Part shown: positions 1 through 45,015 of the stretch, piece after piece
Position numbering within the stretch: position 1 is the first letter of the stretch
Layout: every line of letters begins with the position of its first letter
Origin: Frankia sp. AgB32
Lineage (GTDB): Bacteria > Actinomycetota > Actinomycetes > Frankiales > Frankiaceae
Assembly: GCF_023243045.1 (NCBI RefSeq)
Contig: NZ_JALKFX010000040.1
Span: 9,861-54,875, forward strand
Direction of reading: 5' to 3'
DNA length: 45,015 nucleotides
The notes under the pieces: model-generated
What the model saw: the letters and a program-made list of their open reading frames with translations, nothing else
Databases searched by the model: none
What the model was told of the DNA's origin: nothing
Made by a program: the position numbers and the translations under genes

Positions 1-185
1 CCCCCGCGCCGCTGCCCCCCCCCCGCCCCCGCGCCGGCGGCCCCCGGCCCCCCCGCGACGGTCGGCCACCCCGCGGCCTGGCCGACCGGGCCGAGACCAT
101 CGGCGGCTCCCTGAGCGCGTTTCCCCAGCCCGACGGGGGGACAGTCATCGTCGCCACACTTCCCATGGAGACGTCCATCTCATGA
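1..185 (+). CDS. Sensor histidine kinase, C-terminal fragment
   Basis: The frame that ends in TGA at 183-185 reads GLADRAETIGG, then a Gly-rich turn and TVIVATLP. This is the usual end of the HATPase domain (G2 box region and last strands) of NarX/DesK-type sensor kinases. The kinase would autophosphorylate and pass phosphate to the regulator encoded next. Its TGA overlaps the ATG of that regulator at 182, so the two are probably translationally coupled partners. The upstream part lies outside the window. The first 60 or so bases are almost pure C/G and read as Pro/Arg/Gly, which is poor HATPase sequence; this could be a linker or a sequence-quality problem at the edge. Confidence 0.7.
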   Translation, partial: PAPLPPPRPRAGGPRPPRDGRPPRGLADRAETIGGSLSAFPQPDGGTVIVATLPMETSIS

Positions 186-886
186 AGGTCATCATTGTCG
201 AGGACGAACGGCTCTACCTCGACGCGCTCGCCGAGACACTGCACAGCAGGTCCATCGAGGTCGCGGGGCGGGCGTCGACCTTCGACGACGCGCTGCGGGT
301 CGTCAACGAAAGCGCCTGCGACGTGGCCCTGCTTGACGTCCGGTTGTCGAAGCAGGAGGCCGACGGGGGGCTTCGCATCGCGGCGGAGCTGCGCCGCCTC
401 TACCCTGACGTCGGCCTGCTCGTCCTGTCGGGGTTCGACGAGGTGGCCTACGTCGAGCGGTTGATGAACCTGGAGGGCGGGCAGGGTTCCGTCGGCTACC
501 TGCTCAAGGAGCGGGTCGGTGACGTTGACGAGCTCGCCGGCGCCCTGGCGCGGGTGGCCGCGGGCGAGGTGGTGATCGATCCGTACCTCATCCGGCGCCT
601 CATGGCCCGCCCGCGGCGACGGGATCCACTGGACGCGCTGAGCCCCTATGAGACCCGGGTGCTGTCGCTGGTCGCCGAGGGCCGGTCGAACCTGCGGATC
701 GCCCAGGAACTCGACATCAAGATCAGTACGGTGGAGAAGCACCTGTCCGCGATCACCAGCAAACTCGGGCTGCGCCCGACCGACGGGCTTGAGCGCCGCA
801 GCGTCAACGTCCGGGTGCTGGCGGCGATGAAGTTCCTGCGCCGCGGCAGCGCGGGCCCGGGCGCCCCCCAGAACCCGCCGCACTGA
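182..886 (+). CDS. NarL/LuxR-family response regulator
   Basis: A 234-aa DNA-binding response regulator. The N-terminal receiver domain (about residues 1-120) starts MKVIIVEDER, carries the acidic pair E7/D8 and the phosphoacceptor D52 in ALLDVRLS, and has the conserved Lys in YLLKERV. The C-terminal LuxR-type helix-turn-helix (about 150-205) contains LSPYETRVLSLVAEG and the recognition helix STVEKHLSAITSKLGL. The start overlaps the stop of the upstream histidine kinase fragment, so the pair is a two-component system. The target genes and the stimulus cannot be read from the sequence. Length and domain order are normal for the family. Confidence 0.92.
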   Translation: MKVIIVEDERLYLDALAETLHSRSIEVAGRASTFDDALRVVNESACDVALLDVRLSKQEADGGLRIAAELRRLYPDVGLLVLSGFDEVAYVERLMNLEGGQGSVGYLLKERVGDVDELAGALARVAAGEVVIDPYLIRRLMARPRRRDPLDALSPYETRVLSLVAEGRSNLRIAQELDIKISTVEKHLSAITSKLGLRPTDGLERRSVNVRVLAAMKFLRRGSAGPGAPQNPPH

Positions 887-1039
887 CGATCCCGCCGGGC
901 CGCCATCCGCCCAGCCTCGAAACCGTCCTCACGCTGCGCGACGACCGCGTCTGACGTCTCATGGGTCGACGCCGAGCCCCGTGCGGGTCCCACACCCGCA
1001 CGGGGGCCGACCGGCGGTGCATCCGGGGCAGGGGTCGGA

Positions 1040-1924
1040 TCAGACCGGTGGCGCGGTGGCGTGGGTAGCGGAGGCGGAGGCTGGCCCGAAGAGCAGGGCA
1101 ACCTGTTCACCGACAGGCTCGAAGCCGAGCCGCTGATACACGCCGTTGCTGGTCGGATTGGCCAGATCGGCGAACAGCAACACGTCGTGCGCTCCCGCGT
1201 CCAGTGCCATCCGGCATACCGCTGCCGTCACGGCCCCGGCGTAGCCGCGACGCCGGCAGACCACGGGCGTATGGACAGGCGCCACCCGGACCATCCCGGC
1301 CGCCGGGCGGGTGAGCCCGGCCATCGACACCGGCTCCCCGTCACGTTCCCACAGGGTGCAGCCGCCGTACGCCAGGCGGTCGTCCACGCGCCGGGCCGCG
1401 GTGCCGGCGACCTCACCGATCTCCCTTTCGAACGCGGTGAACCAGCGCACCAGCAGGTCGCGGTCGGTCGGGTCCGCCACGCGCGGCCGGCCGGCCGGTG
1501 CGGGCCTGGGAGGAACCAGGGTTCCGAGCCGGTACAGCCGTTCCCGCAGCCACAGGCGGGACGACGTGCCGGTCCGTCGCCGCCAGGCCGAGGCGAACGC
1601 GCCGGCGACGTCCTCCGGCGCGGCCACCCCGGACAGCGCTCGCTCGCGCGGCCAGGACTCCGCCAACAGTTCCGCTGCCCGCGGCGGAACCGCCGTCAGG
1701 AGAACTCCTTTCGGCGGGGTCTGCAGAAACGCGCCCGCGACCGACCCGGAGGCCGACAGCCACCAGCCGAACAGCGGGGCAGCCTCACCGAACGCCGTCA
1801 GGCCTCGCTCGCGCAGCGTCTCGACGATGGTCACCAACACGGTGTTCTCCGTCGGCCGCGAGCGGAGAAACTCGCCTGCCGCCGCGAGATACTCCTCCAG
1901 GCTCTCCGTCATGAACCACACCAT
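1040..1924 (-). CDS. GNAT-family N-acetyltransferase
   Basis: A 294-aa protein with a C-terminal acetyl-CoA-binding GNAT fold. Motif A (about 212-235) reads VRVAPVHTPVVCRRRGYAGA, with the Arg-x-x-Gly-x-Ala pyrophosphate loop, and motif B is near 258-271 (NPTSNGVYQRLGFEPV). The N-terminal half (1-150) looks like the degenerate GNAT-like lobe seen in other two-lobed predicted acetyltransferases. It would transfer an acetyl group from acetyl-CoA to an unknown amine. The start at 1924 is chosen because it is the first ATG; an in-frame ATG at 1912 is possible. It is divergent from the methyltransferase at 2068. Confidence 0.8.
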   Translation of the reverse strand: MVWFMTESLEEYLAAAGEFLRSRPTENTVLVTIVETLRERGLTAFGEAAPLFGWWLSASGSVAGAFLQTPPKGVLLTAVPPRAAELLAESWPRERALSGVAAPEDVAGAFASAWRRRTGTSSRLWLRERLYRLGTLVPPRPAPAGRPRVADPTDRDLLVRWFTAFEREIGEVAGTAARRVDDRLAYGGCTLWERDGEPVSMAGLTRPAAGMVRVAPVHTPVVCRRRGYAGAVTAAVCRMALDAGAHDVLLFADLANPTSNGVYQRLGFEPVGEQVALLFGPASASATHATAPPV

Positions 1925-2067
1925 GCTTCATGATCCGGGTAGGTCCGCTTCCGTGCACCTCCTTTTTCGGCGCCGCGCCTCCACCCGCGCGCCGATTACC
2001 TGCCCACCTGCCAAGGCGGCCTGACACGATCGGTTTCCGCCTCATCGGCCAGGAACGGGAGACAGGC

Positions 2068-2937
2068 ATGGACTCGGTGCGCCAGGCTGACCTCGACCAG
2101 CGAGCCCGGTGGAACGGCCTCGCCGGCCGCGCCTGGGTCGACGCGCGAGAGGTGCTGGACGCGATGTTCCGGACCTTCGCGGACCTGCTCGTCGACTCGG
2201 TCACCGTCCGACGGGAGAGCGTCGTGCTCGATGTCGGCTGCGGCACGGGCGGTACGACGCTGGCCGTCGCGCGCCGGCTCGCCCCGCCGGGACGGTGCAC
2301 CGGCATCGACATCTCCGAGCCGATGATCGCCGCCGCGCGGGAACGCGCCGAGCAGGCACCGGCACCGGTCGACTTCATCTGCGCCGACGTCCAGGATCAC
2401 CCGTTCGCGCCCGGAACCTTCGACGTGATCTTCTCGCGGTTCGGCGTCATGTTCTTCGACGCGCCGGTGCGGGCCTTCACCGCCCTGCGGCGCATCGCGA
2501 GGGACGGCGCCGAACTCAGGTTCGTCTCCTGGCGTCACCCGGACGCCAACCCGTTCATGACGACGGCCGAACGGGCGGCGGCGCCCTACCTGTCGCACCT
2601 GCCCACCCGCGAGCCGGACGCGCCGGGACAGTTCGCGTTCGCCGACCGGCACCGGGTCGGCCGCATTCTGGCGCAGAGCGGATGGGCGGACGTCGACATC
2701 AGGCCCGTCGACGCGGAATGCGTCTTTCCCGAGCGGGCCCTGGTCGACTACTTCACCAGGTTCGGCCCGCTCGGGTCCGTCTTCGGCCAGCTCGACGAGA
2801 ACGACCGGGCGGCGGTCGTGGAGACCGTCCGGGCCGCTTTCGACGGCTTCGTGCGTGACGCGGAGGTCCGTTTCACGGCGGCCTGCTGGCTGGTGGTGGC
2901 CCGGGCGCCCGCCGCGTCCGACATACCCGAGCAGTGA
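2068..2937 (+). CDS. Class I SAM-dependent methyltransferase
   Basis: A 289-aa methyltransferase of the UbiE/Methyltransf_11 type. Motif I is VLDVGCGTGG (53-62), the ribose-binding acidic residue is D81 in TGIDISEPM, motif II is ICADVQD (104-110), and the post-motif FDVIFSRFGVMFF follows. It should transfer a methyl group from SAM to a small molecule; the substrate is not evident. The ATG at 2068 is preferred over upstream in-frame starts because a purine-rich AGGAACGGGAGA lies just before it and the protein start matches similar enzymes. It is divergent from the acetyltransferase gene, with about 140 bp between them. Confidence 0.85.
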   Translation: MDSVRQADLDQRARWNGLAGRAWVDAREVLDAMFRTFADLLVDSVTVRRESVVLDVGCGTGGTTLAVARRLAPPGRCTGIDISEPMIAAARERAEQAPAPVDFICADVQDHPFAPGTFDVIFSRFGVMFFDAPVRAFTALRRIARDGAELRFVSWRHPDANPFMTTAERAAAPYLSHLPTREPDAPGQFAFADRHRVGRILAQSGWADVDIRPVDAECVFPERALVDYFTRFGPLGSVFGQLDENDRAAVVETVRAAFDGFVRDAEVRFTAACWLVVARAPAASDIPEQ

Positions 2938-3070
2938 GGTCGATCCGCCGGCGGAGCGTCCCGCCTGTTCCTGGCGGGTGTCGTGGTCGCTGCGGGCGGC
3001 CAGGACCTCGCCCGTCCGCGACTCGGCCCGCTCCCGGACGGAGGCGACCAGTCCGTGGCCCCACCGGGCC

Positions 3071-6000
3071 TCAGGAGCCGCCGTAGCCGAAAAGGTAGAA
3101 GCCCCCGTCGCCAGCCGCGGCGAGCAGGCGGTCGTTCGGATGCCAGCGGCAGGCGCTGAGCGGCTGGGCGGTACGCAGCGCACCGATGCAGGAACGGGAC
3201 GCGGTCTCCCAGATGCGGATGATGCCGTCGTCCCCGACGCTGGAGATCAGCTCGCCGTCGGCGGAGAAGGCGCAGGAGCGGAACCACCCGGGCTGGCCGT
3301 GAATGATTTCCGACTCGTCGGCGAGGAGATCCCACAGGCGGAGTGTGCCGTCGTTTCCAACGCTCGCCATCCTGGTTCCGTCGGGCGCGAAGACACAGCT
3401 CCAGACAGCACCGACGTGTCCAGTGAGCGTTGACTGGGGAGCGCCGGTGGTGGTGTCCCAGAACCGAATGTTCCCGTCGTTTCCAGCGCTGGCGATCCGG
3501 TCGCCGTCCGGCGAGAACGAACAGGCCCAGACGGCACCTCTGTGTCCGGTGAGATGGAGCGGCCGCTGCTCGGACCCGATGCGCGAGAGCTGGATTCTTG
3601 CGTCGTCGCCGGCGGTGGCGAGCAGGGTTCCGTCAGGGGAGATGGCGCAACTGTAGACCGGGCCCTGGTGGCGGGTCCCATGTCGGTGCAGTGAGCCGTC
3701 GTGGGTGTTCCAGATGCGTGTCGTCCCATCGCCGCCGGCGGTGACGAGGTGCTGCCCGGAAGGCGAGAAGGCGCAGCACCAGGACTTCACGTTGTGGCCG
3801 GCCCAGGTTCGTTCGAGTCGACCTGACGATGTCCACAGGGCAATGGTTCCGTCGTCGCATGAGCCGGCCAGCAGTGTGCCATCGGCGGAAATCGCACAGT
3901 GCCGCATTCCACTGGTTCTGCCGGTGGTGACGTAGGTGGTGGAGGGGACGCCGGCGCCGGTGTCCCAGATGCGGATGGTGCCGTCCTCCCCGGTGCTGGC
4001 GAGGAATGTTCCGTCGGGTGAGTAGGTGCAGCTCCAGACGGAGTCGGTGTGGCCCGCGAAGATGGCGAGCGGTTCCCCGGTGAAGGTGTTCCAAAGGCGG
4101 ACGGTACCGTCCCGATGGGTGCTGGCAATGGATTTTCCGTCGGGCGAGTATGCACAGTGATGGGCTTTGGAGTCGGCGGTGAGGATGGCTGTGGTGCGGC
4201 CCGTGACGGTCCACCGGCGAACCGTGCCGTCATTTCCGGCGGTCGCGAGCTGACGTCCGTCCGGCGAAAAGGCGCAGCTCCAGACCGAGCCGACGTGACC
4301 CGTGAGCGAGGCGGTCTGTTCGGCGGTGGCCGGATTCCACAGCCCCACGGTGGCGTCGGCGCTGGCGGTGGCGAGCAGGCGTCCGGTGGGGGAGAAGGCG
4401 CACGCGCGGACGGCGCCGGTATGACCGCGCAGCGTCGCGATGTGCTGCCCGCCGGGCAGATCCCACAGGCGAACGGTGCGATCAAGGCTGGCCGTGGCGA
4501 GGAGCCGGCCATCGGGAGAGAAGGCGCAGCTGGTGACCGTGCCGGTGTGTCCGGTCAGGGTGTCGGTCGGCTGCGGCGAGGTCAGATCCCACAGGCGTAC
4601 GGTCCCATCACCGCTGCCGGTTGCCAGCACTTTGCCGTCGGGAGCGATGGCGCATGCCCAGGCGCCGCCGGAATGGTCAGGCAGGATCGCCTGGGGCTGG
4701 CCTGTGAGAACGTTCCAGGTGCGGACGGTTCCGTCGAGGGACGCGGTGGCCAGAAGACGGCCGTCTGGCGAGAGGCTGGAGTCGTGCACCCAGGAGCCGT
4801 GGCCGGTCAGCGCGCGTAAGCAGGCGGGATCCGGCGTGTCCGACAACGGCCAGACCGGCCGCAGTGTGCGGCCGGGGAGATGCCGCTGGTAGGCGGCGAG
4901 GGTGGCTTCCAGGCCGGGGAGCCGGTCGAGTCGGCTGGCCAGGGTCGGCCCGAGGGAGGTCTGCGGGCTGATGGTGGTGAGCAGGTGAGCGGACTGGCCG
5001 AGGGTTCGTCGGAGCATGCGCGCGATGGCGGAGTTGACGAGGGCGAGGTCGGCTTCCGCGGAGACCGTCGTTCCGGTGTGCGTGATCTTTCCTTCGATCC
5101 AGCGAAGGTCGGTGACGAGGTCGGCGTGATGGTCGGGGAGGTTGGCCTCTCGAAGGTGATAGGGCAGGGTCCGCCACAGGTAGTCGGAGGTCGCGGGCAG
5201 CGACCACCAGGGCGGCATGGCGGTGGAGGCCGAGTGAACGGGGAGCAGGGACCGGGCGTGCGCGATGAAGACCCCGTGGCGGGCGGTCAGGCCAGCGGGG
5301 CCCAGTTGGTGCCGGAGGTAGGAACGCAGCACGTCATGTACTCGGACCGCGGGTCGGTTCGCGGCCCAGTGGCCGACGAGCAGGCGTAACCGCACCAGGC
5401 GGGTCCTGAGCCGCAGAACGGCTCGGGTGTCCAGACCGCCGGTTCCTTCCCACAGGACTTCGAGGGCGTCCAGGGGAATGTCGACGTCCTCGGGGAAGAT
5501 CGCGAGGTCGCGGTATCGGTCGCGTTCGTCGGGGGTCAGCATCTCGAGGCTGGCGAGAACCGTGGCCGCCACCGCCTGGTCCCGGCTGTCGGCATCCTCG
5601 ACGTCGAGCGCGGTCGGACCGTCCGCTTTCAATCGGCCGTAAATCCAGTCAGCCGCCTGTTCGGCGGTGGCGCCGTCGGCCAGATGGTCCACCAGCGCGG
5701 CGTTGACCAACCCGAGCAGAACCGGCCAGCGGCCGGTGATGGTGGCGAGGCGATCCTGTGTCTGCTCCCGCATACCGCTGACCCGGGCCGTCAACGCCTG
5801 GCGGGCCTCCGCCAGTGTCATTTGATCGACCTGAATCGAGTCGCTGTAGCGGGGAACCACTCCCACATTGCGGGTGGTCACCAGTCGGCCGCTGCGATCC
5901 CCACCGAGCAGAAACGGGGCGAGCTGATCGCCGTACCACACGTCGTCGATCACGATGAGAGTCGGCGGACGCTCATCCAGGAGTTTCCCCAGTACATCCC

Positions 6001-6835
6001 CGGCGATCACGGGATCAGCCGAGGTCACCTTCGTGTCCGACAGCTCCGCACACAGCAGCGCGATGATTCTGGCGAGCTCCGCACCGCGGGCCTGTTCCCC
6101 GAGCGCCACCCAGAGCGTGCCGCCGGGATAGCGATCCTCCACCTCGGGACGGCGGCAGACCAGCGCGGCGAGCGTTGTCTTTCCGACGCCGCCCGCACCT
6201 TCCAGCCCCGTGACCAGCTCCACGGGTCCGGATCCTGGAGCGGTCAGCCGGCCGAGGAGTTCCGCGGAGATGCCAGGGCGGTCGACGACCGGTCCCAACA
6301 GTGCTGGAACCATCCGCGGTGGCCGGGCGCCGGCCTGCCCCGCGCGGCCCGGATTCGCGGGGTCGAGGGTGACAAGCGCGTGAAAGACTGCCGCCCCGAG
6401 GTCCGCACAGCTGGAGAATGTCTTGACGATCACGCCGGAGCGCCGGAGGTTCTCCCGGAACTGTTCGATTCGGGTGCGGTCTGCATCAACCAGGATGGGT
6501 GGGTGCGGCGTGGTGTCGTCGAGGAGAAACAGCAGTCGGGGCATGCCCGCGGTCGATGCGGTGCGGAACTCCAGCTCGGTGAAGGAGACGTCGTCGCCGG
6601 GCACCATCGATCCGTACCGCAGACCGATCAGGCCGACGTAGATGTCACACTCGCGGACTCGTCGTTGACAGTAGGCGGCGGGGTCCTCGCTCCTGGCCGC
6701 GAAGTGCTCCATGTCGAGCGGCTGGCTCTCGGCTTTAAGAACCGCCTGGATCGCGGTGTCAACGAACGACTGGTTCGGTGGATATGCCGCCATGTCTGAG
6801 GTGTGACTGACGAATACCGAGCCCCGTGGGTGCAT
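3071..6835 (-). CDS. STAND protein: DUF4062, NB-ARC ATPase, 14 WD40 repeats
   Basis: A 1254-aa signalling NTPase. Residues about 5-157 look like DUF4062, a TIR/SEFIR-related domain (VFVSHTSDM, YVGLIGLRYGS, SFTELEFRTA). An NB-ARC NTPase follows, with Walker A GAGGVGKTT at 213-221, Walker B LIVIDDVW at 293-300 and a sensor-like RLVTTRN at 317-323. A helical region leads to about 14 WD40 repeats from about residue 665 to the end (repeated SPDGxxLATA and DGTVRLW), enough for two seven-bladed propellers. STAND proteins bind a ligand through C-terminal repeats, oligomerise using ATP and activate the N-terminal effector. A role in phage defence or regulated cell death is likely by family, but the trigger is unknown. 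It stands alone, with no partner gene in the same orientation. Confidence 0.88.
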   Translation of the reverse strand: MHPRGSVFVSHTSDMAAYPPNQSFVDTAIQAVLKAESQPLDMEHFAARSEDPAAYCQRRVRECDIYVGLIGLRYGSMVPGDDVSFTELEFRTASTAGMPRLLFLLDDTTPHPPILVDADRTRIEQFRENLRRSGVIVKTFSSCADLGAAVFHALVTLDPANPGRAGQAGARPPRMVPALLGPVVDRPGISAELLGRLTAPGSGPVELVTGLEGAGGVGKTTLAALVCRRPEVEDRYPGGTLWVALGEQARGAELARIIALLCAELSDTKVTSADPVIAGDVLGKLLDERPPTLIVIDDVWYGDQLAPFLLGGDRSGRLVTTRNVGVVPRYSDSIQVDQMTLAEARQALTARVSGMREQTQDRLATITGRWPVLLGLVNAALVDHLADGATAEQAADWIYGRLKADGPTALDVEDADSRDQAVAATVLASLEMLTPDERDRYRDLAIFPEDVDIPLDALEVLWEGTGGLDTRAVLRLRTRLVRLRLLVGHWAANRPAVRVHDVLRSYLRHQLGPAGLTARHGVFIAHARSLLPVHSASTAMPPWWSLPATSDYLWRTLPYHLREANLPDHHADLVTDLRWIEGKITHTGTTVSAEADLALVNSAIARMLRRTLGQSAHLLTTISPQTSLGPTLASRLDRLPGLEATLAAYQRHLPGRTLRPVWPLSDTPDPACLRALTGHGSWVHDSSLSPDGRLLATASLDGTVRTWNVLTGQPQAILPDHSGGAWACAIAPDGKVLATGSGDGTVRLWDLTSPQPTDTLTGHTGTVTSCAFSPDGRLLATASLDRTVRLWDLPGGQHIATLRGHTGAVRACAFSPTGRLLATASADATVGLWNPATAEQTASLTGHVGSVWSCAFSPDGRQLATAGNDGTVRRWTVTGRTTAILTADSKAHHCAYSPDGKSIASTHRDGTVRLWNTFTGEPLAIFAGHTDSVWSCTYSPDGTFLASTGEDGTIRIWDTGAGVPSTTYVTTGRTSGMRHCAISADGTLLAGSCDDGTIALWTSSGRLERTWAGHNVKSWCCAFSPSGQHLVTAGGDGTTRIWNTHDGSLHRHGTRHQGPVYSCAISPDGTLLATAGDDARIQLSRIGSEQRPLHLTGHRGAVWACSFSPDGDRIASAGNDGNIRFWDTTTGAPQSTLTGHVGAVWSCVFAPDGTRMASVGNDGTLRLWDLLADESEIIHGQPGWFRSCAFSADGELISSVGDDGIIRIWETASRSCIGALRTAQPLSACRWHPNDRLLAAAGDGGFYLFGYGGS

Positions 6836-7271
6836 AGCCCGGCAAGATAGCCGGTCTGGCGCTGATCTCAGGTTCCGGGCATGTCGGACGGTGCCACCAT
6901 GACGCCACGTGTCTCCGGGGGGTGCGGGTGACGGCCTCGGCTTCGCGAGTGGCCTCCCGTATATCCGCTGGTAGATGGCATGTCATGTACTGTTCACGGG
7001 AATATGGCTGTGCATGTGCAACGCCATCAGATCCCCCGACGGGGTCGTCGTTGTGATAGCGGCAGCGGTCGGTGACGAGGCCGGGTTGGTGGACGACCGT
7101 CGCGACCGGACCGGGCGGCGGCGGCATGCTGTCACCACGTTGATCGGCCGCGTCGTCGGTCGAGAGCTCGCAGGCGGGCACCGCGAGGCCTGGCCGCCTG
7201 TGTCCAGCCGTGCCATGGGAACGTAATGCGGTCCTTACCTGTCGTGAATACCTGCTGGTGACCATCGTGGG
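6836..7271. other. Divergent intergenic region
   Basis: About 435 bp between the divergent STAND gene and the SARP-REC gene, so it should hold both promoters. Open frames exist on both strands but have no codon pattern, RBS or recognisable protein. The part around 6960-7020 is clearly AT-richer than its surroundings, a sensible place for promoter elements. I could not assign -35/-10 boxes or SARP-type heptamer repeats with confidence. Confidence 0.4.
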
Positions 7272-8596
7272 ATGGCAGGTCTCGAGTTCCGGTTGCTCGG
7301 CCGCGTCGAGGTGTACCGGGACGGAGTACCGGTGGACGTCGGCGGCCCGAAGCACCGTGCCGTGCTCGCCTCGCTGCTGCTGCGGGTCCGCCGGGTCGTG
7401 TCGGTCGAGCAGCTCATCGACGACCTGTGGCCGCAGCAGCCCCCGGTGCGGGCGGCGGCCACGGTGCAGGTCTTCGTCTCCCAGCTGCGCCGGGCCCTCG
7501 AACCGGGGCGTTGCCGCGGTGAGGCGGCGACCGTGCTGGTCACGGCCTCCCCGGGCTACCTGCTCGACGTCGATCCCGACACCGTGGACGCGCACGCGTT
7601 CGCCGACCTGGTCGTGCGCGGCCGGGAGGCGCTCGACGCCGGGCAGCCCGAGCAGGCCGCCCAGGAGCTGCGCCGGGCCGAGGAGATGCTGCTCGGCCCG
7701 GCCCTCGCCGACGTCCCGTCCACCCCGTTCGTCGCCGCGGCGGCGGCCCGGCTGACGGAGCTGCACCTCGGGGCGATCGAGGACCGGATCGACGCGGAAC
7801 TCGCCCTGGGCCGGCACGCCGCGCTCGTCGCCGAGCTGGAACAGCGGGTGCGCCGCCACCCGCTGCGGGAGCGGCTGCGGGCGCAGCTGATGCTCGGGCT
7901 GTACCGGTGCGGGCGGCAGGTCGACGCCCTCGCGACCTATCGCCGGACCCGCCGGGTGCTGCGCGAGGAGCTCGGGCTCGAACCAGGCGTCCGGCTGCGT
8001 GAACTGGAACAGGCCGTACTGTGCCAGGATCCCGCGCTGGTGTGGCGGCCGTCCGTGCCGGCGCCCACAGCGCCCACCGGGATGACGCCGGGCCATGATT
8101 CACCGTCGGCGGAGCGTCCGGGCCGGATTCTGGTTGTCGATGACACGGCCATCAACCGCAGGCTCCTGGCGGCCGCGGTGACCGAGCTCGGTCACGAGGT
8201 GGAGACGGCGGAGAACGGCCACCGGGCGCTGGAGGTGCTGCGGGCCGCCGACGACGGTCCGGGTGGGTTCGACCTCGTCCTGCTGGACCTGCTCATGCCG
8301 GTCCTGGACGGGTACGCGACCCTCGCCGAGATCAAGGACGACCCCGCGCTCGCCGCCGTCGGAGTGATCATGGTGTCGGCGGTGCCGGAACTGGAGAGCG
8401 TGGTGCGCTGCATCGAACTGGGCGCGATCGACTACCTGCCCAAGCCGTACAGCTCGACGATGCTCCGGGCCCGACTGCGCGCCTCCCTGCAGGCCAGACG
8501 CTCGGCCGCCGACCGGGAGTCCGCCCTGCGCACGGAGATCGCCACGCTGCGCGCGGAGGTCTGCCGGGCCCAGACCGCCACCAGGCCCGAACACCG

Positions 8597-8600
<4 letters not shown>
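7272..8600 (+). CDS. SARP/BTAD transcriptional activator fused to a receiver domain
   Basis: A 442-aa fusion. Residues 1-100 are an OmpR-like winged helix of the SARP type ([42 protein letters not shown]). Residues about 105-250 are the bacterial transcriptional activation domain ([38 protein letters not shown]). Residues about 284-405 are an intact receiver with acidic D290/D291, phosphoacceptor D339 in [10 protein letters not shown]369 and K391 in YLPKPY. A short coiled tail ends the protein. SARPs activate operons, often for secondary metabolism; here activity is probably switched by phosphorylation from the kinase encoded next. The stop overlaps the GTG start of that kinase (GTGA, 8597-8600), so they are co-translated. 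Confidence 0.88.
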
Positions 8601-11884
<3,284 letters not shown>

Positions 11885-11908
11885 CGGCGCCACGGCCACT
11901 TGGCCGAT

Positions 11909-11926
11909 GCTTAACGCCTGCTAAGC
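11909..11926. promoter_or_regulatory. Short inverted repeat GCTTA-N8-TAAGC
   Basis: A 5-bp inverted repeat with an 8-base spacer lies 25 bases after the hybrid-kinase stop codon and about 140 bases before the permease start. It could be a weak hairpin or an operator half-site pair. The stem is too short to call it a terminator. Confidence 0.25.
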
Positions 11927-11998
11927 GGTCCGCTGTTGGCTCATCGGTGGGGGTCAGCGTTGCTCCCCGCCGACCGCTGGTCCGGCGTCCCCGGACCT

Positions 11999-12054
11999 GC
12001 CCGCAGAAGGTCCCGCGCCCGCAGAAGGTCCTGGGACCCGCGCCCGCAGAAAGG
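11999..12054 (+). repeat. Three direct repeats of GCCCGCAGAAGGTCC upstream of permease
   Basis: GCCCGCAGAAGGTCC occurs exactly at 11999-12013 and 12017-12031, with a degraded third copy at 12042-12054, ending just before the TTG start of the permease. The last copy includes the purine-rich AGAAAGG that probably serves as ribosome-binding site. The repeats may be activator sites for the SARP protein, which typically bind direct repeats, or simple local duplication. Confidence 0.5.
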
Positions 12055-12063
12055 CAGGCTGCG

Positions 12064-13716
12064 TTGAGCACCGTCAGCCCCCCGCACGATCCCGAAACCC
12101 AGGACATCGCCACCGGCACCGCGACCAGGGAGACCCTGGAGGATTACACCCTCCGGTTCGCGCCGCGCAGTTACCGGCGCTGGGGCACCGGTGTCGTCGC
12201 CATCTCGGCCCTCGGCGGCATCGCCTACCTGGCGGACTTCGCCATCGGCGCCAACATCGGCATTTCCTACGGCACGACGAACGCCCTGTGGGGCATCGCG
12301 GTGTTCACCGTCGTGATCTTCCTGACGGGTTTCCCGCTGGCCTACTACGCCGCCCGCTACAACCTGGACCTCGACCTGATCACCCGGGGCAGCGGCTTCG
12401 GTTACTACGGCTCGGTCGTCTCCAACGTGATCTTCGCGTCGTTCACGTTCATCTTCTTCGCCCTCGAAGGCTCGATCATGGCCCAGGGCCTGAAACTGGG
12501 CCTGCACATACCGCTGTGGCTCGGCTATGCGACGTCCACGCTCATCATCTTCCCGCTCGTGGTCTACGGCATGAAACTGCTCGCCACGCTGCAACTGTGG
12601 ACGACGCCGCTGTGGCTGGTGCTGATGGTGCTGCCGTTCGCCTACCTGCTGATCCGCCACCCCGGTTCGGTCAACACGTTCCTCGACTACGGCGGTCAGG
12701 ACGGCAAGGGTGGTTTCGACCTCGGCTCGGTCTTCCTCGCCGCCGGCGTGTGTCTGTCGCTCATCGCGCAGATCGCCGAGCAGATCGACTATCTGCGCTT
12801 CATGCCGCCGCGCACCTCGGAGAACTCACGCCGCTGGTGGACCGCGATGGTGCTCGCCGGCCCCGGCTGGGTGTTCTTCGGCGCCATCAAGCAGATCATC
12901 GGCATGTTCCTGGCGGTCTACATCATCGCGAACGTCGCGGATGGCGCGGCCGTCGCCAACCAGCCGGTGCACCAGTTCCTGGAGATCTACCAGGACCTCC
13001 TGCCGCACTGGGCGGCGCTGGCCCTCGCCGTCGCGCTCGTCGTCATCAGCCAGATCAAGATCAACGTGACGAACGCCTACTCCGGCTCGCTGGCCTGGAC
13101 GAACTCGTTCACCCGGGTCACCAAGACCTACCCCGGACGGTTGGTCTTCCTCGGCTTCAACCTGCTCGTCGCGGTGATCCTGATGGAAGCCGACATGTTC
13201 AGCTTCCTGAACACCATCCTCGCCTTCTACGCCAACTGCGGCATGGCCTGGGTGGTAGCCGTCGCCTCCGACATCACCATCAACAAGTACCTGCTGAAGA
13301 TCTCACCGAAGAAGCCCGAGTTCCGCCGCGGCATGCTCTACGCCATCAACCCGGTCGGCTTCGGCTCGATGATTCTCGCCGCCGGCATCTCGATCATCGA
13401 CTTCTACGGCGGCCTCGGCTCCGGCCTCAAGCCGTACTCGCCGCTCGTCGCGATCGTGCTCGCCCTCGTCCTGCCCCCGATCCTGGCCGTGGCCACGAAG
13501 GGCAGGTACTACCTGCGCCGCACCGACGACGGCATCGACCTGCCGATGTACGACGAGTACGGCAACCCGTCCGGTGACACCCTCACCTGCCACGTCTGCC
13601 ACCAGGAGTACGAGCGCCCCGACATGGCGAAGTGCGCGACGCACGACGCCTACATCTGCTCCCTCGACCTGTCCACCGACAAGATCGGTGACCACGTCCT
13701 GCCGGCCCAGGTCTGA
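12064..13716 (+). CDS. NCS1-type (purine/cytosine-like) permease with Cys/His tail
   Basis: A 550-aa integral membrane protein with about 12 hydrophobic segments. It resembles the nucleobase-cation-symport-1 family (GIAYLADFAIGANIGISYGT near the start; IKINVTNAYSGSLAWTNSF near the middle). It probably moves a nucleobase-like or related small molecule with a cation. The TTG at 12064 is chosen because AGAAAGGCAGG lies just upstream and the N-terminus fits; the frame stays open far upstream by chance. The cytoplasmic C-terminal tail is unusual: C509, C512, C524, H527 and C532 form CxxC-x11-CxxH-x4-C, a likely metal site. It lies about 180 bp after the hybrid kinase in the same direction, which suggests that the kinase and SARP-REC pair senses or controls this substrate. 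Confidence 0.85.
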   Translation: MSTVSPPHDPETQDIATGTATRETLEDYTLRFAPRSYRRWGTGVVAISALGGIAYLADFAIGANIGISYGTTNALWGIAVFTVVIFLTGFPLAYYAARYNLDLDLITRGSGFGYYGSVVSNVIFASFTFIFFALEGSIMAQGLKLGLHIPLWLGYATSTLIIFPLVVYGMKLLATLQLWTTPLWLVLMVLPFAYLLIRHPGSVNTFLDYGGQDGKGGFDLGSVFLAAGVCLSLIAQIAEQIDYLRFMPPRTSENSRRWWTAMVLAGPGWVFFGAIKQIIGMFLAVYIIANVADGAAVANQPVHQFLEIYQDLLPHWAALALAVALVVISQIKINVTNAYSGSLAWTNSFTRVTKTYPGRLVFLGFNLLVAVILMEADMFSFLNTILAFYANCGMAWVVAVASDITINKYLLKISPKKPEFRRGMLYAINPVGFGSMILAAGISIIDFYGGLGSGLKPYSPLVAIVLALVLPPILAVATKGRYYLRRTDDGIDLPMYDEYGNPSGDTLTCHVCHQEYERPDMAKCATHDAYICSLDLSTDKIGDHVLPAQV

Positions 13717-13740
13717 CCCGTCTGGCTCCCGACATTCCGG

Positions 13741-13788
13741 CGGCCGACCCGTGACCCCGAGCCACGCTGTTGGGGATCGGGTCGGCCG
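13741..13788 (+). terminator. Long hairpin terminator after the permease gene
   Basis: A perfect 11-bp stem, CGGCCGACCCG (13741-13751) with CGGGTCGGCCG (13778-13788), sits 25 bases after the permease stop. An inner CCCC/GGGG pairing (13755-13758, 13772-13775) extends it. No T-tract follows, which is common for actinobacterial terminators. Confidence 0.65.
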
Positions 13789-13978
13789 TCGGCTGCGTTA
13801 CAGACCTTGAACCGCCAGGGTCTGATTGCCTCCGCCTGCCCCGTGCCGAGGGCGCCCCGAGATTGAATCCGGCGCTGACCAGTTGCTGGCGGACCGCGTG
13901 GGGAGGCACATCAACCGTTGTGATGGGTTGAGGTGAGCCCTGTTTCTCGGGCACCTGCGTAGCGGGATCTTGTCTGGC

Positions 13979-14206
13979 TTATGCGGCGTCTGCAATGTTT
14001 ACGGTGGCTGTGTGGTAGAGGTTTCCGATGGGTTCGGGGGTCTGGTAGCCGAGGGCGGAGTGGAGTCGCTGCCGGTTGTGGAAGACCTCGATGTACTCGG
14101 TGATCGCGGTGCGGGCGGTTCGGCGGGTTGGATAGTTCTCGCGGTAAACGAGTTCGTTCTTGAGGGTCCCGAAGAATGATTCGGCGAGACTGTTGTCCCA
14201 GCGGAC
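13979..14206 (-). pseudogene. IS3-family transposase, C-terminal remnant
   Basis: The minus strand encodes about 75 residues that match the end of the IS3/IS150-type integrase core: RWDNSLAESFFGTLKNELV, then RRTARTAITEYIEVFHNRQR and LHSALGYQTP. This includes the last catalytic Glu of the DDE triad (AESFFGTLK) and the terminal region. The N-terminal three quarters, with the first two Asp residues and OrfA, are missing. The reading frame runs straight into unrelated sequence at about 14206-14212. This is an inactive insertion-sequence fragment. I see no clear terminal inverted repeat on either side. Confidence 0.8.
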
Positions 14207-14295
14207 AGCACGAGCCGGTGGTGGCTGACCCACGACCGCCAGATCACCAGGAAGCTGATCGCGAACGCCAGGTACTCGTCCCGGCCGTCGCCGAG
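14207..14295 (-). pseudogene. TMEM175-like membrane protein fragment
   Basis: One minus-strand frame reads LGDGRDEYLAFAISFLVIW, then RSWVSHHRL (14212-14295). This resembles the second transmembrane segment of bacterial TMEM175/DUF1211 potassium-channel-like proteins, which have SFLV, W and HH at these places. Nothing before or after continues the family, and the fragment abuts the IS3 remnant. A TMEM175-type gene was probably broken by the insertion sequence and then mostly lost. The match is short, so the family call is tentative. Confidence 0.5.
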
Positions 14296-14437
14296 GGAGT
14301 GCCAGTTCGTGTCGCCCTTCGGCTCGGGAAGGCCAAGGTGGGCGTGCGTGTCGACCCGGTCGGTCACACAGCGGGCGACTCCTCGCTGCTGACCGGCCGG
14401 ATCGTGGACGCCGACGGCAAGGGATGCCGCAGCGCGA

Positions 14438-14824
14438 TTACGAGGTCAGAACCCGGGCCTTTGCCCGCTGGTAATCCTCCTCGCTGATCTCACCGTTGCG
14501 CCGGAGGTCGGCCAGCTTCGCCACCTCGTCGGCAACGCCGTGGGCCTGCACCGCGGACGGACGAAACGCCTGCTGCAAGGCCTGCTGCCGCTGTGCGTCC
14601 GCCACCGCCCGCTGACCCATCGAGTCGCCACGGAAGATGGTGTAAGCCAGAACGCCCAGAAGCGGGAGGATGATGACGGCGGTCAGCCATCCCGCCTTCC
14701 CCCAGCCGGAGAGGTCGTGGCTGCGGAAGATGTCCGAGATGATGACGCACAGCAGGTACAGCCACAGCATGAATCCGAAGAACAGCATCATCGTCCAGAA
14801 CGCAGACAGAAGTGGATAATCCAT
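14438..14824 (-). CDS. PLDc_N/SHOCT-domain small membrane protein
   Basis: A 128-aa protein. The N-terminal part has two transmembrane helices in the PLDc_N pattern (FWTMMLFFGFMLWLYLLCVI; KAGWLTAVIILPLLGVLAY with the GDSM that follows). The C-terminal 30 residues form a SHOCT motif (VAKLADLRRNGEISEEDYQR, then AKARVLTS), a short module common at the ends of bacterial membrane proteins. The SHOCT role is unknown; it may mediate oligomerisation. The start at 14824 has GAGGAG a few bases upstream. No operon partner is evident. Confidence 0.85.
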   Translation of the reverse strand: MDYPLLSAFWTMMLFFGFMLWLYLLCVIISDIFRSHDLSGWGKAGWLTAVIILPLLGVLAYTIFRGDSMGQRAVADAQRQQALQQAFRPSAVQAHGVADEVAKLADLRRNGEISEEDYQRAKARVLTS

Positions 14825-15000
14825 GACGCAGTCTCCTCGCGCAGATCAGTAACGCCTGTCGGCGGTGTCTCCTGGAGAGACCTACCCGAACCGCGCGCCC
14901 GGACACGGGTTTGCGGCCCTGGCGACGAGCGGGGTACCGAAGAAGACGAGCAGAATCACCCACGGTGCGTGTCGGCGTATTCCGCGGACCTGGTCATCCG

Positions 15001-15348
15001 TTACTCCGGATTTTCGTTCAGGATCTCGCTGAGCCCGAGTGCGCGTAGCACGTTCCCGGCCGCCGACACGACCCGGGCACTTCCGACGATCGGTGCGATG
15101 GCGGTGGTCACGCCCTGCGCATCGGCGGCGGTCAGGCCGGCCTCCTGGGCGGCGGCGAGGTTCATCAGGTAGGAAGCGGGCGCCGAGTCCACGGCGACGA
15201 GCGCCGCCAGCCGCACGAGATGGTAGGTGCGCTCGTCCAGCCCGGACCGCTCCAGCGTGTCCAGGTGCATCTGCACGATTTCCTCGAAGACCGGCGCGTC
15301 GCCGTGCGCGATCGCGCCGAGTGTCCGCTCAGGAGTCTGCGTCGTCAT
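15001..15348 (-). CDS. Carboxymuconolactone decarboxylase/AhpD-like protein
   Basis: A 115-aa all-helical protein similar to small CMD/AhpD-like proteins: LDERTYHLVRLAALVAVDSA near 37-56 and the helix AAQEAGLTAADAQGVTTAIA. The CxxC pair of peroxidase-active AhpD enzymes is absent, so thiol peroxidase activity is unlikely and the function is unclear. The start at 15348 is supported by AAGGGGAAG just upstream. The gene runs opposite to the membrane-protein gene at 15604, so the roughly 250 bp between them should carry both promoters. Confidence 0.78.
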   Translation of the reverse strand: MTTQTPERTLGAIAHGDAPVFEEIVQMHLDTLERSGLDERTYHLVRLAALVAVDSAPASYLMNLAAAQEAGLTAADAQGVTTAIAPIVGSARVVSAAGNVLRALGLSEILNENPE

Positions 15349-15603
15349 TACTTCCCCTTGGGCTGACCATTTGTTTTTCAGGGACTTTTTCCCCGGTTAT
15401 CGACTGCCCGAGGCCGGTGGTCCACAAACCTGGAACGGGAGTGGATCGAGGTGGCGGAAGTGGATTTCGGTAGTTCTCCTCTTATCTTGGCGCGGTATTT
15501 GTGTCTCGCCTGTCGTCGGTTTCGGCCGTTGCTTTCCGGGAAGGACGCGGCGGCGAGACCGTGATGGCGGCGTCGCCGGGCAGACAGCAGGAGGTACCGC
15601 GCC

Positions 15604-17001
15604 ATGGTTGCCAGTTCTGGCGGTGGCTTCGACGGTGCGGCGCATGCGGACGACAGACGCCCCCTGTCCGTCGGGGAACGGGCGGAGTACGAGCGGCTGC
15701 GTGACGCGGCAGCGGTGCGGCACGACCGGCTGCGGACCGTCGGCGCGTCGATCGTGATCCTGCTGGCCGTCGTACTGGCGCCGCTCGCCGTGGTCGCCAC
15801 CTGGGCGGACACGACGATCTCCGACGAAGACCGGTACGTGGAGACGGTCGCTCCGCTCGCCACCGACCCCGCGGTGCAGAACATGGTGATCAATCGGCTG
15901 ACCGACAGGGTTGTCAGCAACGTCAACGTCGATCAGGTCGCCGCGTCGATCGAGGGCGCCCTCGCCCGGACCGGCGCGCCCCCCGTTGTCGTGAACCACG
16001 CCCACGCCCTGGCCGGCGTGCTGCACAACGCCCTGACCAGCACGGTGCACCAGGTGGTGCAGGGGGTGGTCACCAGCGACCAGTTCCCCCTGGTCTGGGA
16101 GAACGCGAACCGTCGGGCACACGCCACCGTGGTGAAGGTTCTCACCGGTGAGGGCAGCGGTGCCGTGCAGGCCAAGGGCAACACGATCGTGTTGGACATC
16201 GGCCCCGTCGTCGACGCCGTGCAGAAGCGGCTGGTCGACGCCGGTTTCGAGCAGGCCGGCAGGATTCCCGCTGTCGACCGACAGATCGTGCTGCTGCAGA
16301 CCGACAAACTGACCAGGGCTCAGGACGCCCTGCGCCTGCTCGACATCCTCGGCCCCTGGCTGCCCGTCGCCGTGGTGGCACTCGCCGCGCTGGGTGTGTG
16401 GTTGGCGCCCTCGCACCGCGCCGGGCTCATGGCCACGGGCCTGGGCATCGGCGTATCGATGATCGTGCTGCTCGTCGGGCTGGCTGTCATACGCCAGAAC
16501 TATCTGGACTCCGTCCCGTCCGACGTCCAGCCGCGGGACGGGGCCGCGGCCGTCTACGACACGCTGGTCCGTTTCCTGCGGGACAGCGCGCTGACCTGGC
16601 TGACCATCGCCGTCCTCACGGTGCTCGCCGGATATCTCTACGGGCCGGGACGTGGTGCCCGGGTCATCCGCTCCGGCGCCGCCCACGGCACCGGCGCCAT
16701 CGGTCGGGCCATGTCCCGGGTGGGTGTGCGCACCGACGGCGCGGGCCGTTGGCTGACCCGGCACCACCGCCTGACCAGTGGAATCGTCATCGGAGCAGGG
16801 GCACTGGCCCTGGCGCTGTGGAACTCCCCGACCCCGTGCTCGGTCGCCCTCGTCCTCCTGCTGGTCCTGGTGATGCTGGCCGTGCTGGGTGTCCTGGCCG
16901 CCGCCGGCACCCCGCAACCCGGGCCCGCGAGCCCCGGCGGCAGGCCGTCCGACGGCGAGGGCGGACCGCCGACCGCTCCGATCCAGCAGTCGAAGTCGTG
17001 A
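15604..17001 (+). CDS. Multi-pass membrane protein of unknown function
   Basis: A 465-aa actinobacterial integral membrane protein. A hydrophilic N-terminus (about 1-45) is followed by TM1 (VGASIVILLAVVLAPLAVVA). A long external region (about 68-235) then carries alternating Val/Asn-rich helices, as in large extracytoplasmic loops. TM segments follow near 245-265, 275-297, 320-342, 398-410 and 415-435, and the tail is Pro/Gly-rich and disordered. I do not recognise an enzymatic motif. The start ATG at 15604 has AGGAGGTACCGCGCC immediately upstream, a strong RBS. The end converges on the lipid-kinase gene with about 50 bp between the stop codons. Confidence 0.8.
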   Translation: MVASSGGGFDGAAHADDRRPLSVGERAEYERLRDAAAVRHDRLRTVGASIVILLAVVLAPLAVVATWADTTISDEDRYVETVAPLATDPAVQNMVINRLTDRVVSNVNVDQVAASIEGALARTGAPPVVVNHAHALAGVLHNALTSTVHQVVQGVVTSDQFPLVWENANRRAHATVVKVLTGEGSGAVQAKGNTIVLDIGPVVDAVQKRLVDAGFEQAGRIPAVDRQIVLLQTDKLTRAQDALRLLDILGPWLPVAVVALAALGVWLAPSHRAGLMATGLGIGVSMIVLLVGLAVIRQNYLDSVPSDVQPRDGAAAVYDTLVRFLRDSALTWLTIAVLTVLAGYLYGPGRGARVIRSGAAHGTGAIGRAMSRVGVRTDGAGRWLTRHHRLTSGIVIGAGALALALWNSPTPCSVALVLLLVLVMLAVLGVLAAAGTPQPGPASPGGRPSDGEGGPPTAPIQQSKS

Positions 17002-17052
17002 GCACGATGACGGGGACGGCGGACACCCGCGCCGAGGCCGGACCGGCGCGGC

Positions 17053-18402
17053 TCAGACCGGTGACCGGCCGGCCGCGATGCCGATCAGCGCGGGGAACAT
17101 CCGCCAGACACCCGGCCGCGCGGCGGGGACCCCGGGGGAGTGCGGCGGGACCCGAACGCGCACAGCCGCCGGAAGCGAGCGCAGCTCCAGCGGCGGCGAC
17201 AGGCGCAGCGCCTCGCCGTCCACACCGACGCTGACGGGGCGGGCGGAGTCGATGTGCATCGTGGGGCTGGTCCACTGGCGGAAGCCGCGGAACCGGTCGA
17301 TGGCACCGATGGACTCGAGCGCGACGAGTGCGGGCAGGTCGCGCGCGCGATCGACGCTCAACGCCACGACGCCGAGCTGGCCGCCGTCGAGCCGTGGCCG
17401 GGTACCGAAACCACCGAGGCTGTGCACCCGGTAGGCGTTGTTGGACACGAGCAGAACGTCCGCCTTCGACCCCGCGCGACCGTCCGGGCCGGTGAAGCGA
17501 AGATCCGGCGGAGCGCGATCCGCGCCCAGCAGGTCGGGCAGCATCGCGGCCGCCGTGCCCATCTTCGCGCCGCGGTAGCTGTCGGACTGCACGATCTCCG
17601 CGTAGACGCCCAGCGAGACGTTGTTGACGAACACGCGGTCACCGAGCTGACCGAGGTCCACGCGCCGCTCGATGGCGCGGCCGAACGCGTCGAGCGCCCC
17701 CGCCACATCCTTGCGGTCGAGACCGAGGTCCAGGGCGAAGTGGTTGCGGGTACCGGCCGGGACGCAGACGAACGCCATCCCGCGCCGCCGCGCCACGTCC
17801 GCGACCAGCGCCTGCGAACCATCGCCGCCCGCCATGCCGAGCACGTCGGCGCCGCGGTCGGCGGCGGCCTCGGCGAGGGAACGCAGATCGGCGCCGTCCG
17901 TGAGGGTGACGACCGAGATTCCGCGCCGGGCCGCCTGCGCGGCGAGATGGTGGCGCTCGGCGGCGCCACCGCCGGAGCGCGGGTTCACCAGCAGGACGCC
18001 GCGCCGGGCGGCGTCCACCGGACGACCCCTCGGCCGATGCCGGCCGAACGCGCCGCGGGCCGCGGCTGCCGACGTGCCGAGCAGGCACGCGGTGACCAGC
18101 GCGGTGCTCAGGCCGACCACGCCCGCGAAGGCGATCAGGCCGCCGAGTGTGCAGGCCGCGACGACGGCCGCGCTCAGCCGCCGCAGCCCCCGTCCGACCA
18201 GCGCCGTCCAGCCCGCGACCAACGCGATCGTCACCGCGGCGATCGAGATCGGCAGGGCGACCGGCCGGTCGAGCAGCCGGGCGAACAGGACAGCGACCGC
18301 CGCGGCGAAACTCGCCAGCGCCGCGCAGGCCGCCGCCCGCCGGTAGCGGGACACCGGCGGTCCCGCGCGCCGACTCGGCCGGCGAACCATGCAGGTACGC
18401 AC
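17053..18402 (-). CDS. Diacylglycerol kinase-like lipid kinase with N-terminal membrane segments
   Basis: A 449-aa protein. Residues about 22-115 contain four hydrophobic segments. Residues 135-449 form a DAGK_cat/YegS-like kinase: LLVNPRSGGG (137-146), GGDGS at 192-196 (the ATP-binding GGDGT variant) and VPAGTRNHFALDLGL (214-228), with FVNNVSLGVYA later. Such enzymes phosphorylate diacylglycerol, sphingoid bases or undecaprenol-like lipids; the substrate is unknown here. The membrane part would place the kinase beside its lipid. An in-frame ATG at 18390 is an alternative start. It is divergent from the lipid-synthase operon that begins at 18591. Confidence 0.85.
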   Translation of the reverse strand: MRTCMVRRPSRRAGPPVSRYRRAAACAALASFAAAVAVLFARLLDRPVALPISIAAVTIALVAGWTALVGRGLRRLSAAVVAACTLGGLIAFAGVVGLSTALVTACLLGTSAAAARGAFGRHRPRGRPVDAARRGVLLVNPRSGGGAAERHHLAAQAARRGISVVTLTDGADLRSLAEAAADRGADVLGMAGGDGSQALVADVARRRGMAFVCVPAGTRNHFALDLGLDRKDVAGALDAFGRAIERRVDLGQLGDRVFVNNVSLGVYAEIVQSDSYRGAKMGTAAAMLPDLLGADRAPPDLRFTGPDGRAGSKADVLLVSNNAYRVHSLGGFGTRPRLDGGQLGVVALSVDRARDLPALVALESIGAIDRFRGFRQWTSPTMHIDSARPVSVGVDGEALRLSPPLELRSLPAAVRVRVPPHSPGVPAARPGVWRMFPALIGIAAGRSPV

Positions 18403-18590
18403 GAGCAGCCATCGCCCCCTGATTCCGCACGGGACGCCGTCCTGGTGGCGACTCAGCGCGTCCGAATACCACGGTACCCGTAAGCGCGTGTGGGGTACTT
18501 CAGCGGGGAGAGCTACGTGTCGCTGTTGGTCGACGTCGTGGAGCGACCTTGGGGATGGGTGGCGGAGGAGCGGGAACGGGGGCGATCGGC

Positions 18591-19934
18591 ATGGAGGACA
18601 GCGCGACAGGTGCGGCGGCCGCCGCCCGATCGGCGACGTCGCCGATCGGGTACGCGTCGAGTCGGGCCGGTCCGGAGACGGCGATCACCGGCGCCTCCGG
18701 TTTCCTGGGTGCCCGGCTGGCCCGCGAGCTCCTGGACCGCGGCCACCGGCTGGTCCTGCTGGCCCACGCCGGATCCGGGGACGCCCTCGCCCGGCTGGGG
18801 CGTTTCCTGGCGGCCAGCGGCGCGCCGTCATCGATGATCAACGGTCTGCGGGGGCGGGTCCGGGAGGTCGAGGTGGACATCGCCCAGCCGCTGCTCGGCC
18901 TGCCCGCGGATGCCTTCCACGAGCTGGCAGGCACCCTCGGGGCGCTGTGGCACAGCGCGGCGGACACCACCCTGGCCGGCGCGTCCGAGCAGCTGCACCA
19001 GGTGAACGTCGAGGGCACGCGGCACGTGCTGGACCTTGCCGCCGCCGCGCCGGGCCAGCCCGCCGTGTTCCACGTGAGCACCGCGTTCATCGCCGGTTCC
19101 CGTCGCGAGGAGGTGGCCTACGAGGACGACCTCGACGGCACCCAGGGCTTCGAGAACTCCTACGAGCGGTCGAAGTTCGACGGCGAGGTCCTCGTCCGGC
19201 AGTGGTCGGCGGATACCGGCCGGCCGGTCGTGGTGTTCCGGCCCAGCCTGCTGCTCACCGACGTTCCGTCCCATCCCGACCTGCCCCCGCACACGTTGGA
19301 CGCGGTCGCGCGGGCGGTGCTGACGATCGTGTCGATGGCCGCCCAGCTCGATCTGGGCGGTGGCGGAACCGGCGAGGCGGACCGGTCGACGGTGCGGGTG
19401 GTCGCCGACCCCCGCGCCCGGCTCAACGTCATGCCCGTCGAGGAGGCCGCTCGGGACATGGTGCACATCGCCGGTCACGCCCCGTCCGACGGTGTCATGA
19501 CGTATCACATCGTCGGCGACTCGGATCTCACCGTGACCCAGATCATGCTGCTCTTCGAGGAGTTCTTTCCCGCGCATCTCGTCGCCGTACCGGAACCCCC
19601 CCGAGACCAGACGGAGTTGGAGCGAATGGTCGACCTGGTACCCGGATTCGTCAGCTACCTGCTCCACCGGCACGTCTTCGACGACACCCGGGCGCGCACG
19701 GTGCTGGGCGAGCGTCAGCCGTCCCGGTCCATCGACCGGCAGTACCTGCTCGCGGCGCTCGGGGTCGGGGAGCTGGTCGACCGGGCGGTGCTGGACGGGC
19801 CGCCACCCACGCCGGCCACCGGCGGGCGGGAGGCGCTCGACCGGGCCCGGGCGGTCCGGGAGCGCCGCGACGACCAGCAGCACCGGTTCCGGGAGCCGTC
19901 CACGGCCCGTCCGCACGCGGTGGAGGCGTCCTGA
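18591..19934 (+). CDS. SDR/thioester-reductase-like NAD(P)-binding protein
   Basis: A 447-aa extended SDR of the NAD_binding_4 (thioester reductase, fatty acyl reductase) kind. The Rossmann motif TGASGFLG is at 33-40, an STAF-type active-site Ser follows (VFHVSTAFI), and the YxxxK pair is Y191/K195 in NSYERSKFDGE. Reductases of this type release acyl chains from carrier proteins as aldehydes or alcohols. The ATG at 18591 is chosen; an in-frame ATG at 18549 would add 14 Gly-rich residues. Its TGA overlaps the ATG of the PfaD-like gene (TGATG, 19932-19936), so it is the first gene of the lipid operon. The free-standing layout differs from PKS-fused reductase domains. Confidence 0.82.
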   Translation: MEDSATGAAAAARSATSPIGYASSRAGPETAITGASGFLGARLARELLDRGHRLVLLAHAGSGDALARLGRFLAASGAPSSMINGLRGRVREVEVDIAQPLLGLPADAFHELAGTLGALWHSAADTTLAGASEQLHQVNVEGTRHVLDLAAAAPGQPAVFHVSTAFIAGSRREEVAYEDDLDGTQGFENSYERSKFDGEVLVRQWSADTGRPVVVFRPSLLLTDVPSHPDLPPHTLDAVARAVLTIVSMAAQLDLGGGGTGEADRSTVRVVADPRARLNVMPVEEAARDMVHIAGHAPSDGVMTYHIVGDSDLTVTQIMLLFEEFFPAHLVAVPEPPRDQTELERMVDLVPGFVSYLLHRHVFDDTRARTVLGERQPSRSIDRQYLLAALGVGELVDRAVLDGPPPTPATGGREALDRARAVRERRDDQQHRFREPSTARPHAVEAS

Positions 19935-21697
19935 TGGCGATCTCCTCGAGCCCGGCCCGCCGGCCCCCCGGCCGCGGCGTCGGTCCTCGTCGTGGTCCCG
20001 CGCTCGCGGGCGGCACCGGCCTCGCCAGCCGGGCCCGTCGGGCCGACCGGACCACCACCGCGGGGGACACCCCGCCCACGCCGCTGTGGCGACCGGGCCG
20101 GCACCCGGCGGTGTTCGACGAACCGGGGCTGAGCGCGTGCGCCCGACAGATCCGGGAGCCTGTCCACCTGCTGGCGGTTCCCGGGCGCGGGCTGGGTATC
20201 GGCCTCGGCGGCGCGGTCGTGGCGCCGGGCGGCGTCCCGATCCCGCCCAGGGCCGACGGAGCCGGGGCTCGGGTCCTCGGCGTCCTGCCGCCGCTGTACC
20301 CGGAGTGGCTCGGCGACCGCTCGTTCGGCGCGGCGCATGGGGTTCGCTTCCCCTACATCGCCGGTGAGATGGCCACCGGGATCGCCACCACCGAACTGGT
20401 GACCGCCATGGCCCGGGCCGGCATGCTCGGCTTCTTCGGCTCCGGCGGGCTGCCTGTGGCCCGCATCGAGCAGGCCGCGGCCGCCCTCGCCCGGGACCTC
20501 GCCGGCATGCCGAACTGGGGGATGAACCTGCTGCACTCGCCGGGTGACGCGAGCCTGGAGAACGGGACCGCCGAGCTGCTGCTGCGCCACGGGGTCCCGT
20601 GTGTGTCCGCGTCGGCGTTCATGACCCTCACCCCGGCGGTGGTGCGCTGTTCCGCGGCGGGGCTGCGGCGTGGACCCGACGGCGGGATCATCCGTCGGAC
20701 CAGGGTGTTCGCGAAGATCTCCCGGCCGGAGGTCGCCCAGCTGTTCATGTCGCCGCCGCCGGCGCCGCTGCTGCGGACCCTGGTCGAGCACGGTCAGCTG
20801 ACCGCCGAGGAGGCCGAGCTCGCCGCGGGACTGCCGGTCGCCGAGGACATCACCGTCGAGGCCGACAGCGCGGGGCACACCGATGGCCGTCCGCTCACGG
20901 TGCTGCTGCCGTCAGTGCAGGCCACCCGGGACGCGGTGGCCGAGCGGTTCGGGCTGCCCGGCCGGATCCGGGTCGGCGCCGCCGGCGGCCTGGGCACCCC
21001 GCAGGGCGTCGCCGGGGCCTTCGCGCTCGGTGCCGCCTACGTGCTCACCGGTTCGGTGAACCAGGTCAGTGCCGAGTCCGGACAGTCGAGCGCGGCGAAG
21101 GAGATGCTGGCCGGCGCCGACATCGCCGACGTGGCGATGGCGCCCGCGGCGGACATGTTCGAACTCGGCGCCAAGGTCCAGGTGCTGCGCCGGGGCACGA
21201 TGTTCGCCACCCGGGCGGGCGCGCTGTACGAGGCATACCGGCTGCACGACTCGTTCGAACAGATTCCCGGCCGCCAGCGGGCGAAGCTCGAACGCGACGT
21301 GTTCGGGATGGCTCTGCCGGAGGTCTGGCGGCGTACGGCCGAGTACTGGCAGGCCCGCGACCCGGCCCAGCTGCGCCGCGCCGAGCAGAACCCGAAACAC
21401 CGGATGGCCCTGCTGTTCCGCTGGTATCTCGGTAACTCCGGACGATGGGCGCTCGCCGGCGACAGCTCCCGGCGTACCGACTACCAGATCTGGTGCGGAC
21501 CGGCGATGGGAGCGTTCAACCGCTGGGTCGCCGGCAGTTTCCTGGCCGATCCCGCGAACCGCACCGTCGTCCAGATCGCGCTGAACCTGCTGGAAGGCGC
21601 CGCGGTGGCAACCCGTGCGCAGCAGCTGCGCAGCTGTGGACTGCCGATCGCCGCGTCGCGGTTCCCTCCCCGGCGCCTCGCGCCCGCGTCCGGTTGA
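19934..21697 (+). CDS. pfaD: PfaD-type enoyl reductase (PUFA/polyketide)
   Basis: A 587-aa flavin-dependent enoyl reductase of the PfaD/PksE family. A TIM-barrel of the nitronate-monooxygenase type is visible: AMARAGMLGFFGSGGLP, GMPNWGMNLLHSPGD, GAAGGLGTPQGVAGAFALGA and then YVLTGSVNQ. The conserved C-terminal region contains PKHRMALLFRWYLGNS and YQIWCGPAMGAFNRWV. PfaD proteins act in trans on chains held by PfaA-type synthases, reducing enoyl double bonds at chosen cycles. The gene overlaps the reductase stop codon by one base and precedes the synthase gene by 166 bp in the same direction, so it is the likely ER partner of that synthase. The N-terminal 45 residues are low-complexity and probably disordered. 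Confidence 0.93.
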   Translation: MAISSSPARRPPGRGVGPRRGPALAGGTGLASRARRADRTTTAGDTPPTPLWRPGRHPAVFDEPGLSACARQIREPVHLLAVPGRGLGIGLGGAVVAPGGVPIPPRADGAGARVLGVLPPLYPEWLGDRSFGAAHGVRFPYIAGEMATGIATTELVTAMARAGMLGFFGSGGLPVARIEQAAAALARDLAGMPNWGMNLLHSPGDASLENGTAELLLRHGVPCVSASAFMTLTPAVVRCSAAGLRRGPDGGIIRRTRVFAKISRPEVAQLFMSPPPAPLLRTLVEHGQLTAEEAELAAGLPVAEDITVEADSAGHTDGRPLTVLLPSVQATRDAVAERFGLPGRIRVGAAGGLGTPQGVAGAFALGAAYVLTGSVNQVSAESGQSSAAKEMLAGADIADVAMAPAADMFELGAKVQVLRRGTMFATRAGALYEAYRLHDSFEQIPGRQRAKLERDVFGMALPEVWRRTAEYWQARDPAQLRRAEQNPKHRMALLFRWYLGNSGRWALAGDSSRRTDYQIWCGPAMGAFNRWVAGSFLADPANRTVVQIALNLLEGAAVATRAQQLRSCGLPIAASRFPPRRLAPASG

Positions 21698-21863
21698 CCC
21701 CGTCCCGGGCGATCCGCCGCGGCGGGCCCGTTTCCGGCGGATCCGTTTCCGGCTGACCCGTCCCGTAACACCTGATCCGGCCGAACCGCCGGAAACCCGC
21801 ACCAGCCGGCCCGCCCGCCTACCGCCCCGACGGCGGGCCGGTCAGGAGAGGAGCGCAGGAGAC

Positions 21864-24800
21864 ATGGCAACCAGCGACCTCACCAGGACGGCCACCGGTC
21901 CACCGGGAGCGGGTCACCAGCCGCCGATCGCCGTGGTCGGCGTCGGCGCGATCATGCCCGGTTCCGACACGGCGCCGGGGTTCTGGAACTCGATCGTGCG
22001 CGGCGAGGATCTGATCACCGACGTCCCCCGATCGCACTGGCTGCCCGAGGACTACTTCGATCCGGATCCCACCCTGCTGGACAAGACCTACGTGCGCCGA
22101 GGGTCGTTCCTGCCGGTGATCAACTTTGATCCGACCGAGTTCGGCATCCCGCCGGCCGTCATCCCGGCCACCGACACCGCGCAGCTGTTCGCCCTCCAGG
22201 TCGCCGACCAGACGCTGCGCGACGCCCTCGGCGAGCGCTACGAGGAGGCGCCCCGGGACCGGTTCGGCGTCATTCTCGGCAGCGGGAACCTCGAGCTGCT
22301 CAGCGAGATCTACATCCGGCTGGGCCGGCCGATGTGGTACCGGTCCCTGCGCGATCTCGGCTTCTCCCACCAGGATGCGGATCGCATCTGCGAATACCTG
22401 ATGAAGGACTATCCGCGCTGGCAGGAGGCGACCCTGCCCGGCGGCCTGGGGAACATCGTTGCCGGCCGGATCGCCAACCGCCTCGATCTGCACGCGGTGA
22501 ACTACACGGTGGACGCGGCCTGCGCCAGCTCGCTCGCCGCGGTCTCCGCCGCGGTCAACGAACTCGTCCTCGGCCGCGCCGACATGATCATTGCGGGTGG
22601 GGTGGACGCCCTGAACAACCCGTGCACGTTCGTCAGTTTCTGCCGGACACCCGCACTGTCCCGCAGCCAGGACTGCCGGCCCTTCGCCGCGGACGCCGAC
22701 GGCACCCTGCTCGGCGAGGGCGTGGCCATGGTCGCGCTCAAGCGGCTGGCCGACGCCCAGCGTGACCATGACCGGATCTACGCGGTGATCCGCGGCATCG
22801 GCACGTCCTCGGACGGCCAGGGCTCCGCGATCTACGCGCCGACGCCCGGCGGGCAGATCCGGGCGCTGCGCGCGGCCTACGCCGACGCCGGCTACAGCCC
22901 GCGGACCGTCGACCTGGTGGAGGCGCACGGTACCGGCACCGTCGTCGGGGACCGTACCGAGGTCACGGCGTTGACCGAGGTGTTCGGCGCGGCCGGCGGG
23001 GACGACGGCCGCTGGTGCGCGCTGGGCTCGGTGAAGTCGCAGGTCGGCCACACCAAGTCCGCGGCCGGGGCGGCCGGCCTGCTCAAGGCCGTCCTCGCGC
23101 TGCACCATCGCCTCCTGCCACCGACGATCAAGGTCGTGGAGCCGAACCCGGATCTCAACCTCGACACCAGCCCCTTCTACCTGAACACCGCCGGGCGGCC
23201 CTGGGCCGAGCCCGTCGAGCACCCGCGGCGCGGCTCGGTGTCGAGCTTCGGCTTCGGCGGCATCAACTTCCACATCGCCCTCGAGGAGGCACCCGAACCG
23301 CCCCGGTCGCCGAGCCACGCCGAACCTGCCGGGCGGGTGGCCGCTGCGGACGGGAACGCGGTGGCGGGCGGGAAGGCGGTGGCGGGCGGGAAGGCGGTGG
23401 CGGGCGGGAAGGCGGCGGACCGTCCCCGCGCGCCCGGCAGTGAGCTGCTGCTGTTCAGCGGCGACAGCGGCGAGCAGGTCCTGGCCGCGGTCCGCGCCGT
23501 CGACACCGCCCGCAGCTCAGCCAGATCCGCCCATTCCGGCCGGGTCGCCGCCCTGGCCAGAGCCGCGCAGCAGGACTACGACCCGTCCCGGCCCGCCCGG
23601 CTCGCGGTTGCCGCGGCGAGCCTCGACGAGCTCGCCGCCCGGCTCGACCAGGCGGCGAACCTCATCGCCCGCCGTCCCGACACGTCGTTCACCAACCCGG
23701 TCGGGGTGCACTACCAGGTCGACGACCCGCGGGCGCCGGGCGCCGACCGGTCGCCCGCGTTGCTGTTCCCGGGCCAGGGCAGCCAGTACGTGGGTATGGG
23801 CGCCGACGTGGCGATGCGTCATCCGGCGGCCCAGCAGGTGTGGGACCGGCTCGGCGGCCACAGGTTCGGCGCGGGGAGGGACGCACGCAGCATCCACGCG
23901 ATGGTGTTTCCCCCGCCGGCGTTCACCGCCGCCCAGCAGGCCGCCCAGCAGGCCGCGTTGACAGCGTCCGAATGGGCTCAGCCGGCGCTCGCGGTCCATT
24001 CCCTGGCCCTGCTGGCCACCCTCGACGACCTCGGCGTGCGCCCCCGCGCGGTCGCCGGGCACAGCTTCGGTGAGCTGACCGCGCTGTGTGCCGCGGGCAG
24101 CATCGCACCTGATGACCTTGTCCTGCTGGCCCGCCGCCGTGGCGAACTCGTCCGCGGCGCCGCCGACACCAGCCCCGGGCGGATGCTCGCGGTCAGCGCG
24201 GGAGCCCCGGACGTCGGTGCCGCGCTCGGCGAGGAGTCGAACGGCGCGGGCCGCGCGGTGTGGGTGACCAACCTGAACGCGCCGCGCCAGACCGTCCTGT
24301 CCGGTACCCCGGAGGGGTTGGCGGCCGCGCAGGGCCGTCTCACCGCCGCCGGCCTCACCTCCCGCTGGCTGGAGACCTCCACCGGATTCCACTGTCCGCT
24401 CGTCGCCGATGCGCGGGAACCGCTGCGTCGTTTCGTGGCCGGCATCGAGATCCGTCCGCCACGCCACGCCGTCTACGCGGGCGCCAACGGCCAGCCCTAT
24501 CCGACCGATCCGGACGCCATCCGGGACCGGATCGTCGATCAGCTCACCACACCGGTCCGCTTCATCGACCAGATCGAGCGCATGTACGCCGACGGGGTGC
24601 GGACCTTCGTCGAGGTCGGTCCTGGTGGGGCGCTGACCGGCCTGGTCGACCAGATCCTCGACGGCCGTGACCACCTCGCCGCCAGTCTGGACCGGCGCGG
24701 CCAGGACGGCGACGCGATCCTGACCTCGGCGCTCGGGCGGCTCGCCGTCCACGGTGTCCCCCTCGACCTCAGCCGGTTCTGGGCGGCGCGACCGGAGCCC

Positions 24801-27800
24801 AGGCCGCGGAAGCTGGTGATGAGCGTGCCCATCGACGGATCGAACTACGGTCGGTATTATCCGGCGCCCGAACTGCTCGACGGCCCGGCCGAGTACGAGA
24901 TGTCCGACGCGCCCTCCTCGAACGGCTATGTCTGGGCCGAACCCGCGTCCGGGAACGGCCAGCCGCACGATCCGCCAGCCGCAGGCCCCGGCAGCCAGGC
25001 CAGGAGCGGGTCGAACGGCCAGGTGACGGCGCCCGCCGGCCGGCCGGCCCCGGCGGACACCCCGCCTCCGCCGGCCGTCCCGTCCGTCTCGGTTGGACCG
25101 TCCGTCTCGGCTGGACCGGCTGGACCGGCTGGACCGGCCGAGTCCGGGATCGCGGGTGGCGCGGGCGAAGCGATGCCGCCTCCCGCAGCCGACCGGTCGG
25201 TGCCCGGGGAGTTCGTCCTGCCCCCGGCGCCCACCACCGGTGTGGCGGAGCACGAGGCGGGTGGCGGCGAGCACGCGATGATCGTCACCGCGCCGCCGGC
25301 CTCGCCGGGGGAGGTTCTGGGGGCGCACGTGGCCGCGCCCGGCGGCCGGGTGGGATGGATGTCCGCGCTCGAGGCCGCCCACCGGCAGACCACCGAGGCA
25401 CACGTCGTCTTCCAGCAGCTCCTGACCGAAGCGCATCTGGAGTTCCTGCGGATGTCCGGTGCGGTGTGTTCGGGACTGGCTGGGATGCCCCCGGAGGACA
25501 CCGGCTACCACCAGGAGCCCCTGGCGTCGCGGGACATCGCGTCCGTGGGCGGTCCGCCCGCGGCGGTGGACAGCCGCGAGCCGCGTGCCGGGACCGCCCA
25601 GCAGCCGGTGGCCCTGACCGACGACCAGCTCGGGCCTGCTCCGGTCACCGCCACCGCACCCGCCCCGGTTGCCGTCACCGCCACGGCACCTGTTCCCGTC
25701 ACCGACGCCGCCACCGCACCTGCTCCGGTCGCTGAGTCCGGGACGGACACCGCACCCGGGGCGGGCGCGGCACCGGAACCGGCCCCCGCCCTCGGCGGGG
25801 TGGACGTTGCCCAGATCGAGGACCTCCTGCTCACGGTCGTGGCGGAACGCACCGGTTACCCGCGGGAGGTGCTGACGACGGACATGGAGCTCGAAAGCGA
25901 TCTCGGTATCGACTCGCTCAAGAAGGTGGAGATCCTCTCCGCGCTGCGCCAGCAGGTGGGAGACACGGCCGTGGAGGTCAGCGAGGCCGACGGGATCGCC
26001 GAGCTGGCCGCCATGCGGACCCTCGGCGAGGTGGTCGAGCTGATCCGCCAGCGCCTGGATCCCACCGGCGACGGCGATCCCAGCGATCAGGCCGGCGGAC
26101 CCGGGACGGCCGGTGGTGCCCCCTTTCGAGCCGGCACCGACTCCGACGTCCGACCCGTCACCGACAACCCGGCCGGCGCCGCGCCCGCCCGGTCCCGGGG
26201 CGTCGGTGACGGCAACCGAACCGGCGCCAGCGAGCCGCCGCTGAGCAGGTACGTCCCTGCGCTTGCGGCCGTGGCGGCACCCGGCCTGGCCCTGCCGGGG
26301 CTGGGTGCCGGGTGCCTGGCCGTCGTCGACGGGGGCAGCGGGATCGGGCAGCCACTGGTGGACGAACTCGCGCGGCACGCAATCGCGGCCGAGGTGGCCA
26401 CGGCCGACGCCGCCATGACCGACGCCGCCACGGCCGGGGCGGTCGTCCTGCTTGCCGGCCTGGCCGAGGTCGACGCCGTCGACACCATGCTCGACCTGCA
26501 ACGCGACGGGTTCCGCTGGGCGCGTGCGGCAGCCCGGTCCGGCCCTCGCCTGTTCGTCACCGTGCAGGACACGGGGGGAGACTTCGGACTCGGTGGCCGG
26601 CAGGGCGATCGTGCCTGGCTGGGCGGCTTCACCGCGCTGGCCGCCACGGCGGCCGCGGAATGGCCCGCCGCGGCGGTGAAAGCGATCGACTGCGCACGGG
26701 CAGGTCGCGGACCTGCGCAGATCGCGGCCGCCCTTGCGACGGAGCTACGTCATGGCGGCGCGGCTGCGATCGTCGCCCTGCGCGCCGACGGAGGACGGTT
26801 CGTCCCCCGGGTGGAACCGGCGCCGCCCATCTCCGACGCCGTGGCTGCCACCGGCCCCGGGACGGCGGACACCCCGGGGAACGTCGAGGGCCCGGCACCG
26901 GCGATCGGAACGGACTCCGTGCTCGTCGTCACCGGCGGTGGGCGCGGGGTGACCGCCACGGCCGTGATCGAGCTGGCCCGCCGCTGCCGGCCGAGGCTGG
27001 TGCTGCTGGGCCGGACGCCGCTCGTGGACGAACCACCCGGTCTCGCTGCGGCCACGGACGAAGCGGGGCTCGTCCAGCTGCTCGCCGAACTGCGTGGCAC
27101 CAGCGGGGGGCCCGCACGGCTGCGCGGGCAGGCACGGGAGATCCTCGCGGTCCGCGAGGTGCGGGCGACCCTGGCCGAGCTGACGGCCCTCGGCATCCCG
27201 GTCCGGTATGAGCCGGTCGACGTGCGCGACGCCGCCGCGGTCAGGTCGGTCCTCGACGAGGTGCGGCGCGCCTGGGGACCGGTCACCGGCGTCGTCCACG
27301 GTGCGGGCGCGCTTGCCGACAAACTGATCGTGGACAAGGCCGATGACGCCTTCGCCCGGGTCTTCGACACGAAGGTGCGCGGCCTGCGCAACGTGCTCGC
27401 CGCGCTCGCCGGTGCACCACCGGCGCTGTTGTGCCTGTTCACCTCGATCGCCGGCTGGTTCGGCAACGCCGGGCAGAGCGACTACGCGATGGCCAACGCC
27501 ACGCTCGACCAGGTCGCCTCCGCCTACCAGGCCGCCCATCCGGACTGCCGGGTCCGTTCGATCGCCTGGGGTCCGTGGGCCGGTGGGATGGTCGGACCGC
27601 TGCTCGCCGAGGTCTTCGAGCAGCGGGGGATCACCCCGATTCCGCTCGGGCTCGGAGCGGCGGCGTTCGCCGACGAGGTGGCGGCCGGGCCGGCCGACCG
27701 GGACGACGCGCCGCAGTCCGCGCGGGTGCTGATAGCCGGCCCGGGGACGGATGTGTGCCGCGGGGCGGATGCGTCTGCCGGGGAGGAGCCCACGGGTGCG

Positions 27801-28700
27801 CGCCCGCTCGGGCAGCTGACCGTGCACGTCCGGTCCCAGCCGTGGCTGGCGGACCACAGCCCGGCGGGGACGGCCGTGCTGCCGCTCGCGATGGCGCTGG
27901 ACTGGCTCGCCCGCGGCGCGGAGTCCTACCTCGGCGCGCACCCCGGTCGGGACGCAACCGGGCGGGAGGACGGACTGGTGCTGTGGGACCTGCGTGTCCT
28001 GCGCAAGATCGCACTGCCCGAGCTGGCCGGGGATGGCCACCGATTCCTGGTCAGGGGCGCGGCCGCGGGGCCCACGGGCGGCGAGCCGACCGAGCTGCGC
28101 CTGCGCCTCGAAGGCGCCGATGGCGTCCCGTACTACAGCGCGCGGCTGTGCCTGGACGACGCCCGCCCGCGCACGGCCGCCGACTGGCCGACGCCGACCG
28201 GGCTGGTCGAGCGGCCCGAGGAGGCGGCGAGGTACCGGGAGCGGATCTACGGTGTGGGCGCCCTGTTCCACGGCCCGCGGTTCCGCGCGATCAGCTGGCT
28301 GCGGGGGATGGCGCCCGACGGCGCCGAAGGGACCATCGTGGGCGTGGACGCGCTGGCCTGGGGCGGCGGCGACTGGTACTTCGACGTCGCCGCGCTCGAC
28401 GGCGGCATGCAGCTCGCCGGGCTGTGGGCATGGCGGGCACTGGGCGGCGCGATACCTGTCGCGGTGCGGGAGTGCCGGATCCACCGACCCGGCCTGCTGC
28501 CCGGCCCGGCGCGGGGGGTGGTGCACGCCCGCGGGATCAACGGCGTCCATGCCAGCTGCGACGTCGCCGTCCTCGACGGCGGGATGACCGACGCCGGGGT
28601 GACCGACGCCGGGAGGAGCGTCAGCGGCGAACGGCCCAGGATCGAACTGCTCGGGGTGGAGCTGGTGCTGCGCCCGGACCGGCTGGACCGTCCGCATTGA
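21864..28700 (+). CDS. PfaA-like type I iterative synthase: KS-AT-ACP-KR-DH
   Basis: A 2278-aa synthase with an AGGAGAGGAG leader before ATG 21864. KS is about 22-475 (C220 in VDAACASSLAAV, EAHGTGT, GHTKSAAG). AT is about 633-960 (FPGQGSQYVGMG, S734 in GHSFGEL, the PUFA-synthase form). A long Pro/Ala/Gly linker precedes the single ACP (1313-1397, S1351 in LGIDSLKKVE). A KR-type structural subdomain (about 1470-1650) and a catalytic KR (1686-1912, VTGGGRGV, Y1874 in QSDYAMAN) follow. The C-terminal hotdog DH has H1998 in ADHSPAG and D2179 in ALDGGMQ. It would condense malonyl units iteratively, with reduction and dehydration in place and enoyl reduction by the PfaD protein. One ACP, instead of the tandem ACPs of PUFA synthases, is notable. 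An IS element follows the stop directly. Confidence 0.93.
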   Translation: MATSDLTRTATGPPGAGHQPPIAVVGVGAIMPGSDTAPGFWNSIVRGEDLITDVPRSHWLPEDYFDPDPTLLDKTYVRRGSFLPVINFDPTEFGIPPAVIPATDTAQLFALQVADQTLRDALGERYEEAPRDRFGVILGSGNLELLSEIYIRLGRPMWYRSLRDLGFSHQDADRICEYLMKDYPRWQEATLPGGLGNIVAGRIANRLDLHAVNYTVDAACASSLAAVSAAVNELVLGRADMIIAGGVDALNNPCTFVSFCRTPALSRSQDCRPFAADADGTLLGEGVAMVALKRLADAQRDHDRIYAVIRGIGTSSDGQGSAIYAPTPGGQIRALRAAYADAGYSPRTVDLVEAHGTGTVVGDRTEVTALTEVFGAAGGDDGRWCALGSVKSQVGHTKSAAGAAGLLKAVLALHHRLLPPTIKVVEPNPDLNLDTSPFYLNTAGRPWAEPVEHPRRGSVSSFGFGGINFHIALEEAPEPPRSPSHAEPAGRVAAADGNAVAGGKAVAGGKAVAGGKAADRPRAPGSELLLFSGDSGEQVLAAVRAVDTARSSARSAHSGRVAALARAAQQDYDPSRPARLAVAAASLDELAARLDQAANLIARRPDTSFTNPVGVHYQVDDPRAPGADRSPALLFPGQGSQYVGMGADVAMRHPAAQQVWDRLGGHRFGAGRDARSIHAMVFPPPAFTAAQQAAQQAALTASEWAQPALAVHSLALLATLDDLGVRPRAVAGHSFGELTALCAAGSIAPDDLVLLARRRGELVRGAADTSPGRMLAVSAGAPDVGAALGEESNGAGRAVWVTNLNAPRQTVLSGTPEGLAAAQGRLTAAGLTSRWLETSTGFHCPLVADAREPLRRFVAGIEIRPPRHAVYAGANGQPYPTDPDAIRDRIVDQLTTPVRFIDQIERMYADGVRTFVEVGPGGALTGLVDQILDGRDHLAASLDRRGQDGDAILTSALGRLAVHGVPLDLSRFWAARPEPRPRKLVMSVPIDGSNYGRYYPAPELLDGPAEYEMSDAPSSNGYVWAEPASGNGQPHDPPAAGPGSQARSGSNGQVTAPAGRPAPADTPPPPAVPSVSVGPSVSAGPAGPAGPAESGIAGGAGEAMPPPAADRSVPGEFVLPPAPTTGVAEHEAGGGEHAMIVTAPPASPGEVLGAHVAAPGGRVGWMSALEAAHRQTTEAHVVFQQLLTEAHLEFLRMSGAVCSGLAGMPPEDTGYHQEPLASRDIASVGGPPAAVDSREPRAGTAQQPVALTDDQLGPAPVTATAPAPVAVTATAPVPVTDAATAPAPVAESGTDTAPGAGAAPEPAPALGGVDVAQIEDLLLTVVAERTGYPREVLTTDMELESDLGIDSLKKVEILSALRQQVGDTAVEVSEADGIAELAAMRTLGEVVELIRQRLDPTGDGDPSDQAGGPGTAGGAPFRAGTDSDVRPVTDNPAGAAPARSRGVGDGNRTGASEPPLSRYVPALAAVAAPGLALPGLGAGCLAVVDGGSGIGQPLVDELARHAIAAEVATADAAMTDAATAGAVVLLAGLAEVDAVDTMLDLQRDGFRWARAAARSGPRLFVTVQDTGGDFGLGGRQGDRAWLGGFTALAATAAAEWPAAAVKAIDCARAGRGPAQIAAALATELRHGGAAAIVALRADGGRFVPRVEPAPPISDAVAATGPGTADTPGNVEGPAPAIGTDSVLVVTGGGRGVTATAVIELARRCRPRLVLLGRTPLVDEPPGLAAATDEAGLVQLLAELRGTSGGPARLRGQAREILAVREVRATLAELTALGIPVRYEPVDVRDAAAVRSVLDEVRRAWGPVTGVVHGAGALADKLIVDKADDAFARVFDTKVRGLRNVLAALAGAPPALLCLFTSIAGWFGNAGQSDYAMANATLDQVASAYQAAHPDCRVRSIAWGPWAGGMVGPLLAEVFEQRGITPIPLGLGAAAFADEVAAGPADRDDAPQSARVLIAGPGTDVCRGADASAGEEPTGARPLGQLTVHVRSQPWLADHSPAGTAVLPLAMALDWLARGAESYLGAHPGRDATGREDGLVLWDLRVLRKIALPELAGDGHRFLVRGAAAGPTGGEPTELRLRLEGADGVPYYSARLCLDDARPRTAADWPTPTGLVERPEEAARYRERIYGVGALFHGPRFRAISWLRGMAPDGAEGTIVGVDALAWGGGDWYFDVAALDGGMQLAGLWAWRALGGAIPVAVRECRIHRPGLLPGPARGVVHARGINGVHASCDVAVLDGGMTDAGVTDAGRSVSGERPRIELLGVELVLRPDRLDRPH
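23358..23411 (+). repeat. Three tandem 18-bp repeats in the KS-AT linker
   Basis: GCGGTGGCGGGCGGGAAG is repeated three times, encoding Ala-Val-Ala-Gly-Gly-Lys three times in the linker between the KS and AT domains. The length is a multiple of three, so copy number can change without a frameshift. Such repeats make linker length variable between strains. Confidence 0.9.
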
Positions 28701-28706
28701 CGTCCT

Positions 28707-28726
28707 CCCCCGCGTGAACGCGGGGG
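28707..28726. promoter_or_regulatory. Right-end hairpin of the tnpB element
   Basis: Perfect 8-bp stem CCCCCGCG/CGCGGGGG with a TGAA loop, just past the 3' end of tnpB. In active IS605-type elements this end also supplies the omega RNA scaffold that guides TnpB. It could also terminate transcription of the synthase operon. Confidence 0.7.
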
Positions 28727-28736
28727 ATTCCAACTC

Positions 28737-29673
28737 CTACACACCCACCAAGGGAGGTGCGTAGTGTTGAGGTTCGCGGTTCACCGGCACCGGCAGTCCG
28801 GCGCCTCCCCGCGCAGTCACGGCCTGTCCGGCCGCGATGTTCATAGCTGCGTTCACGTCAGCGTTGGCCGTGTGTCCGCAGGCGACGCACCGGAATCGCG
28901 CTTGGCTCTCACGCGATCCGGCGGCCACATGCCCGCAGGCCGAGCAACGCTGACTCGTAAAAGCGGCCGGGATTCTCTCGACCCGGCCAGGGGCCTTCTG
29001 TTCCAACCGCTGGACGAGCAGGCCCCAGCCGGCGGCGAGGATGACCCGGTTCAGCCCGGCCTTTTGCCGTACGTTCCGGCCCGGCTCGGCGATTGTGCCT
29101 CGCGCCGACCGGGTCATGTTCGTGATCCGCAGGTCTTCGACGCGGATCACGTCGTATTGCCGGGCGAGGTCGGTGCTGGTCTTCTCGATCCAGTCCTTCC
29201 GCCGGTCGCCTTCCCGGGCTTTCACCCGAGCGATCCGAACCGTCAGCTGGGCCCGCCGGTTACTGCCCCGCTTGGCGCGGGCGAGCCGGCGTTGCAACCG
29301 GACCCAGCCGACTTTCGGGATGCGGACTTCGGACCAGCGACGGTTGATCTGCCGGACGTCCCGAGGGTTTCACCGCAACGATCCGGAACCCGGGCTTCCG
29401 GTGGGAACCCCGGAAAAAGTTCGCCATGGCAGTGGAGAAATCCCGCAGGGCCTGCTGCTGCACGATGATGCTGCCCGCTGCAAGCCAGTCGAACTCTCGG
29501 CGGGCTTCGGTCACCTGCCGGTTCTGCTCGGCATAGCCGGGCGCCGGACCGCGCCGAGGTTTCCACCAGGATCGCTGTTCCACGGCAAGGTTCCACACAT
29601 AGCGTGCGTGCCCGCAATGCTCGGCCATCATCGCCGCCTGATCGGCGGTCGGATAGAGCCGGTAGCGGGGCAT
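28737..29673 (-). pseudogene. tnpB: TnpB nuclease gene with frameshift and internal deletion
   Basis: The N-terminal part starts at 29673 (MPRYRLYPTADQAAMMAEHC) and reads in one frame to VKPSG. The frame then changes at about 29361-29370: after one extra base the text continues RDVRQINRRWSEVRIPKVGW. This runs directly into LQRRLARAKRGSNRRAQ, which in intact TnpB comes some 80-100 residues later. The first RuvC segment, with its catalytic Asp, is therefore missing. The later RuvC Glu (RVEDLRITNM), the four-Cys zinc finger (CSACGH and CVACGH) and the last RuvC Asp (NADVNAAMN) remain. The C-terminal open frame alone starts at 29297. The product should have no RNA-guided nuclease activity. Confidence 0.85.
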
Positions 29674-29730
29674 GCACCCTATTCTAGGGAAGGGATATCT
29701 ACCAGTGGACAATGTGAGGCGCTGTTTCCT

Positions 29731-29750
29731 CCCCGGCCTGAAGGCCGGGG
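29731..29750. promoter_or_regulatory. Left-end hairpin of the tnpB element
   Basis: Perfect 8-bp stem CCCCGGCC/GGCCGGGG with a TGAA loop, 58 bases upstream of the TnpB start. It has the same orientation and loop as the right-end hairpin, as expected for subterminal hairpins of IS200/IS605 elements. Confidence 0.65.
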
Positions 29751-29861
29751 CATCCACGGCGCAAACCCGGTGACCAAAGTGCCCGCTGAACCTGATGATC
29801 TCTTCCTGATGATCTCTGCCCTGGCGGCCGGAGGGGGAGGGGTACCGAACGGCGCGGCGGG

Positions 29862-32405
29862 TCAGTCGACGACACGCAGCGTCGCCGGCACGTCCATCCG
29901 CCGGACCCGCCGCGCGCTCAGCAGCGGCGCGACCGCCACGGCGCCCACACCCAGCAGCACCGTCGTGAGCAGCGTCGACCATGACAGCACCGCCCGTACC
30001 CCGAGGTCGGGCACGGCGTCGGCGAGCAGTACCTCGACGCTCCACCGCAGCGCCCAGTAACCGGCCACCAGGCCGAGCGCCGTCCCGAGCAGGCCGATGA
30101 GCGAGCTTTCGGCGACCGCGAGGGCGAGCACCCGCCGCGGCGGCAGGCCGAACGCGAGCATGGTCGCCTGTTCGCGGCGCCGCTCGTCCAGCGTGATGCT
30201 CACCGCGTTGTAGGCGATCAGCAGCGCGAGCAGCAGCACCGTCACCTCGGCGATCCGCAGGATACCGACGAAGGTCTGCAGCAGCGAGCGGATCTCCTCG
30301 ATGGTGGCCGTGGCCGGCGCGACCGAGCCGACGCCCGGGATCGCGGCGAGCGTCCGGATCGCCGCAGCCTGGGAGTATCCCGGCGCCGGGCGGACGGTGA
30401 GCGCGTTGGTCAGGCCGGCGAGGCCGAACGAGCCGGCGTCGGCGCTGTTGAGGAACGCCACCGACCGGACCGCGAAGTTGTGGATTCCGGCTACCCGGAC
30501 AGGGGTGTCGACCGTGCGGTAGCCGGTGCCGACGCGCCGCGGATGCCGCAGCACGACGTAGTCGCCGACCCGCACGCCCAGATCGCGGGTGGCCTTCGCC
30601 GCGAGCAGGAGACCCCCGGTCGTGGTCCCCTCGCTCACCCGGGGCGACCACCCGGCGGAACGGGTGTCGAGGATGTAGGTCAGCACCTCGATCGGTGGGT
30701 GCGCTGAGGAGCCTGGCATGTCCAGGATGCGGGCGGGCAGCGCCAGCTGGGTCTCGGTCGCGGCCACGGCCGGCGAGTCGCGCACGGCCCGCACGGTCGG
30801 GGCCGTCACCGGCTGCACGCTCGGCAGGACGACCTGCAGCCGGTCGGGCATGCGGTACGTCAGCTCCGCCTCCGCGGCGTTCGTGGTGCGGGTGAACGTG
30901 TCGAGCTGGCCGGTGAACACCACCAGCGCGATCACCGCGGCGGCGATGCCGAGCGCGGTCAGCAGCGCCCGGCGCGGTGCCCGCGCGAGGTTGCGCACCG
31001 GCATCCGAGCCTGGCTCCCGCCGGGCAGCACCCGGCCCAGGATGCCGTGCCGCGGCGGCCGCCGCGTCCGCCGCCGGCGCGTGAACCGCGGCCCGCGGCC
31101 GGCGATCGCCGTCGCCCGGATCGCCTGGACCGGCTCGACCCGCAGGGCCCGCCAGACCGGCTGCACCGCCGCGACCATCGGCAGCAGCAGCCCGATCGCG
31201 GCCGCCCGGGCGAACACGCCGGTCTGGAAGCCGGTCCGCCACACGGGAAGCGGCCAGTCGCCGCGCAGCAGCGCCCCCATCGCGGCCGTGATGACCAGCC
31301 CGGTCCCGATGCCGACGAGCACACCCAGCACGCCGATCTGCAGGCCCAGCAACAGCGGGCGCAGCGCCAACAGCCGGGACGGCACCCCCAGCGCCATACC
31401 GATGCCGATCTCCCGGCGCTGCGCGTCCACGACCCTTCCGACGAGGTTGAACGCCGCGAACATCGCGCCGATCAGAACGAGGAGCGCCAGCGAGTCGAAC
31501 AACGCCTGGTTGCTGTCGATCGAGTTGTACATGATCTGGCGCGACGTGATGTCCGCGCGATCGGTGACCGTCGCGCTCACGCCGGGCAGCCGTGCGGCCA
31601 GCGCGTCGGTGAGCTGGCGCCGCAGGGCGCCGGTGTCGGCCCCCGGCCGGACCGTGAGGACCAGGTCGTTGACCGCGTCCGGTTTCCCGGCGAGAACCTG
31701 CGCGGTCGCCAGCGAGGTGTACAGCACGCCGAAACCCGAACGGGTGATCAGGCCAGGCTGCTCGCCGGGCAGCACGAAGAACTCCGGGCTCTGCCCCTGC
31801 CCCGCGTACCGCACCCGAGTTCCGCCGCTGATGCGCACCGTGCCGGTGCGTGGCAGGTGGTTCGCGGCCGCGAAGGTGCGGTCGAGGATGCCGACCGGCC
31901 GTCCGCTGTCCGCCGGTGCGAGGCCCCGGCCGGCCGCCGTGGAGATCCCGTCCACGAGCGGTCGGGACGTCAGGTCGACGCCGACCACCTCGCCCCGGGC
32001 CAGGACGTCGCCGTGGCCGGGCCGGGACGCGTCGATCTCGGTCGGGATCAGCAGGCGTTCGGACGCACCCCGCACCGCGGCCGCGTCCGGCAGCACGGCG
32101 ACGAGGGCGCGCAGCCGGCCCTGCGCGACGGTGCTGCCGGCGTCGAGGCTGACCCGCAGGTCGTGCACGTTCAGCTGGGCGAAGCTCGCGTCGTAGGACT
32201 CGTGCCGCCACCGCGACGTGCTGGTGAGCCCGGCGTACAGGCCGGTGCCCTCCCCGACGACCGCGGCGAGGGCGAGTACCAGCAGCAGGCGTCGGCGCAG
32301 GTCACGCCAGGACCAGCGCAACCACAGCCCGGCGGAGCCGGCCCGTCCGGTCTGTGCCGCGACCCGCGGGCCCCGGACCGGCACGTCAGGGTCGACCGTC
32401 CTCAC
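29862..32405 (-). CDS. FtsX-like ABC transporter permease
   Basis: An 847-aa permease with two FtsX-type halves. TM1 is near residue 35-55 (LLLVLALAAVVGEGTGLYAG), followed by a large external domain (about 60-270). TM2-4 follow (FDSLALLVLIGAMFAAFNLV and others), with a second transmembrane set after RRALLTALGIAAAVIALVVF. A second external domain (about 500-690) and three final TM segments end in LLSARRVRRMDVPATLRVVD. MacB/LolC-like transporters of this kind move lipids, lipoproteins or peptides mechanically rather than as channels. The GTG start at 32405 overlaps the TGA of the ATPase gene, so the two form one transporter. Confidence 0.9.
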   Translation of the reverse strand: MRTVDPDVPVRGPRVAAQTGRAGSAGLWLRWSWRDLRRRLLLVLALAAVVGEGTGLYAGLTSTSRWRHESYDASFAQLNVHDLRVSLDAGSTVAQGRLRALVAVLPDAAAVRGASERLLIPTEIDASRPGHGDVLARGEVVGVDLTSRPLVDGISTAAGRGLAPADSGRPVGILDRTFAAANHLPRTGTVRISGGTRVRYAGQGQSPEFFVLPGEQPGLITRSGFGVLYTSLATAQVLAGKPDAVNDLVLTVRPGADTGALRRQLTDALAARLPGVSATVTDRADITSRQIMYNSIDSNQALFDSLALLVLIGAMFAAFNLVGRVVDAQRREIGIGMALGVPSRLLALRPLLLGLQIGVLGVLVGIGTGLVITAAMGALLRGDWPLPVWRTGFQTGVFARAAAIGLLLPMVAAVQPVWRALRVEPVQAIRATAIAGRGPRFTRRRRTRRPPRHGILGRVLPGGSQARMPVRNLARAPRRALLTALGIAAAVIALVVFTGQLDTFTRTTNAAEAELTYRMPDRLQVVLPSVQPVTAPTVRAVRDSPAVAATETQLALPARILDMPGSSAHPPIEVLTYILDTRSAGWSPRVSEGTTTGGLLLAAKATRDLGVRVGDYVVLRHPRRVGTGYRTVDTPVRVAGIHNFAVRSVAFLNSADAGSFGLAGLTNALTVRPAPGYSQAAAIRTLAAIPGVGSVAPATATIEEIRSLLQTFVGILRIAEVTVLLLALLIAYNAVSITLDERRREQATMLAFGLPPRRVLALAVAESSLIGLLGTALGLVAGYWALRWSVEVLLADAVPDLGVRAVLSWSTLLTTVLLGVGAVAVAPLLSARRVRRMDVPATLRVVD

Positions 32406-33169
32406 CAGTGGAGCTCGCTGACGGCCCGCTGGCCACCCGGTGGCGGACCGTCCGCGACGATCCGTCCGCTCGACAGTTCGATCACCCGGTCGGCGATCCG
32501 GGCGATCTCCCGGTTGTGCGTCACCACCAGGACGGTGTGGCCCACCGCGGGCTGGACCCGCAGCAGACCGAGGATCGCGACGCCGGAGTGGAAGTCGAGC
32601 TCACCTGTCGGCTCGTCGGCCAGCAGGATCGGGTTTCCGGTTGCCAGCGCACGGGCGATCGCCACCCGCTGCTGCTCACCGCCGGAGAGCTGATGGGGGA
32701 AATGGTCGCTGCGTTCCGTGAGCCCGACGCCGTCCAGCACCTCCTCGGTGACCTCGGCGGCCCGGGCCCGCCCGGCCACCTCCGCGCCGAACTGCACGTT
32801 CTCCCGGGCGGTGAGCGCCGGAAAGAGGTTGAACGACTGGAAGACGAAACTGACCGTGTGCCGCCTGATCTCCCGGCGCTCCCGCGGCGACGCGCGGGTC
32901 AGGTCCGCACCGCCGAGGCGGACCGTGCCCGCGGTCGGGGTGTCCAGCGCGCCGATCAGGTTGAGCAACGTCGTCTTGCCGCATCCGGACGGCCCCAGAA
33001 TCACCACGAACGAGGAGTTCGACACGCTCAGGTTGACGTCCTCCAGCGCGCTGACACCCGTTTCGCCCGTCTCGTACCGTCTGGTGAGGCCGCTCAGCTC
33101 GATGAGTGTCCTCTGGTCGGCGCTACCGGTTCCGGGCGTCGCCGGATCCGGGGAGGCGGCCTTCGTCAT
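32402..33169 (-). CDS. ABC transporter ATP-binding protein (MacB/LolD type)
   Basis: A 255-aa ATPase with Walker A GPSGCGKTT (59-67), Q-loop Q111 (FVFQSFNLFPALT), signature LSGGEQQRVAIARAL (161-175) and Walker B ILLADEPTGELD (181-192). The EPTGELD form is typical of the LolD/MacB group that powers FtsX-like permeases. The ATG at 33169 is chosen over an upstream in-frame ATG (33271) because AGGAGGGACGC lies directly before it and the family N-terminus fits. It overlaps the permease start by four bases. The substrate is unknown. Confidence 0.92.
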   Translation of the reverse strand: MTKAASPDPATPGTGSADQRTLIELSGLTRRYETGETGVSALEDVNLSVSNSSFVVILGPSGCGKTTLLNLIGALDTPTAGTVRLGGADLTRASPRERREIRRHTVSFVFQSFNLFPALTARENVQFGAEVAGRARAAEVTEEVLDGVGLTERSDHFPHQLSGGEQQRVAIARALATGNPILLADEPTGELDFHSGVAILGLLRVQPAVGHTVLVVTHNREIARIADRVIELSSGRIVADGPPPGGQRAVSELHW

Positions 33170-33374
33170 GCGTCCCTCCTGCAGGTGTCCCGGTGCGTCG
33201 TGTCCCGGTGCGTCCGGGTCGGGTCCCGCGGTCCGTGCTCCGCGGCAGCCATGCCTCCACGGCCGGGTCACGGCGACGGCCGGTCACAGTCTCGACCCGC
33301 GCGGGCGCCGATCGGCGCACCTGACCGCGGTGACTTTCGGGGTGCCGGGCCCAGCGCCGGACGGACAGTCCTCG
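33170..33374. other. Upstream region of the ABC and FG-GAP genes
   Basis: Non-coding DNA between the divergent ABC ATPase gene and a tnpB scrap. It should hold the ABC operon promoter. I see no clear hairpin, repeat or promoter boxes. Confidence 0.35.
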
Positions 33375-33440
33375 AGGGTGCCACCGGCCAACACCTCGCG
33401 CACCTGCACCGCATGCGGGCACGTCGACACCGCCGGGCTC
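33375..33440 (+). pseudogene. TnpB zinc-finger scrap
   Basis: The plus strand reads RVPPANTSRTCTACGHVDTA. TnpB proteins carry just this sequence before their first zinc-finger half (NTSxxCSxCGHVD). The second CxxC half and everything before it are missing. This is a second, older tnpB remnant that differs in sequence from the element at 28.7-29.7 kb. Confidence 0.6.
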
Positions 33441-33524
33441 AGCCGATCACGGCCCCTCACTCAGAGCTCCGCGACGGGCGTGTTGCCGCCCTCCGCGGGG
33501 CGTCGGCGGGCCACCATCAGGCCC

Positions 33525-34661
33525 GTGGCACGACACCCTTACCTGCGCCTGGGCATCCTGGCGGGCCTGCCTCTGCCCGGGCTGATCGCCCTGTCCACCA
33601 TGTCCTGGGCGGCGGCGCCGCCCATCCCGGTCGACTACCTCACCGGGCCTGGCCCGGTCGCCATGGCGACCGACGACCTGACCGGGGACGGTGTCGGCGA
33701 CCTGGCCGTCACCAACACCGGCAACAACACGCTGTCCGTACTGATCGGCAAGGGTGACGGAACCTTCCGACCCCCGCTCATCTACCCCACCGGCTCCGGA
33801 CCGTCCGGGGTACGGGCCAAGGACCTCGACGGCGACGGCCGGATGGACCTGGCCGTGACGAACAGGTACGACGACACGGTCATGGTGTATCTCGGCTTCG
33901 GTGACGGTAGGTTTCGATTCCCGGTGCCCTATCTCGCCGGAAGCGGACCGGCGGGCCTGCGCGTGGAGGACCTCAGCGGGGACGACGTCCCCGATCTGGC
34001 GGTCAGCAACGGCTTCGACGGCACGATCTCGCTGCTGCTGGGCAACGGCGACGGAACCTTCCAGCTTCCCGTCCCGTACGTCAGCGGGCCGAGCCCGTCG
34101 TCGCTGGGAGTCGGCGACTTCACCGGGGACGGCATCTCCGACCTGGCCGTCGCGAACACCGCCAACGGCACGGTCTCGGTGTTTCTGAGCAACGGCGACG
34201 GCACCCTGCGCGGCCCGCAGGTCTATGTCACCGGGCCCGGGCCCTCCGGGGTGACGGTGGGGAAGATGAACGGAGACGACACCAACGACCTGGTCGTCGC
34301 CAACGCCGGGAACGCCACGGTGTCGGTGCTGCTGGGCAATGGCGACGGCACCTTCCAGCCGCCGATCACCACCTTCTCCGGCCCGGGCGCCTCGGGGGTG
34401 GAGACCGGCGAGTTCAACGGCGACGGGGAGCGCGACGTGGCCGTCGCCAACCAGGGAAACCAGACCGTGTCCGTGCTGCTGGGCGACGGCAACGGCAGGC
34501 TTGAACCGCCGAAGGTCTATGTCGTCGGTCCGGGCCCGTCCGCGGTGAAGGCCGGCAACTTTCGGGCCAACGAGGACGACCGTGACGACATCGCCGTCAC
34601 GAACAGCCGCGGCGCCACGGTGTCGGTCCTGCTGAACCGCAGTGGCGACTGCCCCCCTTGA
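33525..34661 (+). CDS. Secreted FG-GAP/VCBS seven-repeat propeller protein
   Basis: A 378-aa protein with an N-terminal signal sequence (RLGILAGLPLPGLIALSTMS, then WAAA) from a GTG start at 33525. Seven repeats of about 48 residues follow, each with a calcium-loop-like GDGxxDLAVTN and a FxxP strand. They start at TDDLTGDG, AKDLDGDG, VEDLSGDD, VGDFTGDG, VGKMNGDD, TGEFNGDG and the degenerate NFRANEDD. Seven repeats suit a closed seven-bladed integrin-alpha-like propeller. Such proteins lie outside the membrane and bind partners or surfaces. No membrane anchor or enzyme domain is seen. The start is uncertain, because the frame is open upstream through the tnpB scrap. Confidence 0.82.
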   Translation: MARHPYLRLGILAGLPLPGLIALSTMSWAAAPPIPVDYLTGPGPVAMATDDLTGDGVGDLAVTNTGNNTLSVLIGKGDGTFRPPLIYPTGSGPSGVRAKDLDGDGRMDLAVTNRYDDTVMVYLGFGDGRFRFPVPYLAGSGPAGLRVEDLSGDDVPDLAVSNGFDGTISLLLGNGDGTFQLPVPYVSGPSPSSLGVGDFTGDGISDLAVANTANGTVSVFLSNGDGTLRGPQVYVTGPGPSGVTVGKMNGDDTNDLVVANAGNATVSVLLGNGDGTFQPPITTFSGPGASGVETGEFNGDGERDVAVANQGNQTVSVLLGDGNGRLEPPKVYVVGPGPSAVKAGNFRANEDDRDDIAVTNSRGATVSVLLNRSGDCPP

Positions 34662-34799
34662 CCAGGGCAGGTCCGACGCTGCCAGCAGGCGGCCTTGGCC
34701 CGCTGGTCCTTCCGTGGCAGACCCGCCAGCATCCGCGCCGCGGACTCCCACAACCGGACGCACCCGCACCATCTCCTCCGGCGCGGTTCGTTCACCGCA

Positions 34800-35228
34800 T
34801 CAGAGCGAGGGAGGTTTGGGCCTGAGGGCCGGATCTGGGAGCGCCGACGGCGGCGCGGAGGACGGCGGCGATTCGGTCGGAGTCACCGTGCCAGCGCCAG
34901 GACCATTCCCCGTGAGGAGGGGGTCCTTCTTTGCGGAGTCGGAGTTGTCAATGGCCTTCTTGAACTCATTCACGGTACTGAGGATCGAGGTGGCGATAAG
35001 GCCCAGGAAGACCTGGGTCTCGATGTCCATCTCCTTCAGGTTCGAGGTGCCGAAACTGACCTCGGAAGCGAAGTCGGTACGTGCCGCGAGCATGATGGCC
35101 CCGATGCCGGCAACCCAGGCGATCACCTGTGTCAGGACACCGTTCCAGCGACGTGCACGTACATAGGTAAGAAAGTTCACGAAGGTGAAGACAAGCGTTC
35201 CGACGGCGACCAGCGGCGCAAAGGACAT
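34800..35228 (-). CDS. Small holin-like membrane protein
   Basis: A 142-aa protein with three hydrophobic helices: FAPLVAVGTLVFTFVNFLTY (3-22), VLTQVIAWVAGIGAIMLAA (about 31-50) and ETQVFLGLIATSILSTVNEF (about 70-90). A charged, Pro/Ser-rich tail of about 45 residues ends the protein. The ATG at 35228 is chosen because AGGAAGGAAC precedes it; a longer frame exists upstream. Three short helices with a hydrophilic tail resemble class I holins, but no family match is certain. The endolysin-like gene at 37.9 kb is on the other strand and about 2.6 kb away. It could equally be an uncharacterised membrane protein. Confidence 0.7.
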   Translation of the reverse strand: MSFAPLVAVGTLVFTFVNFLTYVRARRWNGVLTQVIAWVAGIGAIMLAARTDFASEVSFGTSNLKEMDIETQVFLGLIATSILSTVNEFKKAIDNSDSAKKDPLLTGNGPGAGTVTPTESPPSSAPPSALPDPALRPKPPSL

Positions 35229-35539
35229 AGGTGTTCCTTCCTGCTCCACTGCTGTGCTCGATCTGGTCGGGGCACAGTGACGGCCAGCGCTGGACAAGTG
35301 ATCCGCTCTACTGTCGAAGCTGGCGTCTGATTGAAACGTGGAACCGCGAACCGGTTCGCGGCGGCGCCGGCATGCAAGCAGCTGCTGCTGCTATTCAACT
35401 AGCGGCGTTGCGGAGCGCAAGACGATCTCAATTGGAGGCGGTCTGAGGGAGGTGCCCGCCGCCGCGCTCATCGCCGCGATCCTTCTCGAGATCGCCACGG
35501 CGCTCGCACCGCTGCTGGCCCTGTGAGGTCTGCGCGGAC
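35229..35539. other. Intergenic region with an 18-bp perfect palindrome
   Basis: About 310 bp without a convincing gene between two minus-strand genes. It contains the palindrome at 35344-35361 and must carry the promoter of the holin-like gene. Short open frames here lack codon bias. Confidence 0.4.
35344..35361. promoter_or_regulatory. Perfect palindrome CCGCGAACCGGTTCGCGG
   Basis: An 18-bp perfect dyad with no spacer lies about 115 bp upstream of the holin-like start. Its size and symmetry fit a dimeric repressor site; it is also a possible transcript hairpin, although a loopless one. Confidence 0.45.
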
Positions 35540-36478
35540 TCAGGGCGCCAGCTCGATGCGAACATTCGGGTCGGTGTCGTGGATGAGGGCGACGTAGTTG
35601 CTGTTTCTTGACCGCCAACCGCGTGGCAGCAGAAACCACACTCCACCGTTGTGCAGCAGGACCCGCAGTCCGCTGTAGCGATAAGCATAGGCGGCGTCGT
35701 GCAGGTCGAGCTGTTCGCGGGTCACGCCCGTTCCGTGGATCGCGATCCTCTGGTGGGTGTAGACGATGGCATGCGGCGCTGCGGGCAGATTTCGTTCGAA
35801 CGACCGGGCCGCGGTCCGTCCGTAATGGTGCCCGACGGTCGAGGTCCCCCAGAACACGGCGACGATCGCGAGTGACACCAACGTCGCCGTGTGTGCGACC
35901 CGGCCGGACGCCCGGTTTGGCCGGACGTTCCCGGAAGCGCCGAACCCATACCCCGACGTGAGGAGATACGCCACCGCGGCCACCGCACCACCCAGCGCGA
36001 CCGGCGCGAGCAGGTCGGAGCCCACCCTCTTGGCCGGTGAGAGGAGCCCGGCGACGGCCACCCCGAAAAGGACGGCCGCGAGGACGGCGATCCCGTTCGC
36101 GACCGCCTTCCTGGTGCGGGCGCCGGACCGGGCCAGGCGAGCGTCGAGGAGCGGTCGGACCGTGAGCGCGGCCGCCGCCACCGTCAGCAGGGTTGCCAGC
36201 GGCGCGAAGGCGACCTGGCCGCCCTCGAGCAGGTAGTCGGTCGTGGTGAAGTCGACCGTGCCGAGATCGATGCCGAAATGGTTGTAGTACGCCTTCTCGC
36301 GGGTGTACCCGAAGAAGTACAGGACGGCGGTCAAGGCCGTGGCTGGTGCGACCACCCGACCCAGCAGCTCGACGGCGCCGCCCAGTTGCGAGTCCTCATC
36401 GCCGGTGTGGTCGTCGCCGGTGTGGTCGTCTTCCCTCTGGTCGTCTTCCCTCTGGTCGTCTTCCCTCTGGTCAGCCAT
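35540..36478 (-). CDS. Membrane protein with acidic repeat N-terminus
   Basis: A 312-aa protein. Residues 1-30 are extremely acidic repeats (REDDQ three times, then HTGDD-type). Four to five hydrophobic segments follow: VVAPATALTAVLYFFGYTR, FAPLATLLTVAAAALTVRPL, GIAVLAAVLFGVAVAGLL, LLAPVALGGAVAAVAYLLT and ATLVSLAIVAVFWGTST. A soluble C-terminal domain of about 95 residues contains HAIVYTHQRIAIHGTG and WFLLPRGWRSRNSNYVALIH. I do not recognise a family. The ATG at 36478 overlaps the end of the upstream lipoprotein gene by eight bases, so the two are probably co-expressed. Confidence 0.78.
   Translation of the reverse strand: MADQREDDQREDDQREDDHTGDDHTGDEDSQLGGAVELLGRVVAPATALTAVLYFFGYTREKAYYNHFGIDLGTVDFTTTDYLLEGGQVAFAPLATLLTVAAAALTVRPLLDARLARSGARTRKAVANGIAVLAAVLFGVAVAGLLSPAKRVGSDLLAPVALGGAVAAVAYLLTSGYGFGASGNVRPNRASGRVAHTATLVSLAIVAVFWGTSTVGHHYGRTAARSFERNLPAAPHAIVYTHQRIAIHGTGVTREQLDLHDAAYAYRYSGLRVLLHNGGVWFLLPRGWRSRNSNYVALIHDTDPNVRIELAP
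36423..36467. repeat. Tandem 15-bp repeats at the lipoprotein/membrane-gene overlap
   Basis: TGGTCGTCTTCCCTC is repeated exactly three times (36423-36437, 36438-36452, 36453-36467), preceded by diverged copies ending CGCCGGTG from about 36393. On the minus strand they encode the acidic REDDQ and HTGDD blocks just after the membrane-protein start. Copy number can change in frame. Confidence 0.9.
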
Positions 36479-37304
36479 GGCCGCTGCCGGCCTCGCCGGG
36501 GGGCTGCTCCGGATGAGTGCCGCCCGGCGGCGGTTCCGTAATGGGCGGTTCCGTAACGGGCGGTGGTGTCGTGGGCGTGACCACGGTGGGCGGCGACTCG
36601 ATGATCGGCGGCTTCGGCGGTGGCGTGGTGGACGGCCCGGCGGGGGATGGCGGTGTGGTGATCGGCGCCGGCTTCGACGGCGGTGGCGCGGACGGGTTGC
36701 CAGCTGGCGATGTCGGCGGTGTGGGTGGACGGGGTGTCGTCGCCGGCAGTCCGCGAATCTCGGGGACTGCCGCGGGGGCGACGGGCAGGACGAAGCAGAG
36801 ATGGTCGGGGTGGTCCCCGCACAGCGGACTCCCGGGACGATCATCGGTGATCCAGACGAGGTAGCGCAGCCCACTGCTCATGGCGACGGGGCTCATCCGT
36901 CCGATGGCTCCGCGGCTGTTGCGCCCGTCGGCGGCCGCGAGCACGCCTGTCCGCAGACAGAGATCCTTCTCCCCGCACGCGGGTGCGTGCGCCGCCACCG
37001 CGATGGCCTCTGTGCAGGCGCTCCCTGGGACGACCTCGCTGGCGTCCTCGCAGCTTCTGGAGGCACTGATCGCCTGCTGTTCGGTGAGCAGGTTCCCGAC
37101 GACATCCTCGGGCGGTGCGCCGACGTCCTCGCCGATCGCCGGCGCGTTGGACTGCAGGGGCAGCTGGGTCGGCTCGGTGGGAAACTGCGGGTCCGTGGCG
37201 TCCGCGCCCTGCATGGAACCGCAGGAGGCGAGACCGAGCACCGCCGTGAGTACAAGCGGGACCGCGCGCACGAACGGCACCGCGAGCTGACGCACGTCTG
37301 CCAT
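36471..37304 (-). CDS. Putative lipoprotein with Pro/Thr-rich tail
   Basis: A 277-aa exported protein. The signal peptide (RQLAVPFVRAVPLVLTAVLG) ends in a lipobox LASC, with the acylated Cys at residue 28 (ASCGS). Residues about 75-185 form a globular, Cys-containing domain (SRSCEDASEVV, ACGEKDLCLRTG, GSPLCGDHPDHLCFVLPV), probably with disulfides. The remaining 90 residues are Pro/Thr-rich (TPPPVTEPPITEPPPG), a typical cell-wall-spanning stalk. No catalytic motif is recognised. It is the first gene of the two-gene unit with the membrane protein that follows. Start at 37304; an in-frame Leu-Ala-Asp prefix precedes it. Confidence 0.75.
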   Translation of the reverse strand: MADVRQLAVPFVRAVPLVLTAVLGLASCGSMQGADATDPQFPTEPTQLPLQSNAPAIGEDVGAPPEDVVGNLLTEQQAISASRSCEDASEVVPGSACTEAIAVAAHAPACGEKDLCLRTGVLAAADGRNSRGAIGRMSPVAMSSGLRYLVWITDDRPGSPLCGDHPDHLCFVLPVAPAAVPEIRGLPATTPRPPTPPTSPAGNPSAPPPSKPAPITTPPSPAGPSTTPPPKPPIIESPPTVVTPTTPPPVTEPPITEPPPGGTHPEQPPGEAGSGHG

Positions 37305-37882
37305 GTCCGCCAAGGTTCCTTCCGTGCACCCGAGCCGTCGCCCTCGCCGGCGCAGGGCGCGGTGTGATCGGTGACAATCATGCCGGTCGGTCAGCGCGAT
37401 TTTGTGCGATGAAATCCGGCGGTGGTACCGGTTCTTCTGCTGGTACAGCATTTTCCGGCGGCACGCCGATCGCTGGCTGAACAATGCGCTCCCCACGCCG
37501 ATCACGCAACCCCTGGGTTCATATGCCGGGCAAGGGTTGCCCGGACCGCACCAGGCGGCGGGCAGAGTCAGGGGGAGTTCGGGCGTTCCGGACACTCGGG
37601 GAAGTCGCCGCGCACCGGCTGATGTCCGGCGGTGGCAGATTTTCCCGGCTGGAAACGACCGCCCTGCTGTCGTTTGTCGCCGGAGCTGCCGGGTAGTCAC
37701 CTCATTGGCTCCAGATGCATGTACGGGTCGGGATAGGCGTTCCAGCTCTGCCTTTCGTTCGACACTGTGATCAGCCTGCCGTTGTCCGGACACCCCGCGA
37801 TTGCGCGAGCTCGGCGTCCAGGTGATGAACTTCTTGTGATCGTCGAAGGCACCCGGCTCGGTCGACCGACTGTGGAGGGCTC
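37305..37882. other. Intergenic region, possibly with a gene remnant
   Basis: About 580 bp between the divergent lipoprotein and amidase genes. Frames on both strands lack codon bias for most of the length. One minus-strand stretch (about 37697-37795) reads NGRLITVSNERQSWNAYPDP, then YMHLEPMR and a stop. Its composition is more protein-like than expected by chance, so it may be the end of a lost gene. The part around 37380-37460 is AT-richer than its surroundings. Confidence 0.35.
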
Positions 37883-38704
37883 ATGCCTGCGACTCGCTAT
37901 TCGTCTGCCACCTATCGTCCGGTGCGTAACAGCTCCGGGACCATGACTTCTCCGACCAAGGGCCTCATCCCGCATGTGCAAGTCGGCAAGGGATCATTGT
38001 TTGGCTGGTTTGACAATCCGGCTTCCCAGGTCAGCTCCCATCTGTGGCTGTCGAGGAGCGGCACCCTCGAACAGTACGTGCCGTTCGACAAGAAGGCATG
38101 GGCCGAGGCCGCCGGAAATCCGTTCTGGATCAGCGTCGAGTGCGAGGGATTCCCGAACGAGGACTACACGCCCATACAGCTGCAGCGGCTCGGTGAGCTG
38201 TACGCCTGGGGAATGCGTGAGTTCGGGTGGCGCCCGCAGGTCGCCGATTCGGTCGACGGCTTCGGGATCGGCACCCACCGGATGGGCGGCCCGAAGTGGG
38301 GCGGCCATTCCTGCCCGGGCGATGTCCGGGCGGATCGGCGGCGCGACATCCTCGAGATGGCCCTTGGCAACAAGCCCGACGCCAGAGGGGAGGACGTGCC
38401 GGAGGGGAGCGATGCGCGCCAGCGCTACGCCGGCATGCCCACCTTGCAGGAAGGCTCGCGGGGCGCCGACGTCGCCGAGCTCCAGAATGCGCTGAACATC
38501 GTCTTCCACCATGAGACGACGGCGGGTGACCTCGCCCGGCTGGCTCCCGACGGCGAGTACGGGACGCTGACGACCGCGCGGGTCGCCTCCCTCCAGCGAT
38601 ATGCCTCACCCTGGTTCGGCCGGATCGGGGACGACGGAGTGTGCGGCCCCGATACCTGGCGAAAGATCGGTTACATCCTCACCGGGCTGGACAGGACGGT
38701 CTGA
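37883..38704 (+). CDS. Endolysin-like N-acetylmuramoyl-L-alanine amidase with peptidoglycan-binding domain
   Basis: A 273-aa protein without a signal peptide. Residues 27-150 resemble the Amidase_2/PGRP fold: GLIPHVQVGKGS (H31), SSHLWLSRSG (H53), ISVECEG (E86), GIGTHRMGGPKW (H132) and GGHSCPGDVR (H142, C144), the HxCPG zinc-ligand pattern of T7-lysozyme-like amidases. Residues about 185-265 match a peptidoglycan-binding (PG_binding_1) domain: LQEGSRGADVAELQNALN and DGVCGPDTWRKIGY. It should cut the amide bond between MurNAc and the stem peptide. The modular form and absent signal resemble phage endolysins. GTGGAGGGCTC before the ATG supports the start. Confidence 0.85.
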   Translation: MPATRYSSATYRPVRNSSGTMTSPTKGLIPHVQVGKGSLFGWFDNPASQVSSHLWLSRSGTLEQYVPFDKKAWAEAAGNPFWISVECEGFPNEDYTPIQLQRLGELYAWGMREFGWRPQVADSVDGFGIGTHRMGGPKWGGHSCPGDVRADRRRDILEMALGNKPDARGEDVPEGSDARQRYAGMPTLQEGSRGADVAELQNALNIVFHHETTAGDLARLAPDGEYGTLTTARVASLQRYASPWFGRIGDDGVCGPDTWRKIGYILTGLDRTV

Positions 38705-38739
38705 CCGGGCCGCCGCCTCCGCCTGGTCACCCCATGCAG

Positions 38740-40744
38740 TCGGTGGCACTACACGATGACGGTCTCGACGAAGACCAGGCGACCGTCCGGATCCGGCGGG
38801 CCCGGGAGCCGTCCGGGCGCTGCTCGCGGGTCCACGCGAAGGTGGGCAGCACCGATACCAGGCTCGGTGGGGCCGGGCGGCTGGAGCTCGGGATCTCCAC
38901 CTGAGCCGCGGTCCCGGCCAGGGTCACCCGGTCGGCGTCCTGGGCGACCTCCGGGGGACACCCGCTGGGTGACATCGGTCGCGTCGTCGCGGCGGAACAT
39001 GTGTCGCGAGATCCGGGTAAGGACGCCTGCAGTGCACTCTCGTCGGCCTGTGGCTCGGGCCGCAGGCTCGGCACCACTCCTCCACGATGTCGAGGAAGTT
39101 GATCGCGAAGTTGGTCAGCGTGCCTCGCACGCTCGACTGTGGTTGACCGCCGCCGCGCGTCGCGTGCAGCGTGCTGGAGAGCGTGAGCGTGGCGCCGGGG
39201 CGAAGCACCAGCGGGCCGGCGCTCTGCAGGGGCGGTGACCAGGTGAACGTGACCTCCACGCCCTGCGGCGTCACCTGCTGGCGCACCTGCGGGAGCTGGT
39301 CGAACCCGGTGATCGGGCCCACGACCGTGTCCAGTCTGATGCTGCCCGGCAGCCGTGCGTCCCCCAGCTCGGCGAACAGCCGCGACCTGATGCTCGCGAG
39401 GTCGTCGAGCCCGGCAGGCACGGCCCCGAGCGACCGGGACAGCGCTCCGATGGCGACGTTCGGCCGGGCCAGGCCGCCGGCCTGGCGGGCGGGCAGGTCG
39501 ACGGGCAGAGCGCCTTCCAGTCGAGCGAAGACGTCGCCGGCGCCGGTCGCCGGGTCGACCAGCGTCACGACGGCCGCCGGTAGCGGGTTGGTGGCCGTGG
39601 CGCCGATGAGGTGGTCGACCGCGGGAATCGAGACCGCGGCCCGCGTGACGAACGGCAGGGCCGAGGACGCCGGCGCCGTGGCGACGAGGCCGGGCCCGTC
39701 CGGGTCGGGGACGGTGGCCGAGCCACGCGCCGCGCCGAAGGTGAAGGACTGCACGGACAGGACGGTCGCCACCGGGTCGCCGGGGGCGAGCGCGACCCCT
39801 TGGCCCCCGAGCTCGACGGTGCTCACCGGCTGGTAGAGCGGGGCCGGGTCGGCCGGGTCGTCGGCTGGCACGAAGACCAGCGGCATGTGCAGGTCCACCG
39901 GTTGACCCGCCCAGTCCTCGCCGACCACATGAAACCGCAGCGGTGTGCCGTCAAGCCCGGACACGACGAAGGCGGTCCCGCCGGCCGCGGCCTGCGGCGG
40001 CGTCACCAGGGTCTCGATGCGGGCCCGGCGCAGCGGGAGGGCGTGGTTCTGCGGGTGAGTGGTGCGGGACGCCTCGTAGTCGCGGGTCTGCTCGCGCACG
40101 ACGACGCCGGACTCGGTGCGGACCAGGAGGTCGGCGACCCCGTCCGGGCCGAGCCGGCGTTCGAACGGCACGCAACCCGGGAACCTGGGTCTCGTCGACG
40201 CGGTCCGGGTCGCGCAGGCCGAGACGGGTCTGCCACAGCTCGCTGACCCCGCCGTGCGTCACCGGTTCCGTGGGGTGGCTCCACCCGGCCAGTTCGTTCG
40301 GTGACAGCACCAGCCGGTAGGGCAGCTCGATGGCCGTCTCGGTCGGGCCTGGTTCGGTCGGGGCCAGGATGGTGCCGTCGGCCTGCGGATGCGCGATCGC
40401 GTTGGCGGTGATGCTCGGCGTGTGGGGGGTCCGGTCGAGCAGGCCGCGCAGTGTGAAGTCGGGCGGGTCGGCGCCGTCGCCCAACCGGAAGACCAGCCGG
40501 CTCGGGTCCGCGGCGACGAACAACCGCGCCCCCCGGTGTGCGGGTCGCTCTGGGTCTGCTCGGCGACATGCTGGGGTGCCAGGCGCACAGCGAGGTACGC
40601 GGGTTCGGTCGGGACGACCCGGATCAGGCGGCCGGCAGGCCCCTGGGAGGTGTCGAGCTGGAGGTTGAAGAAGTCGAACGTGAGCACGAGCAGGTCGTCG
40701 GCGCGGATCACCGTCTGGGTGAAGACACCTGTTGGATCACTCAC
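38740..40744 (-). pseudogene. Decayed large protein gene (unrecognised family)
   Basis: A GTG start at 40744 with GAGGAG upstream begins VSDPTGVFTQTVIRADDLLV. Coding-like text then continues in successive frames. At 40529-40534 a C-run shifts the frame to FVAADPSRLVFRLGDG, which runs through LPYRLVLSPNELAGW. Near 40176-40181 it shifts again to PFERRLGPDGVADLLV, which runs to TLTNFAINFLD at about 39070. A further block, VTLAGTAAQVEIPSS to LPTFAWTREQ (38933-38808), and a last scrap, GRLVFVETVIV near 38750, lie in yet other frames. The two clear shifts are at homopolymers, so sequencing error is possible for them. The lost blocks near 39.0 kb point to real decay. I do not know the function. Confidence 0.65.
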
Positions 40745-40835
40745 GCGCGGCTCCTCACGCCAACGTGGCCTCGACGAGCACGCAGGGGCCGAGCGGCACT
40801 CCGCATAGTATTCGATCAACTGCGGTGGGTGAAGT

Positions 40836-40975
40836 TTAGTCTTCGAACTGCACGCGCATGAAGAAGCTCTGCGTGCCGGCGTCGCGGAACTGCTGGCACC
40901 GACGCCCAGGCGACCAGGGTCGTCGCCGCCGAGAACCCGAGCTGATCTCCCTGGCCAGGGGCCTCGCCCGACGGT
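40836..40975 (-). pseudogene. C-terminal remnant of another decayed gene
   Basis: The minus strand reads CQQFRDAGTQSFFMRVQFED and a stop at 40836-40838. In the neighbouring frame just upstream is DQLGFSAATTLVAWAS, followed further upstream by a stop codon. The two pieces together look like the end of one protein broken by a frameshift. It lies upstream of the decayed large gene in the same direction, so both may come from the same lost operon. Family not recognised. Confidence 0.45.
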
Positions 40976-42021
40976 TACCTTGTCAACGGCTGTGACGTGG
41001 GGTGCAGGGCGCGCTCCGTGGCCATCCCGCGGCGTCGGCCACGAACGGCGGTGCGGTGCGCGCCCCGGGAGGCCCGACCGACACCGACGTCGGCGGGCGA
41101 GGTCTCCTTGCGGACCTGGTAGACCCAGCTTCTGCTGACCGCGATGCCCTGGGCGGCGAGCACCGCCACCGTGGCGGTGACAGATCCGCTGGTCTCGTCC
41201 AGGGCACGCGCGATCGCCTCGCGTTTCGCGGCCGGATCCGCCGCACCGTCCATGCCGGCGGACGACGCGGCCTGCGACTGAACGGCCTCCGGCAGGGCAC
41301 TGTCCACCTGATCCGGGATCGCCCGATCGAGGGTCGCCCGATCGGACCCCGCCTCCTGGGGAACTGCCCGGCCAGGACCGTCGTCCACCCGGAGGACGGC
41401 CCCAGGGCTTTCGGCCCGGACTGGGTCGTCTCCCACGCTCGGTGCCGGCACGGGAGTCGGCTGTGTGGTCGACGGCTGTGGGGCGGACGGCGGCGGAGCG
41501 GTCCTGGCGGCGGGGACGGTGTCCGGGGCGGCGGGCGTCGGGTCACGCTGCTGGGGGATCGACGTGACGGGTTGACCCGGCCCGTCGGCGTTGCGGCGAC
41601 CGGCCGGATGGATCTGACGCATGAGCAGCTCGTAGGAACCCAGCAGCGCCAGCGGCGGCCAGCCGGCGATGATCCGGGCGGTGACCGTGGCTTCGGCGTG
41701 CAGCACGTTCGCGACCAGGGAGGCGCAGGCCCCCAGTGCCAGGAGAAGGTAGGCCAGCATGGACCGGCGCCGCCCGGCCCGGCGGTCCGCCAGCATCGCC
41801 ATGGACGCGGCCACGATCAGCCCGTCCACGCTGAACGGCAGCACGGTGGCGGTCAGTGAGTCCTCCCCGTGCACCATCGCGACCCCGCGCATGTGCCGAT
41901 AGGACACGAAGGCCGCTACCGCCGCCACCGTCGCCACCGCGACCACCGTCGTGATGCGGATCGTCCGCTCGGCCCGGGTGCCGGCGGATCGACCCCCGCT
42001 CGTCGGCTGACCACCGTCCAC
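40975..42021 (-). CDS. DUF2637 membrane protein with C-terminal helix-turn-helix
   Basis: A 348-aa protein. Residues about 20-130 match the DUF2637 pattern of four hydrophobic segments: ITTVVAVATVAAVAAFVSY, LPFSVDGLIVAASMAMLAD, MLAYLLLALGACASLVANVL and IIAGWPPLALLGSYELLM. A Pro-rich linker (about 145-260) follows. A short helix-turn-helix-like region near 265-310 (RALDETSGSVTATVAVLAAQ, ISRSWVYQVRKE in outline) and a basic tail end the protein. DUF2637 proteins are common in actinobacterial integrative and plasmid elements, where they resemble transfer-spread proteins. The GTG start at 42021 follows AGGAGAG. No relaxase or FtsK-like gene is seen nearby, so it may be a leftover of a mobile element. 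Confidence 0.82.
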   Translation of the reverse strand: MDGGQPTSGGRSAGTRAERTIRITTVVAVATVAAVAAFVSYRHMRGVAMVHGEDSLTATVLPFSVDGLIVAASMAMLADRRAGRRRSMLAYLLLALGACASLVANVLHAEATVTARIIAGWPPLALLGSYELLMRQIHPAGRRNADGPGQPVTSIPQQRDPTPAAPDTVPAARTAPPPSAPQPSTTQPTPVPAPSVGDDPVRAESPGAVLRVDDGPGRAVPQEAGSDRATLDRAIPDQVDSALPEAVQSQAASSAGMDGAADPAAKREAIARALDETSGSVTATVAVLAAQGIAVSRSWVYQVRKETSPADVGVGRASRGAHRTAVRGRRRGMATERALHPTSQPLTR

Positions 42022-42492
42022 AAAGCTCTCCTAGCTCGGTCCGGAAAAGTCCGTATTCCTCGCTATCGTGCGCCGACGCTGTCGGCTTCCTTCGCACCGC
42101 CCGGCCGGCGAGGAACGTTCGTATCCACCCTGGTGCCTACCGTGAGGGGCCGGCTCGCCGCCGCAGGTGGCGGGTCACGGCCCGCGACATCCGTACCTCG
42201 GCACGACTCCCCTTTTTTGTTGCCCGGGTACCCGGGTGGGGGCGGCAGCGGCTCCCCGGTGGCGGCACCCGCCGCGAATTCGCCCACGCCGCGCGGGCGC
42301 CGCGCCGCGGAGGGCTCGGCGCGCCGGCAACGCGCCGCGGAACAGCGGTGACCACCAACCCGCCCGCCGGCCGGTGGATAGCGGATGTAAATGGCCCGAT
42401 TGGAAGATCGGGGCGGAGGGTTGTGGCTGCCGGAAGGCCCGCCTACGGTGGGCACGGAATAGTCTGCGAGGAAACGCAGGAGGAGTTCATTC
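42022..42492. other. Intergenic region upstream of the desaturase operon
   Basis: About 470 bp between the divergent DUF2637 and desaturase genes. It contains CCCGGGTACCCGGG (42223-42236) just after a short T-run. The last 120 bp should carry the desaturase promoter and end in AGGAAACGCAGGAGGAGT, a strong RBS region. No gene is convincing here. Confidence 0.4.
42223..42236. promoter_or_regulatory. Palindrome CCCGGGTACCCGGG
   Basis: A 14-bp perfect palindrome, preceded by CCTTTTTTGTTG on the plus strand. It lies between divergent genes and could be an operator. The T-run is on the wrong side for a plus-strand terminator. Confidence 0.35.
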
Positions 42493-43305
42493 ATGTCGAC
42501 TGTCGCGCCGGAAAGCGCCCACAGTTTCGAGGTTTTCACCCACTACGAGCGCCTCCAGTGGAAGGTTTCCGACCTCGACCTGGACAACATCAGGCGGGAC
42601 CTCGTCCAGCCGTCCTACATACCCCTGGTAAAGGGCGTCGTCATGGGGGAGGCCACCTCGCTCCCCGGCCTGCACGGCTTCCTCAGCGAGTTCGACGACG
42701 ACTACGACTGCTCCGCCTTCGTCGCCGTCTGGGCGTACCAGGAGCTGCAGCACCACTACGCCTTCCGGGCCTGGCTGCGGGGCGTCGACGTGCACATCGA
42801 CCAGGCCAAGATCGAGTCCCTGCGCGAGCCCTACGAGGCCGGTGTCACGCCGAGCGCCACGCTGACCACCAACGTGATCTCCGAGATCATCGTGAACACC
42901 GTCTACCGGGCATTGTCGGAATGGGTCGAGGAGCCGGTCCTGGCCGACCTGTTCCTGCGCGCCAGCCGGGACGAGGCGGGTCACGCCCGCGAGTTCCTCT
43001 ACTACCTGAAGCGTCGGCTGGAAACCCACCCGCACGAACTGAAGTCCGTGTTGGAAAGAATTCACTTCTACGTCACCAGCTCGCGGCTCAACCACCCGGT
43101 CGGTGTTTACAAGCACCAGCGGGTCGAGGAAATGCGCGGCTACGAAACCGTGGACGACGTCATCGACGTCTTCATCCAGATCTCGCCGCCGGACGCGCTG
43201 GACAAGCTGCAGGCCAAGCTCCGCCGCATGCTCGGGACGGCCGTCGGCCACGACCTCAGCCGCAACGCCGCCATCCGGCACGCGATGGCCGACCTGGCCG
43301 GCTGA
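42493..43305 (+). CDS. Ferritin-like diiron desaturase/oxygenase (acyl-ACP desaturase type)
   Basis: A 270-aa helical protein with a complete diiron ligand set: E53 (VVMGEATSLPG), E84 and H87 in QELQHH, E131 (VISEIIVNT) and E161 with H164 in DEAGHA. The spacing of ExxH, Glu and ExxH fits the type 2 acyl-ACP desaturase or ribonucleotide-reductase-like fold. It would use O2 to desaturate or hydroxylate an acyl chain, probably while it is bound to the ACP encoded at 44028. It starts a three-gene unit with thioesterase and ACP genes. The RBS AGGAGGAG before ATG 42493 is strong. N-oxygenase or aldehyde-deformylating activity cannot be excluded. Confidence 0.85.
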   Translation: MSTVAPESAHSFEVFTHYERLQWKVSDLDLDNIRRDLVQPSYIPLVKGVVMGEATSLPGLHGFLSEFDDDYDCSAFVAVWAYQELQHHYAFRAWLRGVDVHIDQAKIESLREPYEAGVTPSATLTTNVISEIIVNTVYRALSEWVEEPVLADLFLRASRDEAGHAREFLYYLKRRLETHPHELKSVLERIHFYVTSSRLNHPVGVYKHQRVEEMRGYETVDDVIDVFIQISPPDALDKLQAKLRRMLGTAVGHDLSRNAAIRHAMADLAG

Positions 43306-43315
43306 GTACCCGACG

Positions 43316-43936
43316 ATGCACAGCCATTCGGCCGAACCCCAGCCCGCCGAGCAGACACCCGAGGGCGCCGACGGGGAGTACCTCCCGGTGCCCTGGTCGG
43401 TGCTGGCGGACTACCGCTGCTTCGGCTGCTCACCGCACAACCCGAACGGCCTGCGCCTGCGGTTCGCCGCCCGGCCGGACGGCGAGATCGACACCCGCTT
43501 CCGGCTGGGCCGCGGCTTCGAGTCGTACCCGGGGATCGTCCACGGCGGCCTGATCGGGGTCATCTGCGACGAGACGATGGGCAACCTGATCGTGCTGCGC
43601 ACCGGCCTCACCGCGCTCACGACCGGGATGCGCATGCGGTACGTCACCTCGATGCGGATCGACGCGGACTACCAGTGCGTCGCCCGGCTGCTCACCACCG
43701 AGGCCGACGCGGGCTCGACTCCGGTGGGGGCGGGCGGCCTGGTGCGCGCCGAGTCCGAGATCCTCGACTCCGCCGGCGGCCTGGTGGCCTCGGCGAGCGC
43801 CACCTACCGACCGATCTCGATGGCCAGCGCCCGCGAGCGCCTTGATCTGCGCTCGGACGAGTTCGACCAGATCGAGGCGGCCCTCGCGGCGACTCAGGTG
43901 GCCGGCCCGGCGCCGGTCGCCGGCGGCCCGAACTGA
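43316..43936 (+). CDS. PaaI-like hotdog thioesterase
   Basis: A 206-aa hotdog-fold protein. The conserved CFGCSPHNPNGLRL segment (35-48) is typical of PaaI/YbgC-like thioesterases in actinobacteria. The catalytic-helix motif PGIVHGGLIGVICDETMGN (72-90) has HGG at 76-78 and D85 or E86 as candidate acid. It should hydrolyse an acyl thioester. The gene begins ten bases after the desaturase stop and ends about 90 bp before the ACP gene, so it is part of that operon. The last 40 residues are a charged tail that is not conserved-looking. Confidence 0.87.
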   Translation: MHSHSAEPQPAEQTPEGADGEYLPVPWSVLADYRCFGCSPHNPNGLRLRFAARPDGEIDTRFRLGRGFESYPGIVHGGLIGVICDETMGNLIVLRTGLTALTTGMRMRYVTSMRIDADYQCVARLLTTEADAGSTPVGAGGLVRAESEILDSAGGLVASASATYRPISMASARERLDLRSDEFDQIEAALAATQVAGPAPVAGGPN

Positions 43937-44027
43937 CCTCGCTCCACCGCCCCCGCCCTGGAAATCCCGCCCCGGCCGGCGAGACAGCTGGCCGGGGCGA
44001 CGTCCAACCGAAGCCGAAGGAGTCACG

Positions 44028-44291
44028 ATGACACCGTCCCGCGACGAGATCGTCCGTACCGTCACCGAGATCGTCCACCGCGAGATCGGGATCCCCATCG
44101 ACCGCCTGGCCCCTGACCTCGACCTGCGGGGCGCCGAAGGCGCGGACTCGGTGAAGGTCCTCGTCATGATTTCGCGGGTGGAGCGCACCTACGGCATCGA
44201 GATCGACGACGAGGACGTCTTCACCCTGTCCTCCATCAACGACGTCGTCCGCGCCGTCCAGACCGGCCTCACCGCGGCGACCACGGTCTGA
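44028..44291 (+). CDS. Acyl carrier protein
   Basis: An 87-aa carrier protein. The phosphopantetheine site is S41 in GADSVKVLVMISRVERTYG, and the surrounding acidic helix II (VERTYGIEIDDEDVF) is typical of ACPs. The Asp-Ser-Val site replaces the more usual Asp-Ser-Leu. The start at 44028 has GAAGGAG upstream. As the last gene of the desaturase-thioesterase unit it is the likely substrate carrier for both. It may also accept chains from the PfaA-like synthase, but that is a guess. Confidence 0.9.
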   Translation: MTPSRDEIVRTVTEIVHREIGIPIDRLAPDLDLRGAEGADSVKVLVMISRVERTYGIEIDDEDVFTLSSINDVVRAVQTGLTAATTV

Positions 44292-44346
44292 ACCACCGCT
44301 CCCACGCACGCCGGCCACCGGCCACCGCGGGGTGGTGGCGGTCGGG

Positions 44347-44781
44347 TCAGGTGGGGGGTAGACGGACGAGGCCGAGGTAGAAGTCGTCGATGCTCTGGAC
44401 GGTGGCGAGGAAATCGTCCAGATCGGTGGGTTTGCAGACGTAGGCGTTCGCGTGGAGTTCGTAGCTGCCGGCGACGTCCTCAGGCGCGTCGGACGTCGTG
44501 AGGATGACCACCGGAATGCGCGCCAGCGCCGGATCGGACCTGATCGCGGAGAGTGTGCCACGGCCGCCCAGCCGGGGCATGTTCAGATCGAGGATAATCA
44601 GATCTGGCAGCGGGAACGACGGGTCGCGCAGGTATTCCAGCGCCTGCACGCCGTCGCCGACGGTGTGCAGTTTCTGGCCGAATCCGCGGGAGAGAAATGC
44701 CTCCTCGACGAGCAGGACGTCGCCGGGATCGTCATCGGCGAGCAGGACACTGTAGGGGCGGCTCGGTGCTGCGGCGGTCAT
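44347..44781 (-). CDS. Single-domain response regulator (CheY/Rcp1-like)
   Basis: A 144-aa receiver with no output domain. Acidic residues D16/D17 are in LLADDDPGD, the phosphoacceptor is D65 in LIILDLNMP, a T/S switch lies near T95-S97 and K117 is in YVCKPTDL. The long loop PSFPLPD (56-60) and the pattern LADDDPGDVLLVEEAF resemble the Rcp1-type regulators of phytochrome-like kinases. The ATG at 44781 is preferred; a frame extension to 44838 has no RBS. Its kinase is not in the window. It may be a phosphate sink or may bind an effector protein. Confidence 0.88.
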   Translation of the reverse strand: MTAAAPSRPYSVLLADDDPGDVLLVEEAFLSRGFGQKLHTVGDGVQALEYLRDPSFPLPDLIILDLNMPRLGGRGTLSAIRSDPALARIPVVILTTSDAPEDVAGSYELHANAYVCKPTDLDDFLATVQSIDDFYLGLVRLPPT

Positions 44782-44923
44782 CAAATTTCGAACTCCATCA
44801 GCTTCACGCTCGCACTCGGTCGAGTGCACCGCAATCATCGCACACGCCCTCCCCGCCGATTGTGATCATACGGCGAGCGTCGGGCCCGGCGCGCTACGTC
44901 GCGATCCGGCCGAACGAGCCACC

Positions 44924-45015
44924 TCACCGCCTCACCGCGTAAACATTCACGTGGTTTGGTGATCTTGCTGTGAGTTGCTGGCGGGTCAGCCGGGTGTGGA
45001 TGTTGTTCGGCGTGC
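44924..45015 (-). CDS. Possible C-terminal end of a gene cut by the window edge
   Basis: The minus strand from the edge reads TPNNIHTRLTRQQLTARSPN, then HVNVYAVRR and a TGA at 44924-44926. The composition (Asn, Gln, Thr, few Ala) differs from the frames around it and suggests a real protein end, perhaps a transposase or other mobile gene. It is only 29 residues, so the call is weak. Confidence 0.25.
   Translation of the reverse strand, partial: TPNNIHTRLTRQQLTARSPNHVNVYAVRR

Follow-up and report, generated by a model that had tools for sequence, protein, structure and literature searches.

In the terrestrial pfa clusters (Type L of Shulse and Allen, and the myxobacterial pfa1-pfa2-pfa3) the 5'-most gene is PfaD, which stands upstream of the gene for a KS-AT-ACP-KR-PS-DH PfaA protein, as laid out in PMC8436480 and in section 7 of PMC3098273, and a fused PfaBC (Pfa3) protein carries KS, CLF, AT and FabA-type DH (DH2) domains. 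The heterocyst-glycolipid (hgl) island is described in PMC3098273 as being without a FabA-type DH/I, and the same paper records Type M pfa clusters in ACN14a, CcI3 and EAN1pec. The zeamine secondary lipid synthase is a PUFA-like synthase with a thioester reductase (TR) domain and with aminotransferase and PKS-NRPS partners (PMC13291983). The Frankia vesicle envelope is described as hopanoid, and CcI3 vesicles as normal and hopanoid-enveloped (PMC12501873). Our searches of open-licence PMC papers turned up no description of the operon reported below together with its exporter; its PfaD gene in ACN14a, FRAAL1675, appears in a table of PMC10252897.

The window analysed here is a stretch of 45,015 nucleotides from Frankia sp. 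AgB32. An earlier, sequence-only reading had placed a reductase/PfaD/PfaA-type gene set at 18591-28700, and both its coordinates and its domains are confirmed here. Its extent required correction, as the functional unit reaches 33271 and includes an ABC transporter pair. Two points are new: the PfaBC partner is missing beside the synthase, and a convergent FtsX/MacB-type ABC pair belongs to the module.

The synthase genes and their motifs

The three genes lie on the + strand. The first (18591-19934, start codon ATG at 18591) encodes a standalone TR-like extended SDR (PF07993, 135 bits) that is predicted to release the chain as an aldehyde or alcohol. Its score against TIGR01746 is 128.6 bits, below the cut-off of 213.35, but its closest solved relative is the MxaA terminal reductase (E 1.7e-17), and among solved chains the protein is nearest to the terminal reductases of PKS and NRPS systems. 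Its GxxGxxG and YxxxK motifs are invariant in an alignment of 17 sequences. The earlier suggestion of a chain-releasing reductase holds as a prediction. The second gene (19934-21697), whose ATG at 19934 overlaps the TR stop, encodes the PfaD-type trans-acting enoyl reductase that had been proposed: it scores 629.8 bits against TIGR02814 (curated cut-off 449.25) and matches the solved PfaD 6lkc with an E value of 8.4e-143.

The third gene (21864-28700, with an AGGAG stretch ahead of its ATG at 21864) encodes a PfaA-type iterative PKS of 2278 aa with the order KS-AT-ACP-KR-DH, which matches the PfaA model TIGR02813 at 1088.1 bits (cut-off 1010.1). Four of its domains exceed the Pfam cut-offs: the KS (approximately 21924-23294; PF00109/PF02801; Cys, His and His motifs), the AT (23763-24662; PF00698; GHSFGEL and FH motifs), a single PP-binding ACP (25824-26003; PF00550; LGIDSL) and the KR (26922-27581; PF08659; S-Y-N motif). 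The C-terminal PKS-type DH (approximately 27801-28697) reaches 24.5 bits against PF21089 (PKS_DH_N), just below the cut-off of 27, and carries HxxxGxxxxP and DxxxQ motifs. These motifs are the ones by which KS, AT, ACP, KR and DH catalytic sites are recognised, and with the model matches they bear out the earlier call of a KS-AT-ACP-KR-DH protein with the PUFA-type GHSFGEL. They are intact in all six aligned Frankia PKS proteins, the DH catalytic His and Asp included, save that three of the six have Asp in place of Gly in the DH His motif. PfaA and PfaD matches above curated cut-offs are shared with the PfaA/PfaD secondary lipid synthases; the tandem ACPs of that class are absent, there being one ACP motif and one PP-binding stretch here and likewise one ACP in the Streptomyces relatives. 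Single-ACP clusters occur among PfaA/PfaD-type synthases too (PMC3098273).

Extent of the module

The left boundary lies within 18413-18590: four other Frankia genomes are syntenic with the left flank as far as 18411-18413. We considered the conserved upstream lipid kinase gene (17053-18402) as a member and rejected it because it is unmatched in the other Frankia module loci and is part of a flank also present in genomes that lack the module or have it at another place. Rightward of the PKS lie an ABC permease gene (29862-32405, - strand; two FtsX domains, PF02687 in two stretches) and an ABC ATPase gene (32402-33271, - strand; PF00005), convergent to the synthase genes and outside their operon. 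The ATPase is of the MacB/LolD/DevA class, with sub-cut-off scores of 208.8 bits against the MacB model (cut-off 966) and 198.4 bits against the DevA model TIGR02982 (cut-off 295.8), and has counterparts at 71-81% next to the module in further Frankia loci. We count the pair as part of the module because permease orthologs (65-77% identical) and PfaD orthologs coincide without exception: the same 11 of the 35 family genomes carry both, and the remaining 24 have no permease ortholog. In 8 of the 11 carriers one contig holds both genes, with the permease 0 to 4.4 kb downstream of the PKS stop; in G009, G010 and G019 the PfaD and permease orthologs are on separate contigs. None of the 80 named loci compared yields a permease match at E 1e-8.

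Between PKS and permease, and outside the pathway, is a broken TnpB gene (28737-29673, - strand), the C-terminal half of which (28737-29297) matches NF040570 at model positions 239-387 of 389, while the N-terminal half, recognised by eye, runs in another frame from 29673. No PPTase, glycosyltransferase or membrane-fusion protein was seen among the module proteins scanned with profile models.

Our preferred reading, which we hold to be moderately probable, is that the five genes form a mobile lipid module that joins PfaA-type synthesis, reductive release as an aldehyde or primary alcohol and ABC export, and that is accessory in some nitrogen-fixing Frankia lineages. The synthase would load malonyl units and extend the chain on its single ACP; the KR, the C-terminal DH and the trans-acting PfaD would reduce it, leaving a long chain that is saturated or carries some hydroxyl groups; the standalone TR would release it reductively, as an aldehyde or a primary alcohol; and the ABC pair would extract or export the product. 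We infer that these five genes suffice. Against this reading count the lack of a chain-length factor or second KS, the sub-cut-off TIGR01746 score of the TR, the convergent placement of the ABC pair outside the operon, and the split PKS frames seen in some carriers. The reading would give Frankia a defined five-gene module for lipid synthesis and export.

The missing PfaBC partner

PfaBC (KS-CLF-AT-FabA) was found downstream of the synthase neither in the window nor in other Frankia loci with the module, and the module encodes no chain-length factor or second KS and no HglC-type KS-CLF-AT protein. Of the non-Frankia homologous loci, 66 extend at least 13 kb downstream, and 63 of these have a FabA-type DH. 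Because this dehydratase/isomerase partner is absent, the product is expected to be saturated or partly hydroxylated rather than polyunsaturated. We know of no PfaA-type synthase that works without a chain-length factor or second KS; the locus suggests that a PUFA-type synthase can persist without its chain-length-factor partner.

Could the missing parts be supplied from elsewhere? FabA domains in the window's genome are confined to its second pfa-like cluster (C240) and to C133, and each of the 11 carriers has, besides the module PfaD, one that identity assigns to the C240 class (split in two in G020), so the synthase might be incomplete and work only with C240 as the source of the dehydratase or other parts. 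We think this unlikely, as C240 has its own KS, ACP, KR, DH, FabA and PfaD, 13 of the 24 module-free genomes likewise have second-class PfaD matches, and Pfam recognised no KS-CLF in the 1234-aa C240 protein.

Relationship to known systems

The five-gene module differs from the terrestrial pfa clusters in having no PfaBC/Pfa3 and in its added TR and ABC pair. It shares with them the PfaD that precedes PfaA, although in Frankia, as in 12 Streptomycetaceae loci, TR stands ahead of PfaD, and in a KS-AT tree (quick search) the window gene falls in the large terrestrial pfa synthase group. The Streptomycetaceae TR-PfaD-PfaA-PfaBC operons (for example L012 and L015) share the first three genes and their order, with TR proteins 44-51% identical; 11 of the 12 join a group adjoining Frankia in the PfaD tree (SH-aLRT 91), a placement that the KS-AT tree leaves open. 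They differ in that all 12 retain the FabA part and none has a permease match. Nine of the 12 contain a wax-ester-synthase-like gene, which fits an alcohol product there; the two such proteins checked score 115 and 165 of the 310 bits required by TIGR02946, both contain HHxxxD and one exceeds the PF03007 cut-off. The aminotransferase and PKS-NRPS partners of zeamine synthesis have no counterpart in the module.

The earlier reading had proposed a heterocyst-glycolipid-like synthase. The cyanobacterial relative L065 was tried as the hgl comparator and rejected, since it proved to be another pfa-like cluster, and the hgl island that this genome also contains (L172) was therefore used; five of its proteins were scanned with profiles and its PfaD was located by BLAST. 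The proposal stands as analogy: both systems have predicted KS-AT-ACP, KR-DH, PfaD and TR activities that would permit reductive release, neither has a FabA-type DH, and the module TR resembles the HglB-like TR (31.6% identity over 250 aa, E 7e-18), which suggests a terminal thioester reductase in both. It fails as descent. The proposed KS phylogeny, run as the KS-AT tree, put the HglE protein L172_3734 in a separate 6-row group (SH-aLRT 99), away from the window gene; HglE groups with marine PfaA and cyanobacterial relatives, and on this tree we reject origin from HglE. In addition, the hgl island has an HglC-type KS protein and an ACP-TR fusion, with an HlyD protein close by, whereas the module has no HglC-type protein and a standalone TR, and HglT is not among its scanned proteins. 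Its FtsX permease and ATPase are of the class of the DevBCA/HgdBCA exporter, with the sub-cut-off DevA score given above.

We also rejected Type M membership for the module, as G003, which we take to be F. casuarinae CcI3, has no ortholog. From the KS-AT and PfaD trees the C240-type cluster appears a better fit to Type M. The module is distinct from this broader Frankia pfa-like cluster; a 50%-identity phyloprofile would merge the two.

Distribution, transfer and selection

The family set comprised 35 genomes including the window's own, and an order-level search gave the same 35. The 11 with PfaD orthologs (at least 73% identity) all have nifH over cut-off, and none of the 10 nifH-negative genomes has the module (one-sided Fisher p 0.011, with kinship not taken into account). 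Two genomes show an empty site and the ACN14a module is at a different chromosomal place; together with the gene trees, these positions indicate transfer between Frankia lineages. For the window's own position no clean empty site was found, its right flank being unmatched in the four regions compared.

Could the locus be what remains of a Streptomyces-type PUFA operon, now in decay after losing PfaBC? The absence of PfaBC and the broken TnpB within the module fit such a history, as does the splitting of the PKS gene into two overlapping frames, with the break between AT and KR, in three of nine judgeable genomes (G005, G019 and G020), which may reflect sequencing error or decay. We nevertheless rate decay as quite unlikely: the catalytic motifs are intact in the six aligned proteins as described above, the module with its matching ABC pair is retained in two genera, and dN/dS is below 1 in all 40 pairwise comparisons (0.13-0.67; six genomes for TR and PfaD, five for the PKS). 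Such ratios point to a module under purifying selection and, with PfaD in 11 of 35 genomes, make it more than a chance assembly.

A role in the vesicle envelope?

A nitrogen-fixing actinobacterial host such as Frankia had been considered, and the window's genome is of Frankia type and has nifH. The vesicle-envelope lipid proposed with it does not hold as a general role: 14 of the 25 family genomes with nifH do not have the module, one of them apparently CcI3, with its normal vesicles, and for this reason a required envelope role is unlikely. The narrower view, that the module makes a heterocyst-glycolipid-like long-chain alcohol layered into the envelope during nitrogen fixation, draws on the confinement of the module to nifH-positive genomes, on an activity set equal to that of the hgl island, and on a molbindin gene of ACN14a, identified as mopB from its profile and gene order, that lies directly upstream of the module and is itself reported as 64-fold up in nodules (PMC8951365). 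Against it stand the non-carriers just named, the hopanoid description of the envelope and the patchy linkage of mopB described below. Moreover, in the nodule proteome most secondary-metabolite proteins are reported to be below detection or of reduced abundance, the exceptions being FRAAL5096, FRAAL4072 and a bacteriocin, and FRAAL1674-1679 are absent from the main text, where FRAAL167x occurs three times, as 1670 or 1673 (PMC8951365). We find this role very doubtful. Equally speculative, and in our judgement improbable, is the broader notion that Frankia independently built a heterocyst-glycolipid-like system, in which a stripped-down PUFA-type synthase with reductive release and a dedicated ABC exporter, passed among nitrogen-fixing lineages, would coat vesicles or hyphae with a long-chain alcohol or glycolipid and add to the hopanoid barrier in carriers. 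If the product of the five-gene module is an exported long-chain alcohol, carrier and non-carrier strains can show whether a non-hopanoid lipid joins the oxygen barrier.

A regulatory link through mopB was reduced to a side note because the gene adjoins the operon neither in the window nor in the four Parafrankia-type loci; it flanks the module in four Frankia-genus loci (G001, G004, G005 and G011).

Organization of the module

A reductase, a PfaD protein and a synthase had been proposed at 18591-28700 by the sequence-only reading, and reading frames and profile scores show that all three genes are real and lie there: the reductase (TR; 18591-19934, + strand) is an extended SDR, PfaD (19934-21697, +) has a start that overlaps the reductase stop, and the PfaA-type PKS (the synthase; 21864-28700, +) scores 1088.1 bits against TIGR02813 (PfaA). 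Pfam finds KS, AT, one ACP, KR and a C-terminal PKS-type dehydratase domain in the synthase, the last scoring slightly below cut-off, and inspection of the motifs found the catalytic ones present. PfaD scores 629.8 bits against its own family model, and its closest structures are solved PfaD chains. The reductase is nearest to terminal reductase domains (those of MxaA, a type I PKS, an NRPS and carboxylic acid reductases) with a score below the NCBIfam thioester-reductase cut-off.

The module extends beyond the operon first noted: when the sequences flanking the Frankia orthologs were compared, an ABC pair running convergently to it emerged, made up of a permease that has two FtsX domains and an ATPase of the MacB/LolD/DevA class. 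PfaD has orthologs at 73% identity or above in 11 of the 35 family genomes, the window's own genome counted. The permease has them (65-77%) in exactly the same 11; the 24 remaining genomes all lack one, the matches listed there being at most 32%. The permease gene lies downstream on the PfaD/PKS contig in eight of the 11 carriers, with 0 to 4.4 kb between it and the end of the PKS, and in G009, G010 and G019 it and the synthase operon are on separate contigs. TR is present in nine carriers, the G009 and G010 contigs beginning at PfaD. This shared inheritance is the best evidence that the synthase and the ABC pair would act together. A broken TnpB gene (28737-29673) lies between synthase and permease, and the equivalent interval of G011 (locus L118) contains a 72% match to it over 193 aa. 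In G005, G019 and G020 (L116, L114/L021 and L122) the synthase reads as two overlapping frames broken between AT and KR, by sequencing error or a real split.

Relation to known lipid synthases

A KS-AT tree of 109 rows came from a quick search and has long branches and a number of half-filled rows, but the branches that set its groups apart are starred. It places the 11 Frankia rows in one group (SH-aLRT 100), nested in an actinobacterial group of 33, which in turn belongs to a larger group of 76 rows made up of terrestrial pfa synthases. HglE from a Sphaerospermopsis heterocyst glycolipid (hgl) island lies elsewhere, together with marine PfaA, a Chloroflexi synthase and a second cyanobacterial one, and the other Frankia pfa-like genes (contigs C240 and C249, and their kin) form a third group. 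The suggested link to heterocyst glycolipid synthases, for which KS phylogeny against HglE/HglC and PfaA had been the proposed check, is not supported by this tree. A PfaD tree of 106 rows agrees with these groups. In it 12 Streptomycetaceae rows adjoin Frankia with SH-aLRT 91 (starring threshold 95), a sister relation that the KS-AT tree leaves open. Eleven of the 12 have TR and L009 is cut before the TR position; the twelfth TR locus, L035, is outside this group. Nine of the 12 TR-bearing Streptomycetaceae loci carry a wax-ester-synthase-like gene, and the two such proteins checked both match TIGR02946 below cut-off and have HHxxxD. These genes would be compatible with alcohol release in the Streptomycetaceae TR-bearing group.

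The 80 best of 393 confirmed stretches made up the homolog set, with 79 non-Frankia loci, more distant clades included. Of the 66 non-Frankia loci whose sequence continues for 13 kb or more past the KS start, 63 encode a FabA-type dehydratase as part of a PfaBC-like gene (the exceptions are L017, L060 and L065). None was found beside the synthase in the Frankia orthologs, where the G009, G010 and G019 contigs end too early for certainty, and FabA domains in the window's genome are only on contigs C240 and C133. Going by pfa biochemistry, a module lacking the FabA-type dehydratase/isomerase is expected to yield a saturated or hydroxylated product and not a polyunsaturated one. The hgl cluster is likewise described without this enzyme in PMC3098273. 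The predicted functions of the module are somewhat like those of the hgl system, but it is not a member of that system.

Host and mobility

The window's genome is a 6.68-Mb draft with nifH over cut-off, the closest named relative of the synthase among the best 80 of 393 stretches is Parafrankia soli (73%), and G001, of the same genus as the window's genome, is F. alni ACN14a by published gene coordinates. These findings mark the host as a nitrogen fixer of Frankia type, in line with the earlier guess. In a nifKD tree covering 20 genomes the host pairs with G006, where no module was seen (an absence that is less sure because G006 is a fragmented draft), and in the KS-AT and PfaD trees its module pairs with those of Parafrankia-type G017 and G019. 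The nifKD tree requires four changes of module state. The ACN14a module (1.79-1.81 Mb) has mopB on one side and a right flank on the other; these two are no more than 0.64 kb apart in G008 and 0.87 kb in G002, an empty site. The window's left flank is at 5.87 Mb in ACN14a, and its right flank matched none of the four regions it was compared with. From sequence comparison we infer a new variant of secondary lipid synthases, a mobile five-gene module of synthase and putative exporter in some Frankia, with predicted reductive release.

The vesicle envelope and a second pfa-like cluster

The suggestion that the module serves the Frankia vesicle by making an envelope lipid is favoured by co-occurrence with nifH, since the module is in 11 of 25 nifH-positive and 0 of 10 other genomes, but 14 nifH-positive genomes are without it, among them G003, which we take to be F. 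casuarinae CcI3. Normal hopanoid-enveloped vesicles are described for CcI3 in PMC12501873. For mopB, the gene adjoining the ACN14a module (identified from gene order and profile), a 64-fold increase in nodules is reported; the available part of that nodule proteome paper names other PKS genes only, and FRAAL1674-1679 are absent from its main text (PMC8951365). This two-domain molbindin gene (FRAAL1673 by order; L120:7669-8097, the ACN14a locus) is directly upstream of TR in G001, G011, G004 and G005.

Table 1 of PMC10252897, which uses a 50% identity threshold, lists FRAAL1675, the ACN14a PfaD, with the genes that clusters 1-3 conserve and cluster 4 lacks. Second-class PfaD proteins, those of the separate C240-type cluster, mostly share 50-57% identity with the PfaD of the window, and it follows from that threshold that the listing probably mixes the two types. 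The widespread PfaD is the paralog, not this operon's: second-class matches of 45% or more are in 21 of 25 nifH-positive and three of 10 other genomes (in pieces only in G006, G020 and G022). If a symbiosis-linked lipid is sought, the C240-type cluster may be the better candidate; it is probably the published Type M.

This second pfa-like cluster with its own PfaD (L134 on C240, and orthologs) is commoner in the family than the module. A third PfaD-bearing locus of the window's genome (L135, on C249), common to G008, has a divergent 2021-aa PKS frame, and contig C208 (L136:9898-16449) encodes a PKS of unusual order, in which KS-AT-ACP is preceded by a fused NMO-type domain. Read by eye, 3071-6835 (- strand) of the window encodes a STAND-type NTPase of 1254 aa that has numerous WD40 repeats and a DUF4062-like N-terminus and is possibly a defence protein.
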